Both the position numbers and the translations under genes were made by a program. This document shows positions 1 through 64,000 of a stretch of DNA of 64,000 nt, piece after piece (the first letter of the stretch is position 1; each line of letters begins with the position of its first letter). The stretch lies in the NCBI GenBank assembly GCA_016791045.1, contig JAEUNO010000030.1, forward strand, positions 62,001 to 126,000. The letters run 5' to 3'. Source of the DNA: Methyloversatilis sp. GTDB lineage: Bacteria; Pseudomonadota; Gammaproteobacteria; Burkholderiales; Rhodocyclaceae. The notes under the pieces were generated by a model that was not told the DNA's origin, made no database searches, and saw only the letters and a program-made list of their open reading frames with translations.

Positions 1-3293
<3,293 letters not shown>

Positions 3294-3435
3294 TCTTGTG
3301 TTCTCCCTTGCAGTGAAGTCATCTTTCCCGACACCCTCATGTCGTGTCGGTTCCCCTCGTGATGACATCGAAAGCGGGCGCCGGGCCGGGTGCGGGCCGG
3401 TCGTCGCCCACCGCTGCAGTGGCGGGCTGCGCGGT

Positions 3436-3441
3436 TAGAAT
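3436..3441 (+). promoter_or_regulatory. Probable -10 hexamer TAGAAT of uvrD, giving a leaderless transcript
   Basis: TAGAAT sits seven bases before the uvrD ATG, so a start about 7 nt downstream of the hexamer would fall on or next to the first base of the start codon. No Shine-Dalgarno sequence precedes that ATG. The same hexamer occurs before qor (9731) and before bioA (60436). No good -35 is visible. Confidence 0.5.
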
Positions 3442-3448
3442 CGGCCGG

Positions 3449-5674
3449 ATGAACGCAAATCCGCTCCTCGCCGGTCTGAATGAACCGCAGTTCCAGGCGG
3501 TCACGCTGCCCTCGCAATCGGCACTCATCCTCGCCGGTGCCGGCTCCGGCAAGACGCGCGTGCTGACCACCCGGCTTGCCTGGCTGATTTCCACCGGTCA
3601 GGTGTCGCCGCACGGCATCCTGGCGGTCACCTTCACCAACAAGGCGGCCAAGGAAATGCTGGCGCGGCTGACCGCCATGCTGCCGATGAACACGCGCGGG
3701 CTGTGGATCGGTACCTTCCACGGGTTGTGCAACCGGATGCTGCGCGCGCACTGGAAGGAAGCCGGCCTGCCGCAACTGTTCCAGATTCTCGATTCGGCGG
3801 ACCAGCTGTCGGCCATCAAGCGCCTGCTGAAGGCGCTGAACATCGACGACGAGAAGTTTCCGCCGCGCGAGCTGAGCTACTTCATCAATTCGGCCAAGGA
3901 ACAGGGCCTGCGGCCGCACGAAGTCGAAGCCTTCGACGACTTCGCGCGCCGGCGCGTCGAGCTGTATCAGGCCTACGAGGCACAGTGCCAGCGAGAAGGC
4001 GTGGTCGATTTCGCCGAACTGCTGCTGCGCTGTTACGAACTGCTGACGCGCAACGAACCGATCCGCGCGCACTATCAGCGGCGCTTCCGCCACCTGCTGG
4101 TCGACGAGTTCCAGGACACCAACGTGCTGCAGTATCGCTGGCTCAAACTGCTGGCCGGGCTGGGCACCGAACATCAGGCAGCGGTGATGGCGGTCGGCGA
4201 CGACGACCAGAGCATCTACCGCTTCCGCGGCGCCGAGGTCGGCAACATGCGCGACTTCGAGCGCGAGTTCCGCGTCGACAACGTCATCCGGCTGGAACAG
4301 AACTACCGCTCGCACGGCAACATCCTCGATGCGGCCAATGCCGTCATCAAGCAGAACACCGGCCGGCTGGGCAAGAACCTGTGGACCGAAGCGGGCAGCG
4401 GCGAGCCGCTGCGCGTGTACGAGGCGTTCAACGACATCGAGGAAGCGCGCTGGGTGGTCGAGGAAATCAAGGCGCTGATCAACGACGGCGCGGCGCGCTC
4501 CGACATCGCGCTGCTCTATCGCAGCAATGCGCAGTCGCGCGTGCTCGAGCACGCGCTGTTTTCAGCCTCGATTCCCTACCGGGTCTACGGCGGCCTGCGT
4601 TTCTTCGAGCGGCAGGAAGTGAAGCACGCGCTGGCCTACATGCGACTGATCGCCAATCCGCACGACGATACCGCCTTCACCCGGGTGGTGAATTTCCCGA
4701 CCCGCGGCATCGGCGCCCGCTCGCTCGAACAGCTGCAGGACGCCGCGAAGGCGTCCGAGTCCAGCCTGTACGGCGCGCTGAACCTGCTGACCGGCAAGGC
4801 GGCGCAGTCCGTCGGCCATTTCATCGATCTGGTCGATCAGCTGCGCTTCGCGTGCGAAGGGCTGACACTGCCCGAAATGGTCGAACAGGTGCTGGAACTG
4901 TCCGGCCTGCGCGCCCACTACAAGACCGAGAAGGAAGGTCAGGAACGCATCGCCAACCTCGATGAAATCATCAACGCGGCGAGCAACTTCATCTCCGAAG
5001 AAGGCTATGCGCAGGTGGCGGCCGAAGACGAAGCCGCACCGCCTGATCCGCTCGCCGCCTTCCTGTCGCACGCTTCGCTGGAAGCCGGCGAACACCAGGC
5101 GGACGCCGGTCAGTCGGCGGTGCAGCTGATGACGGTGCATTCGGCCAAGGGTCTGGAATTCGATGCGGTGTTCCTCGGCGGACTGGAGGAAGGTCTGTTC
5201 CCGCACGAAAACTCCATCCTCGAGCGCGAAGGTCTGGAAGAGGAAAGGCGGCTGATGTACGTCGCCATCACCCGCGCGCGCAAGCGGCTCTATCTGTCGT
5301 TCGCCCAGTCGCGCATGCTGCACGGCCAGACCCGCTACAACCTGCGCAGCCGCTTCTTCGACGAGATTCCGGCGGAACTAATGAAATGGCTGACGCCGCC
5401 GGCCACGGCGCGTGGCTTCGGCAGCTTCGGCAACGCGGCGGTGCCGCCGCCGCCCGCCAGCAGCAACCCGCGGACCTTCGGCAGCGGCCGCAAGTCGCCG
5501 TCGAGCAACGACACCGGTTTTCGCATCGGCCAGCAGGTCAGCCATGCGAAGTTCGGCAGTGGCGTCATCGTCAGTGCGGAAGGGTCCGGCTCGGACGCCC
5601 GGGTACAGGTCAATTTCGGTCGCGAAGGCGTCAAGTGGCTGGCGCTGGCCGTGGCCAAGTTGAGCGCCGTCTGA
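3449..5674 (+). CDS. uvrD: DNA helicase II, UvrD/Rep family
   Basis: This superfamily 1A 3'-5' DNA helicase of 741 residues acts in nucleotide excision repair and mismatch repair. Visible motifs, in order: Q motif near NEPQFQAV, Walker A AGAGSGKT (residues about 29-36), Walker B as VDEFQDTN, motif III DDDQSIYRFRGA, motif IV region RLEQNYRS, motif V MTVHSAKGLEF and motif VI RLMYVAITRAR. The C-terminal module ending in KFGSGVIV...VKWLALAVAKL is the UvrD/PcrA-type tail that contacts RNA polymerase or UvrB, which favours UvrD over Rep. The start at 3449 gives MNANPLLAGLNEPQ. A longer reading frame exists upstream, but it would begin before the likely promoter. A Sel1-repeat gene follows at once and may be co-transcribed. 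Confidence 0.95.
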   Translation: MNANPLLAGLNEPQFQAVTLPSQSALILAGAGSGKTRVLTTRLAWLISTGQVSPHGILAVTFTNKAAKEMLARLTAMLPMNTRGLWIGTFHGLCNRMLRAHWKEAGLPQLFQILDSADQLSAIKRLLKALNIDDEKFPPRELSYFINSAKEQGLRPHEVEAFDDFARRRVELYQAYEAQCQREGVVDFAELLLRCYELLTRNEPIRAHYQRRFRHLLVDEFQDTNVLQYRWLKLLAGLGTEHQAAVMAVGDDDQSIYRFRGAEVGNMRDFEREFRVDNVIRLEQNYRSHGNILDAANAVIKQNTGRLGKNLWTEAGSGEPLRVYEAFNDIEEARWVVEEIKALINDGAARSDIALLYRSNAQSRVLEHALFSASIPYRVYGGLRFFERQEVKHALAYMRLIANPHDDTAFTRVVNFPTRGIGARSLEQLQDAAKASESSLYGALNLLTGKAAQSVGHFIDLVDQLRFACEGLTLPEMVEQVLELSGLRAHYKTEKEGQERIANLDEIINAASNFISEEGYAQVAAEDEAAPPDPLAAFLSHASLEAGEHQADAGQSAVQLMTVHSAKGLEFDAVFLGGLEEGLFPHENSILEREGLEEERRLMYVAITRARKRLYLSFAQSRMLHGQTRYNLRSRFFDEIPAELMKWLTPPATARGFGSFGNAAVPPPPASSNPRTFGSGRKSPSSNDTGFRIGQQVSHAKFGSGVIVSAEGSGSDARVQVNFGREGVKWLALAVAKLSAV

Positions 5675-5675
5675 C

Positions 5676-6593
5676 ATGACCCGGCGCGTCGCCCTCCTGT
5701 TCCTGGCGCTGCTGTCCGGTGCGGTCGGGCAGGTCGCGGCCAGCGATCAGTGGCGCACCGCGCATCTGCGGGGCGAATGCGAAGCGGCCCTGACCGAGGC
5801 GCGCACCGCCGCGGACGCAGGCAGCGCCGAGGCCCTGCTGCAATTGTCCGACTGGCATTTCTTCGGCACCTGTCTCGACAAGGACGACATTGCGTCGGCG
5901 CGCTTCGCCCTGCAGGCGGCGCAGGGCGGGCTGCCGCGCGCCCAGGCGGTGGTCGGTCAGCTGTATGCCAGCGGCCTCGGTGTCGAACGCGATGACGCCG
6001 AAGCGCGTCGCTGGTATCTGCTCGCGGCCGACGCCGGCGATGCCGAAGCCATGCTGCTGCTGGCGCGCCACCTCGAAGCTGACACCACCAATCCGGTTGC
6101 GGCCGATGTCGCGCTGGCCTGGGCCAACCGCTCGGCCGAAGCCGGCTATGCCCCGGCGTTCGTCCATCTGGCCCAGCTGTACAGCGGCGGCGGTGCGCAG
6201 ACCGACTATGCAAAGGCGGCGCAATGGCTCGAACGGTCCATCGAGTCCGGTTACAAGGACAATGGCGTGTGGGTGGCCTATTCCTGGGCCTGCCTGAACC
6301 TCGGCCGCTACGATGATGTGCTGCGCGCGGCCGATCAGGTACCGAAGGAGGCCGCTGAATACAAGGCGGCGCAGATCAACCGCGCGCATGCGCTGTTGCT
6401 GAATGGCCAGATCGGCAATGCACGCGAGGTCTATGCCGCCAACCTCACGCTGCGCGGCGAGGACGAGTTCCGTCGCATCCTGCGCGACGACTTCGCCGAG
6501 CTGCGCCGCTCCGGCCGCGCGCACCCGGCGATGGCGCGAATCGAGAAGCTGTTCAACACGCAGCCCCTCGAAAGCCTCCCTGCGAAGCAATGA
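5676..6593 (+). CDS. Secreted Sel1/TPR-repeat protein
   Basis: The protein has 305 residues. An N-terminal signal peptide (residues 1-22, ending near VAAS) targets it to the periplasm. The rest is built from helical repeats. The best are Sel1-like: ARFALQAAQGGLPRAQAVVG, ARRWYLLAADAGDAEAMLLL and AAQWLERSIESGY. Sel1 repeats are protein-protein interaction scaffolds, and no enzymatic motif is visible. The gene begins 1 nt after the uvrD stop codon, which suggests translational coupling, although the two functions are not obviously linked. The partner proteins are unknown. Confidence 0.82.
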   Translation: MTRRVALLFLALLSGAVGQVAASDQWRTAHLRGECEAALTEARTAADAGSAEALLQLSDWHFFGTCLDKDDIASARFALQAAQGGLPRAQAVVGQLYASGLGVERDDAEARRWYLLAADAGDAEAMLLLARHLEADTTNPVAADVALAWANRSAEAGYAPAFVHLAQLYSGGGAQTDYAKAAQWLERSIESGYKDNGVWVAYSWACLNLGRYDDVLRAADQVPKEAAEYKAAQINRAHALLLNGQIGNAREVYAANLTLRGEDEFRRILRDDFAELRRSGRAHPAMARIEKLFNTQPLESLPAKQ

Positions 6594-6594
6594 G

Positions 6595-6619
6595 CCGGTC
6601 GCGCAGTTTCGCCGACCGG
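6595..6619. terminator. Weak hairpin between convergent genes
   Basis: CCGGTCG and CGACCGG form a 7-bp stem with an 11-nt loop just after the Sel1-repeat gene. No T-run follows. It may help end transcription from either side, but the support is thin. Confidence 0.3.
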
Positions 6620-6662
6620 AATCGCCAGACAGGATGACGCGCCGGTATCGATCTTGCCTGCG

Positions 6663-7445
6663 TCAGCTGTAGCGACGCCGCGAAAGCAGCGATGCGCCCA
6701 GTCCGATGCCCAGCAGCGCGAGTGTTCCGGGTTCCGGAACGCCATTTGACGGGTCGGGAGGAATCGTTCCTGATTCGATGCGCAGTTTCTCCGCTACGGC
6801 CGCACTGAAATCATCGAAGCTGGACGCTCTGGTGAAGAACCCGTCGTCCGTGATGACGTTGTCGCGGTAGAAGTTGGCGACTCCGGTGGTGCCGATCGGC
6901 AGACCATTGATCACGATGTCCGCTTCTTCGGCACGGGTGCGCGCAGCCTGGCTGGCTGCCGTACCGCTCGTGCCGTCGCCCGATACGTCGATCACGACAT
7001 TGGTCGTGCCTTCGAGCGAGCCGCCCGTCGCGAGTTCGAGCAACAGCAGATCGAGCGCACGGTTCGTGCCGGTATGTACGGCGGTACCGCCGGCGCCCGG
7101 GCGCGCAAAGGTATCGAGCGCGTCCGCAAACGCATTGATTTCCGCTGTCGACGAGAGGATGCGGAAGGTGTCAAAGGTCGTGGTGAAGAAGTTGCTGCTG
7201 AAGAACACAACATTGACAGCAGACTTTCCGTTCGCGCCGCCCAGCAGATTCGACTGGATCGTTGGATCACGGAAGGCGTTGGCATACCCGTCCATCTGCA
7301 GGTTGTATTCCGAGAGGACGATGCTGCCGGAAACGTCGATGACAAGTGAAAGCGCGAGGTCGACGGGTGCAGCGCTCGACTGCGTGCTCCCGAACAGCGC
7401 AGATCCGGCCAGTGCGACCGACAGCGATATTTTTCTGATCTTCAT
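6663..7445 (-). CDS. DUF1194 / VWA-like protein with PEP-CTERM sorting signal
   Basis: A signal peptide (residues 1-26) precedes a von Willebrand A-type domain whose MIDAS motif DVSGSI is near residue 35 and whose second acidic stretch is VIDVSGDGTSG. This matches the DUF1194 family. The C-terminus carries a textbook PEP-CTERM tag: VPEPGTLALLGIGLG followed by a hydrophobic helix and RRR. Such tags are recognised by exosortase in EPS-producing Gram-negative bacteria, so the protein is probably exported and held at the outer surface or released into the matrix. The start at 7445 is preceded by CCGGAG. No exosortase gene is in the window. Binding partners are unknown. Confidence 0.85.
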   Translation of the reverse strand: MKIRKISLSVALAGSALFGSTQSSAAPVDLALSLVIDVSGSIVLSEYNLQMDGYANAFRDPTIQSNLLGGANGKSAVNVVFFSSNFFTTTFDTFRILSSTAEINAFADALDTFARPGAGGTAVHTGTNRALDLLLLELATGGSLEGTTNVVIDVSGDGTSGTAASQAARTRAEEADIVINGLPIGTTGVANFYRDNVITDDGFFTRASSFDDFSAAVAEKLRIESGTIPPDPSNGVPEPGTLALLGIGLGASLLSRRRYS

Positions 7446-7703
7446 GGTTACTCCGGAAAAGTGACGGGTCATGAAAAAGTCTTTGTGATGGATGGCGGGT
7501 CAGCCATCTTCGAGGCGAACAGCAATATGCATGCCCAATTCGTGCGCTACGACGCCAAAGTTTTTCTTTTCAGTACTTTGCGTACGAAAGATCTGATTCC
7601 TTCGAGATGTGAAGCGCGTGACGAGTCGTGGCTTGTAAAGTATCCCGACACACACTTTCCCGTGTTCATTTGCCGGGCATATTGATGCACGGGAGGAGAT
7701 GAG

Positions 7704-8279
7704 ATGCGAACGGACCGCTATGCGGCTTACATCGAACTGGCGCGTCACCAGATCGAAGGTGAGGACTATCGCGTGACGGTGCTGCGACGTGGCAGCGGCA
7801 TCGCGGTGATCGCGCCGCACGGCGGGCGCATCGAACGCGGGACGTCCGAAGTCGCGCGCGCAATCGCCGGCGAGGATCTTGACCTGTATCTGTTCGAAGG
7901 CTGCCTGCCGTCACTCAATTTCGAAACCCTGCATCTGACCAGCCGGCATTTCGACGAGCCGCGCGCGCTGGCGCTGATCGCGGGCTGCCACACGGTGCTG
8001 GCGGTACATGGCGTGGCCGATACCGGCGAGCGGGCGCTGCTCGGCGGGCGCGACGGCCTCCTGGCCTGCGCGATCGCCGACCGGCTGTTCGTACGCGGCG
8101 TGCGCGCACAGGTGTCGGGTCATCGTTACCCCGGTCGCGATGCCGCGAATGTGTGCAACCGCGGATCGAGCGGGCAGGGCGTACAGCTTGAATTGAGCGA
8201 CCGCCTGCGCGGCGGGCCGCTGGAACCGGCAGTGGTCGAGGCGGTACGGCTGGCGCTGCTCGACAGGCTGAGGTCCTAG
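7704..8279 (+). CDS. Poly-gamma-glutamate hydrolase family protein
   Basis: The 191 residues match the phage/Bacillus PghP-like zinc peptidase family (PF05908). The metal-site signature APHGGRIE places His39 and Glu44 in an HxxxxE arrangement, with a further His in LAVHGV near residue 102. There is no signal peptide, so the protein is presumably cytosolic. Family members hydrolyse gamma-glutamyl bonds of poly-gamma-glutamate; no capsule synthesis genes are near, so the true substrate is open. The start is well marked by GGGAGGAG before ATG. The 3' end overlaps the converging gene by 4 nt. Confidence 0.8.
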   Translation: MRTDRYAAYIELARHQIEGEDYRVTVLRRGSGIAVIAPHGGRIERGTSEVARAIAGEDLDLYLFEGCLPSLNFETLHLTSRHFDEPRALALIAGCHTVLAVHGVADTGERALLGGRDGLLACAIADRLFVRGVRAQVSGHRYPGRDAANVCNRGSSGQGVQLELSDRLRGGPLEPAVVEAVRLALLDRLRS

Positions 8280-8773
8280 CTGCCGCCGCGCAATGGCGCC
8301 GCCAGATCGCCGGAGCAATTCAGGTATTGCGCCGTGACATCGCGCGGAGCCGGTCCGGTGAACGGGATTTCGATGTCGCCGCCGACCTGTCCGAGCACCA
8401 GCGTGCCGCCGAAGAACATGAAGTTGCGCATCAGCGTCGCCCAGTCCAGCCGCGCATCGGCTTCGAAGCCGGGCAGCGTGAGCAGTCCTTCGTTCGGTAC
8501 CAGCAGCACGGCAGGTCTGAACTGGCCGATTTCAAGCCGGGCCAGCACCGGCAGCGCACCGCCGCCGGGAGGGGGCCGGACTTCCACCCGCGCCGCGACG
8601 TCGTCACCGACCCGTTCGCGCAGGATCTGGATGTCCCAGCCCTGTATCGACACCGCACTGCCGCAGCGACGCGGCCAGCCGCTGTCCAGACCGACCACCG
8701 CACGATAGCTGCCGGCCGCGCTGGCGGACACGGTGCCCAGACATAACAGGAGGAAAAGAAGACGGCGAAGCAT
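8276..8773 (-). CDS. Secreted protein of unknown function
   Basis: I do not recognise this 165-residue protein. It has a clear signal peptide (MLRRLLFLLLCLGTVSASA) and a mature part rich in beta-strand-like stretches, with one Cys near the N-terminus (RRCGSAV) and one near the C-terminus (LNCSGD) that could form a disulfide. It is therefore probably periplasmic. Its stop overlaps that of the poly-gamma-glutamate hydrolase gene tail-to-tail by 4 nt. No lipobox is visible. It is probably a real gene because of the signal peptide and the absence of a better frame on either strand. Confidence 0.65.
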   Translation of the reverse strand: MLRRLLFLLLCLGTVSASAAGSYRAVVGLDSGWPRRCGSAVSIQGWDIQILRERVGDDVAARVEVRPPPGGGALPVLARLEIGQFRPAVLLVPNEGLLTLPGFEADARLDWATLMRNFMFFGGTLVLGQVGGDIEIPFTGPAPRDVTAQYLNCSGDLAAPLRGGS

Positions 8774-8891
8774 GGCGACTCAGACAGGGCGAAGCGGCTG
8801 CGAGTTCGGCCGCTCGGTTACCGCCGCCACCGCCTCCGCAGCCGCTGTGGCGCATCGGACGCGATCATCGTGACCACTGCGACTCCGGCGA

Positions 8892-9659
8892 TCAGCGGCT
8901 TTCGAGCAGTTCGTACAGCGCGACGAATTCCTGGGTGACCTTGTGGCTGGGGGCGAAATGGATCAGCGGCTGCGCCGCTTCGTGCGATTCCTTCACCTTG
9001 ACCGATGACGACAGCGTGGCTTCGAGCACCGGCAGGCCTTCGTCGCGCAATTCCTGCACCACGCGCACCGGCAGGCTGGAGCGCGCCTGGAACTGGTTCA
9101 CCACGATGCCTTCGAGCTTCAGTCCTTCGTTGTGGTCGCCGCGGATTTCCTCGATGTTCTCGATCAGCGTGTACAGGGCCTTGCGCGAGAAATCGTCGCA
9201 GTCGAACGGGATCAGCACCGACTCGGCAGCGATCAGCGCACAGCGCGAGTAGAAATTGAGCGCCGGCGGCGTGTCGATATAGATGTTGTCGAAGTCGTCG
9301 AGTGCTTCCAGCGCTTCGCGCAGCTTGTAGATCTTGTAGCGCGACTCCAGCTTGTTCTCGAGTTCGGCGAGTTGGGGGCTGGCACTCATCACGGACAGAC
9401 CCGGGAGCCCGGTATCGCTGATGAATTCGGCCGTGTCGCGTGGCGTGAGCTTGAAATTGAGGATCTGGTCGAAGAAGTCGGCCGCACCCAGCTCCACCTT
9501 GTCGGCGGCATCGCCGAGCAGGTAATGGCTCGAATTGCACTGCGTATCGAGATCGATCACCAGTGTGCGTTGGCCGCGCGTGGCACTGATGGCGGCCAGA
9601 TTGCAGGTGATCGTGGATTTGCCGACGCCACCCTTCTGGTTGAACACGACACGACGCAT
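8892..9659 (-). CDS. Orphan ParA-family ATPase
   Basis: This 255-residue P-loop ATPase has the deviant Walker A NQKGGVGKST at residues 7-16, Walker A' VIDLDTQ and Walker B YIDTPPAL. ParA ATPases position DNA or protein cargo along the nucleoid. No parB or parS is next to it, so chromosome or plasmid segregation is not supported; orphan ParAs often place chemoreceptor arrays, pili or carboxysomes. The start at 9659 is preceded by ACCGGAGTCC. A much longer open frame continues upstream but runs antisense to qor and is not coding. A second ParA-like gene lies at 11982. Confidence 0.85.
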   Translation of the reverse strand: MRRVVFNQKGGVGKSTITCNLAAISATRGQRTLVIDLDTQCNSSHYLLGDAADKVELGAADFFDQILNFKLTPRDTAEFISDTGLPGLSVMSASPQLAELENKLESRYKIYKLREALEALDDFDNIYIDTPPALNFYSRCALIAAESVLIPFDCDDFSRKALYTLIENIEEIRGDHNEGLKLEGIVVNQFQARSSLPVRVVQELRDEGLPVLEATLSSSVKVKESHEAAQPLIHFAPSHKVTQEFVALYELLESR

Positions 9660-9730
9660 GACGGACTCCGGTGGACTCGAGCCTGCATTCTGCCAAAACC
9701 GACGGTGCAGTGCACCATGAACTTGGCCGG

Positions 9731-9736
9731 TAGAAT
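9731..9736 (+). promoter_or_regulatory. Probable -10 hexamer of the qor gene
   Basis: TAGAAT lies 31 bp before the qor ATG, in the 108-bp gap from the divergent parA start. It is the same hexamer seen before uvrD and bioA. Confidence 0.45.
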
Positions 9737-9767
9737 CCGTGCTCATGTTCAGGAACCTGCCCTCCCG

Positions 9768-10751
9768 ATGACCGATTTCGCTGTACGCATGCACCGTAAC
9801 GGTGGCCCCGAGGTGTTGCAGTACGAGGCGGTCGAGCCGTGCGACCCCGCGGCGGGCGAGGCGCGGGTGCGTCAGCATGCGATCGGCGTCAATTTCATCG
9901 ACATCTACTACCGTACCGGGCTCTATCCCATGCCGCTGCCCGGCGGGCTGGGGCTGGAAGCTGCCGGCGTAGTCGAGGCGGTTGGCGAGGGCGTGACCGA
10001 CATCGCACCCGGCGATCGCGTGGCCTATGCCGGCGGCCCGCCCGGTGCCTACGCCTCGGTGCGCAACCTGCCGGCCGATCGGTTGGTACGCCTGCCCGAC
10101 GCGATCGATTTCGACACCGCCGCGGCCTTGATGCTCAAGGGGCTGACTGCGCACTATCTGCTGCGTCGGACCTGCCGCATCGAGCCGGGTGACAGCGTAC
10201 TGCTGCACGCTGCGGCCGGTGGCGTCGGTCTGATTGCCAGCCAGTGGGCGCAGGCGCTCGGCGCGACGGTCATCGGCACGGTCAGTACGCCGGCCAAGGC
10301 TGAACTGGCTCGTGCCCACGGTTGCGCCCACGTCCTGACCGATGTGGCAGCGGCTGACCTGCCGGCGCGGGTGCGCGCGCTCACGGGCGGCAAGGGCGTG
10401 CGGGTCGTGTACGACGGCATCGGCCGCGACACTTTCATGGCCTCGCTGGACTGTCTCGCCCCGCTCGGCATGATGGTCAGCTTCGGCAACGCGTCCGGAC
10501 CGGTCGCGGCTTTCGAACCGGCCATGCTGGCGCAGAAGGGCTCGTTGTTCCTGACCCGGCCGACCTTGTTTCATTACGTTGCGCAGCGCGCCGACCTGCT
10601 GTTCGCCGCCGACGAGGTGTTCGCCCGGGTGGCCGATGGCACCGTGCGTGTCGCCATCGGGCAGCGTCATGCGTTGAAGGACTGTGCACGTGCGCATGAA
10701 GCGCTCGCGGCGCGCCGCACTACAGGTTCCCTTCTGCTTGCGCCGGAGTGA
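9768..10751 (+). CDS. qor: NADPH:quinone reductase, zinc-free MDR family
   Basis: This is a 327-residue cytosolic medium-chain dehydrogenase/reductase that would reduce quinones with NADPH. The N-terminal GroES-like domain carries the quinone oxidoreductase signature NFIDIYYRTGLYP (residues about 43-55). The Rossmann fold contains HAAAGGVGL near residue 148, which matches AAGGVG of the QOR group and binds NADPH. No Zn-binding Cys cluster is present, as expected for QOR rather than alcohol dehydrogenase. The start at 9768 gives MTDFAVRMHRNGGPEVL; earlier codons in the frame overlap the promoter. Confidence 0.9.
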   Translation: MTDFAVRMHRNGGPEVLQYEAVEPCDPAAGEARVRQHAIGVNFIDIYYRTGLYPMPLPGGLGLEAAGVVEAVGEGVTDIAPGDRVAYAGGPPGAYASVRNLPADRLVRLPDAIDFDTAAALMLKGLTAHYLLRRTCRIEPGDSVLLHAAAGGVGLIASQWAQALGATVIGTVSTPAKAELARAHGCAHVLTDVAAADLPARVRALTGGKGVRVVYDGIGRDTFMASLDCLAPLGMMVSFGNASGPVAAFEPAMLAQKGSLFLTRPTLFHYVAQRADLLFAADEVFARVADGTVRVAIGQRHALKDCARAHEALAARRTTGSLLLAPE

Positions 10752-10831
10752 GATGTGGCGAGGGCGTGGGCGGAACACACCGTGCCCGGCATGGCACGCC
10801 GATTACCGATGGACCTTGCGGAGCATTCCCG

Positions 10832-11170
10832 ATGAAGTTTCTGTTGTCGCTGCTGGCCTGCTGTTGCATGCTTTCACCCGCCATCGCGCAGACGCCTGCC
10901 CAGACGGCCTTTCTGAAGGCGGAAACGCGCAGGATCGAAGATCAGTTCGTGCGTCGCATCGTCGACATCACCCGGCTGCCCGATGCGCAGGTGCGCTCGG
11001 CGATGCCGGCGGAAGGCCGCATCACCGACCCGGCCGCGCGCGTGGTGGCGGCCATTGAACAGCAGCGTGGCCAGCCGCTGAGCGACGCGCAGAAACAGGC
11101 CATCGCGCAGGCCGATGAGGAACGTCGCAGCGCGCTGGTTGCCGCGCGTGCTGCAGCGAAAGACAAATAG
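10832..11170 (+). CDS. Small exported protein of unknown function
   Basis: The product has 112 residues with a signal peptide (MKFLLSLLACCCMLSPAIAQ). The mature part is a highly charged Ala/Arg/Glu/Gln-rich helical protein, probably periplasmic. I see no catalytic motif and no family I can name. The start at 10832 is preceded by GCGGAGC. Two Cys in the signal region (CC) are not in a convincing lipobox. Confidence 0.7.
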   Translation: MKFLLSLLACCCMLSPAIAQTPAQTAFLKAETRRIEDQFVRRIVDITRLPDAQVRSAMPAEGRITDPAARVVAAIEQQRGQPLSDAQKQAIAQADEERRSALVAARAAAKDK

Positions 11171-11284
11171 ACGCGACCCGCACATGCCGCGGGCAACAGC
11201 AGCAGGAGGCCAGCAGCACGGCCGTGACAGGTAACAGCGATACCAAACAGCCATCACAGCAGCGCTGGCCGGGAGAAAAACGAT

Positions 11285-11944
11285 ATGGGATCCAAGGTGT
11301 GCGCCATTGTCGGCATGGGAACCGGAGTCGGTGCTGCGGTGGCACGGCGCTTCGGTGCCGAAGGCTATTGCGTGGCGATGATTTCGCGCAATGCCGGCAA
11401 GCTCGAGCGCTATGAACACGAACTCGCCGCGCGCGGCGTGACGGCGCAGGGCTTCGTGGCGGACGCCGGCAGCGATGAATCCATCCTGTGTGCCATCGAA
11501 AGCATGCGCCACGCAATGCCGCCGCCCGAGGTGCTGGTGTTCAACGCCGCGGTGCCGCGCGAAAGCGCACCCTCCGTGCTCGACCCGGAGGCGCTCGCGG
11601 CCGATCTGCGGATCGGCGTGCTGGGCGCCCTGATCGCGGCGCGCGCCGTGCTGCCGGCGATGCGCGCGACCGGCCAGGGCAGCATCCTGTTCACCGGCGG
11701 CGGGCTGGCGATGGAACCGGTCGCGGCGGCGGCCTCGCTGTCGGTGCAGAAGGCGGCACTGCGCAATCTGGTGTTCAGCCTGCATCAGGAGCTGTCGCCG
11801 GCCGGCGTGCATGCGGCGATTGTCACGATTGCCGGCGTGCTGCGCGAAGGCAGCCTGCTCGATTCGGCCCGTGTCGCCGACGCGTTCTGGACCCTGCATT
11901 CACAGCCCGGCGGCCAGTTCGCGCGCGAAATAGTGCTCTCCTGA
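11285..11944 (+). CDS. SDR-fold protein lacking the catalytic tyrosine
   Basis: The 219 residues form a Rossmann fold of the short-chain dehydrogenase/reductase family. The cofactor loop is GMGTGVGAAVA (residues 10-20), a variant of GxxxGxG, and NAG is replaced by NAA in VFNAAVP. At the active site the usual YxxxK reads LSVQK in AASLSVQKAALR, so Tyr is replaced by Leu while Lys is kept, and the usual catalytic Ser region reads LFTGGG. The protein is therefore probably not a standard oxidoreductase; it may bind NAD(P)H or act as a sensor. The start is marked by GGGAGAAAAACGAT. A ParA-like gene follows 37 nt later. Confidence 0.78.
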   Translation: MGSKVCAIVGMGTGVGAAVARRFGAEGYCVAMISRNAGKLERYEHELAARGVTAQGFVADAGSDESILCAIESMRHAMPPPEVLVFNAAVPRESAPSVLDPEALAADLRIGVLGALIAARAVLPAMRATGQGSILFTGGGLAMEPVAAAASLSVQKAALRNLVFSLHQELSPAGVHAAIVTIAGVLREGSLLDSARVADAFWTLHSQPGGQFAREIVLS

Positions 11945-11981
11945 GCGTACTTTCCCGAGCGCATTTTTCCGAGATTGCTGC

Positions 11982-12608
11982 ATGTATAGCGTACTGGTTG
12001 CAAATCCCAAGGGCGGTGCCGGCAAGAGCACGCTGTCGACCAACGTCGCGGCGCACTACGCCACCCAGGGGGCCCGGGTCATGCTGGGCGACATCGACCG
12101 CCAGCAGTCGGCGCGTCACTGGCTGGCACTGCGTTCGCCGCTGCTGGCGCCCATTTCCGGCTGGGACATCGAACCCGACCTGCCGGCCCGACCGCCGCGC
12201 GGCACCACCCACGTGGTCATCGACACACCCGCCGGTCTGCGCGGCAAGCGGCTCGAAACCATGCTGCGCAGCGTCGATCGCATACTGGTGCCGGTGCAGC
12301 CGTCGATCTTCGATATCCTTGCCACCGGCGAATTCCTGAACGAGCTTGCGCAACACAAACGCATCAGCTCGGCGCGCGTGCGCATCGGCATCGTCGGCAT
12401 GCGGGTCGACACGCGCACGCGCGCCGCGCAGGAGCTGGAACGTTTCTGCGCCGGGCTCGATCTGCCGGTGCTGGGCTATCTGCGCAATTCGCAGCTGTAC
12501 GTGCAGACGGCCGCGCACGGCATGAGCATTTTCGACCTGTCCCGCTCGCGCGCTCAGACCGACCGCGAACAGTGGCAGCCCATCATCGACTGGCTGGATT
12601 CCCCATGA
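11982..12608 (+). CDS. ParA/MinD-like ATPase
   Basis: This 208-residue P-loop protein has the deviant Walker A NPKGGAGKST (residues 8-17), Walker A' LGDIDRQQ and Walker B VIDTPAGL. The protein is short and lacks an N-terminal HTH, so it belongs with small orphan ParA ATPases that localise large complexes. There is no parB. Its stop overlaps the ATG of a possible longer form of the next gene (12605), suggesting coupling. It is distinct in sequence from the ParA at 8892. Confidence 0.85.
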   Translation: MYSVLVANPKGGAGKSTLSTNVAAHYATQGARVMLGDIDRQQSARHWLALRSPLLAPISGWDIEPDLPARPPRGTTHVVIDTPAGLRGKRLETMLRSVDRILVPVQPSIFDILATGEFLNELAQHKRISSARVRIGIVGMRVDTRTRAAQELERFCAGLDLPVLGYLRNSQLYVQTAAHGMSIFDLSRSRAQTDREQWQPIIDWLDSP

Positions 12609-12664
12609 ACAACCCGAACAGCAAAAGTCTGGCCGTCGTGCGCAACAGTTCCGAGGAAGAAGGC

Positions 12665-13240
12665 ATGAAGGCACGCATCCTGTGCTTCGCCGGGAGCACA
12701 CGCGAGGCGTCGTTCAACCGCAAGCTCGCGCTGGCGGCGGCCCGTGCCGTCGAAGAGGCGGGCGGTGAAGCCACCTTCATGGACCTGCGCGACCATCCGC
12801 TGCCGCTGTACGACGGCGACCTCGAAGCGTCGGCCGGCCTGCCGCTGGGGGTGCGTCCGCTGAAGGAACTGTTCAAGTCGCACCACGGCCTGTTCATCGC
12901 GTCGCCGGAGTACAACGGTTCTTTCAGCGCGGTGCTGAAGAACACGCTGGACTGGATTTCCCGCCCGGCCGGCGACGAAGCCGGTACGGTGCCGTACGCC
13001 GGCAAGGTGGCCGCACTTGCCGCCGCCTCACCGGGCGCGCTGGGCGGCCTGCGCGGTCTGGTGCATCTGCGGGCCGTGCTGCAGTCGGTCGGCGCGCTGG
13101 TGCTGTCCGAACAGGTGGCCGTCGGCGGGGCGTCCTCGGCCTTCACGTCCGAAGGCCGTCTGGCCGACGAGCGCCTGCAGCAGATGCTGGACCGCACGGC
13201 AATGCGTCTGGTCGATGTGGCGGCGCGCCTGCGCCCCTGA
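12665..13240 (+). CDS. NADPH-dependent FMN reductase family protein
   Basis: This flavodoxin-fold oxidoreductase of 191 residues would reduce FMN, quinones or azo compounds with NAD(P)H. The family signatures are FAGSTREASFNRKLA near the N-terminus (phosphate-binding loop) and SPEYNGSFSAVLKNTLDWIS in the middle. Two starts are possible. ATG 12605 overlaps the preceding ParA stop codon. ATG 12665 is preceded by the strong site GAGGAAGAAGGC and gives the usual family N-terminus, MKARILCFAGS. I prefer 12665, although the longer form would add 20 residues. No signal peptide is present. Confidence 0.88.
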   Translation: MKARILCFAGSTREASFNRKLALAAARAVEEAGGEATFMDLRDHPLPLYDGDLEASAGLPLGVRPLKELFKSHHGLFIASPEYNGSFSAVLKNTLDWISRPAGDEAGTVPYAGKVAALAAASPGALGGLRGLVHLRAVLQSVGALVLSEQVAVGGASSAFTSEGRLADERLQQMLDRTAMRLVDVAARLRP

Positions 13241-13281
13241 TTTCTTTCCGCTGATTTTTCGTCCGACTTCAGGAAGCAACA

Positions 13282-14055
13282 ATGAAATACCTGCGTGTGC
13301 GCCATCAGGGCGCCGAACGGCTGGGCCGCATTGCCGGCGACTCGGTTGAACTGCTCGACGGCGATCTGTTCGGCGCGCCTCGCGCGACCGGCGAAACCGT
13401 GCCGCTTGCCGGCGTCGAATGGCTGATGCCGTGCGTGCCGTCGAAGATGATCATCATCGTGAACAACTTCCACGCGGCCGTGCAGAAGGCCGGTGGCAGC
13501 GTGCCGTCCGAGCCGCTGTTCCTCGTGCGTTCTCCGACTGCGCTGAACTGGCACGGCCAGCCGATCCCGAAACCGCTGGCCTTCGACGGGCGCGTGTTCT
13601 ACGAGGGCGAACTGGGCGTGGTCATCGGCAAGGTCGCCCGCAACCTGGACGAGGCGCAGGCGGCCGACGCCATCTTCGGCTACACCTGCGTCAATGACGT
13701 GAGCGCGCTGGAACTGGTGGACAAGGACCCGTCGTTCGCGCAATGGACGCGCGCCAAAAGCTTCGACGGCTTCGGCTGCTTCGGCCCGGTCATCGAAACC
13801 GATGCGCTGCCGGCCGATGCCGAAGTGGTCACCACGGTCGGCGGGCGCGAGCGTCAGCGCTATCCGGTGTCCGACATGATCATTCCGCCGGTGAAGCTGG
13901 TGGCGATGATTTCGCGCGACATGACGCTGCTGCCGGGCGACGTGATCTGCTGTGGTACGTCGGTCGGCGTACTGCCGATGAAACCGGGCAGCACCGTCGA
14001 AGTGACGGTCACCGGCGTCGGCACGCTCAGCAACGTGTACGCGCCCTCTGACTGA
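13282..14055 (+). CDS. Fumarylacetoacetate hydrolase family protein
   Basis: The 257-residue protein has the FAH fold used by hydrolases, decarboxylases and isomerases of 2-oxo acids and homologues of 4-oxalocrotonate decarboxylase. The metal-binding acidic residues are visible in YEGELGVVIGK (the ExE pair near residues 110-112) and CVNDVSALELVDKD. The mixed loop WTRAKSFDGFGCFGP matches the family's R-x-K-x-F-D pattern. The C-terminal PGSTVEVTVTGVGTL is also typical. The substrate cannot be given; 5-carboxymethyl-2-hydroxymuconate, acylpyruvate and ureidoglycolate types all share these residues. The start is preceded by CAGGAAGC. Confidence 0.88.
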   Translation: MKYLRVRHQGAERLGRIAGDSVELLDGDLFGAPRATGETVPLAGVEWLMPCVPSKMIIIVNNFHAAVQKAGGSVPSEPLFLVRSPTALNWHGQPIPKPLAFDGRVFYEGELGVVIGKVARNLDEAQAADAIFGYTCVNDVSALELVDKDPSFAQWTRAKSFDGFGCFGPVIETDALPADAEVVTTVGGRERQRYPVSDMIIPPVKLVAMISRDMTLLPGDVICCGTSVGVLPMKPGSTVEVTVTGVGTLSNVYAPSD

Positions 14056-14103
14056 ACGACCTGCGTCAATACGGCCCGGCCGCGTCTGATGCACCCTTGA
14101 CGA

Positions 14104-15840
14104 ATGGACGCCCACGCCGGATTGCCTCACCTGCAGCCGCTGCTGCTGTTTCTCGCCATCGCCGGTCTGGTGATGCCGCTGCTGGCGCGCGCCAGGGTCA
14201 GCCAGGTCGTAGCGTTCCTGTGCGCGGGTGCCCTGGTCGGTCCGCATGGTCTGGGCCGGCTGGCCGCTGACCAGCCCTGGCTGGGGGCGCTCACCATCGC
14301 CGACGGCGAGGGGGTGCGCGGTCTGGCCGAGCTGGGCGTCATGTTCATGCTGTTCGTCATCGGTCTCGAACTGTCGGCACGCCAGCTGTGGTCGCTGCGG
14401 CGCTGGGTGCTGGGCGTGGGCAGCGCGCAGTGGCTCGGCACCGGCGCGCTGATCGGCGGCATCGCGCTGGCCTTCGGGCACGGCTACGAAACGGCGCTGG
14501 TGCTCGGCCTCGGCCTCGCGATGTCATCGACCGCGGTGGTGATGCAGCTGCTCGAAGAAGCCGGTCAGACGCGTTCGACGGTCGGTCGCACGAGTTTTGC
14601 CGTGCTGCTGCTGCAGGATGTTGCCTTCGTTCCGCTGCTCATCCTGCTCGGCCTGATGGCCGACGATGGCGCAGGCGGAACGGTGAGCGGCTTCGCGTGG
14701 CTTTTGTTGACCGCGCTGGTCAAAGCGGCGCTGGCGGTGGCGCTCATCCTGCTGCTCGGTCGGCTCGTGCTGACGCCGCTGTTCCGCCGCGTGTCGGTCA
14801 CCACGCAGGCCGACAGCTTCATGGCGCTGACGCTGCTCGCCGCGCTCGGCGTCGCGGCGCTGACCGGCAGTGCCGGGCTGTCGATGGCGCTCGGCGCCTT
14901 CCTGGCGGGGCTGATGCTGTCCGAAACCGAATACCGCCACGCCGCGCTGCAGGCCATCGAACCGTTCAAGGGCTTGCTGATGGGGCTGTTCTTCGTGTCG
15001 GTCGGCATGAGTCTCGATCTGGTGACCGTGGCCGCCGACGCGCTGTGGCTGGTGGGCTCGGTGATCGGCCTGTACGCGCTGAAAAGCGCCGTGCTGTTCA
15101 CGCTGTTCCGCCTGTTCGGCCTGGCTCGCGGTGACGCGGCCGAGGCGGCGCTGTTGCTCGGTCAGGCCGGTGAATTCGCGCTCATCGTCATCGGCATCGC
15201 GCTCGGCGCCGGTCTGCTGGATGCCCGTACCGGCAATTTCATGTTGCTGGTGGCCACGCTGAGCATGTTCATGACGCCGCTTGCGGCAAAGGCCGGTCGT
15301 GCGCTGCACCGACGCTTCGATCGCGCTGCGGACACGGCGGGCGAAGGTGCGCCCGCGCGGAGCCTGCCCGCGCAGGAGGATGTGGTCATCATTGCCGGCT
15401 TCGGCCGGGTCGGGCAGCGGGTGGCGCGTGTGCTGGACCGCGCCGGTCTGCCGTGGGTCGCCATCGAACGACATGTCGCCGCAGCGACGCGCCACCATTC
15501 CGAAGGCCGGCCGGTCGTCGTCGGCGACGCCGGCAGCCCGTCACTGCTTCATCATCTGGGCGCCGGTCGGGCCCGCGCGCTGGTGGTCACGATGGATGAT
15601 CCTGCTGCGGCGCGGCACGTGGTGCGCAGCCTGCACGCTGAATTCCCGGCGCTGCCGCTGATCGCGCGCGCGCGAGATGGCGCACATGCTGCCGAACTGC
15701 GCGCAGCCGGCGCCAGCGAAGTCATTCCGGAGGCGCTGGAAGCGGCGCTCCAGCTGGGCGATCACGTGCTGGCGCAGCTGGATGTGTCGCCGGCACGGCG
15801 CGGCGAACTGATCGACGCCGAACGCCGCAGCGCAGACTGA
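14104..15840 (+). CDS. CPA2-family cation:proton antiporter with TrkA-N domain
   Basis: This 578-residue inner-membrane protein resembles KefB/KefC. About twelve to thirteen hydrophobic helices (residues 10-395) form the Na+/H+ exchanger domain, with the conserved stretch GVMFMLFVIGLELS and the helix LGLGLAMSSTAVVMQLLEE. A cytoplasmic RCK/TrkA-N domain follows (residues about 422-540) with the Rossmann loop GFGRVGQ. Kef-type systems exchange K+ for H+ and are gated by glutathione adducts. No KefF/KefG ancillary subunit is adjacent, although an FMN reductase-family gene lies two genes upstream. Ion specificity is inferred from the family only. Confidence 0.9.
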   Translation: MDAHAGLPHLQPLLLFLAIAGLVMPLLARARVSQVVAFLCAGALVGPHGLGRLAADQPWLGALTIADGEGVRGLAELGVMFMLFVIGLELSARQLWSLRRWVLGVGSAQWLGTGALIGGIALAFGHGYETALVLGLGLAMSSTAVVMQLLEEAGQTRSTVGRTSFAVLLLQDVAFVPLLILLGLMADDGAGGTVSGFAWLLLTALVKAALAVALILLLGRLVLTPLFRRVSVTTQADSFMALTLLAALGVAALTGSAGLSMALGAFLAGLMLSETEYRHAALQAIEPFKGLLMGLFFVSVGMSLDLVTVAADALWLVGSVIGLYALKSAVLFTLFRLFGLARGDAAEAALLLGQAGEFALIVIGIALGAGLLDARTGNFMLLVATLSMFMTPLAAKAGRALHRRFDRAADTAGEGAPARSLPAQEDVVIIAGFGRVGQRVARVLDRAGLPWVAIERHVAAATRHHSEGRPVVVGDAGSPSLLHHLGAGRARALVVTMDDPAAARHVVRSLHAEFPALPLIARARDGAHAAELRAAGASEVIPEALEAALQLGDHVLAQLDVSPARRGELIDAERRSAD

Positions 15841-15856
15841 GCACTTTTGTGCCGCG

Positions 15857-16249
15857 TCAGCGCTTCACGCCCGGCGGCAGCGCCGGCTTCAGTTCGGTGG
15901 CACTCGGCTGCACGTGGTCGTGGCCTTCGATCACCGGATGCTCCTGCCCGGCATGCACCTTGCGCTGCGACGGCTGAACGCCGATCGGCATCGCCAGCTT
16001 CTGTTCGGTGGCGCTCTGCGGTACATGGTCGTGACCTTCGATCACCGGGTGCTCCTGCCCGGCGTGCACCTTGCGTGTCGACGGCGTGACGCCGGGCGGC
16101 AGCGCAGGCTTGCTGCCGACGTTGGCCGGTGCCTTGTCCTTCAGCGCGTCGGCCGGATGCGCCGAACCGGCATGGCCCGACGCGGCGTCGGCCCATGCGG
16201 TCGTACAGGACAACGCGGAAAGTGCCAGAGCGGCCCAGATCCTGTTCAT
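15857..16249 (-). CDS. Small periplasmic protein with duplicated His-rich repeat
   Basis: This 130-residue product has a signal peptide (residues about 1-20, ending AWA). The mature part is dominated by two near-identical copies of about 37 residues, each containing RKVHAGQEHPVIEGHDHV followed by QSATE or PSATE, with a third partial copy KPALPPGV at the C-terminus. Each copy brings several His and acidic residues, which could bind metal. There are no Cys and no obvious enzyme fold. I do not recognise the family. The start at 16249 is supported by GGAAG upstream. The gene is isolated between a CPA2 antiporter (convergent) and a hydrolase (divergent). Confidence 0.75.
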   Translation of the reverse strand: MNRIWAALALSALSCTTAWADAASGHAGSAHPADALKDKAPANVGSKPALPPGVTPSTRKVHAGQEHPVIEGHDHVPQSATEQKLAMPIGVQPSQRKVHAGQEHPVIEGHDHVQPSATELKPALPPGVKR

Positions 16250-16391
16250 GATTGCTTCCTTCCGGTAGTGAGTGATTGCGACCAGTGTGCGCCTCTGACG
16301 CGCTTGTCGCATTGACCTGACTCAAAAGCATTGCGCGCAACCGGTTGTCGCAACACGCCAGCCGGGTGCGCGGCGTATTCTTCTTCGCGCC

Positions 16392-17189
16392 ATGCCGCCC
16401 GCCCAACCTGTCCTGTTCCTGCACGCCAATGGCTACCCGGCCGGCGTGTACCGCCAGTTTCTCGCTGCACTGGCGCGCCACCACCCGGTCGGGGCGATCG
16501 ACGTGATCGCCGCCGCACACGGCCCCGGCCGTGGCTGGCGAAACCTGCTGACGCAGGTGCTGGCCCGGGTCGACGCGCTGCCGGATGAACCGCTCGCGCT
16601 GGTGGGGCATTCGATGGGGGGCTATCTGGCCGCCATGGCTGCCGCACGCCGGCCGACGCGCGTGATGCAGGTCGTTCTGATCGATGCGCCGCTGGTCGGC
16701 GGCTGGCGCGGGGCAGTGCTGACGGCATCACATGCCAGCGGCCTGTCGCGCAAGGTGGGTCCGGCGCCGATTGCGGCCCGCCGGCGCATGCATTGGACAT
16801 CGCGCGAAGACGCCCGGCGACACCTGGCCGACAAACCTTTCGTGCAGCGCTGGGCGCCCGGCGTGCTCGACGATTTCCTGGCCGCCGCACTGACCGATCA
16901 CCCGGATGGCGGGGTCACGCTGACCATTGCACGCGAAGCCGAGCGCGACATCTACGCCACGCTGGCGCACCGAGCGGCCCTGCGTGCCGTGCGCACGCTG
17001 CGCCGGCGCGGCACGCCCATCGGTTTCGTCGCCGGCAGTCAGTCGGAAGAACTGCGCCTCGCCGGCCGCGACGCCAACCGTGCCTTCTGGGGTGAGGGCT
17101 GGCGCGAGCTGGACACCGGCCATCTGGTACCGATGGAAGCGCCGCAAGCATGCGCCGCGGCGGTGCATGCGCTGCTCGGCGAACGTTGA
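16392..17189 (+). CDS. Alpha/beta hydrolase
   Basis: The 265-residue alpha/beta-hydrolase fold has an oxyanion loop in LFLHANGYPAG (residues about 8-18) and a nucleophile elbow GHSMGG with Ser near residue 74. A late His is present in DTGHLVP. There is no signal peptide, so it acts in the cytosol. The substrate is unknown: esterase, lipase-like and C-C hydrolase functions all fit. Its stop lies 69 bp from the 3' end of the converging multi-PAS gene. Confidence 0.85.
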   Translation: MPPAQPVLFLHANGYPAGVYRQFLAALARHHPVGAIDVIAAAHGPGRGWRNLLTQVLARVDALPDEPLALVGHSMGGYLAAMAAARRPTRVMQVVLIDAPLVGGWRGAVLTASHASGLSRKVGPAPIAARRRMHWTSREDARRHLADKPFVQRWAPGVLDDFLAAALTDHPDGGVTLTIAREAERDIYATLAHRAALRAVRTLRRRGTPIGFVAGSQSEELRLAGRDANRAFWGEGWRELDTGHLVPMEAPQACAAAVHALLGER

Positions 17190-17258
17190 ACCCGCGCCGT
17201 GTACTACGCCTTGGCGTGCGTGGGCATCTGCCCGGCGTATCCGACCGACCGTACGTCC

Positions 17259-19134
17259 TTATTCGTCGGCGAACTCGCAGTGCCCGGAACCCAGCTCGAC
17301 CGCCTGGGTCGCGGCGCGTCTTGCCGCTTCGAACATCGATTCGATGCCGATGTAGCGCGCGTCGCCCAGCGCGATGCCGGCCGCTGCGGCGATCACGACC
17401 TCGCTGTCGCCCACGCGCAGCGTCGCGGTCAGTTCCTGCATCAGGCGCGCCGCGAGTTTCGATACCGCCGGAATCAGTTCGTTGGAGCCAGCCAGTTCGC
17501 GCGCGGCCTGACCGGCCCGGAAGTCGGTCAGCAGCACCGCGAACTGATGCTTTTCCAGATAGCTCACCGCGGCACCCGGATAGCTGACCGGACGGAAGCG
17601 GCGCGCCACCTCGGCCAGCACCTGTTCGGACACTTCCTGGCTGTAATGTGGCACGAGATCTTCCATGCCGAACACATCGACCCACAGCAGTGCGAACGGC
17701 GCGCCACTGACCTGGAACTGGTGCAGCGTCCACGCCAGCAGCGCATCGAAGATGGGCCGGCTGGTCATGCCGGTGCGCGCTTCGAACCACATGCGGCGGC
17801 GGGCGCGCTCCTCGGCGCCGCGCCGCTCGCTGACGTCGGTGATGAAACCTTCGATCACCAGCAGTTCGCCCTGCGAAGAGAACACGCCGCGCCCCTGTTC
17901 CCATACCCACAGATAGACGCCGTTGACGTCGGCGATGCGGTAGGAAATCTGATACGGCTTGTGCTGCGCCAGATTGGCCTGCACCTGCGACCAGACGAAT
18001 TCGCGGTCTTCCGGGTGGATCAGGCTGCCGAAGGCCACGCGGCGGTTGTCGACCAGTTCCCAGGGCTCGTATCCGGTCAGGTCGACGCAGCCGTCGCTGA
18101 CGAATTCCATGGTCCAGTCCGGATCGTTGCGGCCGCGATACACCATGCCCGGCACGTCGGCGAGCAGCGTGTTCAGGTAGCGCCGGCTGGAGCCGAGCTC
18201 TTCGCTGCGGCGGCGCCGCGTGACTTCGGTCAGCGTGCCGACGACGCCGGCCAGATCGCCGTCGGGCAGGGTGCATGACTGTGCGCGCAGCATGACCCAG
18301 AACACATTGCCGCTGGCGGCCACCAGACGCACTTCGCTGACCAGCTGGTCGAGCTGGCCACTGGCCACTGGCCACCGACCGCAGCGACTTTTCCACCCCG
18401 TCGCGCTCCTCCGGGTGCACGGCCGCGCTCAGCAGGCGCCCGCGGCAGTCGGCGACGCTGCGGCCGGTCAGCCGCTCCCAGGCGCGATTCAGATAGGCAA
18501 TGCGGCCTTCGGTATCGGTCTTGAACAGCACCAGATCGATCTGGTCCAGCACCACCGGCATGTCATGCTCGCTGTCGTCGCGCGCCGGCACGGCCGCCGC
18601 ATCCGGGCTGAACTGGATCAGCAGGCTTCCGGGCACCGCCGGCAGCGGCGAAACGCTGGCGTGCAGCTTCACCGGCAGACCGGTCGCACTGACCATGCGC
18701 AGCATGCTGTCGGCGGCCGTCGGGGTGCTGCCGGCAGCGATCGCGTACAGCGAAGCGAAGCGGGCATGATCGACCGGATGCAGCAGATTGGTGAATGGCA
18801 GCCCGACCACTTCGTCGGCACGGCCGCGGTAGTCGAGCAGCGCCAGAAAAGCCTGGTTGGCGAAACTGATGGTCGGTCCTTCTATCGTGACCGAGGGCGA
18901 TGAAATGTTGTGGCACAGTTCACCCGCCCATTGCGTCTGTTGTGCAGTGGCATCGGGGCGCCGGCGCAGTGGCGCATCGGACCATGTCTGTCGCCGCAAC
19001 ACCAGCACCAGCAGCAGTCCGCCCAGTCCGACCGCGGCAGGCAGGCCGTAGGCCGCGCTGCCGCCGTGCCAGGTACCGACCACGGCAGCAAACATCAGGG
19101 CGAGCGTCCACGCGGAAAACAGATACAGGGCCAT
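17259..19134 (-). pseudogene. Multi-PAS signalling protein with degenerate GGDEF domain, split by a frameshift
   Basis: Two overlapping reading frames make one protein. The N-terminal frame (from 19134) encodes two transmembrane helices (residues about 4-46), a PAS domain (about 75-180) and the start of a second PAS. The C-terminal frame (to 17259) completes that PAS and adds a third (RYLNTLLADVPGMVYRG onward) and a GGDEF-like domain. The break is at a triple CTGGCCA repeat (18354-18374). Removing one 7-bp unit restores an uninterrupted 622-residue frame reading RSVASGQLDQLVSE. In the GGDEF-like domain the signature reads LEKHQF, so diguanylate cyclase activity is unlikely. As written, translation would run on in the wrong frame to position 16915. 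It is either phase-variable, recently mutated or a sequencing error. It is divergent from the histidine kinase gene, with start codons one base apart. Confidence 0.85.
18354..18374. repeat. Three tandem copies of CTGGCCA at the frameshift
   Basis: Three perfect 7-bp units lie inside the second PAS domain of the multi-PAS gene. Seven is not a multiple of three, so gain or loss of one unit switches the frame. Two units give an intact gene and three break it. Confidence 0.95.
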
Positions 19135-19135
19135 C

Positions 19136-20734
19136 GTGATTCGTTTCCTTTCAGGCGCCGGCAGGCGCTACCCGCTGTATACCGGATTGACGGCCATGCT
19201 GGCCGGCTGCGCGCTGTGCGCGGCGCTGGCCTTCTGGGGCAGTGTCGAAACGGAGCGGCAGTTTTCGCAGGTATTCGGCCGCATGGTCGCACTGTGTGCC
19301 GCGCCGACGGCGGCCGAGGCCGCGCTGTGCGAGGTGGTGGCCGGTGTCGAGCGTGCGTTGCTCGAACGGGTGGCCGTCATGCTGCTGCTGCAGGGGCTGT
19401 GCGTGCTCGCGATCGTCGTCGGTTGCGCGCTGATCGCGCACCGGGCGTATCGCCTGCTCGTCTGCCGCAGCGAGGCCGCACTGAGCCTGATGCCCGAAAG
19501 CAGCCGCGCGCGCGGGCGCGACGAGATCGAACGGCTGGTCGAAAGTCTGGCAGAACTGACGGCGCGCCAGGCCGGGCTCGAGGCGGAAGTGCGCTGGCGC
19601 CAGCAGGTCACGGCCGAACAGTTGCGGCGCAAGGCGCTGGAATTGCAGACGCTGCATCAGGTGGCGCGCACCTTCACCAACAGCGAAGTGTCGGCGTTCA
19701 GCCTGCTGGGCGGCCTTGCCCAACTCGAATCGGCGCTCGGTGCGCGCACCGTCGCGCTCAGTCTGGGTACCGTCGCGCGGCAGGCCCTGGGCGCTGACGC
19801 CGTACTGGCGACCCATGGCGAGCCGGCCATCCTTGCGCAGCTGGCCGGCCAGCCGGCGGCGCGCGAAATCACCGCGCGTGTCGTGCCGCCGGGTGCAACC
19901 GGGCCGACCTGTTCGCTGGTGCTGCCGGTATGCCGCGGCGATCTGGCGCTCGGCACGCTGGTGGCCGAATTTCCCGAGCATGCGCGGGTCGATGACCCGC
20001 AGGTCAAGCTGGCCGAAAGTTTCGCCCATCTCGCCGCGCTTGCGCTGTCCGGCGTCAGCCGCAGCCAGGAGGAAAGGCGGGTGGCATTGATGGAGGAACG
20101 CACGGCGATCGCCGGCGAACTGCACGATTCGCTGGCGCAGTCGCTGGCCTACATGAAGATCCAGGTGGCCCGGCTGCAGCGCGGTCTCGACCGCGAAAAG
20201 CACCCGGCCGATGTGGCGCAGGCGGCGCGCGAACTGCGCGAGGGGCTGTCGGCCGCCTACCGCGAGGTGCGCGACCTGATCGCAGCGTTCCGCGTGCGCA
20301 TGGGCCCCGGCGGGCTGCTGTCGTCGGTGCAGGCGACGGTCGACGAGTTCGCGCAGCGCAGCGGCCTCGACATCAGTTTCGTGCACGATCTGGGTCGCTG
20401 CCAGCTCGGCGTGAACGAGGAGTTCCATGTCATGCAGGTGATCCGCGAAGCGGTGTCGAACACGGTGCGTCACGCACGGGCCTACCATATCTGGATCAGC
20501 ATGCATTACGGTCCCGGCCATCTGCTCACCGCCATCGTGGATGATGACGGTCGCGGCCTGACCAATCCCTACGCAGAAAAGAACCATTACGGCCTGTCCA
20601 TCATGCGCGAGCGCGCCAGCTCGCTCGGTGGCGAGGTTTCGGTGGTCCACCGGCCGGGCGGCGGCACCCGGGTGCAGCTCGCCTTTGCGCCGCAGAAGCT
20701 GCCGGCCGACAATCTTTCCGAAGTGACGACATGA
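19136..20734 (+). CDS. NarX-type sensor histidine kinase
   Basis: This 532-residue inner-membrane kinase is the partner of the response regulator that follows. It has a short cytoplasmic N-terminus, TM1 (about 17-36), a small periplasmic loop of about 45 residues with two Cys, TM2 (about 80-100), a HAMP-like linker, a GAF-like region (about 190-315), then HisKA_3 with phospho-acceptor His330 in GELHDSLAQSL and an HATPase domain with DDDGRGL. This is the NarX/UhpB class. The periplasmic loop shows no NarX P-box, so nitrate is not a supported signal. The start is GTG, and the next in-frame ATG (19196) would cut into TM1. Its stop overlaps the regulator ATG by 4 nt. Confidence 0.9.
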   Translation: MIRFLSGAGRRYPLYTGLTAMLAGCALCAALAFWGSVETERQFSQVFGRMVALCAAPTAAEAALCEVVAGVERALLERVAVMLLLQGLCVLAIVVGCALIAHRAYRLLVCRSEAALSLMPESSRARGRDEIERLVESLAELTARQAGLEAEVRWRQQVTAEQLRRKALELQTLHQVARTFTNSEVSAFSLLGGLAQLESALGARTVALSLGTVARQALGADAVLATHGEPAILAQLAGQPAAREITARVVPPGATGPTCSLVLPVCRGDLALGTLVAEFPEHARVDDPQVKLAESFAHLAALALSGVSRSQEERRVALMEERTAIAGELHDSLAQSLAYMKIQVARLQRGLDREKHPADVAQAARELREGLSAAYREVRDLIAAFRVRMGPGGLLSSVQATVDEFAQRSGLDISFVHDLGRCQLGVNEEFHVMQVIREAVSNTVRHARAYHIWISMHYGPGHLLTAIVDDDGRGLTNPYAEKNHYGLSIMRERASSLGGEVSVVHRPGGGTRVQLAFAPQKLPADNLSEVTT

Positions 20735-21381
20735 GCATACGCATACTGCTGATCGACGATCATCCGCTGTTCCGCAAGGGCGTGGCCCAGCTGGTGCGTG
20801 CCGATGACGAACTCGAACTGGCCGGCGAAGCCAGCGACGGTGTGAGCGGTCTCGCGCTGGCCGCCGAAACCGACCCCGACCTGATCCTGATCGACCTCAA
20901 CATGAAGTCGGTGAATGGCATCGAAACACTGCGCCGGCTCAAGGCAGCAGGCGTGCGCGGCCGCTGCGTCATGCTGACCGTGTCCGACGATGAACGCGAC
21001 GTGCTGGATGCGATGAAGGCCGGCGCTGACGGTTATCTGCTGAAGGACATGGAACCGGAAGAGCTGTGCCAGCGCATCAAGCAGTCGGTGGCCGGCACGA
21101 TGGTGCTCGACGGCAGTGTCGCCGGCCTGCTCGCCCATGCGTTGAACGCGCCGCCCGCGGCAACCCACACCGATCTCACCGAACGCGAGCGCGAAATTCT
21201 CGGCCTGCTGTCGGACGGGCGCAGCAACAAGGAAATTGCACGTGTGCTCGGCATTTCCGATGCGACGGTGAAGGTGCATATCAAGCACGTGCTCAGCAAG
21301 CTCAACATGAAAAGCCGCCTCGAGGCGGCCGTGTGGGCGCTGCAGAACCCGCAGTTCCGGCGCGCCGCCGCCCACGACTGA
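20731..21381 (+). CDS. NarL-family response regulator
   Basis: The 216 residues comprise a receiver domain with phospho-acceptor Asp55 (LILIDLNM) and acidic pocket IDDH, then a LuxR-type HTH (about residues 145-210). It is close to NarL throughout: GADGYLLKDMEPE is nearly the NarL sequence, and the recognition helix ATVKVHIKHVLSKL keeps the Lys, Val and Lys that in NarL contact the TACYYMT heptamer. Three 7-2-7 sites of that type lie upstream of the methylated-amine units that start 2.6 kb downstream, so this regulator is a good candidate for their control (inference). It is translationally coupled to the kinase and ends in front of a strong hairpin. Confidence 0.92.
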   Translation: MSIRILLIDDHPLFRKGVAQLVRADDELELAGEASDGVSGLALAAETDPDLILIDLNMKSVNGIETLRRLKAAGVRGRCVMLTVSDDERDVLDAMKAGADGYLLKDMEPEELCQRIKQSVAGTMVLDGSVAGLLAHALNAPPAATHTDLTEREREILGLLSDGRSNKEIARVLGISDATVKVHIKHVLSKLNMKSRLEAAVWALQNPQFRRAAAHD

Positions 21382-21425
21382 GGGGTGCGGCGCCGTCTCG
21401 CGCCAGCCTGACCCTGAAAGGAGAA

Positions 21426-21463
21426 CCGGCAGACGACAGCCCCGGGAGGCTGCCGTCTGCCGG
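21426..21463. terminator. Strong hairpin between convergent regulator and permease genes
   Basis: CCGGCAGACGACAGCC (21426-21441) pairs with GGCTGCCGTCTGCCGG (21448-21463) over 16 bp with one G-T wobble and a 6-nt loop. There is no T-run on either side, so it is a bidirectional terminator-like element rather than a textbook intrinsic terminator. Confidence 0.7.
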
Positions 21464-21491
21464 CGGTGCTGCACCGACGGTGCGCGTCTGC

Positions 21492-23192
21492 TCAATACAC
21501 GGCCAGGCTGTGCGACACCACGACCACCACGACACCGGCGGCCAGCGTCACGTAGGGCAGCATCCCGGCGCGCTTGCCGCCTGACGGCAGCTGGTCGTTC
21601 AGGTGCATGTCCTCGATCATCGCATCCGGGAACTGCCCCTTGTCCTGCACGTAATGGCGATACAGGAATACCGGGATGATCAGCGACGCGAACACCAGAC
21701 CGGCCGTCAGCGTGCCGGCGCCGTAGATGTCGGCACCCAGACCCATCAGCGCGAGATTGACGAACGCAAGTACCACGCCGATGCCCAGGATGATGTTCGG
21801 TGCCTTGAACGGACGCTCCCAGTCCGGGCGGTCGATGCGATGGATCCAGCCGGAGTTCAGGTTCAGGAAGTTGAAGATGATGTAGCCGACGTTCGAGCAG
21901 GCCAGCACGAACACGTAGTCCGACAGCATCAGCAGGATCAGGTTGAACCCGAGGTCGGTCCACATCGCACGCGTCGGCGCGCCATGTTCATTGACGTGCG
22001 ACAGGTAGCGCGGCAGCCAGCCATCGACCGACGCCTGGTACAGCGTGCGCGAAGAACCCGCCATCGACGTCATGATCGACAGCAGCACCGCCAGCACCAG
22101 CATGACCACCAGCACGTTCGCCACCACTTCGCCGCCGCCCACCATGTGCGACATCACACTGGCCACGCCCATGCCGCTGTACACGTCGGGCGCGAGCATG
22201 CCGCTGTAGACCGCCGGCGAGGACACCGTACCATCCGCCTCGACCACCGGCGGCGTCACGACCTCACCCAGACCGAGGTGACCCTGGAAGGCCAGCGGCA
22301 CCAGCGTGAACACGACGATGCACAGCAGACCGGAGAACAGGATCGCCTTGAAGGTGTCCTTCTTCGGGTCCTTGAACTCGCGGGTGTAACAGACCGCGGT
22401 CTCGAAGCCGTAGGTCGACCACGCGGCGATGAACAGGCCGCCGGCCATCAGCGTGATGCCCGCCATGTTCCATGATCCATCGACCACCAGACCGTTTTCC
22501 CACGCGATGGGCACCATCGGCGAGAAATGGGTGGACGGCATGTCGCCGGACAACAGCGGCACCAGCGCGATCAGCATCAGCGGGATCAGCGCCGTGATGC
22601 CGAGCACCATGGTCGTGCGCGCAGAGCGCAGGATGCCGCCGTGCTGGATGCCGAACACCGCCAGCAGCAGCACGACACCGACCAGGAAGGTCGCGTTGAT
22701 GCGCAGTTCGAGCCCGGACTTGATGAATCCGAGATCGACCAGCGTCAGCTGCCAGGTGTTGATCGCCGCATCGGCCGGGAACAGCGCGCCAAGAATGTAG
22801 CCCGCCGCCAGCCCGGAACCGATGGCCAGCACCGGCGACCAGGCGAACCAGTTGCACCACACCGATACCGGCGCAATGATCTTGCTGTAACGCACCCAGG
22901 CCACTGCACCGTACACCGACGCACCGCCTGACTTGTGCGGAAACAGGCCGGCGATTTCGGCATAGGTGAAGGCCTGGATGAAGCCGAAGCCGATCGACAG
23001 CGCCCATATCATCCACGATGGCTTGCCTACCGTTGCCGCGATGGCGCCGATCGAAAACAGCACCAGCGCCGGCACGCCGCTGGCCACCCAGAACGCACCG
23101 GTCCAGTCGATCTTCCGGTGCAGTGAAGCACTTTCGGCACGGCTGGCCGATCGTACCGGTGCAGCTCCGATCACATCCGCATTGCTGCTCAT
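21492..23192 (-). CDS. APC-family permease of the methylated-amine cluster
   Basis: This inner-membrane transporter of 566 residues has about 12-13 hydrophobic helices and the APC-superfamily start pattern (FWVASGVPALVLFSIGAIAA, then FTYAEIAGLFPHKSGGASVYG). It follows the porin gene by 50 bp on the same strand, so both are probably transcribed from the promoter at 24.25 kb that carries the shared 7-2-7 element. That position suggests uptake of trimethylamine, TMAO, dimethylamine or a product, although most family members carry amino acids. No tmoXWV-type ABC transporter is in the window. The start at 23192 has AAAGGGGAT upstream. Substrate is inferred from context only. Confidence 0.88.
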   Translation of the reverse strand: MSSNADVIGAAPVRSASRAESASLHRKIDWTGAFWVASGVPALVLFSIGAIAATVGKPSWMIWALSIGFGFIQAFTYAEIAGLFPHKSGGASVYGAVAWVRYSKIIAPVSVWCNWFAWSPVLAIGSGLAAGYILGALFPADAAINTWQLTLVDLGFIKSGLELRINATFLVGVVLLLAVFGIQHGGILRSARTTMVLGITALIPLMLIALVPLLSGDMPSTHFSPMVPIAWENGLVVDGSWNMAGITLMAGGLFIAAWSTYGFETAVCYTREFKDPKKDTFKAILFSGLLCIVVFTLVPLAFQGHLGLGEVVTPPVVEADGTVSSPAVYSGMLAPDVYSGMGVASVMSHMVGGGEVVANVLVVMLVLAVLLSIMTSMAGSSRTLYQASVDGWLPRYLSHVNEHGAPTRAMWTDLGFNLILLMLSDYVFVLACSNVGYIIFNFLNLNSGWIHRIDRPDWERPFKAPNIILGIGVVLAFVNLALMGLGADIYGAGTLTAGLVFASLIIPVFLYRHYVQDKGQFPDAMIEDMHLNDQLPSGGKRAGMLPYVTLAAGVVVVVVSHSLAVY

Positions 23193-23242
23193 GTCATATC
23201 CCCTTTAGCGAAAAGGGCTGCATCGCGGCAGCCCTTCGGTCA

Positions 23243-24034
23243 TCAGAATGTGCGCTTGACGTACAGCAGCCACTTGCTGTCGCCGGTGTCCTTGCAGCGC
23301 GTTGCCGCGCCGCCGACGTTGTCGCAGATGGTGTAGAAGTTCTTGTCGGCATTGGTGTCGACATAGGCCACGGCGGCCTGCCAGCCCCCGTCGAAGTTCT
23401 TCGTGATGCCGACCTTCCAGTCGGTGAAGTCGTAGTCGTCGTAGTTCTTCACCTTCTGATGACCGACGTGCAGGTTGGCGATCCAGCCCGGCATGAACTC
23501 ATAGTTCGCGTTCGCTTCCAGATAGTCGGAGCCGTCCGAGTCGGCGCCGAACGCCTTTTCGCTGAAGCCGAAGTAGTCGGTGACGGCGTAGGAATACTTC
23601 AGCTGGATGAACTTCCAGGTCACCGCGGCATTCAGTTCCAGCGTGTTCAGGCTTTCACCGGACGGATCGTACTTGCCGCCCGGGAAGATGAACTGCAGGA
23701 AGCCGACATCGAACAGGAAGTCGCCCACCGTCTTCGCATAGCCGCCATACACGTCGATCTCGCCGGTCGCATTCGACAGCGCCAGATCGCTGACATTGGT
23801 CCCCCACACACCGAGGTAGAGCCCGCTCTCGTGCGCGAGATCGAAGCCGCCCTGCACGGCCGGCTTTTCCTGCGTATAGCTGATGCCGCGGAAGATGTAC
23901 TGCGAGAACACGCCCACGTTGGCGCTGATCGTGTAGGACGGCGCCGGCGCCTCTTCCGCCTGTGCCGCGAGCGGTGCGACGAGCAGGCCCAGCAGCAGCG
24001 CGCTCAGGGTCTTGTGACGAAAACGTTCATGCAT
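23243..24034 (-). CDS. TorF-family outer-membrane porin
   Basis: The 263-residue protein has a signal peptide (residues 1-26, ending AQAEE) and a mature part of alternating amphipathic strands, ending in a terminal Phe (YVKRTF) as expected for outer-membrane insertion by BAM. The N-terminal mature sequence SANVGVFSQYIFRGISYTQ is the hallmark of the TIGR02001/TorF putative porin family. The family name comes from a TorR (TMAO)-regulated gene of Shewanella, which agrees with the TMA/TMAO neighbours here. It is the first gene of a probable porin-permease operon, with AGGAGAG before the start. Substrate specificity is not readable. Confidence 0.88.
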   Translation of the reverse strand: MHERFRHKTLSALLLGLLVAPLAAQAEEAPAPSYTISANVGVFSQYIFRGISYTQEKPAVQGGFDLAHESGLYLGVWGTNVSDLALSNATGEIDVYGGYAKTVGDFLFDVGFLQFIFPGGKYDPSGESLNTLELNAAVTWKFIQLKYSYAVTDYFGFSEKAFGADSDGSDYLEANANYEFMPGWIANLHVGHQKVKNYDDYDFTDWKVGITKNFDGGWQAAVAYVDTNADKNFYTICDNVGGAATRCKDTGDSKWLLYVKRTF

Positions 24035-24251
24035 GGCGCTCTCCTGTGATCCACGGTTGTCGGGCGATCTGTACGACGGATGACGGGCCCAACGTCGTCC
24101 GCCTGTTCTGCGTCACGACAGCCGGCGTCGAATCCGGAGGCCGTGCATTGATGCTCGGGAATGAGGGTGCTGCGGGGTGACGCACCGGCCGCGCCAGTGC
24201 GCCCGGAGGTCGTGATGTGGGACCGATTATTGAAACGTCGCTGCCGTGCGA

Positions 24252-24285
24252 ACAATTCTCACAAGGGATTACCCACTAATGGGTA
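24252..24285 (-). promoter_or_regulatory. Composite operator A: NarL-type 7-2-7 site plus TGAGAATTGT box
   Basis: On the minus strand, facing the porin-permease operon, TACCCAT-TA-GTGGGTA (24270-24285) is followed after 8 bp by TGAGAATTGT (24252-24261). One half-site matches TACYYMT fully and the other has one mismatch. The downstream box is embedded in an imperfect dyad GTGAGAA-N3-TTCGCAC. The porin start is about 235 bp away. Confidence 0.75.
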
Positions 24286-24436
24286 AGGCGCGACGGCAGC
24301 AAGAGATTCGCGACGCTGCTCGCCTGCCGCAGGAGCGGACCCGGTCCGCGATACGCGCCTTGATCTCGTGACGTCAGCCGGGTTGGCGCACCCATTCGCC
24401 TCCGCGGCACGCTCAATGGCGATGTGTGCCGGCGCC

Positions 24437-24470
24437 TACCCCCTTATGGGTAACTCCTCTTGAGAATTGT
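24437..24470 (+). promoter_or_regulatory. Composite operator B: NarL-type 7-2-7 site plus TGAGAATTGT box
   Basis: TACCCCC-TT-ATGGGTA (24437-24452) is followed after 8 bp by TGAGAATTGT (24461-24470). It faces tmm, whose start is about 135 bp downstream of the box. The second half-site (TACCCAT on the other strand) is a full TACYYMT match. Confidence 0.75.
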
Positions 24471-24604
24471 CCGCACCGGTCGCGCTTCGCATCATTCGCC
24501 GCACCTGACGGTCGGCGCGAAGCCGGACGTCCGGCGGGCGACCCGGCGGATGCGGCGGCGTCGCAGCCGTATCCCGAACGGAACTGACAAGAGGAATCCA
24601 CAGC

Positions 24605-25966
24605 ATGAAAAAGCGTGTTGCGATCATCGGTGCCGGCCCCAGCGGGCTGGCCCAGCTGCGTGCCTTCCAGTCTGCTGCGGCCAAGGGCGCAGACATTCCC
24701 GAACTGGTGTGTTTCGAGAAGCAGTCGGACTGGGGTGGCATGTGGAACTACACCTGGCGTACCGGGCTGGACGAGCACGGCGAGCCGGTGCACGGCAGCA
24801 TGTACCGCTATCTGTGGTCGAACGGCCCGAAGGAATGTCTGGAGTTCGCCGACTACACCTTCGACGAACACTTCGGCCGTCCGATGGGTTCCTACCCGCC
24901 GCGCGAAGTGCTGTGGGACTACATCAAGGGTCGAGTCGAGAAGGCCGGCGTGCGCAAGCACATCCGCTTCAACACCTCGGTGCGCAACGTGACCTGGGAC
25001 GACGCGACCCGGCTGTTCACGGTCACCGTGCACAACTACGAGCAGGACCTCACCTACTCGGAAACCTTCGATTTCGTGGTGGTGGCCAGCGGCCATTTCT
25101 CGACGCCCAACGTGCCGTACTTTCCGGGTTTCGAAACCTTCGGCGGTCGCGTGCTGCATGCCCACGACTTCCGCGATGCACTCGAATTCAAGGGCAAGGA
25201 CGTGCTCATCGTCGGCGCCAGCTACTCGGCGGAGGACATCGGCTCGCAGTGCTACAAGTACGGTGCACGCTCCATCACCAGCTGTTACCGCACCAACCCG
25301 ATGGGCTACAAGTGGCCCGACAACTGGGACGAAAAGCCGCAGCTGCTGCGTGTCGACGGCCACATGGCCCATTTCGCCGACGGCAGCAGCAAGCACATCG
25401 ACGCAGTCATCCTGTGCACCGGCTACAAGCACCACTTCCCCTTCCTGCCGGAAGAGCTGCGCCTGAAGACCGACAACCGCCTGTGGCCGCTGAACCTCTA
25501 CAAGGGCGTGTTCTGGGAAGAGAACCCGGCGCTGATCTATCTCGGCATGCAGGACCAGTGGTACAGCTTCAACATGTTCGACGCCCAGGCCTGGTACGCA
25601 CGCGACGTCATCCTCGGCCGCATTCTGCTGCCGTCGCCGGAAGCCATGCACGCCGAAGACATGGCCTGGCGCGAGGAGGAGCTGACGCTGGAAACCGCGC
25701 AGGAAATGTTCGAACTCCAGGGCAAGTACATCGGCCAGCTGATCGACGCGACCGACTACCCGAGCTTCGACATCGCCGCGGTCAACAAGACCTTCCTCGA
25801 GTGGAAGAACGACAAGTACGAGGACATCATGGGCTACCGGAACAAGTGCTACGCTTCCCTGATGACCGGCACCATGGCGACGCCGCACCACACGTCATGG
25901 CTCGACGCGCTCGACGATTCGCTCGAGGCCTACCTGAACGAACCGGCCGACCAGGAACACGCCTGA
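24605..25966 (+). CDS. tmm: Trimethylamine monooxygenase
   Basis: This cytosolic flavin-containing monooxygenase oxidises trimethylamine to TMAO with FAD, NADPH and O2. The 453 residues match bacterial Tmm in length. The FAD loop is GAGPSGLAQ (residues about 9-17), the FMO identifying motif is [11 protein letters not shown] (about 178-188) and the NADPH loop is [11 protein letters not shown] (about 203-213). The Tmm-like [12 protein letters not shown] follows the FAD site. Its neighbours settle the function: tdm lies 112 bp downstream and the dimethylamine monooxygenase operon follows. The start at 24605 is preceded by AAGAGGAATC. Expression is probably driven from composite operator B. Confidence 0.95.
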
Positions 25967-26078
25967 CCTGCTGCAGCGTGCGGGCGGCATCAACGCAGAT
26001 GAGCCCGCATCCGATGAACCCCGTTGCGGTCCGTCGCGCCCCTGCAGCACGGCGCCGGACTGCGGGTGACCGCATCTG

Positions 26079-28361
26079 ATGAACACGATAGTCGAACCTT
26101 CTTTCAACCCGTCGATCGCCGCCCGTTCGTGTCCGGCGCATGTCCGTCATGTCGCACCCGGCGGTGCCACGGTCGCGTTCGACCTGGCAGCCGGCGACCG
26201 GGTCTCGTTGATCGATCCCGAAGGCCTGCAGCCCGGCGACTTCTACCTTGCCGGACCGGCCGGACTCGCGGCCGCCATGCTGCCGGGCGTGGCGCTCGAC
26301 GCGGTCGGTGCCGCCGGCACACCGGCTGCTGCGCTGATGCACGGCGCGCCCGCCGGCTGGCGCCTGCTGCGCGCCCGCCTGTTCGGCGCCGACAGCCTGC
26401 CCGGCGCGCGGTGCGATTTCACCGCACCGGGTGCCCTGCGCTGCCTGCTGCACGCGCCGGGTACCGACATGGCACCCGACGCGCAGGACGCGCCGACCGA
26501 ACTGATCGCCGACATCCTCCGCGCCGAGCCGCTCAGCGGTCAGGCGCCGCCGCCGCTGGCCGAACCGGTGCTCGACCTGCGTGTCGCGGCCGGCACGGCG
26601 CACGCCTACCGCGTGAAGGCCGGCGACTACATCCAGGTGATCGACGTCGATGGCCGGCAGTGCTCCGACTTCCTCGCCTTCGACGCGGCCGCGCTGGCGC
26701 GCGGTCAGGAATACGACCTCGACCCGACCACCACGCGCACGCTGACCGGCACCGCGAATCCCGGTCCGGGCCTGCTGTCGAAGTACTACGACGAGCGCCA
26801 GGTGGCACTGGTCGAAGTGGTGCGCGATACGGTCGGCCGGCACGATACCTTCATGCTCGCCTGCAGCGCCAAGTACTACGACGACATGGGCTACCCCGGT
26901 CACGCCAACTGCAGCGACAACTTCAACAACGCGCTCGAACCGCTGGGTATCGCTCGCCGGGCCGGCTGGCCGGCGATCAACTTCTTCTACAACACCCTCG
27001 TCAATCACGACGACAGCATCGGTCTCGACGAGCCGTGGTCGCGTGCTGGCGATTACGTGCTGATGCGCGCACTGACCGATCTGGTCTGCGCCTCGTCGTC
27101 CTGCCCCGATGACATCGATCCGGCCAATGGTTGGTATCCGACCGACATCCACGTGCGGGTGTATGACGCCTCGAACAACTTTTCCAAAGGGATCGCACAC
27201 CGCATGACGCCCGACGCCACCCCCAGACTGACGCGCGAATCCGGCTTCCACGCCCGCACCTCCGCGCTCACCCGCAACATGGTCGAGTACCGCGGCTTCT
27301 GGCTGCAGACTTCGTTCGCTGCCAACGGCCCGATCGACGAGTACTGGGCCTGTCGCGAGCGCGCCGCGATGATCGATCTGTCGGCGCTGCGCAAGTTCGA
27401 AATCACCGGCCCGGACGCCGAAGCGCTGCTGCAGCGGGCCACCACGCGCAACATCCGCAAGCTGGCGGTCGGTCAGATCGTCTATGCCGCGCTGTGCCAT
27501 GAGCACGGCGGCATGATCGACGACTGCACCGTGTTCCGCCTGGCGCAGAACAACTTCCGCCTGGTGTGCGGCGACGACTGGTGCGGCGTGTGGCTGCGCG
27601 AACTGGCGGCGCAGCACGGCCTGCGCGCCTGGGTGCGTTCATCCACCGACCAGTTGCACAACCTGTCGGTGCAGGGACCGAAGTCGCGCGACATCCTGCG
27701 CGACATCGTGGTCACGCCGCCGACCAACGCTTCGATGGACGAACTGAAGTGGTTCCGCTTCTCGGTCGGCAAGATCGACGGCTGCCCGGTCGTCGTGTCG
27801 CGCAGCGGCTACACCGGCGAACTGGGCTACGAGGTGTGGTGCCATCCCAAGCACGCCGTGCAGGTGTGGGACGCGGTGGCCCGCGCCGGCGAGCCCCACG
27901 GCATCGCGCCGATGGGTCTGGCTGCGCTCGACATGCTGCGCATCGAAGCCGGGCTGATGTTCGCCGAGTACGACTTCTGCGACCAGACCGATCCGTTCGA
28001 AGCCGGCATCGGCTTCGCCGTGGCGGCCGACAAGGAGGACGACTACGTCGGCAAGGCCGCACTGGAACGCCGCAAGGCCCACCCGGCGCGCGTCATGGTC
28101 GGTCTGGACATCGATGGCAGCGAGCTGGTGGCGCACGGCGACCCGATCTACAGCGGTCGCGCACAGATCGGCCAGATCACCAGCACGACCCGTTCGCCCA
28201 TCCTCGGCAAGACGATCGCCTTGGCGCGGCTGGACGTGTCGGCTGCCGAACCGGGCGCCACGGTCGAGATCGGCAAGCTCGACGGCCACCAGAAACGCAT
28301 CCAGGCGAAGCAGGTGCGTTTCTCGCACTACGACCCGGAGAAGGCGCGCGTTCGGGCGTGA
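26079..28361 (+). CDS. tdm: TMAO demethylase (trimethylamine-oxide aldolase)
   Basis: Tdm splits TMAO into dimethylamine and formaldehyde, and its C-terminal domain can pass the one-carbon unit to tetrahydrofolate. The 760-residue protein has the two-part Tdm layout: an N-terminal DUF1989 metal domain (to about residue 370) and a C-terminal GcvT-like folate domain (about 400-755). In the first part, cysteines in PGHANCSDNFNN (about residue 276) and DLVCASSSCPDD (about 336-342) match the region of the zinc ligands. In the second part, GcvT features such as SRSGYTGELGYEVW and the MLRIEAGLMF stretch are clear. It acts directly after Tmm. A terminator follows at 28464, so tmm-tdm form one unit. 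Confidence 0.95.
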   Translation: MNTIVEPSFNPSIAARSCPAHVRHVAPGGATVAFDLAAGDRVSLIDPEGLQPGDFYLAGPAGLAAAMLPGVALDAVGAAGTPAAALMHGAPAGWRLLRARLFGADSLPGARCDFTAPGALRCLLHAPGTDMAPDAQDAPTELIADILRAEPLSGQAPPPLAEPVLDLRVAAGTAHAYRVKAGDYIQVIDVDGRQCSDFLAFDAAALARGQEYDLDPTTTRTLTGTANPGPGLLSKYYDERQVALVEVVRDTVGRHDTFMLACSAKYYDDMGYPGHANCSDNFNNALEPLGIARRAGWPAINFFYNTLVNHDDSIGLDEPWSRAGDYVLMRALTDLVCASSSCPDDIDPANGWYPTDIHVRVYDASNNFSKGIAHRMTPDATPRLTRESGFHARTSALTRNMVEYRGFWLQTSFAANGPIDEYWACRERAAMIDLSALRKFEITGPDAEALLQRATTRNIRKLAVGQIVYAALCHEHGGMIDDCTVFRLAQNNFRLVCGDDWCGVWLRELAAQHGLRAWVRSSTDQLHNLSVQGPKSRDILRDIVVTPPTNASMDELKWFRFSVGKIDGCPVVVSRSGYTGELGYEVWCHPKHAVQVWDAVARAGEPHGIAPMGLAALDMLRIEAGLMFAEYDFCDQTDPFEAGIGFAVAADKEDDYVGKAALERRKAHPARVMVGLDIDGSELVAHGDPIYSGRAQIGQITSTTRSPILGKTIALARLDVSAAEPGATVEIGKLDGHQKRIQAKQVRFSHYDPEKARVRA

Positions 28362-28367
28362 CGACAG

Positions 28368-28402
28368 ATTCAAGATTCAAGATGCAAGATGCAAGATGCA
28401 AG
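28368..28402. repeat. Five tandem heptamers, ATTCAAG x2 then ATGCAAG x3
   Basis: The array starts six bases after the tdm stop codon and contains two sub-variants that differ by one base. It is non-coding and AT-richer than its surroundings. Its role is unknown; the unit count may vary between strains. Confidence 0.9.
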
Positions 28403-28463
28403 GGGCGCGGTGGAGAGTGGGTCGCGCTGCTTGACCTGAGCTGGTTCAGGGAGCTGCAGGGAC

Positions 28464-28504
28464 AACGGGGATGCGGGCATCGTGCCTGCGTCCCCGTTTT
28501 CTTT
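28464..28504 (+). terminator. Intrinsic terminator of tmm-tdm
   Basis: ACGGGGATGCGGGCA pairs with TGCCTGCGTCCCCGT across a 3-nt loop, with wobble pairs, and is followed by TTTTCTTT. It separates tmm-tdm from the dmm operon. Confidence 0.85.
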
Positions 28505-28559
28505 GGCCGTGCGGTGCAGGGGGGGGCTCGACGTGCTTCGTTCGGGCAAGGGCTGCTTC

Positions 28560-28593
28560 TACCTCCAAGTAGGTAACCCCTCGTGAGAATTGT
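28560..28593 (+). promoter_or_regulatory. Composite operator C: NarL-type 7-2-7 site plus TGAGAATTGT box
   Basis: TACCTCC-AA-GTAGGTA (28560-28575) is followed after 8 bp by TGAGAATTGT (28584-28593), 81 bp before the dmmD start. The half-sites vary relative to copies A and B, but the changes are compensatory (CCC to CCT in one arm, GGG to AGG in the other), so the dyad is kept. Confidence 0.75.
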
Positions 28594-28674
28594 CCCGCAC
28601 CCACCCGGACAACAGAATCAATCCCGGATCGACCGCGTTGCGCGGCGACATGTCAGACAGGGAGACACCGGGAA

Positions 28675-29793
28675 ATGCAGAGGAATTCGATTCTGAACGA
28701 GCGGCACCGCCAGCTCGGCTCCAAGCTCGACGGCGATACGTGGAACTTCATGCCCATCCCGTGGAGCTACAGCAGCTGTCCGCACGACGAAGTCGTCGCC
28801 ACGCGCACGCGCGCCGGGCTGTACGACGTGTCGGCGCTGAACATCGTCAACGTGACCGGGCAGGACGCCGAAGCCGTCATCGACCGCCTGGTCGCCATCG
28901 ACGTCACGAAGCTGAAGCCGGGCACGGCCCGTCTCGGCGGCGAAGTGAACGAAGCCGGCGCACTGGTCGACGACATCATGATCATCCGCGACGCTGCCGA
29001 CCGGTTCCGCATTTCGCACGGCAGCGGCGCCACGCCGAAGACGCTGGCCGCACTGGCTGCCGGCAGGAGTGTGACCATCACCTCCGATCAGGACGTGCAC
29101 ATCCTGTCGCTGCAGGGCCCGGTTTCGCTCGACGTGCTGAAGGCGCACACGCCGGCCGACCTGGCTGAGCTGCCGTACTTCAACCACGTCGAAACCACGC
29201 TGTTCGGCAAGAAGGTGACGCTGGGGCGTGGCGGCTACTCCGGCGAGCGCGGCTACGAGGTGTACTGCAGCGCGGCCGACGCCGTGTTCCTGTGGGACAC
29301 GATTCTTGAAGCGGGCAAGCCGAAGGGTGTTGTCCCGTGTTCGTGGACCGCGCTCGATCTGACGCGCGTCGAAGGCGCGTTGCTGTTCTTCCCGTTCGAA
29401 ATGCCGGAAGGCGATACCACGCCGTGGGAAGTGAACATGGACTGGGCGGTCGACCTTGACAAGGCGGGCGACTACATCGGCAAGGCTGCGGTGCTGCACC
29501 TGAAGGGGCGCGAGCGCGTGAAGCAGGCCGGCATGACGGTGCTGCACCACGCAGCGGTCGAAGCCGGTGCGAAGGTCTATGACGGCGACACCGAAGTCGG
29601 CGTGGTCACGTCGGCTTCTTACAGCCGCCTGCTGATGCAGTCGCTGGCCATGGTGCATCTCAAGCCGGCGAAGTCGTCGATCGGCACCCGTCTGACGATC
29701 CGCAGCGAGGCCGGCAATCTGGCGGCGCTGGTGGTGCCGACGCCGTTCTACGATCCGCTGCGCCAGCGCACCCATCCCGACAGGAAGCGCTGA
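28675..29793 (+). CDS. dmmD: DmmD, GcvT-like folate protein of dimethylamine oxidation
   Basis: This cytosolic protein of 372 residues with the aminomethyltransferase (GcvT) fold is thought to transfer the formaldehyde released by dimethylamine demethylation to tetrahydrofolate. Family features include TRAGLYDVSALNIVNVTG near the N-terminus, ARLGGEVNEAGALVDDIMI and the substrate-pocket stretch GGYSGERGYEVYCS. It is the first gene of dmmDABC. It differs from the glycine-cleavage GcvT by context: no gcvH or gcvP is near. The start has GGGAGACACCGGGAA upstream. It is probably expressed from operator C. Confidence 0.9.
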   Translation: MQRNSILNERHRQLGSKLDGDTWNFMPIPWSYSSCPHDEVVATRTRAGLYDVSALNIVNVTGQDAEAVIDRLVAIDVTKLKPGTARLGGEVNEAGALVDDIMIIRDAADRFRISHGSGATPKTLAALAAGRSVTITSDQDVHILSLQGPVSLDVLKAHTPADLAELPYFNHVETTLFGKKVTLGRGGYSGERGYEVYCSAADAVFLWDTILEAGKPKGVVPCSWTALDLTRVEGALLFFPFEMPEGDTTPWEVNMDWAVDLDKAGDYIGKAAVLHLKGRERVKQAGMTVLHHAAVEAGAKVYDGDTEVGVVTSASYSRLLMQSLAMVHLKPAKSSIGTRLTIRSEAGNLAALVVPTPFYDPLRQRTHPDRKR

Positions 29794-29872
29794 TCGCTCA
29801 ACGCCGCCGACCCGCTGCGTGCTCCTTAGGCCGCGGGCCGGACCGCTCCCTCCCCTTGCCACGAGACGCCGC

Positions 29873-30466
29873 ATGTCCACCCCTGCCATCAAAAGCCAGC
29901 CGGTCTACACCGCGCTCGAATGGGACCGCACCGGCACCCATCACGTGCTGTTCGTCGCAGCCGATGAGGCGGCGCTGGCGAGCCGACTGTGGGCGCAACC
30001 GCCCGCCGGCCCGATCACGCTCATCCTCCAGCACGCCGATGGCGCGCCGATGACCAGCTGGCTGGCCGAGCGGCCAGCCAGCGTTCACACCATCGCCGCC
30101 GCGACGCTGGAGCTTGCGTTGAAAGCGCTGGGCGACACGCTGCGCGCCGCGCAGATGGGCACCCGGCTGTATCTGGTCGGACCGGAAGACGCCATCTGGC
30201 AGGCGGCGCGCCTGGCTGACGGCCTGGGCATGAGCCGCGACGAAATGCGCCTGATGCAGGCGGGCACGCGCGCCCGGCCGGTGTTCTGCGTGCATTGCCG
30301 CACCGTCACGCGCGGCGTGCACACCCATATCGTGCCGTGCAGCGGCTGTGGGCGTGCGCTGTTCGTACGCGACCATTTTTCGCGTCGTCTGGGCGCCTAC
30401 ATGGGCTTCCAGATCGACGCCGAAGCGCCGGGCGACATCCCGGCGGCGGAGGTGATCTACCCATGA
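29873..30466 (+). CDS. dmmA: Dimethylamine monooxygenase subunit DmmA
   Basis: The 197-residue protein matches the DmmA family in size and layout. An alpha/beta N-terminal domain of about 125 residues (HVLFVAADEAALASRLW, then TRLYLVGPEDAIWQ) is followed by a zinc-ribbon-like C-terminus with CVHC and CSGC pairs (residues about 141-144 and 159-162) before RRLGAYMGFQIDAEAPG. DmmA is one of the three subunits required for dimethylamine oxidation to methylamine. The stop overlaps the dmmB start by 4 nt, indicating coupled translation. Confidence 0.9.
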   Translation: MSTPAIKSQPVYTALEWDRTGTHHVLFVAADEAALASRLWAQPPAGPITLILQHADGAPMTSWLAERPASVHTIAAATLELALKALGDTLRAAQMGTRLYLVGPEDAIWQAARLADGLGMSRDEMRLMQAGTRARPVFCVHCRTVTRGVHTHIVPCSGCGRALFVRDHFSRRLGAYMGFQIDAEAPGDIPAAEVIYP

Positions 30467-31422
30467 GCCACGCATCCCTGAACGTCGAAATCGGTCGCAT
30501 CCGCGACCTGGCGCCCGGCATCCGGGAGTTCAGTCTGCGGCGCAGCGACGGCGCCGATTTCCCGGTCTTCTCCGGCGGCAGCCATACCGTGCTGTCACTG
30601 CCGCTGGGCGATCGCCTGCACCGCAACCCGTATTCGCTGCTGGGCGACCCGTCGGTGCGTGACACCTGGCGCATCGCGGTGCGCCTGCAGGAGACGTCGC
30701 GCGGCGGCTCGCGCTGGCTGCACGAAGCGGCGCGCGAAGGCATGCGTCTCGACATTTCGGCACCGGTCAATCTGTTCGCGCTGAACCGCACGGGTCGGCG
30801 CCACATCCTGGTCGCCGGCGGCATCGGCATCACGCCGATACTTTCGCAGGCGCGCGAACTGGCGCGCCTGGGCGCCGATTTCGAAGTGCATTACGCCTAC
30901 CGCGCGCCGGAGTTCGGCGTGTTTGCCGACGAACTCGAAGCGCTGGCGCCCGGCCGCATCCACCATTACGTGCAGTCGCGCCGAGAACAGATCGAATTCG
31001 GCTCGCTGCTGGCCGGCCGCCCGCTCGGCACCCACTTCTATATCTGCGGCCCGGCCGGCATGGTCGCAGCCAGCCTGAATGCCGGCAAGTCGCTGGGCTG
31101 GCCCGACAGCCATCTGCACAGCGAACAGTTCCTCGCGCCGAGCGGCGGCGAACCGTTCGACGTGAAGCTCGCGCTCAGCGGCCACCGCTTCAGCGTGCCG
31201 AGCGACCTGTCGCTGCTCGAAGCGATCGAACAGCAGGGCGTCGACGCGCCCTATCTGTGTCGCGGCGGCGCCTGCGGCCAGTGCGAACTGGAGGTGCTCG
31301 GCGCCGACAGCGAGCTGATCCATCACGACCTGTATCTGAGCGCCGACGAGCGCGCGTCGGGCACGAAGATCATGCCCTGCGTGTCGCGCCTGAAGGGCGG
31401 CTGCCTGACCCTGAACCTGTGA
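30463..31422 (+). CDS. dmmB: Dimethylamine monooxygenase reductase subunit DmmB
   Basis: This 319-residue phthalate-dioxygenase-reductase-type protein passes electrons from NAD(P)H to the heme subunit. An N-terminal ferredoxin-reductase domain has the flavin motif RNPYSLLG (residues about 44-51) and the nucleotide-binding GGIGITPILSQA (about 115-126). The C-terminal plant-type 2Fe-2S domain carries CRGGACGQCELEV plus a distal Cys (IMPCVSR). The order FNR-NAD-2Fe2S is that of the VanB/PDR group. It lies between DmmA and DmmC. Confidence 0.93.
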   Translation: MSHASLNVEIGRIRDLAPGIREFSLRRSDGADFPVFSGGSHTVLSLPLGDRLHRNPYSLLGDPSVRDTWRIAVRLQETSRGGSRWLHEAAREGMRLDISAPVNLFALNRTGRRHILVAGGIGITPILSQARELARLGADFEVHYAYRAPEFGVFADELEALAPGRIHHYVQSRREQIEFGSLLAGRPLGTHFYICGPAGMVAASLNAGKSLGWPDSHLHSEQFLAPSGGEPFDVKLALSGHRFSVPSDLSLLEAIEQQGVDAPYLCRGGACGQCELEVLGADSELIHHDLYLSADERASGTKIMPCVSRLKGGCLTLNL

Positions 31423-31432
31423 GGACGACGAC

Positions 31433-32476
31433 ATGACCCTAGCCTTCAAGCCGGACGAAACCTTCCGCGACGACTACACCTATCGCAACTCGCCGGCCGC
31501 CATCCGCCGCTTCCCCTTTCCCTTCCATCAGGACCAGTACATGTACTCGGTCAACATGGAGCCGCACGCGGGCGGGCCGGCCGGCTCGGTGTACGAGCAC
31601 GCGTTCGACATCGACGAGCACTACATCGCCGAAATGCGCGACCGCGCCATCACGCTGGAGCGCGACCCCGGCCGCTGCGTGTCGCTGCCGCACATGATGG
31701 ACGCCGAGTGGGACACGCTCGAACTGCTGATGGAATCGATGGCGCGCGACTACCCTGATCTGTTCGTGCTGAACAAGGACGGCGAGCGCTGGCACTGGGT
31801 GAACAAACCGCTGGGCATCGACCAGTCCTTCACCTTCGGCGACGCCGCCACCTTGCCGTGCCCGCCGTTCGAATACATCACGCGCCAGACCCAGGGCGAT
31901 TTCGTCATCATGGATCAGCGCGACAACGACCTGTTCGCCGACGCCGGCATGATCACGTCGCAGGCCGACTGGTCGCTTACCTTCGACGTCGGCATGAGCT
32001 TCATGGAATGGCATGGCCCGGTGCCGCTGGCGCATGAGCTGGGCGTGTTCGAGCGCGCACTCAAGTACCTGCTGATGCTGCAGCAGGGCCGCCCGGTGCG
32101 CCGCCTGAACTGGACCATGACGATCAATCCGCGCCTCGACACCGCGCCCGAAACCTATCCCGAATGGGGACAGGACCGCGCCAGCGTCACGCCGGACAAT
32201 GTCGGCGCCAAGGTGCATCTGCGGGTGGAACTGCAGACCCTGTTCCGTCTGCCGCGCAGCAACGGCATGCTGTTCTCGATCCGCGGCTACCTCGCCAGCA
32301 TGGAAGAACTGGCGACCTACCCGCGCTGGGCCAAGCGCCTGAACCGCGTGCTCGGCTCGCTGCCGAACGAACTGGCCGAATACAAGGGCCTGGTGCGCTA
32401 CAGCCAGACCACACTCGACTGGCTGGCCCGCCACGACGACGGCGCCCCGCTCGCGGTGGGCACGCAGCCGGAATAG
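31433..32476 (+). CDS. dmmC: Dimethylamine monooxygenase heme subunit DmmC
   Basis: This 347-residue DUF3445 protein, the heme-dependent oxidative N-demethylase family, should hold the catalytic site that demethylates dimethylamine to methylamine and formaldehyde. Recognisable stretches are LFVLNKDGERWHWVN, ITRQTQGDFVIMDQRD, LTFDVGMSFMEWHGPVP and the C-terminal VELQTLFRLPRSNGMLFSIR. It closes the dmmDABC operon with GAGGACG before its start. No methylamine-oxidising genes (gmaS, mgs, mgd or mauAB) follow, so methylamine use must be encoded elsewhere. Confidence 0.93.
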   Translation: MTLAFKPDETFRDDYTYRNSPAAIRRFPFPFHQDQYMYSVNMEPHAGGPAGSVYEHAFDIDEHYIAEMRDRAITLERDPGRCVSLPHMMDAEWDTLELLMESMARDYPDLFVLNKDGERWHWVNKPLGIDQSFTFGDAATLPCPPFEYITRQTQGDFVIMDQRDNDLFADAGMITSQADWSLTFDVGMSFMEWHGPVPLAHELGVFERALKYLLMLQQGRPVRRLNWTMTINPRLDTAPETYPEWGQDRASVTPDNVGAKVHLRVELQTLFRLPRSNGMLFSIRGYLASMEELATYPRWAKRLNRVLGSLPNELAEYKGLVRYSQTTLDWLARHDDGAPLAVGTQPE

Positions 32477-32522
32477 GGCGGCGGGCCGACTTGTTGCGCT
32501 GGAGCTTCGCAGGCGCGCGATG

Positions 32523-32553
32523 CCGGCCCGGTGAATCGGCACCGCCGGGCCGG
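32523..32553 (+). terminator. GC-rich hairpin after dmmC
   Basis: CCGGCCCGG pairs perfectly with CCGGGCCGG across a 13-nt loop, 47 bp after the dmmC stop. There is no T-run, so termination is possible but not certain. Confidence 0.45.
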
Positions 32554-32590
32554 ATGTCGCATCGGGTCCGGTGTCATGCAACTGTCACGC

Positions 32591-32637
32591 CCGGGTAGCG
32601 TACCCGGTCGAAACTGGTACGCATTCAATATGCGTAC
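32591..32637 (+). promoter_or_regulatory. Two perfect palindromes before the beta-repeat PEP-CTERM gene
   Basis: The first is CCGGGTA-GCG-TACCCGG (32591-32607). The second is GTACGCAT-TCAAT-ATGCGTAC (32617-32637), ending 9 bp before the start codon. Both arms are perfect. They could be operators, or RNA hairpins near the start codon that control translation. Confidence 0.6.
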
Positions 32638-32646
32638 GGCTTCGAC

Positions 32647-35490
32647 ATGTTTTCGGGAAAATACCCCTGCGTTCTGATGGCGCTGGTCCTCGCGGCGCCC
32701 CTGCCGGTGGCGGCAGGGCTTTACGATGGCCCGGTCGATCCGACGTCGCTGGCGGCCGCGTATGAGGGTTGGCGCAAGCTCAAAGATGAGGTGTACCTCA
32801 TCGACCCCATTTACGGGGCAGGCGGGACCTTGTTACAGGACAACTGCTGTCTGCCTGCCTTTGACTACGACCGGCCCGACTTCGAGGCGTGGACTGGCCA
32901 CTTGTGGACCGCCTTCAGCGACGCCGATCTGGGTGCACCCGGTGCAACGCTCTACCTGGGTTCGGAGCGGCTGGTCATCGGTGCCAGTTTCGACACCTTC
33001 CGCGATGTCGTCATCGGTTACACCACTTCGCAGTACGGCTCCGATTACGCCTTCCTTCCGATAGTCAGTCCTGATGGCACGCCGATGCCGGTGCCAGCGC
33101 CCGCACCCCTCACGCCTCGTCCGGCCGGGCCGGCCTGGATCGACACGCAGGGCAACACCTTCGGCATCCACGGCCAGGTCACGACTCACCAGACGCTGTA
33201 CAAGCAGGGTGCGGGCACGCTGCGCCTGACGCACGCCGACAACGTCTGGCACGCGGCACCGGTGGTGAGTTTCGGCGTGTTGGCAGCAACTGCTGCCAGT
33301 CTGCGCACCGATGTGACCGTGCGTTCGGGCGGGAGGCTGGTGTTCGAACAGTCGGACGCCGACCGCTTCGATCACGTCATGTCGGGCGCCGGCACGGTGG
33401 TCAAGGCCGGCAGCGGCGAACTGCTGCTGAACCGTGCGCAGACCTTCAGCGGCGAGTTGCACGTGGCGGAAGGCCGACTGAAGCTTGCGGCCGGTGCCAC
33501 GCCCGGTCAGCGCCCGCGCATCCTGGTTGCGCTGGATGCCACGCTGGACCTTGCCGCCCTGACGACGACGACCGAAGCGGCCAGTCTGTCGGGTGCCGGC
33601 GATGTGTGGCTGGGAAGCGGCACATTGCTGATCAGCGGGCCGTCACCCGCGGGCGACACCTTCGCCGGTCGGCTGTCCGGCGCCGGCATGCTTGAGGTGG
33701 GCAGCAATGCGCGCATCGAACTGACCGGGCACAACACGCAGGCTGCCGGCACCCTGGTGCGCGGCACACTGATCGCCGGCCGCGATGCCAGTCTGGGCGC
33801 AGCCGGGCAGGTCCTGCGGCTGGCAGGTGGCCGGCTGGAGCTGTCGTCGGATATCGAACTGGCCCGCACGCTGCACAGCACCGGCAACAGTGCCGTCGAT
33901 CTCGGCGATCACCGGCTCACCCTCTTCGACAGCCTTTCCGGCGATGGCACGCTCACGAAGTCGGGCGGCGGCGAATTCACGCTGAGCCAGGTCGGCCGCT
34001 TCACCGGCACGGTGGATGTGGGCGCCGGCACGCTGGCGCTGCAGGGGCGCGGCAGCACGGGTGACGCAAGCTATATCTATCTGGCGCACGACGCGGTATT
34101 CGATCTCAGCGCGGCGGATGGCGCGCGCACGCTGGCCGGTCTGTCGAACCTTGGAGGCGGCGCCACGGTCAAGCTGGGTGACAACGCGCTGCGCGTCCAT
34201 CAATCCGGGGGCCGCCGGGTTTTCGGTGGTCGCATAGAAGGGAGCGGTGCATTCGAAAAGGACGGCAGCGGCACCCTCCTGGTCGTTGGCGACGCGGCCT
34301 GGACGGGTACCACGCGCGTCTTTGCAGGCGAATTGTCGGTCAGTCCCGGGCTCGCCAGCCAGCGCGTGCAGAACGAGGGCGTGCTGCGCATGACAAACGC
34401 CGACACCGCTGCGTGGTCGGGCGAATTGTCCGGCGCTGGCCGCTTCGTGAAATCCGGTGAAGGGCTGCTGTGGCTGCGCGGCGCCAACACGCAGGCGTTT
34501 GTCGAGGTTCAGCAAGGCGTGCTGGTCGGTCGCAGCAGCACGCTCGGCCGCGACATCGACGTGGCCCACGGCGCTGGTGTGGGTTTCTACATCGACGAAG
34601 ACGACACGCACCATGGCACGGTCCGCGGCGCGGGCGTGCTGTACAGCTACGGCAGCGGCGCGCTGACGCTGGCTGGCACCTACGCACACAGCGGTGGCAC
34701 CGCCATCAGCAACACCTTGCGCATCGACAGCGATGCCCGGCTGGGTGATGCACGCGGCGGACTGCTGATCGCCGGTGGCACGTTGCAGGCGCTCGACGAT
34801 CTCACACTGTGCCGACACATCGCGCTCGGCGACGATGGCGGCACGCTCGACAGCAACGGCTTCGACATCACGCAGATCGGCCGCATCGACGGGCCGGGCG
34901 GCTTGACCAAGGCGGGCAGCGGCCGGCTGACCTTGCTGGGCGATTACGACTACGCCGGTCACACCGTGGTCGCCGCCGGTGAACTGGTATTCGGCGGTGC
35001 GCTCGAAGGCAGCTTCGAAGTGCTGGCCGGCGCCCGGCTGGTCGCCTCGGGCGTCCTCGGTGGCGACATCTCGGTCGCCGAAGGCGGCAGCCTGTTGCTG
35101 ACCAGTGATGTCCTGTCGGTAACCGGCCTGATCGACCTCGGCGGCACGCTGAACTTCGACTTCGCCGGTGGCCTGCGCACCGGGCCCCTGCTCGCCGCCG
35201 GCACGCTGATGATTTCGCAGGTGGTCGACCTTTCACTGACCGGCTTCGATCCCGCGTACCGCGCGCAACGCATCGAGTTGGTCCAGGCCAACGACATCGT
35301 ATTCGCCGAAGCCGGCCGGCTCGCGCTATCCGGTGATCTGACGCAGGCGGGTTACCGACTTGAGGTATCGAACGGCACGCTGGCTCTGATTGCCGCGCCG
35401 GTACCTGAACCTTCGACGATTATTCTGTTGCTGGCGGGGTTGGGGGTTATTGGGTGGCGCTTCGCGTTAGCCAGATGCGATGGAAAATGA
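32647..35490 (+). CDS. Autotransporter-type beta-strand-repeat protein with PEP-CTERM tag
   Basis: This 947-residue exported protein has a signal peptide (about residues 1-23) and a leader region of about 150 residues that includes a CC pair and a Pro-rich linker. About 700 residues of passenger-associated transport repeats follow (recurrent patterns such as GAGTVVKAGSGELLL, GAGTLAL and GSGRLTLLGDYDYAGHT), which fold as a right-handed beta helix. The C-terminus is a PEP-CTERM tag (VPEPSTIILLLAGLGVIGW, then Arg). There is no autotransporter beta-barrel, so surface attachment would depend on exosortase. It is likely an adhesin or matrix protein. No Shine-Dalgarno is obvious; two palindromes lie just upstream. 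Confidence 0.85.
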   Translation: MFSGKYPCVLMALVLAAPLPVAAGLYDGPVDPTSLAAAYEGWRKLKDEVYLIDPIYGAGGTLLQDNCCLPAFDYDRPDFEAWTGHLWTAFSDADLGAPGATLYLGSERLVIGASFDTFRDVVIGYTTSQYGSDYAFLPIVSPDGTPMPVPAPAPLTPRPAGPAWIDTQGNTFGIHGQVTTHQTLYKQGAGTLRLTHADNVWHAAPVVSFGVLAATAASLRTDVTVRSGGRLVFEQSDADRFDHVMSGAGTVVKAGSGELLLNRAQTFSGELHVAEGRLKLAAGATPGQRPRILVALDATLDLAALTTTTEAASLSGAGDVWLGSGTLLISGPSPAGDTFAGRLSGAGMLEVGSNARIELTGHNTQAAGTLVRGTLIAGRDASLGAAGQVLRLAGGRLELSSDIELARTLHSTGNSAVDLGDHRLTLFDSLSGDGTLTKSGGGEFTLSQVGRFTGTVDVGAGTLALQGRGSTGDASYIYLAHDAVFDLSAADGARTLAGLSNLGGGATVKLGDNALRVHQSGGRRVFGGRIEGSGAFEKDGSGTLLVVGDAAWTGTTRVFAGELSVSPGLASQRVQNEGVLRMTNADTAAWSGELSGAGRFVKSGEGLLWLRGANTQAFVEVQQGVLVGRSSTLGRDIDVAHGAGVGFYIDEDDTHHGTVRGAGVLYSYGSGALTLAGTYAHSGGTAISNTLRIDSDARLGDARGGLLIAGGTLQALDDLTLCRHIALGDDGGTLDSNGFDITQIGRIDGPGGLTKAGSGRLTLLGDYDYAGHTVVAAGELVFGGALEGSFEVLAGARLVASGVLGGDISVAEGGSLLLTSDVLSVTGLIDLGGTLNFDFAGGLRTGPLLAAGTLMISQVVDLSLTGFDPAYRAQRIELVQANDIVFAEAGRLALSGDLTQAGYRLEVSNGTLALIAAPVPEPSTIILLLAGLGVIGWRFALARCDGK

Positions 35491-35695
35491 CCTTCGATTC
35501 GTCGAGACTGGAAACGACTCCTGGCGCCTCAAGCCGAGCACGGCCTAGCGGCACGCGGGCTGCGCTCGTCGCTCCAAACCGCAAGAGGACAAACAACCGG
35601 AAACAGAATCGACTCAATATCGTGTTTAGCCATACTACGCGCATAAAAAGGAGAGGCGGTTTCAGATGAAACCCCGGGTCAGTCTTACGTGGAGA

Positions 35696-36118
35696 TCAAC
35701 AACCTTGGTACTTATGCATGATCCGCAGGGCGGACTCCAGCATCTGCAAGGTCGTTGCGTCGTTGCGCGACAGCGCGCCCTGAATGCCGTCACGAACCTT
35801 CTGCATGAAGTCGTATCGCGTGTCGTCGTTGCCGGCCGACAACTCGCCGCCCTGGCCGCCGCTGACCGGGATTTTCATCGTCATCGCCATGAAGGGGCGA
35901 CTGTCGTCGAGTGACATTGCACCGCTGCGGATTTCGGAATTGACCCAATCGCGCATCTCCTGGCGGCTCATCTGGGTGAAATCCGTCTGCTGGGTGCGAT
36001 TGGTCTGGCTTGCCGCCAGCGCAGCCGAAAAGGACGCGGTGGCGTCCGAACGGTCGGCGACTGCGGTCTGCGCGCGCTGGCTCGCATGGAGTTGGCTGAC
36101 ATTTGCATCAATTCTCAT
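35696..36118 (-). CDS. Protein of unknown function
   Basis: This 140-residue product has no signal peptide or membrane helix and no family I can name. The first 55 residues are rich in Ala, Ser, Gln and Thr. A more conserved-looking core reads SRQEMRDWVNSEIRSGAMSL, with DSRPFMAMTM after it, and the C-terminal third is helical (TTLQMLESALRIMHKY). AAAGGTGAAG before the start at 36118 supports translation. The 5' side abuts a transposase remnant, so the locus may be an insertion hot spot. Confidence 0.6.
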   Translation of the reverse strand: MRIDANVSQLHASQRAQTAVADRSDATASFSAALAASQTNRTQQTDFTQMSRQEMRDWVNSEIRSGAMSLDDSRPFMAMTMKIPVSGGQGGELSAGNDDTRYDFMQKVRDGIQGALSRNDATTLQMLESALRIMHKYQGC

Positions 36119-36365
36119 CGCTTCACCTTTCAAGAACAAAAAGCGCCGCGCCCTCACGTGCCAAACCTCGGCTTGGGCTGTGCGTTCGACCCGCGCAAGA
36201 AACCGGCGATTTTGATATTCGCTCAAGCGACGGTCATCAAAGGCCGGAATAGCCGCAAGATGGGCTTCCTGTTCGGGTCATGGACAGAGCAGGGATGGCA
36301 AAAGACGCGTTGGTCGCGTCCTGTCGGGTCGGCGGCCGTGGTCTGGAAGGAGGAGCAGGCGGAGT

Positions 36366-36441
36366 CGCGGAATCCGTAGGCTATTCGCTTGATGACCTTG
36401 ATGCGGTCATTGACGCCTCCGAGGACGCTGGTGTTGAGTGG
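36366..36441 (-). pseudogene. Transposase C-terminal remnant, ISL3-like
   Basis: On the minus strand the stretch GGVNDRIKVIKRIAYGFRD matches the conserved C-terminal region of ISL3/IS204-type transposases (usually G[LIV]NNKIKVIKRRAYGYRD). The following residues no longer match the family, and nothing upstream looks like the DDE core. It is a fragment only, inferred from recalled family sequence. Confidence 0.5.
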
Positions 36442-36470
36442 AGGATGACCGAAGCAAGGATCTTCGGCGG

Positions 36471-36500
36471 TTACTATACGAAAAAGTTTTTGTATAGTAA
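36471..36500 (+). promoter_or_regulatory. AT-rich palindromic promoter of the nucleotidyltransferase-fold gene
   Basis: TTACTATAC (36471-36479) and GTATAGTAA (36492-36500) are perfect inverted arms around GAAAAAGTTTTT. The right arm contains TATAGT (36493-36498), a good -10, placed so that transcription would start within a few bases of the ATG at 36510. The dyad covers the promoter, as expected for an operator. No Shine-Dalgarno precedes the ATG. Confidence 0.6.
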
Positions 36501-36509
36501 TTTCTGCGT

Positions 36510-37550
36510 ATGCGCTACGTCGAACTGTCACTCGCCGCCCAGACCGCTTACGCGGAGCTGTTCTCCCAGACTCAGACACTGGAGATGGGAAACGCCCTGG
36601 CGGGGCTGTCCGGCGCGTTTCACCGGCGCACGATCAAGGGCCGCGTCTATTGGTACTTCGGTTATCGCGATATCGACAAGCAGGGCCGGATGATTTATGT
36701 CGGTCCGGATTCGGAGCGGGTCCGCTCGCTGGTCGAATCGCACGAACGTGCCCGGGCCGCCGGGCTGTTGACGAGCCCGGCTCTGGTTGCGCTGGCGGCG
36801 GGCGCGACACCCGCGGCGCCGAAGCACTTCCGGGTGGTGCGTCGTCTGGCCGAGTACGGATTCTTCAGGGCGGGTGGCGTACTCATCGGAACACATGCCT
36901 TCATCGCCCTGGGGAACATGCTGGGCGTGCGCTGGGCGGATGGCGCAGCCACGCTCGACGTGGATTTCGCCCATGCCGGCCCCAACGTGTCGATCGCCTT
37001 GCCGGCCAATATCCAGATCGATGTGCATGGCGCGCTCGAATCGCTGGAAATGGGCTTCCTGCCGATCACCCAGCTCAATGGCAAGGTCGGGGCGCAGTAT
37101 CGAAACCCGGACGATCTCGAACTCCGCCTTGATTTTCTGACGAGCATGACGCGCACCGGTGAGCCTGTGCTGGTGCCGAACTTGAATGTGGCGCTCGAAC
37201 CGCTGAAATTCATGGAGTTTTCGCTCGAAGCACCGGTGCAATGCTGTCTGTTTGCGCGTGCCGGTGCGTGTGTCGTCAACGTGCCAGCCCCTGAACGATT
37301 TGCCGCGCACAAGTTGATCGTGCACGGTGAGCGCCCGGTCGCTGAACAGACCAAGGCGAAGAAGGATGTGCTGCAGGCCGCCGGCCTGATCGAGTACTTC
37401 CTGAGCCAGGGCATGGCCGATGTCTTCAATGCGGCGTGGCGTGACGCCCTCGGTCGCGGCCAGGGCTGGACCACACGCGCGCTGCAGGGCCAAAAAGCCC
37501 TGTTGCGCATGGCGCCGGAACTGGATCAGCCTGAACTGTGGCGCAGTTGA
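36510..37550 (+). CDS. GSU2403-type nucleotidyltransferase-fold protein
   Basis: The 346-residue protein resembles the NTP_transf_8 / GSU2403 family. The recognisable core is FFRAGGVLIGTHAFIALGNMLG (a GS/GT-type nucleotidyltransferase helix), then TLDVDFA with the paired acidic residues expected to bind metal. FGYRDIDKQGRMIYVGPDSE near residue 50 is also typical. It is cytosolic. Nucleotidyltransferase-fold proteins of accessory regions include toxins such as AbiEii, but a toxin role here is speculation and no antitoxin gene is adjacent. The transposase fragment upstream and the AT-rich promoter suggest horizontal transfer. Confidence 0.75.
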   Translation: MRYVELSLAAQTAYAELFSQTQTLEMGNALAGLSGAFHRRTIKGRVYWYFGYRDIDKQGRMIYVGPDSERVRSLVESHERARAAGLLTSPALVALAAGATPAAPKHFRVVRRLAEYGFFRAGGVLIGTHAFIALGNMLGVRWADGAATLDVDFAHAGPNVSIALPANIQIDVHGALESLEMGFLPITQLNGKVGAQYRNPDDLELRLDFLTSMTRTGEPVLVPNLNVALEPLKFMEFSLEAPVQCCLFARAGACVVNVPAPERFAAHKLIVHGERPVAEQTKAKKDVLQAAGLIEYFLSQGMADVFNAAWRDALGRGQGWTTRALQGQKALLRMAPELDQPELWRS

Positions 37551-37587
37551 GCAGGCACCGGACAGCAAGGCGGAGGTTGTATGCGCA

Positions 37588-39264
37588 TCATTCGCCAGCG
37601 TCCTCGTCCGCGATGGGTTCCACCAAAGCCTCGGCCTTCTCGATCGCAGCCTCCAGTGCGGCGTCGGGATGGCCGGTCGGCAGGCGGGGCGCGCTCGAGC
37701 TGCGCCGGTAGTCGGCGTCGGTCGTCACCGAATCGCCGGCTGCGCGCTGTACGGTACCCAGATTCGCCGTCACCAGTTGCGGCACGGCCAGCACCAGCGC
37801 GACCATGACGATCTGGATGCCGACGAAGGGCACGGCGCCCCAGTAGATGTCGCGTGTCGGCAGGGTTTTCGGGGCGACCGAGCGCAGGTAGAACAGCGCG
37901 AAGCCGAACGGCGGGTGCATGAATGAGGTCTGCATGTTCACCGCCAGCAGCACGCCGAACCACACCAGATCGATGCCCAGCTTGTCAGCCACCGGGGCGA
38001 GCAGCGGCACGACGATGAAGGCCAGTTCGAAGAAGTCGAGGAAGAAGGCGAGCACGAACACCAGTGCCATGACGACGATCAGGAAGCCGGTTTCGCCGCC
38101 GGGCAGGCCGAGCAGCAGGTGTTCGACCCACAGGTGGCCGTCGATGCCGTAGAAGGTGAGCGAAAAGACGCGCGAACCGATCAGGATGAACAGCACGAAG
38201 GTGGTCAGCCGGACCGTACGGTCGAGCGCCTGCTGCAGCAGGTCGCGGTTCAGGCGCCGGCGTGCGGCGGCCATCAGCAGCGCGCCGGTGGCGCCCATCG
38301 CGCCGCCTTCGGTCGGTGTCGCGAGGCCGAGGTAGATGGTGCCGAGCACGAGGAAGATGAGTGCCAGCGGCGGCATCAGCACGAAGGCCACGCGGCGCGC
38401 CAGGTCGGGCAGCAGGTTCATGCGCAGCAGGCGGTCAGCCACGGCGATCAGCCAGGCGACGCTGCCGCCGGCGGTGACCGCGAACAGCGCGCGCGCGTCG
38501 GCGGTGTGCGCCTGCAGCGCCGGCAACTGGCTGGCGGCGATGCCGGCCAGCACCGCCACGACGAACAGCGCCCATACGCCGCGTCGCTCGACCGCGTTGT
38601 GGTCGTCGGCTTCCGGCAGCGCGGGCGCCTTGTGCGGGCGCAGCCAGGCGATGGCCAGCACATAGAGCAGATAGAGGCCGGTCAGCACCAGTCCGGGCAG
38701 CAGCGCGCCCCGATACATGTCGCCGACCGGGCGGCCGAGCTGGTCGGCCAGCACGATGAGGACGAGCGATGGCGGAATGATCTGCGCCAGCGTGCCCGAG
38801 GCGCAGATGACGCCGCTGGCCAGCCGCGCGTCGTAGCCGGCGCGCAGCATGATGGGCAGGGATATGAGGCCCATCGAAATGACCGATGCGGCGACCACGC
38901 CGGTTGTCGCAGCGAGCAGCGCGCCGACCAGCACCACCGCCACCGCGAGCCCGCCGCGCAGCGTGCCGAACAGCCGGCCGACCGTGTCGAGCAGGTCTTC
39001 GGCCATGCCGGAGCGTTCCAGCACCAGGCCCATGAAGGTGAAGAAGGGGATGGCGAGCAGGGTGTCGTTGCTCATGACGCCCCACACGCGGTCGGGCATG
39101 GCCTGCACCAGCGAGGCCGACAGCAGCCCGAGTTCGATGCCGATCAACCCGAACACGATGCCGCAGGCGGCCAGCGCGAACGCCACCGGCACGCCGGACA
39201 GCAGGAACAGCACCATCGCCGCGAACATGATCGGCGCGAGGTTGGCGGCCAGCCAGGCGCTCAT
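37588..39264 (-). CDS. TRAP transporter large membrane subunit (DctM type)
   Basis: This 558-residue inner-membrane protein has about 13-14 hydrophobic helices. DctM hallmarks include LLAIPFFTFMGLVLERSGMAEDLLD, SGTLAQIIPPSLVLIVLADQ (pattern split here over two helices) and LGLATPTEGGAMGA. It works with the small subunit encoded just upstream (4-nt overlap) and a periplasmic binding protein that is not in the window, so the substrate (dicarboxylate, keto acid or other) is unknown. The last 60 residues form a charged cytoplasmic tail, longer than usual. Confidence 0.92.
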   Translation of the reverse strand: MSAWLAANLAPIMFAAMVLFLLSGVPVAFALAACGIVFGLIGIELGLLSASLVQAMPDRVWGVMSNDTLLAIPFFTFMGLVLERSGMAEDLLDTVGRLFGTLRGGLAVAVVLVGALLAATTGVVAASVISMGLISLPIMLRAGYDARLASGVICASGTLAQIIPPSLVLIVLADQLGRPVGDMYRGALLPGLVLTGLYLLYVLAIAWLRPHKAPALPEADDHNAVERRGVWALFVVAVLAGIAASQLPALQAHTADARALFAVTAGGSVAWLIAVADRLLRMNLLPDLARRVAFVLMPPLALIFLVLGTIYLGLATPTEGGAMGATGALLMAAARRRLNRDLLQQALDRTVRLTTFVLFILIGSRVFSLTFYGIDGHLWVEHLLLGLPGGETGFLIVVMALVFVLAFFLDFFELAFIVVPLLAPVADKLGIDLVWFGVLLAVNMQTSFMHPPFGFALFYLRSVAPKTLPTRDIYWGAVPFVGIQIVMVALVLAVPQLVTANLGTVQRAAGDSVTTDADYRRSSSAPRLPTGHPDAALEAAIEKAEALVEPIADEDAGE

Positions 39265-39767
39265 TCCGGTCGCTCCGACAATGCTGCGATGCGGCGGATC
39301 AGCAGCGCGACGGCCTGGGCGGCGAGCAGTGCAAAGCCCACCGGCACCAGCAGGCGCGCCGGCCACAGCGGCAGGCCGCCGGCGCTGGCCGACACTTCCT
39401 GGCTGGTCCACGAGGCGACGAACCAGGGCCAGGACAGCCACAGCATCAGCAGTGCCACCGGCAGCACCATGGTCAGCAGGCCGGCGATGTCGGCCCACAG
39501 CCTGCCGTGCGGACCGAGCCGTGACGTGATGAGGTCGATGCGCACGTGTTCGTCGAGCTTGAGCACGCGGCCGGCGCCGAGCAGGAACACGGCCGACACC
39601 AGATACCACTGCGCTTCGAGCAGTGCGTTGGAACCGGCATCGAACTTGCGCGCCAGCGCGTTGCCCACGGCGAGCAGCACTGCCGCCAGCACCGCCCAGG
39701 GCAGCACGCGGCCGCAGGCCTCGTTCAGGCGGTCGATCAGGTCGGCAAGCAGCAGCAGCGGGCGCAT
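39261..39767 (-). CDS. TRAP transporter small membrane subunit (DctQ type)
   Basis: The 168-residue protein with four hydrophobic helices matches the DctQ family: AVGNALARKFDAGSNALLEAQWYL, GAGRVLKLDEHVRIDLI and a terminal pair of helices. It joins DctM to form the permease. The start at 39767 was preferred to upstream codons because it leaves a normal short N-terminus before helix 1. The stop overlaps the DctM start by 4 nt. No binding-protein gene lies upstream; repeats occupy that space instead. Confidence 0.9.
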   Translation of the reverse strand: MRPLLLLADLIDRLNEACGRVLPWAVLAAVLLAVGNALARKFDAGSNALLEAQWYLVSAVFLLGAGRVLKLDEHVRIDLITSRLGPHGRLWADIAGLLTMVLPVALLMLWLSWPWFVASWTSQEVSASAGGLPLWPARLLVPVGFALLAAQAVALLIRRIAALSERPE

Positions 39768-40223
39768 CGGAAGGCGGGTGAGCGGCGGATGAGCGATGGT
39801 AACCGGCCGAGACGGCCGCGCCGCTGCCGGCCCGATGCAGACGTGACATTGCATGATCGACGTGCCGATCGCGGGCAGGGCCCGCTCCTACGAACGGCAG
39901 TACTGTCGCGGTTCTTGCAGGAGCCATCCCACGGTCGGCCCTGCATGGCCGACCGGCTCCACGGGCGGCGAGCCGTGCTCGCCGAAACCCCCGCTCCGCC
40001 CCCGCAGGCGATCCGGTCTTCGGACACGCGACATCGCTTGCTCAACGTGCGTATCGCGGACAGGGGCCGCTCCTACGAAAAGCGAACATTGCGCCATTTT
40101 CTCGCAGGAATCTGGCCACGGCAGGCCTTGATGACCGACCGGCTCCACGGGCGGCGAGCCGTGCTCGCCGAAACCCCCGTTTCGTTCCTGCAGGTAACAT
40201 CCATCTTCGCACAAGGAACACTC
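39768..40223. other. Intergenic region occupied by a tandem REP-like repeat
   Basis: This 456-bp gap between divergent genes carries two copies of an element of about 186 bp (listed separately) and shows no gene. Confidence 0.8.
39861..40179. repeat. Two copies of a REP-like element, period about 186 bp
   Basis: A 43-bp segment beginning GACCGGCTCCACGGGCGGCG occurs identically at 39951-39993 and 40137-40179. A second segment related to CCGCTCCTACGAA occurs at 39861-39894 and 40046-40079, with a few differences. Each copy contains a perfect hairpin CGGCGAGC-CGT-GCTCGCCG. The CGTAGGAGCGG...CCGCGA type of sequence resembles REP elements of Pseudomonas and related genomes. Confidence 0.85.
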
Positions 40224-40868
40224 ATGACTGCACGCACGCGCTTCTGTCTGGTCCGGCACGGTGAAACGACATGGAACGTCGATCGCCGCATACAGGGCCA
40301 GGTCGACATTCCGCTCAACGATACCGGGCTCGCGCAGGCGCAGGCCACGGCGCAGGCGCTGCTGGGCGAGCGGATCGACACGATCTACGGCTCGGACCTC
40401 GGCCGCGCCTGGGTGACGGCCGGGCGTATCGCGGTGCCGCGCGGACTGCCGGTGATGCCGGAGCCGGCGCTGCGCGAGCGCCACTACGGTGGTTTCCAGC
40501 GCCTGACCTATGCCGAGGCGCGCAGCCAGCACCCGGAGGCCTTCGCGCGCTTCGAGGCGCGCGAACCGGAGGCCGGCTTTCCGGGGCGCGGCGGCGAGTC
40601 GCTGGCCGCCTTCGACGCGCGGGTGTGGGCCTTCGTCGAATCGCTGCGCAGGCGCCACACCGGCCAGACGGTGCTGCTGGTGACGCATGGCGGCGTGCTC
40701 GACATCGTGGCCCGGCGGGTGCGCGGGCTGGGGCTCGTCTGCACGCGCGATTTCGACATCGCCAACTGCGCGCTGAACTGGGTGAGCCACGACGACGGCG
40801 GATGGCGCGTCGAACGCTGGGGCGACGTGTCGCATCTCGATGGCGCACTGGATGAACTGCCGGCCTGA
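40224..40868 (+). CDS. Histidine phosphatase family protein
   Basis: This 214-residue branch-1 histidine phosphatase (phosphoglycerate-mutase-like) has the catalytic LVRHGETTWN near residues 9-18 with nucleophile His, RERHYGGFQ with the acid/base Glu, and the second His in LVTHGGVLD. The substrate could be phosphoglycerate, alpha-ribazole phosphate or another phosphomonoester; cobalamin genes are not near. The start is preceded by CAAGGAACACTC. Confidence 0.9.
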   Translation: MTARTRFCLVRHGETTWNVDRRIQGQVDIPLNDTGLAQAQATAQALLGERIDTIYGSDLGRAWVTAGRIAVPRGLPVMPEPALRERHYGGFQRLTYAEARSQHPEAFARFEAREPEAGFPGRGGESLAAFDARVWAFVESLRRRHTGQTVLLVTHGGVLDIVARRVRGLGLVCTRDFDIANCALNWVSHDDGGWRVERWGDVSHLDGALDELPA

Positions 40869-40932
40869 TTCGGAACGACATATATATATGCAGTGTCGGT
40901 TCCTGGCGTGCCCTGACCTGAAGACCTGAACG

Positions 40933-42702
40933 ATGAAGAACAAGCCCACCCAGACGCGCCAACCGTCGCCGGCCGAACTGCAACCGGTGTTCGCGGCCTA
41001 CAACGGCGGCCGGCTCGCCGATGCGGCCAGCGCCGCGCAGCAGTTGCTCAGGCGTTACCCGGCGGCCATCGTGCTGCACAGCGTGCGCGGTTCTGCGCTG
41101 GCCGGGTTGGGTCGGCTCGACGATGCCGAACAGGCGTTTCGCGAGGCGGTGGCGGCCGATCCGCGCTCGGCCGAACTGCTGAGCAATCTTGGTCTGGTGC
41201 AGCAGCAGCGCGGCCGCAACGAACAGGCGCTGGCGACCTATCGCCGCGCCTTTGCGCTGAAGCCGGACTTTCCGGAGCTGCTGTACAACATGGGCGTGGT
41301 GCAGGATGCGCTCGGTCAGCCCGATGACGCGGCCGCCAGCTACCGTCGCGCACTGAAGCTGCAGCCCCGTTTCGCGGTCGCCTGGTTCAACCTCGGTACG
41401 GTGTGCGAACGTCTGCAGCGCACCGACGACGCGCTGGCCGCCTACCGCGAAGCCGTCGCGGTCGAGCCCGGTTTCGTCGAGGCGCACGCCAATCTGGGTG
41501 CGGCGCTGCAGAAGCAGGGCCGGCATGACGAGGCGGTCGCCGCCTATCGCAAGGCACTCGCGATACAGCCGACGGCGACGGCCTGGTTCAGCCTGGGCAC
41601 GGCGCAGCGCGATCAGGGCCTGCTCGGCGAAGCGGCCGCCAGCTACCGGCAGGCACTGGCGCTGGCGCCCGGGTATGCCGATGCGCACAGCAACCTCGGT
41701 GAAATCCTGCGCGACCAGGGTGATTCGGCCGCCACGATCGCCGCCTTCCGCGCCGCGCTGGCGATCGACCCGGCGCATGGCGAAGCCAATTACAACCTCG
41801 GCCTGCTGCATTACGACATGGGCGAACTGGCCGAGGCGATGCCCTACTTCGAGCGTGCACAGATCCGCGATTGGCGGGAGCGGGTGCTGTACTGCCTGTA
41901 CAAGACGCGCTGCTTCGACGCTTTCCGCGCGCGCCTGGCGGACCTGATCGGCGCGCGCCCGCCCGAAGACCGTCACCTGGCGGCGCCGCGACGCGCAGTG
42001 CGCCACAACGCGCCGATGCTGGCGACCTTGTCGGCGCACCACGCCGCCAACTTCGGTGTCGCCGACGACTACGGCTTCTGCCCGGCGCCGCTTGATTTCG
42101 TGTTCCACAGCCACATCGACGCGCTGTCCGATGCGTCCGACGCCTTGCTGGCCGACCTGCTGCGCGACGTGACGCACGCCGAGATCGAGGCGCGCAAGCA
42201 GGGCCGGCTGCATCACGGCATCCAGTCGGCGGGCAATCTGTTCCGGCGCAGCGAGCCGTCGTTTGCGAGGCTGGCAGCGTTGATCGGCGAACAGGTCGCG
42301 CGCTACCGCGCGCGGCTGGCCGGCGAGACCTGCGTGTTCGCGCAGGATTTCCCGCCCGATACGGTGTTCAGCAGCGCCTGGTACGTGAAGATGAGCCGGG
42401 GCGGCCATCTGACGTCGCACATCCACGAAACCGGCTGGCTGAGCGGCGTGGTGTATCTCGCGATTCCGCGCGACCGGCCGGCCGGCAGTCTGGCCGGCGG
42501 CATCGAATTCAGCACCGACGGCGACGACTACCCGCGCGAGCACGACGACTTTCCGCGCAAGACCCTGTTGCCGGTCGCCGGCGACATCGTGCTGTTCCCG
42601 TCCTCGCTGTTCCACCGCACGATTCCATTCGAATCGAACGAAGAACGCATCTGCATCGCCTTCGATGTGAAGCCGGGCAGGGCGGCACAGACCACCGGGT
42701 AG
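40933..42702 (+). CDS. TPR-repeat protein with C-terminal 2OG-Fe(II) oxygenase domain
   Basis: The 589-residue protein has about nine tandem TPRs (residues about 15-325), each with the A-x-YRxAL-x-P pattern, e.g. AAASYRRALKLQPRFAVAWF. A C-terminal putative 2-oxoglutarate/Fe(II) oxygenase domain follows (about 385-585). Candidate metal ligands are His in HLTSHIHETGW and the late His in SSLFHRTIPF, with Arg in SNEERICIAF for 2-oxoglutarate. Such proteins are thought to hydroxylate proteins bound by the TPRs. There is no signal peptide. A short TA repeat (TATATATATG) lies about 45 bp upstream. Confidence 0.85.
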   Translation: MKNKPTQTRQPSPAELQPVFAAYNGGRLADAASAAQQLLRRYPAAIVLHSVRGSALAGLGRLDDAEQAFREAVAADPRSAELLSNLGLVQQQRGRNEQALATYRRAFALKPDFPELLYNMGVVQDALGQPDDAAASYRRALKLQPRFAVAWFNLGTVCERLQRTDDALAAYREAVAVEPGFVEAHANLGAALQKQGRHDEAVAAYRKALAIQPTATAWFSLGTAQRDQGLLGEAAASYRQALALAPGYADAHSNLGEILRDQGDSAATIAAFRAALAIDPAHGEANYNLGLLHYDMGELAEAMPYFERAQIRDWRERVLYCLYKTRCFDAFRARLADLIGARPPEDRHLAAPRRAVRHNAPMLATLSAHHAANFGVADDYGFCPAPLDFVFHSHIDALSDASDALLADLLRDVTHAEIEARKQGRLHHGIQSAGNLFRRSEPSFARLAALIGEQVARYRARLAGETCVFAQDFPPDTVFSSAWYVKMSRGGHLTSHIHETGWLSGVVYLAIPRDRPAGSLAGGIEFSTDGDDYPREHDDFPRKTLLPVAGDIVLFPSSLFHRTIPFESNEERICIAFDVKPGRAAQTTG

Positions 42703-42806
42703 TCGCCGTCCGACATACAGGCGGCGGGACGCTGCCTACACTGTCTCCTGATTGTTGAATGCCGGCGGCGTCCGCCGACCGGTGTACGACTGGACGGGAG
42801 AACAGC

Positions 42807-43463
42807 GTGACCACACCACGCATACGCCATACCCGGCCGGCTGACATCCCCGCGTTGATCGCCCTGCAGGCGCGTGTGTATCCGACCATTCCGCCGTGGA
42901 GTCGCCGCAAGCTGGGCGAACAGCTCGACGTCTTTCCGCAGGGCCAGATCGTCGCCGAGATCGACGGCGCGATCGTCGGCTGCGCCAGCGCGCTGGTCGT
43001 GCTGTGGGACGACTGGTGCGATGCGCACAGCTGGCAGGACATCACCGGTGCCGGCACCTTCGAGCACCACAATCCGGACGGCCGCACGCTGTACGGTGCG
43101 GAAGTGTTCGTCGATCCGGATCTGCGCGGCGCTGGCGTCGGCCACCTGCTGTACGAGGGGCGGCGCATGCTGTGCCGCGCGATGAACCTGAAACGCGTCA
43201 TTGCCTGCGGCCGCCTGCCCGGCTATCACCGGCACGCGGCGGACATGACGGCCGAGCTGTATGCCCGCAAGGTGGTGTGGGGCGACCTGTGCGACCCGGT
43301 GCTCAGCTTCCAGCTGAAGGAAGGTTTCAGCTACTGCGGCGTGGTGCCGGACTACCTGCCCGAAGACACCGAATCCCTGGGTTACGCCTCGGTCATCGTC
43401 TGGCTCAACCCGGACCACGATCCGGCCCGCCCCACCCACTTTCCGGAGCACATCCTGCCATGA
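42807..43463 (+). CDS. GNAT-family N-acetyltransferase
   Basis: This 218-residue GCN5-type acyltransferase has the acetyl-CoA loop VDPDLRGAGVGHLLYE (R/Q-x-x-G-x-G/A pattern) at about residues 110-125. GTG is the likely start, with GGGAG 8 nt before it. The stop overlaps the following carbon-nitrogen hydrolase by 4 nt. In many bacteria these two domains form a single fused protein, so the pair here is the split form, and the two products probably act on one substrate. Confidence 0.87.
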   Translation: MTTPRIRHTRPADIPALIALQARVYPTIPPWSRRKLGEQLDVFPQGQIVAEIDGAIVGCASALVVLWDDWCDAHSWQDITGAGTFEHHNPDGRTLYGAEVFVDPDLRGAGVGHLLYEGRRMLCRAMNLKRVIACGRLPGYHRHAADMTAELYARKVVWGDLCDPVLSFQLKEGFSYCGVVPDYLPEDTESLGYASVIVWLNPDHDPARPTHFPEHILP

Positions 43464-44335
43464 TCGTCCGCATCGCCGCGGTACAGTACCTGCTGCGCCC
43501 CATTCACGACTGGTCCGGTTTCGAGAACCAGGTGCGCTTCATCATGAAGGCCGCCGGCGACTACAAGCCACAGTTCGTGCTGCTGCCCGAAATCTTCACG
43601 ACGCAGCTGCTGTCCTTCATGGACACCGGCGACCTGCATGCCGCCGTGCGCAACATGCACGACTACACCAAGCGCTACCGCGACCTGATGCTGGAACTGG
43701 CCGCGCAGTGGAATGTGCATCTGATCGGCGGCAGCCACCCGACGGTGCGCGAAGACGGCCGGCTGACCAACACGGCGTACTACTTCACGCCGGGCGGCCA
43801 GGTGTTCGAGCAGGACAAGATCCACCGCACGCGCTGGGAACGCGAGAAGTGGGACACCGACGCCGGTGACCAGCTGCGCCTGTTCGACACGCCGTTCGGC
43901 AAGATCGCCATCCTGATCTGCTACGACATCGAGTTTCCGGAGCTGTCGCGCATGGTGTGCGAGGCGGGCGCCGACATCCTGTTCGTGCCCTCATGCACCG
44001 ACGACCGGCAAGGCTTCCTGCGCGTGCGCTACTGCTGCCACGCGCGGGCGATCGAGAATCAGGTGTTCGTCGTGCAGACCAGCACGGTGGGCAATCTGCC
44101 GGTCGAGGGGCTCGGCATGCACTATGGTCAGGCCGGCATCATCACGCCGTCGGATTTTCCGTTCGCTCGCGACGGCATCGCGGCCGAAGGTACGCCGAAC
44201 ATCGAACAGATCATCGTCGCCGAAGTCGATCTGAACGACCTGCAGGGCAACCGCCTGAACGGGACGACCATCCCGTTGTACGACAAGCGCAAGGACGTCT
44301 ACGAACACCCGGTGGAAGTCATCAAGTTGAGCTGA
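43460..44335 (+). CDS. Carbon-nitrogen hydrolase (nitrilase superfamily)
   Basis: This 291-residue cytosolic amidase-type enzyme has the full catalytic triad: Glu44 in LLPEIFT, Lys120 in QDKIHRT and Cys154 in LICYDIEFPE. Members hydrolyse amides or nitriles. The specific substrate is unknown. It is translated together with the GNAT enzyme and closed by a perfect terminator palindrome. Confidence 0.92.
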   Translation: MIVRIAAVQYLLRPIHDWSGFENQVRFIMKAAGDYKPQFVLLPEIFTTQLLSFMDTGDLHAAVRNMHDYTKRYRDLMLELAAQWNVHLIGGSHPTVREDGRLTNTAYYFTPGGQVFEQDKIHRTRWEREKWDTDAGDQLRLFDTPFGKIAILICYDIEFPELSRMVCEAGADILFVPSCTDDRQGFLRVRYCCHARAIENQVFVVQTSTVGNLPVEGLGMHYGQAGIITPSDFPFARDGIAAEGTPNIEQIIVAEVDLNDLQGNRLNGTTIPLYDKRKDVYEHPVEVIKLS

Positions 44336-44386
44336 ACAGCGCGCGGCACAACAGCGCTGTGCCGTCCGCGCGGTTACGGGGCCAAA

Positions 44387-44418
44387 AAAAGCCACCTGCA
44401 GGCCTGCAGGTGGCTTTT
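44387..44418. terminator. Bidirectional intrinsic terminator
   Basis: A perfect palindrome with 16-bp arms (AAAAGCCACCTGCAGG and its complement) carries A-rich and T-rich edges, so it can stop both the nitrilase transcript and the converging AbiV-like gene. Confidence 0.92.
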
Positions 44419-44453
44419 CTCGTGATGCGGGGTGCCGCGGGGAAAGCGCCGGT

Positions 44454-45191
44454 TCAGGCTTCCTCGTCGTCGTAGCCGTTGCGCACTTCCGAACCGCCGC
44501 CGGTCTGCGCACGCACGTAGTCGGCCACGGCCGCTTCGAAGGTCGCGTTGCCGGTCTTCATGCAGGAAATGTAGTACTCCCAGAATTCCGGGCTGCTGGT
44601 CACCGCGGCCAGCGCGGCCGACTTCATCGCGAACACTTCGTCCTCCGCCTTGGTGCGGATCTTGGTCGGCGCGAACAGCACATAGGTTTCGGCGTGCGTG
44701 TAGATGTCCTTCGCCAGACGCAGCCATATTTCGGCGTCGGTCAGCGTGACGCGATAGTTCGGGGTGTTGATCTGCGGGCCCTGCGGCCCCTTGCCGTCCA
44801 GTTCGGTATGGATGGCATCCAGCTTCGGAATCTGCCGCTTGATCATCTTGCTGATATACGGCATCACCTCGTCGCGCCGGGCGGGCACGACCAGCAGCCA
44901 TGGAAATACGGCCGCCGTCACCTTGCGCGCGTAGTCGCCGAGGTTGAGCACGACCCGGTTCGCGACGTCCGGGTCGCGCACATTGCGGCCGAGCGCGTCG
45001 AACACCTGCACCGAGGTGCCGACCTCCTCGATCGCGGCGACCGAAGAGTAGTAGGCGCGGGCAAAGTGGTTGTGCTTGAGCAGCAGTTCCGCCTCGTACA
45101 GCAGTTCGCGGGCGTTGTCGATCGAGGCGTCGCGGTAGCGTCGCAGCAGCTTGGATGTGAGCGCGATGCTCGGCTTGTTTGTTTTCGGCAC
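44454..45191 (-). CDS. AbiV-like protein
   Basis: The 245-residue protein shows the AbiV-family core near the N-terminus: ARELLYEAELLLKHNHFARA followed by YYSSVAAIEEVGTSVQVFDAL (residues about 27-70), compared with the usual LL...AYALAVLAIEE.GK. AbiV blocks phage protein synthesis in Lactococcus, but many chromosomal homologues have no tested role, so phage defence is only a possibility. The rest is helical without catalytic motifs. The likely start is GTG at 45191, with GGAG 8 nt before it. No other defence genes are near. Confidence 0.62.
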   Translation of the reverse strand: MPKTNKPSIALTSKLLRRYRDASIDNARELLYEAELLLKHNHFARAYYSSVAAIEEVGTSVQVFDALGRNVRDPDVANRVVLNLGDYARKVTAAVFPWLLVVPARRDEVMPYISKMIKRQIPKLDAIHTELDGKGPQGPQINTPNYRVTLTDAEIWLRLAKDIYTHAETYVLFAPTKIRTKAEDEVFAMKSAALAAVTSSPEFWEYYISCMKTGNATFEAAVADYVRAQTGGGSEVRNGYDDEEA

Positions 45192-45389
45192 TGAAGTGAC
45201 TCCATAGCTCAAAATCAACCGTTGCGACGAGGGCGCAGCGCGCGCTGTCGTCCATGGCCGCAATCCGCCGAGGCCATCCGCACGCGACACTTCAAGGGTA
45301 GATTCGCGCACGCATTGATCGCATCGTCTTTGCGTTGTCGCTTCGTGTCAACTGCGTGACAGGCCCCGGATGTCTCCCCGATGTACCCG

Positions 45390-46793
45390 TTATGTGCCGG
45401 TTGGCAAAGTCAGCGTGGCGCGCAACCCGGGCGTCGCGGCACCCAGTTCGATCCGCCCGGCGTGCAGGCGAGCCACCGACTGCACCAGACTGAGCCCGAG
45501 CCCGAGCCCGAGGCCGGGTGTATTGCGCGCACCTTCAAGCCGGTAAAGCCGCTCGAACACCCGCTCCCGCTCGCTGTCCGGAATGCCCGGCCCCTGATCG
45601 ACGACCTCGAGACGCCAGCCGTCCGGCGCCGGTTGCAGGCTGATCGTCACGGTACCGCCGGCCGGGCTGAACTTGATCGCGTTGTCGATCAGGTTGATGA
45701 CGGCCTGGAACAGCAGGTCGCGGTGGCCGCTCATCGACGCCTGTGCAGGCACTTCGGCCGACAGCGAAAGGTCGCGTTCGTCCGCCATCGGCTCCATGAA
45801 GTCGATGGCGTCGCGCGTCAGCGCCGCGAGATCGAGGGCGCGGAATTCGCTGCGCAGCAGGCCCGATTCGACATTGGCGATGCGCAACAGCGACTGGAAG
45901 GTCGACAGCACCTGATCGATGTCGGCCAGATTGCGTTCCAGCAACGCCGGCAGCTCGTCGCCGGTCGGTGGCACCGCCAGCGCGGCTTCGATGCGCGCGC
46001 GGTGGCGGGTCAGCGGCGATCGCAGGTCGTGCGCGATGTTGTCGGTGGCGCCGCGCACCGAGGCGATCAGCCGGTCGATGCGGTCGAGCATGCCGTTGAG
46101 TGTCTGCGACAGGCGGTCGAACTCGTCCGCCGTGCCGCGCACCGGAATGCGGTGGCGCAGGTCGCCGTCCATGATCTGCTGGGCCGCGCGGCGCATCGTT
46201 TCGACCGGCCGCAGCGCGGCGCGGGTGATCAGGAAGCCGCCGATCAGCGACGCAATCAGCATGACGCCGAAACTGGCCAGCGCGGCGCGCCGGATGTCGC
46301 GGCGTACCTGTTCCACCTCGTACTCGTCGAAGCCGACCAGCAGGCGGCTGCCGTCCGGCAAACGCGCCCAGCGTGCGACGACCTCGGTGAGGCCCGGATG
46401 TCGCAGGCTGGGCAGCCGCACCAGTACGCCATCGCGCGTCGCCGCGGCCGGCCACGCGTCGAGGTTGCCGATCAGCATGACGCCGTCTGCACTTTCCAGC
46501 CGGTACAGGCGGTCGTGATTGGGCGAGCGCATGTCCAGCCGCTGGCGGATCAGGCCGCTGACGCCGCGCACGCCGTCGACCCGGTACTCGGCGCTGAGGA
46601 TGTCCAGCTCGGCGTCCACGCTCTCTTCGACGTGACCCAGCATGTACTGCCCGGCGAGCCAGGTCACCAGCAGCAGCATCAGGCCGAAGCCGGTCGCCAG
46701 CAGAACGCTGTTGGCCAGCGCCAGTCGCGCAGTCGTGCTCAGGCCGCGCGTCGCGCGGGGCGCGACCGGAGGTGTCGGCTCAGTCATCGGCAT
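45390..46793 (-). CDS. Two-component sensor histidine kinase
   Basis: This 467-residue inner-membrane kinase has TM1 (about 27-48), a periplasmic sensor of about 120 residues, TM2 (about 170-190), HAMP (about 190-245), a HisKA box with His in IAHDLRSPLTRHRARIE (about residue 254) and an HATPase domain with NLIDNAIKFSP, DQGPGIP and GLGLGLGLSL. It is the last gene of an operon with an OmpR-type regulator and a spermidine-synthase-like gene, and overlaps the latter. It probably senses envelope metal and drives the divergent efflux genes (inference from gene order). The start could also be 46787. Confidence 0.92.
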   Translation of the reverse strand: MPMTEPTPPVAPRATRGLSTTARLALANSVLLATGFGLMLLLVTWLAGQYMLGHVEESVDAELDILSAEYRVDGVRGVSGLIRQRLDMRSPNHDRLYRLESADGVMLIGNLDAWPAAATRDGVLVRLPSLRHPGLTEVVARWARLPDGSRLLVGFDEYEVEQVRRDIRRAALASFGVMLIASLIGGFLITRAALRPVETMRRAAQQIMDGDLRHRIPVRGTADEFDRLSQTLNGMLDRIDRLIASVRGATDNIAHDLRSPLTRHRARIEAALAVPPTGDELPALLERNLADIDQVLSTFQSLLRIANVESGLLRSEFRALDLAALTRDAIDFMEPMADERDLSLSAEVPAQASMSGHRDLLFQAVINLIDNAIKFSPAGGTVTISLQPAPDGWRLEVVDQGPGIPDSERERVFERLYRLEGARNTPGLGLGLGLSLVQSVARLHAGRIELGAATPGLRATLTLPTGT

Positions 46794-47589
46794 TCAGGCC
46801 GTGCCGCACGGCCGCCCGCCCGGCGGGCGCAAAGTCGCGTCGCCGGCCTTCGACCAGCGGGTGTGCCTGCGCACGCAGGTCCAGCCCCAGGCGCTCATGC
46901 AGTGCCGCCGCGCGCTGGAACAGCTGCTTTTCCGACAGCCTGAACGCGTCGCCGCGTGCGGCGAACACGATTTCATTCACACCGTCTTCGGTGGCGACGA
47001 CACTGACCGAGTTGGCGAAACTCGCACGCACGCGGCCGATGTAGGCGCCGTGCAGCGCGTCGTCGGCATGCATGTTGATCGCCAGCAGGCCGTTCCGCGT
47101 CAAGGCGGCATGGCAGTCGTCGTAGAAGCGCTGCGTGCACAGCGCGCCCGCCTGTCCGCCGATATCGAAGCCATCCACCAGCAGCAGGTCGAAGGTTTCG
47201 TCATGCCGCGCGATCCAGTCCGCGCCGTCAACGCAATCGATGCGCAGCCGCTCGTCGTCCGGCGGAATGCGGAAGCGGCTGCGCAGCGCGATCACCTCGG
47301 CCGAAATCTCGGCCACCTCGATGCGGGCGTCCGGCAGGTGGTGGTGGCAGTATTTGACCAGCGATCCGCCGCCCAGGCCGATCATGCCGATGCGCGAGGG
47401 CGCCGGAACGAACAGCAGCGCGGCCATCATCAGGCGCGAATAGTCGAGCACCAGATCGACCGGTCGCGCCGGATCCATGCTGCTCTGCACGGCGGCGCGG
47501 TCGAAGTGCAGCGTGAGCATTCCCTCGTCATCCTGAACGAAGGGTGCGCCCGGCGCGCTGCCGGCCCACGGCGATCGACGATCGTTCAT
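46780..47589 (-). CDS. Spermidine-synthase-like methyltransferase-fold protein
   Basis: The 269 residues form the SpeE-like Rossmann fold: IGMIGLGGGSLVKYCH binds the aminopropyl or methyl donor, ARIEVAEISAEVIALRSRF provides the ribose-binding acidic residue, and DLLLVDGFD is the catalytic-region motif. True spermidine synthases have DTDEYD-type substrate motifs not seen here, so the substrate is unknown. It sits between the regulator and kinase genes and overlaps both, an unusual place for an enzyme; it may modify or fine-tune the two-component system. Confidence 0.8.
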   Translation of the reverse strand: MNDRRSPWAGSAPGAPFVQDDEGMLTLHFDRAAVQSSMDPARPVDLVLDYSRLMMAALLFVPAPSRIGMIGLGGGSLVKYCHHHLPDARIEVAEISAEVIALRSRFRIPPDDERLRIDCVDGADWIARHDETFDLLLVDGFDIGGQAGALCTQRFYDDCHAALTRNGLLAINMHADDALHGAYIGRVRASFANSVSVVATEDGVNEIVFAARGDAFRLSEKQLFQRAAALHERLGLDLRAQAHPLVEGRRRDFAPAGRAAVRHGLNADD

Positions 47590-48263
47590 GCCGGCGCCCG
47601 CATGCAGTAGCCGGCGCCGCGCAGCGTATGGATCAGCGGCAGCCAGCCGGCGCGGTCCACCTTGGCGCGCAGGCGGGAAATGTGCACGTCGATGACATTC
47701 GTCTGCGGGTCGAAGTGGTAGTCCCACACGCCCTCCAGCAGCATGGTACGGGTGACCACCTGGCCGGCGTGGCGCATCAGGAATTCGAGTACCCGGTACT
47801 CCTGCGGCTTGAGCGTGATGTCCTCGCCGGCGCGGCGCACGATGTGCGTCATGCGGTCGAGTTCGAGATCGGCCACCCGCAGCACGCTTTCGATCGCCGG
47901 CATCAGGCCGCGCCGGGTGATCACGTCGAGCCGCGCCTGCAGCTCCGACAGTGCGAACGGCTTCACCAGATAGTCGTCACCCCCGGCCCGCAGGCCGCGG
48001 ATGCGTTCGTCGACATGGCTGAGCGCACTGAGGATGAGCACCGGCACGCGCGACCCCGTGGCGCGCAATGCGGCCAGCATGGCCAGACCGTCCATCTGCG
48101 GCATCAGCCGGTCGAGCACGATGGCGTCGAACGCTTCGCCGGTCGCCAGAAACAGCCCGTCGCGGCCATTGGCGGCGTGGTCGACGACGTGCCCGGCCTC
48201 ACGCAGGCCGCGGCAGATGAAGCCGGCGATTTCGGGGTCGTCCTCGACCACGAGGAGGTGCAT
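47586..48263 (-). CDS. OmpR/PhoB-type response regulator
   Basis: This 225-residue regulator has acidic pocket EDD (7-9), phospho-acceptor Asp51, the conserved Lys in DDYLVKPF, and a winged-helix domain (residues about 125-225) with VWDYHFDPQTNVIDVHISRLRAK. The dimer-palindrome at 48349 lies between this gene and the efflux genes and is a natural target. It is the first gene of the operon, and its stop overlaps the next start (ATGA). Confidence 0.94.
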   Translation of the reverse strand: MHLLVVEDDPEIAGFICRGLREAGHVVDHAANGRDGLFLATGEAFDAIVLDRLMPQMDGLAMLAALRATGSRVPVLILSALSHVDERIRGLRAGGDDYLVKPFALSELQARLDVITRRGLMPAIESVLRVADLELDRMTHIVRRAGEDITLKPQEYRVLEFLMRHAGQVVTRTMLLEGVWDYHFDPQTNVIDVHISRLRAKVDRAGWLPLIHTLRGAGYCMRAPA

Positions 48264-48348
48264 GTCGAACCTTTTCCGGAAGCGGGGCGCACTGCCCGGA
48301 TCGGGGTGCGCGAGCCGTGATTCTGCCTGCGTCGAATCACCTTGCCGC

Positions 48349-48370
48349 AACATGAACGGATGTTCATGTT
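48349..48370. promoter_or_regulatory. Perfect 22-bp palindrome, likely operator of the divergent regulator
   Basis: AACATGAAC-GGAT-GTTCATGTT, arms of 9 bp, lies 86 bp from the regulator start and 42 bp before the outer-membrane channel gene. A dyad in a divergent gap next to an OmpR-type gene fits autoregulation plus efflux activation. Compare metal-responsive CopR/CzcR boxes, which are also AT-rich dyads. Confidence 0.65.
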
Positions 48371-48411
48371 GTGTCCACCTGCCGGCAATCCGTCGCTGTG
48401 CAAGCTGAGGC

Positions 48412-49713
48412 ATGTCTTCATCCGTCCGTCGTGCGCCCATGCGTCCCGCCCTGCTGTGCTGCCTGCTGTCCGTGCTGTGGCTGACGCCACCGCTGTCTGC
48501 GCAATCCGTGCCCCTCGCCGCGGCTTCGCACGCCGAAGAGCATGAACAGACCGTCGAGCGTGACGCCGCGCTCACGCTGTCCGGCGCCTTGTCGGCCGCG
48601 CTCGGCCGGGCACCCGGCACCCAGCTGCCGCAGGCCAGGCTGTCCGAATCGCGGGTGCTGACCGAGCGCGCCGGCAGCGTGCTGTCGGCACCGCCGGCGC
48701 TGCACATGCGCTACCAGGCCGATCGCCTGCCCGGCCGCGCCGCCGGCGTGCGCGAACTGGAAGCCGGGCTGGACCTGCCCTTGTGGCGATCCGGCCAGCG
48801 CGACGCGCTGCGCCGCGAGGCCGACGCCGGTCGCCTGCTGTCCGACGAGGAACTGCGCATCCACCGCTGGCGCGTGGCGGGCGATCTGCGCGAAACGCTG
48901 TGGCGCGTGCTGCAGGCGGAAACCGAGGTGAAGCTGGCCGATGCCGATGTCGAGCTGTATCGCGCGCTGGAAGACGATGTGTCGAAACGCGTTCGCGCCG
49001 GGGACGCGGCGCCGGTCGAAATACTGTCGGCCGAAGCGGCCCGGCGCGAACGGGACGCCGCCCGTTACGAGGCGCAGGTCGAACTGGCGCACAGCGTGTT
49101 CGGCTGGGCCACGCTGACCGGCTTGCCGGCGCTGCCGGCGACGGCACGCGAGCCGGTTGCGCGCGCGCCAATGGCGGACGCGGCGACGGGCTATCCGCCG
49201 GTGCTGACGGCGCAGGCCGCACTCGAACGGGCGCGCAGTGCGCTGGCCAGCGTGCAGGCCCAGGGCAGCGGTGCGCCGCGCATTCTGGTCGGCATGCGCT
49301 CCGAAAAGTCGCCCGACAGCCCGGTCACGGACAGCGTGGGCGCCACCCTGTCGATTCCATTCGGCGGCGAGGTGCATCGCGCAGCCACCCTGTCGCCGCT
49401 GCAGCTCGATCTGGCCCGCGCCGAGGACGATCTTGCGCTGGCCCTGCGCATGGCCACATTGGTGCTGCACGAAGCCGAACATGAACTGCACGCCCGCGAA
49501 CAGGCGCTGCAACTGGCCGCCGGGCAGAAGGCGGTCGCCGACCGGGAGGTCGAACTGGCCCGTCGCGCCTACCGGCTCGGTGAAAGTTCGCTCGCCGAGC
49601 GCCTGCTGGTCGAGGCGCGTGCCGCCAACGCACGCCGTGCGGCCGCGCTGGCCGATATTGCCTACGAGCGCGCCGTGGCGCGCTACAACAACAGTCTGGG
49701 AATCCTGCCGTGA
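48412..49713 (+). CDS. Outer-membrane channel protein (TolC/CzcC type)
   Basis: The 433-residue protein has an export signal (about residues 1-30), then coiled helical hairpins typical of outer-membrane efflux proteins, including the repeated LHEAEHELHAREQALQLA and ERLLVEARAANARRAAALADIAYERA stretches. It would form the outer-membrane duct of the RND pump encoded by the next genes. The start could also be 48439. The stop overlaps the adaptor start by 4 nt. Confidence 0.88.
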   Translation: MSSSVRRAPMRPALLCCLLSVLWLTPPLSAQSVPLAAASHAEEHEQTVERDAALTLSGALSAALGRAPGTQLPQARLSESRVLTERAGSVLSAPPALHMRYQADRLPGRAAGVRELEAGLDLPLWRSGQRDALRREADAGRLLSDEELRIHRWRVAGDLRETLWRVLQAETEVKLADADVELYRALEDDVSKRVRAGDAAPVEILSAEAARRERDAARYEAQVELAHSVFGWATLTGLPALPATAREPVARAPMADAATGYPPVLTAQAALERARSALASVQAQGSGAPRILVGMRSEKSPDSPVTDSVGATLSIPFGGEVHRAATLSPLQLDLARAEDDLALALRMATLVLHEAEHELHAREQALQLAAGQKAVADREVELARRAYRLGESSLAERLLVEARAANARRAAALADIAYERAVARYNNSLGILP

Positions 49714-50768
49714 AACATGTGTTCGTAGTGTCCTGTCTGCTCGCGCTGACGTCCTCCCTCCATGCGGCTGACATCGTGCTCGGTGCGACACAGATCGAAC
49801 GACTGGGCATCCGCGATGCGGCACCGGTGCCGGCGGCGCAAGCCAGCGCGGCGCCCTGGTCGGCGCGCGTCGTGGCGTCGGCCGACGCCGAATGGGTGGT
49901 GACCGCTCCCGCCGGGGGCGTGGTGGTGCGCGTGCCCGTGGTCGAAGGCCAGCAGGTTGCGGCGAATGCCGTGCTGGTGGAACTGCGCAGCGCCGGTCTG
50001 CCCGAACAGGGCGCTGCGCTGGCCCAGGCGCGTTCCGCCTCGGCGCTGGCGCGCAGCAATCTTGAGCGTGACCGGGCGCTGCATGCCGAAGGCCTGATCG
50101 CCGAGCGCCGGGTGCGCGAATCCGAAAATGCGGCCGCGCAGGCCGATGCCGCCTACGGCGCCGCGCAGTCGCGACTGCGCCTGCTGGGCGTGTCGGCCGC
50201 CGACGCGTCGAGCGGTCGCGTGCAGGTGCGTGCCGAAGCGGCGGCAACCGTGCTCGAACGCATGGTGCTGCCGGGTCAGCGTGTCGACGAGGCCGATGCG
50301 CTGCTGCGGCTGGCCGACGCACACAAGCTGATGCTCGAACTGAACCTGACGGTGGCGCAGGCACAGGAGGTGCGCGAGGGCGATGTCCTGCGGGTGGAGC
50401 CGTCGGGCGAGCAGGCGCGCGTGACGCAGATCGGCTGGGGCGCTGCCGACACGACGCAGACGGTGCGCGTCCGTGCCGCATTGCCGCCTGCGCCGTCTTC
50501 GCTGCGGCCGGGCCTGTGGGTGAAGGCGCGGCGCTCGCAGCCGGCGACCGACGCGTGGACCGTGCCGGCTGCGGCGGTCACCCATCACGACGGCCGGACC
50601 TGGGTGTTTTCGCGCACCGCGCAAGGCTTCCGCGCAGTCGAGGTGCAGGCGCTGTCGCAGGACGCGGGCCGCGCCACGGTCAGCGGCGCACTGGACGCAA
50701 AGGCCGCGGTCGCGGTCAGCGGCGTGGCCGCGCTGAAGGCGGTGTGGCTGGGCAAGGGAGCGGAATGA
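49710..50768 (+). CDS. RND efflux periplasmic adaptor (CzcB type)
   Basis: The 352-residue membrane-fusion protein has a signal peptide (residues 1-20), a barrel-sandwich domain split around a helical hairpin (VVTAPAGGVVVRVPVVEGQQV, then ALAQARSASALARSNLERDR) and a beta-barrel plus membrane-proximal domain. It lacks the His-rich N-terminal extension found in CzcB, so metal handling may differ. Both ends overlap their neighbours by 4 nt. Confidence 0.9.
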   Translation: MKHVFVVSCLLALTSSLHAADIVLGATQIERLGIRDAAPVPAAQASAAPWSARVVASADAEWVVTAPAGGVVVRVPVVEGQQVAANAVLVELRSAGLPEQGAALAQARSASALARSNLERDRALHAEGLIAERRVRESENAAAQADAAYGAAQSRLRLLGVSAADASSGRVQVRAEAAATVLERMVLPGQRVDEADALLRLADAHKLMLELNLTVAQAQEVREGDVLRVEPSGEQARVTQIGWGAADTTQTVRVRAALPPAPSSLRPGLWVKARRSQPATDAWTVPAAAVTHHDGRTWVFSRTAQGFRAVEVQALSQDAGRATVSGALDAKAAVAVSGVAALKAVWLGKGAE

Positions 50769-53700
50769 TGCTGGACGCCCTGACGCGCGGCGCGCTCGCG
50801 CGACCGCTGCTGACGATACTGGCCGCGCTGCTGCTGATGGCGGCCGGTGCCTGGTCCCTGACCAAGCTGCCGATCGATGCCTTTCCCGACGTGTCGGCCC
50901 CGCAGGTCAAGATCATCGTCAAGCTGGCCGGCATGACGCCGGAAGAGATGGAAGCGCGGGTGACCACGCCGGTCGAGATCGAAATGCTCGGGCTGCCGAA
51001 GCAGACCATGCTGCGCTCGACCAGCAAGTACGGACTGACCGACATCACGATCGATTTCGAGGACGGCACCGACATCTACTGGGCGCGCAATCAGGTCAGC
51101 GAGCGGCTGACCGGCATCATGGGTGACCTGCCGCCCGGACTGACCGGCGGCCTGGCGCCGATCACCACGCCGCTGGGCGAAATGTTCATGTTCACGGTCG
51201 AAGGCGACCTGTCGCTGGCGGAACGGCGCGGCCTGCTCGACTGGGTGATCCGCCCGGCGCTGCGCACGGTGCGCGGCGTGGCGGACGTGAATGTGCTGGG
51301 CGGGCTGGCCACGGCCTACGAGGTGGTACCCGACGCGGCGCGCATGGCAGCCACCGGCATCACGCTGGACGAGCTGCGTGCCACGCTGGAGCGCTTCAAC
51401 CGCAATGACGGCGCCGGTCGCATCAACGAAGGCGAGGAAACCCTGCTGGTGCGGGTGCAGGGGCGGCTCGAATCGCTCGACGACATCGGCCGGCTGGTGG
51501 TGCACGCGACGCCTCAGGCGCAGGTGCGCATCGCCGACGTGGCCGAGGTGCGGCTCGGCGCGCTGACCCGCATGGGCGGCGTGACGCACAACGGCGAGGG
51601 CGAAACCGTGCAGGGACTGGTGCTCGGCCTGCGCGGCGCCGATGCGCAGGAGGTGGTGCGCGGCGTGCGGGCGCGGCTCGACGAGATCGCGCCCAGCCTG
51701 CCGGCAGGCGTGAAGGTGATCCCGTTCTACGACCGCGGCGAGCTGGTATCGAGTGCGGTCGGCACGGTGACCAGGGCGCTGATCGAGGCGGTGGTGCTGG
51801 TGCTCATCCTGCTGTTCCTGTTCCTCGGCAATGTGCGCGCGGCGCTGGCCGTGGCGGTGGTGCTGCCGTTGTCCGCGCTGTGGACCTTCCTGCTGATGCA
51901 CTTCGCGGGCCTGTCGGCCAATCTGATGAGTCTGGGCGGGCTGGCGATCGCCATCGGCCTGCTGGTCGATGCGGCGGTGGTGGTGGTCGAGAACGTGGTC
52001 GCCCATCTGCACGAACCGGGCGCGGCGGACCGGCCGCGTCGTGACGTGGTGCTCGAGGCGGTGCGCGAGGTGGCGGTGCCGACCACTGCCGGCATCGTCA
52101 TCATCGCGCTGGTGTTCGTGCCGCTGCTGAGCCTGCAGGGACTGGAGGGCAAGCTGTTCGCGCCGGTGGCACTGACCATCGTGTTCGCACTGGCCGGCTC
52201 GCTGCTGCTGTCGCTCACCGTCATTCCGCTGCTGGCGCGCATCATGCTGAACGCCGAAAGTTACGACAACGCGCACGCCGACCCGTGGCTGCCGCGCACG
52301 CTGTCGAAGCTTTACGCGCCGCTGCTGCAGCGTGCGCTGGCCGCACCACGCATCGTCGGCGGCATTGCCGGCCTGCTGTTCGTCGCCGCCGTCGTCGTCT
52401 ACGTGGGGCTGGGCAAGACCTTCATGCCGACCATGGACGAAGGCAGCCTCATCGTGCAGCTGGAAAAGCTGCCGTCGATCAGTCTCGATGCCTCGCTCGA
52501 CATCGATACCCGCTTTCAGAAGGCGCTGAAGGACATCGTGCCCGAGGCGACGCAGATTGTGGCACGCGCCGGATCGGACGAAATCGGTCTCGACCCGATG
52601 GGCCTGAACCAGACCGACACCTTCATCAGCCTTGCCCCGGGCGCCGACAAGCCGGCCATCATCCACCGCATCCGCGATCTGCTGGCCGACTTCCCCGGCG
52701 TGGCCTATGCCTTCACCCAACCGATCGAAATGCGCGTGTCGGAAATGATTCTCGGCGTGCGCGGCGATCTGGCGATCCGGCTGTTCGGGCCGGACATCGA
52801 CACGCTGAACCACAAGGCGGGCGAAATCGCCGAGGTGCTGCGTGCGATTCCGGGCGCCGAGGACGTGTTCTTCGTGCGCAACGAGGGCGTGCAGTACCTG
52901 CGCGTGCTGCCGGACACCGACGCGCTGGCGCGCGCAGGGCTCGACGTCGATGCGCTGGCGGCCAGCCTGCGCATGCAGATCGAGGGCGAGCGGGTGGGGT
53001 TGATCCAGAAACTGGACCGGCGCTACCCGCTGATCATCCGCTCGACCGGCAGCGCCGGCGCGTCGGAAGAGCTGGCCCAGATGCCGGTGGCACTGCCGGG
53101 TGGCGGCCGCATCGCACTGGGTCAGCTGGCGCGCTTCGAACGCGTGGGCGGTCCGGTGCAGATCAACCGTCAGCTGGGCAGTCGCAATATGGTCGTGATC
53201 GCGAATGTGGGCGGTCGCGACCTGGTCGGCTTCGTCGAGGATGCGCGTGCCCGGGTGCTGCAGAAGGTCGAACTGCCCACCGGCTACCGACTCACCTGGG
53301 GCGGCGAATTCGAGAACCAGCAGCGCGCCGCGCAGCGGCTCGCCCTGGTGGTGCCGCTGGCACTGGTGCTGATTTTCCTCATCCTCTACAGCACCTTCGA
53401 TTCGTTGCGCCAGGCGGCACTGGTGATGGCCAACGTGCCGTTCGCGATGATCGGCGGCGTGTTCGCGCTGGGCATTTCCGGCGAGTACCTGTCGGTGCCG
53501 GCCTCTGTCGGCTTCATCGCGCTGCTCGGCATCGCGGTGCTCAACGGCGTCGTGCTGGTGAGCTACTTCAATCAGCTGCGGGCGGCCGGCCAGAGCATGC
53601 TCGACGCGGTGGTCAATGGCGCCCAGCGCAGGTTGCGCCCGGTGCTGCTCACCGCGTCGATGGCCGCACTCGGTCTGGTGCCGCTGCTGTTCGCCACCGG

Positions 53701-53842
53701 CCCCGGGTCGGAGATCCAGCGGCCGCTCGCCATCGTGGTCATCGGCGGGCTCATTTCTTGTACGGCGTTAACACTTCTGCTGCTCCCCATCCTGTATAAA
53801 AGGTTCGGTGAGCGTCCTGCCACGGTATCCGCCCCTTCATGA
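50765..53842 (+). CDS. Heavy-metal-type RND efflux pump (HME-RND)
   Basis: This 1025-residue inner-membrane pump has twelve transmembrane helices in two halves with large periplasmic loops. The HME features DFEDGTDIYWARNQVSERL and FPDVSAPQVKI are present. The TM4 signature reads AIGLLVDAAVVVVEN. Czc-type zinc/cobalt pumps have DFG...DGA here, whereas Cu/Ag pumps such as CusA have AIG...DAA, so the first acidic residue of Czc is missing and a Czc-like substrate is not secure. Together with the preceding channel and adaptor it forms a complete tripartite exporter. Confidence 0.93.
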   Translation: MMLDALTRGALARPLLTILAALLLMAAGAWSLTKLPIDAFPDVSAPQVKIIVKLAGMTPEEMEARVTTPVEIEMLGLPKQTMLRSTSKYGLTDITIDFEDGTDIYWARNQVSERLTGIMGDLPPGLTGGLAPITTPLGEMFMFTVEGDLSLAERRGLLDWVIRPALRTVRGVADVNVLGGLATAYEVVPDAARMAATGITLDELRATLERFNRNDGAGRINEGEETLLVRVQGRLESLDDIGRLVVHATPQAQVRIADVAEVRLGALTRMGGVTHNGEGETVQGLVLGLRGADAQEVVRGVRARLDEIAPSLPAGVKVIPFYDRGELVSSAVGTVTRALIEAVVLVLILLFLFLGNVRAALAVAVVLPLSALWTFLLMHFAGLSANLMSLGGLAIAIGLLVDAAVVVVENVVAHLHEPGAADRPRRDVVLEAVREVAVPTTAGIVIIALVFVPLLSLQGLEGKLFAPVALTIVFALAGSLLLSLTVIPLLARIMLNAESYDNAHADPWLPRTLSKLYAPLLQRALAAPRIVGGIAGLLFVAAVVVYVGLGKTFMPTMDEGSLIVQLEKLPSISLDASLDIDTRFQKALKDIVPEATQIVARAGSDEIGLDPMGLNQTDTFISLAPGADKPAIIHRIRDLLADFPGVAYAFTQPIEMRVSEMILGVRGDLAIRLFGPDIDTLNHKAGEIAEVLRAIPGAEDVFFVRNEGVQYLRVLPDTDALARAGLDVDALAASLRMQIEGERVGLIQKLDRRYPLIIRSTGSAGASEELAQMPVALPGGGRIALGQLARFERVGGPVQINRQLGSRNMVVIANVGGRDLVGFVEDARARVLQKVELPTGYRLTWGGEFENQQRAAQRLALVVPLALVLIFLILYSTFDSLRQAALVMANVPFAMIGGVFALGISGEYLSVPASVGFIALLGIAVLNGVVLVSYFNQLRAAGQSMLDAVVNGAQRRLRPVLLTASMAALGLVPLLFATGPGSEIQRPLAIVVIGGLISCTALTLLLLPILYKRFGERPATVSAPS

Positions 53843-55770
53843 CATCGATACGACCTGCGCCGCACCGGCGCGCACTGCCCTTCCTGCTCGTTGCGTCCCT
53901 GCTGACCGTCACCATCTGGACCTTGCTGCGTCTGCTGCTCTGGGGCATCGCCGGCCCGGCCGACATCGGTGCGGCCACGCCGCACGTGTTCGTGCGCGGA
54001 CTGTGGTTCGACGTGGCCGTGCTCGCCTGGCTGGTGGCGCCGCTGCTCGTGCTGTCGGCACTGCTGCCGGCCCGTCTGCGGGCGAGCCGGTTCATGGCCC
54101 GGCTGCGCTGGGGGGCGCTGTGGCTGATGGCCGCCCTGCTGCTGTTCGGTGCAGTGTCCGAAGTGGTGTTCTGGGAGGAGTTTTCGACCCGCTTCAACTT
54201 CATCGCGGTGGATTACCTGATCTACACGCAGGAAGTGATCGGCAACATCATGCAGTCCTACCCGGTCGGACTGATCGTCGGCGGCATCGCGCTTGTCGCG
54301 GCACTCATCGTGTTCGGGGTGAGCCGTGTGGTCGGGTTCGTCAGCGCGCCGCGCCGGCCGATCGTGCGGCTGGCGATGCTGGCCGGCGCACTGGCGCTGC
54401 CGGCGGCATCCTGGCACCTCGCGGCGCTGGAACAGATGGAAGGCAGCGGCAATGCCTATGCCGACGAGCTGGCCGGCAACGGGTTGTATGCATTTGCGGC
54501 CGCGATGCGCCGCAACGAGCTCGATTACGAGCGCTGGTATGCCACCTTGCCGCAGGAAGAAGCGGACGAGGTGCTGCTCGACCTGCATGTCGAACGACTG
54601 CCGCTGTCGTCGCCGGACAGGCCGAGTGCGATGGACGATCCACCGCACGACAAGGTGCCGTTCAGCCGCAGGCCGCGCAATGTCGTGCTGGTGACGATCG
54701 AAAGCATGTCGGCGGAGTTCGTCGGGGCCTATGGCTCGACCGAGGGCTTGACGCCGGAACTGGACCGCCTTGCGGCCGACGGGCTGCGTTTCAAGGAAGT
54801 GTATGCCACGGGCACGCGCACCGTACGCGGGCTCGAGGCGCTGTCGCTGGGCACGCCACCGGTACCCGGGCAGGCCATCGTGCGGCGCACCCACAACAAC
54901 AATCTGTCCACGCTGGGCGAGTTGCTGAAGCCGCAGGGTGTCGTGCCGATGTTCATCTACGGCGGCTATGGCTACTTCGACAACATGAACAGCTATTTCC
55001 GCGGCAACGACTACCTGATCGTCGACCGGACCGACTTTCCGAAGGACAGCATCGTTTTCGAGAACGTGTGGGGGGTGGCCGACGAGGTGCTGTACGCCAA
55101 TGCCCTGAAGGCGCTGAATGACAAGGCCGCCGCAGGCAAGCCGTTCTTTGCGCAGATCATGACCACATCGAACCATCGCCCCTACACCTATCCGGACGGT
55201 CGCATCGACATTCCGTCACCGGGCGGGCGGCGCGGCGGCATCAAGTACACGGACTGGGCGATCGGCGAATTCATCCGCGAGGCGAAGAAGCAGCCCTGGT
55301 TCGCCGACACGCTGTTCGTGTTCGTCGCCGACCACTGCGCGTCCGTGGCCGGCCGGACGCGCCTGCCGGTCGCCAAATACCGCATCCCGCTGATCTTCTA
55401 TGCACCGGACATGCTGCAGGCGGGCGAGTACGCACAGAGGGTAAGTCAGATCGATCTTGCGCCGACGCTGATCGAGATCATGGGCAAGAACGGCGACGAT
55501 CATTTCTTCGGCCGCTCGTTCTTCGAAGCGGACGCGCCGCTCGACCGCGCCTTCATTTCCAACTACCAGGATCTGGGCTATCTGCGCGGCGACCTGCTCA
55601 CCGTGCTGTCGCCGCGACGTGTCGTGCGCGCCTACAAGGTCAACCCGGTCACGTTCGAATCGACGCCAGCCGAGGTGGATACCCAGCGTGCGCGCGAGGC
55701 GATCGCCTACTACCAGACGGCTGCTTCCGCGTTCAAGCAGGGGCGGCTGCACGCCATCGAGGCCCGGTGA
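53839..55770 (+). CDS. LtaS-type sulfatase-fold phosphotransferase
   Basis: This 643-residue inner-membrane enzyme has about five N-terminal helices (to about residue 175) and a periplasmic alkaline-phosphatase-like domain. The metal ligand VTIESMSAEF (Glu near residue 294), the nucleophile Thr in GTRTVRGLEAL (about 328) and FVADHCA late in the domain are visible. Family members transfer phosphoglycerol or phosphoethanolamine to glycans or lipids. In a Gram-negative, modification of periplasmic glucans or lipid A is plausible. Its ATG overlaps the RND pump stop, which is unusual and suggests co-expression with metal efflux. Confidence 0.88.
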   Translation: MTSIRPAPHRRALPFLLVASLLTVTIWTLLRLLLWGIAGPADIGAATPHVFVRGLWFDVAVLAWLVAPLLVLSALLPARLRASRFMARLRWGALWLMAALLLFGAVSEVVFWEEFSTRFNFIAVDYLIYTQEVIGNIMQSYPVGLIVGGIALVAALIVFGVSRVVGFVSAPRRPIVRLAMLAGALALPAASWHLAALEQMEGSGNAYADELAGNGLYAFAAAMRRNELDYERWYATLPQEEADEVLLDLHVERLPLSSPDRPSAMDDPPHDKVPFSRRPRNVVLVTIESMSAEFVGAYGSTEGLTPELDRLAADGLRFKEVYATGTRTVRGLEALSLGTPPVPGQAIVRRTHNNNLSTLGELLKPQGVVPMFIYGGYGYFDNMNSYFRGNDYLIVDRTDFPKDSIVFENVWGVADEVLYANALKALNDKAAAGKPFFAQIMTTSNHRPYTYPDGRIDIPSPGGRRGGIKYTDWAIGEFIREAKKQPWFADTLFVFVADHCASVAGRTRLPVAKYRIPLIFYAPDMLQAGEYAQRVSQIDLAPTLIEIMGKNGDDHFFGRSFFEADAPLDRAFISNYQDLGYLRGDLLTVLSPRRVVRAYKVNPVTFESTPAEVDTQRAREAIAYYQTAASAFKQGRLHAIEAR

Positions 55771-56444
55771 GCCGGTGGCTCAGGGCGCGCGACGCCGATC
55801 TGCTGGTGGTCGCGTTCGTGTGCGCCGTGCTGGCGGTATGGAGCAATCGCTGGAGTGGCACGGATCTGTGGCTTTCGGCGCACTTCCACGACGCCGCAGC
55901 CGGCGGGTTCACGCTGCGCCGCGACTGGCTGTGGTCAGTGCTGCTGCACGACGGCGTCAAGTGGCTGTCGGTGGCGGCATGGCTGGCGCTGCTCGCGGCC
56001 GGGTTCGCGCTGCGGCTGCACGCGCGCGAACCCGGGCGTTTCGCGCGCGTGGCGTTCGTGCTCTGTGCTTCGCTGTCGGCGGTGGTCGCGGTCAATCTGC
56101 TGCGCATGCAGTCGGCGCACAGCTGTCCGTGGTATCTGGCCGATTTCGGTGGCCAGGCGCAGTTTTTCCGCTTGTTCGACGAGGTACCGGCGCATTCCGG
56201 TCCGGGCAATTGCCTGCCCAGCGGCCATGCAGCGAGCGCCTTCATGTGGCTGGCCGTGCTGCCGGTGCTGCGCGGCGCAGCGCGGCGGCGTGCGCTGTTC
56301 GCCGTGCTGACGCTGGGCGGGCTGGCCGGAGTGGTGCAGGTCGTGCGTGGCGCACATTTCCCGTCGCACATCCTGCTGGCCGCCGCCGCGTGCGCCCTCG
56401 TGGTACTGGGCGCGGCAAGCGTCACGCGCCCGCCGGCCGGGTGA
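55767..56444 (+). CDS. PAP2-family phosphatase
   Basis: The 225-residue membrane phosphatase has about six helices, with the PAP2 motifs NCLPSGHAASAF (C2, His near residue 153) and RGAHFPSHILLA (C3, Arg and His). Substrates could be phosphatidylglycerol phosphate, undecaprenyl pyrophosphate or lipid A phosphate. A GTG start overlaps the stop of the preceding transferase gene. It probably works on the lipid product or donor of that enzyme (inference). Confidence 0.88.
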   Translation: MSRWLRARDADLLVVAFVCAVLAVWSNRWSGTDLWLSAHFHDAAAGGFTLRRDWLWSVLLHDGVKWLSVAAWLALLAAGFALRLHAREPGRFARVAFVLCASLSAVVAVNLLRMQSAHSCPWYLADFGGQAQFFRLFDEVPAHSGPGNCLPSGHAASAFMWLAVLPVLRGAARRRALFAVLTLGGLAGVVQVVRGAHFPSHILLAAAACALVVLGAASVTRPPAG

Positions 56445-56509
56445 CGACGGAAGCGGTGTGGTCATTGACCCGCTTGCGACGGGGCGAGGTTTGGCCTCAG
56501 TCGCCGATC

Positions 56510-56983
56510 TCAGCTCTCGAGCAGACTGCGCAGCATCCAGGCGTTCTTCTCATGCACCTGCATGCGCTGGGTCAGCAGATCGGCGGTCGGCTCGTCGTGC
56601 GCTTCTTCAACCGCCGGGAAAATGCTGCGCGCGGTGCGGGTCACGGCTTCTTGGCCGGCGACCAGCTGGCGGATCATGTCAGTGGCGGACGGCACGCCTT
56701 CCGGTTCCTTGATCGACGTGAGCTTTGCGTAAGCCGAATAGGTGCCCGGTGCCGGGTAGCCCAGCGCACGGATGCGTTCCGCCACCAGGTCGACGGCCAG
56801 CGCCAGTTCGGTGTACTGCGCCTCGAACATCAGGTGCAGCGTGTTGAACATGGGGCCGGTGACGTTCCAGTGGAAGTTGTGCGTGGTGAGGTACAGCGTG
56901 TAGGAATCCGCCAGCAGGCGCGACAGGCCGTCCGCGATGGCCCGACGGTTTTCTTCGGAAATGCCGATGTTGATGCTGCTCAT
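56510..56983 (-). CDS. dps: DNA starvation/stationary-phase protection protein
   Basis: This 157-residue ferritin-like dodecamer protein oxidises iron with H2O2 and protects DNA. The ferroxidase site motif [21 protein letters not shown] spans residues about 35-55 (shown in two overlapping halves in the family as HNFHWN and FxxLHxxFE). The oxyR stop overlaps the dps start by 4 nt, so dps is translated with its regulator. Confidence 0.95.
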
Positions 56984-57966
56984 GATGCTTTCCTTTCTCG
57001 GTTCTCGTATTCGTGCACTTGGGAGCCCGGACTCCGCCCGGCGGTTCCGCTTCCGTCGACCGAGTCTGACAGGTGCAAGGGTGCCTGTGCGGCGATCAGC
57101 TCGGCGATACGTTCGAATGATTCCTGCCGTGCGTTCGAACTGCGGGCAACCAGCGCGATGGTACGGCGGGGCCGGGGCTCGGAGAAGCGTCGCGACACCA
57201 GTTTCATATGCGACAGGATGTCCGAGCGCAAACTCATTTCCGGCAGCAATGCGAGGCCCAGACCGCCCTCGACCATCTGTGCCAGGGTAAACACGCTGGT
57301 GGCTTCCATTCCGCGGGTCCTGGGTTCCCGCAGACCGCAGCCACCCAGGGTGTGACCGCGCAGGCAGTGCCCTTCTTCGAGCAGCAGCAGTTCATCCGGA
57401 TCGATCCTGGAGATCTCGCGCGGCATGTCCGCTTCACGATCGGCCGGCGCGATCAGGCGCAGTTCCTCATCGAACAGCGGCTTCACCTGCAGATTGCCCG
57501 TGTCGTAGGGCAGCGCGATCAGTGCGAAATCCAGCTGACCGGCCGTCAGGCGGGTCAGCAGATGACTGGTCAGGTCTTCGCGCAGCGCGAGCCGCAGCGA
57601 CGGATAGCGCTGGCGCAGCGCCGGCAGTACCGTCGGCAGCACGAAGGGCGCGACGGTCGGGATGACGCCGAGCCGCAGCAGGCCGCTCATCGGCTCCGCG
57701 GCGCTGCGCGCCCATTCGCTCAGATCTTCGGCTTCGGACAGCAGGCTGCGCGCACGGTCGACGATTTCGATGCCGATCGGCGTCATCACCACCGAATGGC
57801 GTTCGCGCTCGACCAGATGCGCGCCCAACGTGGCCTCCAGCTCCTTGATGCCGGCAGACAGCGTGGACTGGGTGACGAAGCAGGATTCCGCTGCCTGCGT
57901 GAAATTGAGCTTTTCGGACACTGCAATCAGATAGCGCAACTGGCGAAGTGAGGGCAGGGCAGACAT
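56980..57966 (-). CDS. oxyR: Hydrogen-peroxide-sensing LysR regulator
   Basis: This 328-residue LysR-type activator has an N-terminal winged HTH (residues about 8-65, [20 protein letters not shown]) and a substrate-like domain with the redox cysteine pair Cys201 and Cys210 in [12 protein letters not shown], the same nine-residue spacing as Cys199/Cys208 of E. coli OxyR. It would activate dps in its own operon and the divergent peroxiredoxin gene. The start at 57966 is the usual LysR position; a longer open frame crosses the regulatory region. Confidence 0.95.
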
Positions 57967-58014
57967 GTGGCGCGGACCTTTGCTGGAAGACGTCGGCTGT
58001 GTGGTCACATCTTT

Positions 58015-58029
58015 ATCGAAACATTCGAT
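58015..58029. promoter_or_regulatory. OxyR-like dyad in the divergent gap
   Basis: ATCGAA-ACA-TTCGAT is a perfect inverted repeat and resembles one half of the OxyR consensus (ATAG-N7-CTAT). The second expected half is poorly matched. It lies 49 bp from oxyR and 134 bp from the peroxiredoxin start. Confidence 0.5.
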
Positions 58030-58163
58030 CAACACCACAAGTTTAATCCATTGGACGATTGATGTGTATGCGCCCACACTGCACTTCGTCGATGCGCTGA
58101 ACCGGTACACACAACACCCGGCGCATCTCCGGATAACGATTCATCCCTCTGAAAGGAACAGCA

Positions 58164-58898
58164 ATGAGCCAGCACAACCAAGAAGGCAAGCGCGTCCCGA
58201 ACGTCACATTCCGCGTACGCCAGAACAACGAATGGACCAATGTCACGACCGATGATCTGTTCAAGGGCAAGACCGTGGTGGTGTTCTCGCTGCCCGGTGC
58301 CTTCACGCCGACCTGCTCGTCGACCCACCTGCCGCGCTACAACGAACTTGCGCCGGCCTTCAAGGCAAACGGTGTCGACAGCATCGTGTGCATGTCGGTC
58401 AACGACACCTTCGTGATGAACGAGTGGGCCAAGGACCAGGAAGCGGACAATGTGACGCTGGTGCCGGACGGCAATGGCGAATTCACCGAAGGCATGGGCA
58501 TGCTGGTCGACAAGTCGGACATCGGCTTCGGCAAGCGCAGCTGGCGCTATTCGATGCTGGTGAAGGATGGGGTCGTGCAGAAGGTGTTCTCCGAGCCGCA
58601 GGAGCCGGGTGATCCGTTCAAGGTGTCGGACGCCGACACGATGCTCAACTTCATCAATCCGAACGCGAAGAAGCCGGATCAGGTTGCGATCCTAACGCGC
58701 GAAGGTTGCGCCTTCTGCGCCAAGGCCAAGGCACTGCTGACCGAACGCGGCTACCACTACGCGGAAATCAACCTGCCGCACACCGAGCGCTCCCGCGCAC
58801 TGGGCGCCATCGCCGGTGCCAGGACGGTGCCGCAGGTGTTCATCAACGGCCAGCATATCGGCGGTTGGGAAGAGCTGGAAAAGTGGTCGGCCAAGTAA
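58164..58898 (+). CDS. Hybrid peroxiredoxin-glutaredoxin
   Basis: This 244-residue fusion has an N-terminal Prx5-type peroxiredoxin with peroxidatic Cys51 in [11 protein letters not shown] and a C-terminal glutaredoxin with CAFC (182-185) and [14 protein letters not shown]. It reduces H2O2 and alkyl hydroperoxides using glutathione. It is divergent from oxyR and upstream of a disulfide reductase that may help recycle it. A start codon with AAAGGAACAGCA is clear. Confidence 0.95.
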
Positions 58899-58923
58899 GG
58901 TCGCCGACCTGATATGACCGGAT

Positions 58924-58981
58924 GACGGGGCAACCCGTCGTCCGATCAGGCCTGCACATCGAACGGTGTGCAGGCCTGATC
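58924..58981. promoter_or_regulatory. Two hairpins between the peroxiredoxin and reductase genes
   Basis: A small stem GACGGG/CCCGTC (58924-58939) is followed by a perfect 15-bp stem GATCAGGCCTGCACA with its complement and an 8-nt loop (58944-58981). There is no T-run. The hairpins could attenuate or stabilise the transcript between the two genes, giving unequal expression. Confidence 0.7.
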
Positions 58982-59002
58982 GAGCGCTACAGGGAGAACG
59001 AC

Positions 59003-60397
<1,395 letters not shown>

Positions 60398-60402
60398 TGT
60401 AC

Positions 60403-60434
60403 CCGTCCGCCCGGACGACACACCGGGCGGACGG
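60403..60434. promoter_or_regulatory. Perfect 12-bp dyad before the biotin operon
   Basis: CCGTCCGCCCGG and CCGGGCGGACGG form perfect arms with an 8-nt loop. It follows the reductase gene and directly precedes TAGAAT. It may be a terminator of the upstream gene or an operator over the bio promoter. It does not resemble a BirA or BioR site. Confidence 0.6.
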
Positions 60435-60435
60435 T

Positions 60436-60441
60436 TAGAAT
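60436..60441 (+). promoter_or_regulatory. Probable -10 hexamer of the bio operon
   Basis: TAGAAT ends at 60441, so transcription would start near 60448. A GTG at 60442 would then be upstream of the transcript, favouring a bioA start at 60478 or 60505. Confidence 0.45.
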
Positions 60442-60504
60442 GTGGGCCTCGATGCGCCGGTGATCGCCCATGCCCTTGTGCCGGCGCGCAGCCGGTATCC
60501 GCAC

Positions 60505-61815
60505 GTGTCCGCACCAGAACCCTCGCTCGTATCCCGCAGCCTTTCAGCCGTCTGGCACCCGTGCACGCAGATGCAGTGGCACGCGGACCGTTCCCTGCCG
60601 CTGCTCGCCATTGCGCGCGCGCAGGGCGCGTGGCTGTATGCGCCCGATGGCCGCCGCTACCTCGACGGCATCAGTTCCTGGTGGACCAATCTGTTCGGCC
60701 ACAGCCATCCGGCGATCGTGCAGGCGGTGCGCGATCAGCTCGATACGCTTGATCACGTCATGCTGGCCGGCTTCACGCACGAGCCGGTCGTGGCCTTGTC
60801 GGAGCGCCTCTCTGCGCTGACCGGCGGCCGGCTCGGCCACGCCTTCTACGCGTCGGATGGCGCGTCGGCGACCGAAATCGCACTGAAGATGTCTTTGCAC
60901 TACTGGCGCAATGCCGGGCAGGCCGACAAGAACGAATTCATCTGCTTCGCCGGCAGCTATCACGGCGAAACGGTCGGTGCGCTGGCGGTGACGGATGTCG
61001 CGCTGTTCCGCGATGCCTATGCGCCGATGGTGCGCGGCGCGCATGTGCTGCCCAGCCCGGCGGCGGGCGGCGCGGCGGCGCTGTCGGCGCTGGACGGCCA
61101 CCTTGCGCTTCACCACGGCCGTATCGCCGCGCTGATCGTCGAGCCGCGCGTACAGTGTGCCGGCGGCATGGCGATGCACGAGGCCGCATGGCTGCGCGAC
61201 GCGCGCCGGCTGTGCGATCGCTACGCCGTGCATCTGATCGCCGACGAGATCGCAGTCGGCTGCGGCCGCACCGGCACCTTCTTCGCCTGCGAACAGTCGC
61301 TTGACGCCGATGGCGGCGGTTGGCCGGACTTCATCTGCCTGTCCAAGGGCATCACGGGCGGCACGCTGCCGCTGTCGCTGGTGCTGTCGGCGCCGGCGGT
61401 GTTCGACGCCTTCCTCGACGACACGATGGCGCGCGGCTTCCTGCATTCGCATTCCTACACCGGCAATCCGCTGGCCTGCCGCGCTGCGCTGGCCACGCTC
61501 GAGCTGTTCGACAAGCTCGACGTCCTGCAGCGCAACCGTGTCTGGGCACAGCACTTCACCGATGCGCTGGCGCCGCTTGCGACACACCCCGCAGCGCGAA
61601 ATTTCCGCCAGGCCGGCATGATCTGGGCGCTCGACATCGACGCCGGACACGACGACTTCAGCCGCCGCTTCTACCGCGAGGCGCTGGCGCGCGAACTGCT
61701 GCTGCGGCCGATCGGCAACACCCTGTATTTCATGCCGCCCTACGTGCTCGACGACGCGCAGACCGCATTGCTCGCGCGCGGCGCGCTGCAGGCGCTGGAC
61801 GCCGCACTCGCATGA
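60505..61815 (+). CDS. bioA: Adenosylmethionine-8-amino-7-oxononanoate transaminase
   Basis: BioA converts KAPA to DAPA, using SAM as amino donor. The class III aminotransferase features are clear: WHPCTQM near the N-terminus, DGISSWWTNLFGH, YASDGASATEIALKM, ADEIAVGCGRTG and the PLP lysine in CLSKGITGG (about residue 280). The start is uncertain: GTG at 60442, 60478 or 60505. I chose 60505 because it lies downstream of the likely promoter and gives a normal BioA N-terminus (VSAPEPSLVSRSLSAVWHP). It is the first gene of bioAFHC, with 4-nt overlap into bioF. Confidence 0.93.
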   Translation: MSAPEPSLVSRSLSAVWHPCTQMQWHADRSLPLLAIARAQGAWLYAPDGRRYLDGISSWWTNLFGHSHPAIVQAVRDQLDTLDHVMLAGFTHEPVVALSERLSALTGGRLGHAFYASDGASATEIALKMSLHYWRNAGQADKNEFICFAGSYHGETVGALAVTDVALFRDAYAPMVRGAHVLPSPAAGGAAALSALDGHLALHHGRIAALIVEPRVQCAGGMAMHEAAWLRDARRLCDRYAVHLIADEIAVGCGRTGTFFACEQSLDADGGGWPDFICLSKGITGGTLPLSLVLSAPAVFDAFLDDTMARGFLHSHSYTGNPLACRAALATLELFDKLDVLQRNRVWAQHFTDALAPLATHPAARNFRQAGMIWALDIDAGHDDFSRRFYREALARELLLRPIGNTLYFMPPYVLDDAQTALLARGALQALDAALA

Positions 61816-62966
61816 GCGCCTTCGACTTCCGCGCACGTCTGGCCGCGTTGGCGCGCGACGATCTGACGCGCACGCGTGTAGTGCTCGACGCACCCTGCGG
61901 CCCGGAAGCCGTCGTCGACGGGCGGCGCCTGATTGCCTTCGCCGGCAACGATTATCTTGGTCTGGCGAATCATCCCGAGGTGGTGGAGGCGCTGCGCGAA
62001 GGTGCGTCCCGCTGGGGCGCCGGCGCCGGTGCATCGCATCTGGTGAGCGGTCATCAGCGGCCGCACGAGGCGCTGGAGCAGGCGCTTGCCGCCTTCACAG
62101 GGCTCGCGCGAGCGCTGTTCTTTTCCACCGGCTACATGGCCAATCTGGCACTGCTGCCGGCGCTGGCCGGTCGCGGCGACACGCTGATCGCCGACCGCCT
62201 GAACCACGCGTCTCTGGTGGATGCTGCGCTGCTGTCGCGCGCAACCGTGCGGCGCTATCCGCACGGCGATCTTGCAGCCGTGGCGCGCATGCTGGAGGCG
62301 GCGCAGGGACGCAAGGTCGTGGTGACCGATGGCGTATTCAGCATGGATGGCGATATCGCACCGCTGGCTGAGCTGCTGGCGCTGTGCGAACGGCACGACG
62401 CGGTGCTGGTGGTGGACGATGCGCACGGTTTCGGCGTGCTGGGCGAGCAGGGCCGCGGCGTGCTGTCGCACTGCGGTCTGGCTTCGGAGCGCATTGTCTA
62501 TATCGGCACGCTGGGCAAGGCGGCCGGCGTGGCGGGCGCTTTCGTCGCCGGAGACGCGGACCTGATCGAGTGGCTGATGCAGACCGGTCGCAGCTATCGC
62601 TACACCACGGCGGCCCCCCCGGCGCTGGCCTGCGCATTGTTGGCCAGCCTCGGCCTGATCGAGAATGCCAATGACAGGCGGGCGACGCTGGCGGCACACC
62701 GCGAACGGCTTCAGCGGGGGTTGACCGGTTTGCGCTGGACCTTGATGCCCTCGCACACCGCCATCCAGCCGCTGCACGTGGGCACGAATGCCGCTGTGCT
62801 GGCGCTTGCCGGGCAGTTGCGTGCGCATGGTCTGTGGGTGCCGGCCATTCGCCCGCCCACAGTGCCGAGCGGCACGGCACGCCTGCGCATTTCGTTGAGT
62901 GCCGCACACACGGCCGGGCACCTCGATGCGCTCTGCCATGCGCTGATCGAGGCCGGGTATGACTGA
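61812..62966 (+). CDS. bioF: 8-amino-7-oxononanoate synthase
   Basis: BioF condenses pimeloyl-ACP (or pimeloyl-CoA) with alanine to make KAPA. This 384-residue PLP enzyme of the alpha-oxoamine synthase family shows FAGNDYLGLANHP, GAGASHLVSGHQRPHEALE, VVVDDAHGFGVLGEQGRG and the PLP lysine in GTLGKAAGVAG. Its start overlaps the bioA stop and its end overlaps the bioH start by 8 nt. Confidence 0.96.
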   Translation: MSAFDFRARLAALARDDLTRTRVVLDAPCGPEAVVDGRRLIAFAGNDYLGLANHPEVVEALREGASRWGAGAGASHLVSGHQRPHEALEQALAAFTGLARALFFSTGYMANLALLPALAGRGDTLIADRLNHASLVDAALLSRATVRRYPHGDLAAVARMLEAAQGRKVVVTDGVFSMDGDIAPLAELLALCERHDAVLVVDDAHGFGVLGEQGRGVLSHCGLASERIVYIGTLGKAAGVAGAFVAGDADLIEWLMQTGRSYRYTTAAPPALACALLASLGLIENANDRRATLAAHRERLQRGLTGLRWTLMPSHTAIQPLHVGTNAAVLALAGQLRAHGLWVPAIRPPTVPSGTARLRISLSAAHTAGHLDALCHALIEAGYD

Positions 62967-63720
62967 GCCGCTGTCCACACGGGCCTTCGGCGACCGCGGA
63001 CCGCGCGTTGCTGTGCTGCACGGCTGGGGCTGGGACGGCCGCCTGATCGCACCGCTTGCCGAGGCGCTCGGCCGACAGGCGCGTATCGCTCAGCCCGATC
63101 TGCCCGGTTACGGGCTGAATGCGGATCGTGAGTGCTCGGGCTTCGATGACTGTGTCGGGCAGTTGATGGCGACCGTACCCGATGCCGAAGTCGTCGTCGG
63201 CTGGTCGCTCGGCGGCCTGCTCGCGCTGGCCTGGGCCACCCGAGCGCCGCTGCGCAAGCTGGCGCTGATCGGTGCGACGCCGCGTTTCATGCAGGCATCC
63301 GACTGGCCATACGGCATGAGCGCCGAGCGCTTCGACGCCTTTGCCGATGCGTTCGACGATGCGCCGATGAAGGCCCGCACGCGTTTCGCCGCGCTGTCTG
63401 CAATGGGTGATGCCGATGCGCGCCAGGTGCGTGCCGCGATGGCCGGACTGGTCGAGCAACCGCCGCTCCCGAGCCGGCAGACGCTAGACCAGGGTCTGCA
63501 ATGGTTGCACGACGTCGATCTGAGAGCGGCCGTGCAGGAGGTGCCTGCGCGCATGCTGTGCCTTCACGGCATGGAGGACAGGGTGGTCGATGTCGCGGCA
63601 TGCGACTGGATGTCGTCCGCGACGGGGGCGCACTGCGTGCGCATAACGGGCGCGGCGCATCTGCCCTGGCTGCAGGGCGGTGTCGCGGATCTGTGCGAAT
63701 GGGTGGCTGCCGATGACTGA
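62959..63720 (+). CDS. bioH: Pimeloyl-ACP methyl ester carboxylesterase
   Basis: BioH releases the methyl group from pimeloyl-ACP methyl ester, closing the BioC-BioH pathway. This 253-residue alpha/beta hydrolase has LHGWGWDGRL (oxyanion region), nucleophile elbow GWSLGG (Ser near residue 82), and the late Asp and His in HGMEDRVVD and AAHLPW. The bioC start is nested within its last codons. Confidence 0.93.
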   Translation: MTEPLSTRAFGDRGPRVAVLHGWGWDGRLIAPLAEALGRQARIAQPDLPGYGLNADRECSGFDDCVGQLMATVPDAEVVVGWSLGGLLALAWATRAPLRKLALIGATPRFMQASDWPYGMSAERFDAFADAFDDAPMKARTRFAALSAMGDADARQVRAAMAGLVEQPPLPSRQTLDQGLQWLHDVDLRAAVQEVPARMLCLHGMEDRVVDVAACDWMSSATGAHCVRITGAAHLPWLQGGVADLCEWVAADD

Positions 63721-64000
63721 ACATACCGCCGTTCGCCGCAGTTTTTCGCGTGCAGCCGATCGCTACGCGGCGGCTGCACGTCTGCAGCGACAGGTCAGCG
63801 ACCGTTTGCTCGACATGTTGCCGCCGATTGCGGCGGGGTGCGTGCTGGATGTCGGCTGCGGCACCGGATTCGCGTCCGCCGGACTGCGTGGCCGCTATCC
63901 GGATGCGCTGCTGCTGTCGGCCGATTTTTCGCCAGCCATGCTCGGCGCACATGCGCCGATGTCTGACAACGCGCGGGTGTGCGCCGACGCGCATGCGCTG
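63713..64000 (+). CDS. bioC: Malonyl-ACP O-methyltransferase, 5' part
   Basis: BioC methylates malonyl-ACP to start pimelate synthesis. Ninety-six codons are visible before the window ends. The N-terminus RRSFSRAADRYAAAARLQRQV is typical of BioC (about residues 8-28; F-x-x-A-x-x-Y pattern), and the SAM-binding motif VLDVGCGTGFAS is at about residue 44. It overlaps bioH by 8 nt. Confidence 0.92.
   Translation, partial: MTEHTAVRRSFSRAADRYAAAARLQRQVSDRLLDMLPPIAAGCVLDVGCGTGFASAGLRGRYPDALLLSADFSPAMLGAHAPMSDNARVCADAHAL

Follow-up and report, generated by a model that had tools for sequence, protein, structure and literature searches.

In a methylated-amine gene cluster of Methyloversatilis, a NarL-type response regulator (gene at 20731) probably uses three inverted repeats (dyads) as its operators and would jointly activate the uptake genes, tmm-tdm and the dmm genes. 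We analysed a 64,000-nucleotide stretch of DNA (the window), whose relevant features are collected in Table 1. Following the usual gene nomenclature, we take the open reading frames (ORFs) at 28675, 30295 and 31433 to be dmmD-like, dmmB-like and dmmC, respectively.

Table 1. Genes, dyads and predicted promoter elements of the methylated-amine cluster in the window
Feature	Position	Strand	Basis or description
PAS-type gene, candidate sensory partner	16915..19134	-	divergent from kinase; frameshifted relative to congener
Sensor histidine kinase, presumed regulator partner	19136..20734	+	two-cysteine short N-terminal loop, weak GAF, HisKA_3, HATPase
NarL-type response regulator, proposed dyad binder	20731..21381	+	Response_reg and GerE (Pfam)
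Permease, trimethylamine N-oxide permease	21492..23192	-	NCBIfam 857.9 bits, cut-off 690
TorF-family putative porin (Gcw_chp)	23243..24034	-	Pfam, NCBIfam
Core promoter 1 (probable)	24226..24255	-	-35 TTGTTC 24255-24250; -10 AATAAT 24231-24226
Operator/promoter element 1 (putative)	24252..24285	-	TACCCATTAGTGGGTA dyad, then ATCCCTTG-TGAGAATTGT; porin and permease
Dyad 1	24270-24285	-	TACCCAT-TA-GTGGGTA; upstream of porin/permease; reads TACCCATTAGTGGGTA
Dyad 2	24437-24452	+	TACCCCC-TT-ATGGGTA; upstream of tmm-tdm; reads TACCCCCTTATGGGTA
Operator/promoter element 2 (putative)	24437..24470	+	TACCCCCTTATGGGTA dyad, then ACTCCTCT-TGAGAATTGT; tmm-tdm
Core promoter 2 (probable)	24467..24495	+	-35 TTGTCC 24467-24472, N17, -10 CATCAT 24490-24495
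tmm, trimethylamine monooxygenase	24605..25966	+	NCBIfam 834 bits, cut-off 675
tdm, trimethylamine N-oxide demethylase	26079..28361	+	NCBIfam 1235 bits, cut-off 1100
Dyad 3	28560-28575	+	TACCTCC-AA-GTAGGTA; upstream of dmmD and following genes; reads TACCTCCAAGTAGGTA
Operator/promoter element 3 (putative)	28560..28593	+	TACCTCCAAGTAGGTA dyad, then ACCCCTCG-TGAGAATTGT; dmmD and following genes
Core promoter 3 (probable)	28590..28618	+	-35 TTGTCC 28590-28595, N17, -10 CAGAAT 28613-28618
dmmD-like GcvT-family protein	28675..29793	+	Pfam; name by position and nomenclature
dmmA, dimethylamine monooxygenase subunit	29819..30466	+	Pfam, NCBIfam
dmmB-like reductase subunit	30295..31422	+	ORF from earliest possible start; actual start probably more internal
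dmmC, HODM-type alpha subunit	31433..32476	+	Pfam; no NCBIfam match

The consensus of the NarL heptamer is TACYYMT. NarL sites are described as inverted heptamers with a 2-bp gap, and an engineered high-affinity NarL site, TACCCCTAAAGGGGTA, is almost identical to several dyads (PMC4549865). A sequence-only reading of this DNA had claimed that the same inverted repeat precedes all three transcription units of the cluster, and each of the three was indeed found where it had been placed. They depart from TACYYMT-N2-AKRRGTA at one, one and two positions. In the dmm copy, changes in one arm had been read as matched in the other, which proved correct: the T at arm position 5 faces an A, and the arms agree at 6 of 7 positions. 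By their letters, the three dyads have the form of NarL 7-2-7 operators, and their role as binding sites is putative.

In the 3.54-Mb assembly, the short form TACC-N8-GGTA has 10 matches (31 for the backwards-pattern control), and three of the ten lie within this 4.3 kb, where the other seven genome copies give an expectation of 0.0086 (Poisson P about 1e-7). The sequence TGAGAATTGT stands 8 bp past each dyad, and the 34-bp element formed by dyad and TGAGAATTGT tail has three exact copies in the genome, all in this cluster. Searching the genome for dyad plus TGAGAATTGT returned nothing at one or two mismatches and one poor match at three, with no match for the reversed control. A looser form of the element recovered the three cluster sites at zero mismatches, one place at two and 28 at three, the last number being at control level. 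With a stricter palindrome and up to three mismatches, two of the three dyads were recovered in the window, a result equalled in 6 of 100 shuffles. Thus, the dyad alone is unremarkable at such looseness, and it is the dyad with its tail that is remarkable. Among 199 genomes of the family, the element was found only in six members of the genus, apart from one asymmetric match with one mismatch. The sequence-only reading had proposed this search of the genome and its relatives and had named occurrence before many unrelated genes as grounds for abandoning the idea; this outcome did not occur, all three copies in this genome lying here.

That reading had also placed a fixed sequence 8 bp after the dyad. 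The spacing held, but TGAGAATTGT is not a box of its own; it overlaps the probable -35. Its TTG is probably part of the -35 hexamer, which would put the dyad near -57.5 relative to the predicted transcript start. All 42 genus sites have a hexamer that agrees with TATAAT at 4 or 5 of its 6 positions; counted from the dyad, it begins at position 54 or 55, which leaves 17-18 bp between it and the TTG hexamer. The -10 blocks of core promoters 1 and 2 are identical across the four genus genomes compared, and that of core promoter 3 has a mean identity of 71% across five. TGAGAATTGT was also considered as a -10 (through GAGAAT), a role rejected in view of the TATAAT-like hexamer in 42 out of 42 genus sites. 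By eye, a weaker second dyad, CTC-N2-GAG, can be seen at many genus sites, some 16 bp further downstream than the main dyad (around -41.5); it is a candidate feature.

Within the genus, TGAGAATTG is conserved more strictly than the dyad (100% versus 78-82%), as would be expected if the conserved block were recognized by a special sigma factor, or by another activator acting on TGAGAATTG, with the dyad secondary. We consider such an arrangement very unlikely, as the block varies outside the genus while the dyad, the spacing and ATTG persist, and the -10-like hexamer stands at sigma70 distance at every genus site.

The element is present in 11 of the 13 genus genomes. The sequence-only reading depended on conservation upstream of tmm and dmm, and in 10 of these 11 genomes sites precede tmm, dmmD and the porin gene. 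In the eleventh, tmm is missing, and the element stands upstream of dmmD and of the gene for trimethylamine dehydrogenase (TMADH). In some species, a natural inversion has swapped the dyad of the tmm promoter with that of the porin promoter. The operator before TMADH where tmm is absent and the dyads exchanged by inversion together argue for one shared regulator. An orthologue of the 20731 regulator (at least 88%) occurs in 10 of the 13 genomes, all of them among the 11 with the element; in the two genomes that lack the element, neither a regulator orthologue nor Tmm nor DmmC was detected at E 1e-40. We also counted covariation in 19 of 28 distinct dyads, leaving out nine whose outer arm is imperfect (it ends in TTA or begins with TAAC), and give this count little weight because it favours symmetry and the rows are related.

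What is conserved between diverged relatives is the dyad and TGAGAATTG, plus the -10 for tmm and porin. The likeness of dyad, spacer and TGAGAATTGT across 34 bp, together with the inversion of the segment between the divergent promoters in some species, could suggest that the three promoters are recent duplicates whose resemblance stems from copying and not from selection for a shared regulator. Such an origin, which would itself be compatible with shared control, appears highly improbable: likeness is confined to the functional blocks (between relatives, the spacer is 49-60% identical and the upstream DNA 33-38% in an ungapped comparison), and the layout is found in other families with a different base sequence and also before other genes, such as that for TMADH.

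Variants of the element stand upstream of a universal-stress-protein gene in five congener genomes and of a candidate small RNA in four, which suggests that the regulon there is slightly wider than methylated amines. The candidate small RNA has CUCCUCC loops, and the true spacing at its site is 8-9. Rfam gave a single match near it, far below the gathering score.

The protein encoded at 20731 scores 278.9 bits with the NCBIfam NarL equivalog, which exceeds the cut-off of 250. Among solved structures, E. coli NarL is its nearest match (210 bits versus 130 for the next), with 108 of 209 aligned residues identical (52%). It keeps K188, V189 and K192 (numbering checked on E. coli NarL), which we take to be the NarL recognition residues. 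These comparisons support the NarL-type control that the sequence-only reading had proposed. The three positions hold K-V-K in all 12 rows of lineage A regulators (one gene appearing twice, as L105 and L125), and K, V or I, and K or R in all 32 rows of lineage B.

The model score and the identity to E. coli NarL would also fit an ordinary nitrate-responsive NarL, with the methylated-amine genes under nitrate or nitrite control. We judge this improbable. The kinase falls far under the cut-offs of the NarQ model (210.4 bits, cut-off 553) and the NarX model (194.1 bits, cut-off 578), and the matches, which start at residues 283 and 118, respectively, exclude its N-terminal part. None of its three Pfam domains is a nitrate-sensing domain, and, judged by sequence, its sensory part is not that of a nitrate sensor. 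Moreover, the regulator and methylated-amine genes occur together in the genus, and in two other families they are neighbours.

The dyads might instead be used by another DNA-binding protein, such as some other NarL-type paralogue or a regulator unrelated to NarL, with the 20731 protein acting on targets elsewhere. The regulator lies at least 95 kb from the operators in five genus genomes, the draft genus genome G587 has the sites and no detected regulator orthologue, and genus genomes hold more distant regulator paralogues (33-44% identity). Even so, this alternative is unlikely: TACC-N8-GGTA fits the NarL recognition residues, which are kept in both regulator lineages, and the genome G589 has a 43% paralogue yet lacks the element. 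Pfam scanning of 20 window ORFs revealed no AraC- or GntR-type regulator, with 4 out of 20 giving no match at all.

Outside the genus, 22 family genomes have a regulator relative at 50-58% identity and no element. To look further afield, we used 80 named tmm loci listed among at least 584 relatives. Of the 80 listed, 31 have a cassette of kinase, NarL-type regulator and PAS protein at most 7 kb from tmm, and eight more, of Pseudomonas type, have an HTH-PAS fusion, in which the PAS domain is joined directly to a NarL-type DNA-binding domain. A PAS homologue was found at 39 of the 80 listed loci and at none of the 40 listed without a regulator match. The layout TACYY-N6-RRGTA-N13-ATTG occurred at 15 of 40 regulator-bearing loci listed versus 0 of 39 others, a comparison group that leaves out Methyloversatilis itself (L129); the shuffle mean was 0.5. 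Other spacings with the same score gave 0-6 of the 40 and 0-6 of the 39 (6 at spacing 16 and 5 at 19). At the threshold used, 22 of the 40 regulator-bearing loci listed, including an entire group of fluorescent Pseudomonas, had no site at spacing 13 or 14. A stricter dyad count agrees with the layout count: 11 sites were found at 10 of the 40 regulator-bearing loci listed (shuffle expectation 0.12), and the only hit among the 40 listed without a neighbouring regulator (expectation 0.04) was Methyloversatilis L129. In two other families, the dyad-to-ATTG spacing was 13 at 12 distinct sites in 25 regions, a count that leaves out the L074 tmm region. The layout also recurs in part of the Gammaproteobacteria and Burkholderiaceae. 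In the tree, the window regulator and the Pseudomonas regulator fall in different parts, and their common descent is therefore not established.

In the mechanism we propose, a dimer of the phosphorylated 20731 regulator would bind the 7-2-7 site, whose centre lies some 57 bp ahead of the predicted transcript start, and would bring RNA polymerase to a weak promoter of sigma70 type (-35 TTGTYC, 17-18 bp, then a -10 such as CATCAT), jointly switching on the porin, the TMAO permease, tmm-tdm and the dmm genes. The PAS protein beside the kinase would be the probable sensory or relay component, and the inducer may be a methylated amine or its breakdown product. Intact relatives of the PAS-type gene have PAS and GGDEF; its frameshift in the window means either that the gene can be dispensed with here or that the assembly contains an error. 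We see even chances for a broader proposal, namely a so far undescribed sensory cassette for trimethylamine (TMA) in which a PAS protein would detect a methylated amine or a product of its breakdown and signal by way of the kinase and a NarL-type regulator (or, in some Pseudomonas, directly as an HTH-PAS fusion) to the TACYY-N6-RRGTA-N13-ATTG layout. This code would have persisted when a different NarL-type lineage took the place of the regulator and when TMADH took that of Tmm, and in some species would take in the stress-protein gene and the small RNA.

The E. coli NarX/NarQ-NarL system shares with the one proposed here the regulator family, the recognition helix and the 7-2-7 inverted heptamers; it differs in the unrelated N-terminal part of the kinase, in the PAS partner and in the targets, which here are methylated-amine genes and not those of nitrate respiration. 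The output domain of FlhR from Paracoccus denitrificans is of LuxR type. For NarL activation, a single upstream 7-2-7 site suffices, and the predicted dyad position of about -57.5 compares with -44.5, -66.5 and -77.5 in single-site ogt promoters (PMC9314961). FlhS/FlhR is a two-component system that controls C1 genes, methylamine dehydrogenase among them; it is formaldehyde-responsive, its targets are mxa, mau and formaldehyde oxidation, and the relevant parts of the paper name no TMA or DMA genes (PMC8879981). CrbS/CrbR of Pseudomonas resembles the present system in its LuxR-family regulator and in an inverted repeat that immediately precedes the promoter (the ACTU motif), but its repeat, TACTACCATCGTCGAAT at acs (-52 to -36), serves acetate genes, and its kinase has a solute-symporter domain (PMC5715377). 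Comparing letters only, the dyads differ from TACTACCATCGTCGAAT in both arms and arm distance. Our literature search found no report of NarL-type control of TMA/DMA catabolism.

Trimethylamine, which smells of rotting fish, is a widespread nitrogen and carbon source. The TMA control described in 2026 in marine Ruegeria pomeroyi is of AraC and GntR type: TmaR (AraC) and TmoR (GntR) control tmm, tdm and downstream methylated-amine genes (PMC13390433). Both are one-component regulators of other families, and the main text of that paper contains neither "LuxR" nor "two-component". The comparative evidence here indicates that Beta- and Gammaproteobacteria have a second TMA control system, unrelated to that one and widely distributed. 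That a curated model says NarL, although the neighbouring kinase and the targets are not those of nitrate respiration, is a caution for automatic annotation. With a promoter code precise enough for target prediction and a candidate sensor domain named, the long-standing question of what turns on TMA genes in bacteria other than roseobacters can be tested directly.

All three inverted repeats described by the sequence-only reading were found exactly at the positions it gave, each with TGAGAATTGT 8 bp beyond it. The whole-genome search which that reading had proposed returned three exact copies of the dyad with its tail in the 3.54-Mb assembly (47 contigs, 92% complete), all at these operators, so that the element does not precede many unrelated genes there. 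No copy with one or two mismatches was found in that genome, three mismatches yielded one poor match, and a looser form of the dyad plus tail agreed with the three-copy result. The pattern TACC-N8-GGTA occurred at ten places in this genome, three of them being these operators, and its backwards-read counterpart at 31; the remaining seven places correspond to 0.0086 expected per 4.3 kb (P ~1e-7). The palindrome without its tail is less striking, occurring twice in the window at up to three mismatches, with as many in 6 of 100 shuffles.

Positions of predicted operators, related elements, candidate small RNAs and the inverted segment
Feature	Sequence	Position	Strand
Operator 1, dyad, before porin and permease	window	24270-24285	minus
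Operator 2, dyad, before tmm-tdm	window	24437-24452	plus
Operator 3, dyad, before dmmD	window	28560-28575	plus
Variant element before Usp gene	L063	8863	
Variant element before Usp gene	L247	1381	
Variant element before Usp gene	L249	1882	
Variant element before Usp gene	L254	2185	
Variant element before Usp gene	L255	1297	
Candidate small RNA, behind permease	L062	17634-17883	plus
Candidate small RNA, behind permease	L064	17490-17742	plus
Candidate small RNA, behind permease	L246	9613-9360	minus
Candidate small RNA, behind permease	L248	13277-13530	plus
Candidate small RNA, two copies behind permease gene copies (G070)	L069	near 7500 and 9710	minus
Inverted tmm-porin segment	L062	14437-14590	
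Inverted tmm-porin segment	L246	12658-12811	

Curated models named the genes behind the operators: trimethylamine monooxygenase (834 bits, cut-off 675), TMAO demethylase (1235, cut-off 1100), TMAO permease (857.9, cut-off 690), a TorF-family porin and a DmmA-family protein, after which come reductase and HODM-type subunits. The pathway leads from trimethylamine on through dimethylamine; with these model-named genes and the subunits behind them, the operators therefore stand ahead of uptake and of those successive breakdown steps. Downstream of the dmm genes, the window also encodes a protein of 947 residues that matches PATR and PEP-CTERM (32647-35490, plus strand).

The 20731 gene product combines a receiver with a GerE domain and scored above the NCBIfam NarL equivalog cut-off (278.9 versus 250). 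Among solved structures, Escherichia coli NarL was far ahead (210 bits; next 130), with 108 of 209 aligned residues identical. K188, V189 and K192, which we take to be the recognition residues of NarL, are kept (NarL numbering checked). The kinase encoded at 19136 fell under the NarQ and NarX cut-offs, with its N-terminal part outside the match; all nine kinases of this lineage examined have two cysteines in the loop between two presumed membrane helices. The NarL likeness of the 20731 protein supports its proposed control of the methylated-amine genes through the predicted operators.

The 8-bp placement of TGAGAATTGT stood, and its reading was corrected: its TTG part is read as belonging to a putative -35 hexamer, TTGTYC. 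At all 42 sites in 11 genus genomes, a TATAAT-like hexamer (4 or 5 of 6 matches) lies 17-18 bp past the hexamer that starts at the TTG of GAATTG; in the window these are CATCAT (tmm), AATAAT (porin) and CAGAAT (dmmD). If transcripts start seven bases past the -10, the dyad centre would lie near -57.5. In the accessible text of PMC9314961, E. coli ogt derivatives are activated from a single NarL site placed at -44.5, -66.5 or -77.5, which makes activation from a site upstream of the -35 plausible here.

Within the genus, 11 of 13 genomes contain the element, and ten of these 11, and no others, have a regulator orthologue (at least 88% identity). The eleventh, G587, has the sites, Tmm and DmmC, and no regulator orthologue was found in it; in the two element-less genomes a search at E 1e-40 found none of these three proteins (regulator, Tmm, DmmC). 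The regulator lies at least 95 kb from the operators in five of the ten genomes with an orthologue. The other 193 family genomes contained no symmetric element and one asymmetric match at one mismatch; 22 of them, all without the element, encode a regulator relative at 50-58% identity. In ungapped comparisons of four or five diverged genus genomes, identity was 100% for TGAGAATTG, 78-82% for the dyad, 49-60% for the spacer and a mean of 33-38% for the 60 bp upstream; the -10 block reached 100% for tmm and porin and 71% for dmmD. Changes in both dyad arms were commoner than in shuffles, of which 8 of 500 were as high (19 of 28 distinct dyads entered).

Two natural swaps bear on the targets. No close tmm was found in G070, where the operators stand before dmmD and, in the divergent direction, before the gene of a 731-residue protein with a full-length trimethylamine dehydrogenase match (1510 bits), by this match a different enzyme acting on trimethylamine. 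Between G586 and G182, the tmm-porin dyad-to-dyad segment is turned round: the two copies match at 93.5% across 155 columns when one is inverted, and otherwise only as short patches; the dyads of G587 are arranged as in G586. Because of this inversion, the dyad serving tmm in one species serves porin in another, in effect a natural exchange of the predicted operators.

At the wider scale of the order, 8 of 399 genomes, the present one among them, gave a strong Tmm match (E 1e-40 or better). Regulator (67-75% identity), kinase and PAS gene lie near dmm genes in four genomes of one family and one of another. Across 25 upstream regions from six genomes of those two families, TACYY-N6-RRGTA-N13-ATTG gave 12 distinct sites, and other spacings at most three regions each. 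G370 has Tmm; no regulator was found in this genome at E 1e-30, and no strict palindrome in the stretch examined. In the named tmm loci, the best 80 of at least 584 relatives, 31 have kinase and regulator, nine more a regulator-like match and 40 no regulator match. Among the 40 with a match, the layout occurred at spacing 13 in 15 loci and at 14 in five (together 18; neither in 22), and at other spacings in 0 to 6. Spacing 13 gave none in the 39 loci without a match, a set that leaves out Methyloversatilis L129, and other spacings 0 to 6 (6 at 16, 5 at 19); shuffles at spacing 13 averaged 0.5, with a maximum of 3 (30 runs).

Separately, TACYY-N6-RRGTA dyads also lie at most a few kb from more distant family NarL-like regulators (L209 4339, L212 10519, L217 5978), so the dyad form may be tied to regulator type, beyond methylated amines alone. 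In another family genome (L216 1988-9359), a 52%-identity regulator with kinase and PAS matches adjoins Tdm-like (60%) and GcvT-like matches; together these may form one more cluster of methylamine type that lacks tmm.

Divergent from the kinase gene lies a gene that, in G005 and one genome of another family, codes for a PAS protein also matching GGDEF weakly; the window's copy (16915-19134, minus strand) is frameshifted relative to the intact G005 homologue, possibly through a sequencing error. In the same best 80 of at least 584 loci, a PAS homologue (E 1e-8) was present in 39, including all 31 kinase-regulator loci, where at most 171 bp separate its matched part from that of the regulator, both have the same orientation, and the regulator is no more than 7 kb away from tmm. 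The other eight are Pseudomonas-type loci (L133, L138, L140, L141, L143, L144, L145 and L165), in which a NarL-type HTH joined to this PAS domain accounts for the regulator-like match and stands in place of kinase and regulator (Pfam check on four; 54 of 109 residues identical in the single pair compared). No PAS homologue was found in any of the 40 loci that lack a regulator match or in L146, whose contig is 7 kb. Six PAS proteins examined among the 31 loci have 244-275 residues, too short for the GGDEF part to fit. Because of the fusion and the constant linkage, we infer that PAS is the strongest candidate for the sensory role. The regulator tree, which has several long branches and an arbitrary root and gives no order of events, placed the window's regulator in a group (99/99) with those of the two other families, eight family paralogues and E. 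coli NarL; outside this group fell the regulators of Pseudomonas, Burkholderiaceae, Oceanospirillaceae and Acinetobacter. The recognition residues of NarL are present in both lineages. The simplest reading would be one promoter code served by two NarL-type lineages, through replacement or separate recruitment.

Related elements point to wider targets. They retain the left arm and much of the tail, whereas the right arm is altered. In five genus genomes such an element precedes a universal-stress-protein (Usp) gene (Pfam on one gene, which the others match at 78-100% identity). In four genus genomes it forms an operator-type promoter for a conserved stretch without a convincing ORF, a candidate small RNA with CUCUCCUCA upstream of a terminal terminator hairpin with a AGCUCCUCCU loop. 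For one of these sequences, none of 200 shuffles folded as well (z -3.98), and Rfam returned no family at gathering score for the stretch from one genome. Neither the Usp element nor the small-RNA element was found in the window's own genome at up to two mismatches. The CUCCUCC loops are presumably like those of the Rhodobacter CcsR small RNAs. Those RNAs target flhR, according to the accessible text of PMC8307010.

Titles and abstract openings from searches of the open literature, with subscription papers mostly outside this scope, did not report NarL-type control of tmm or dmm genes; the regulators named in the accessible text of PMC13390433 are TmaR (AraC type) and TmoR (GntR type). Taken together, the comparisons support the interpretation of a NarL-type methylated-amine regulon, to which they would add a PAS partner, a second regulator lineage and wider targets.
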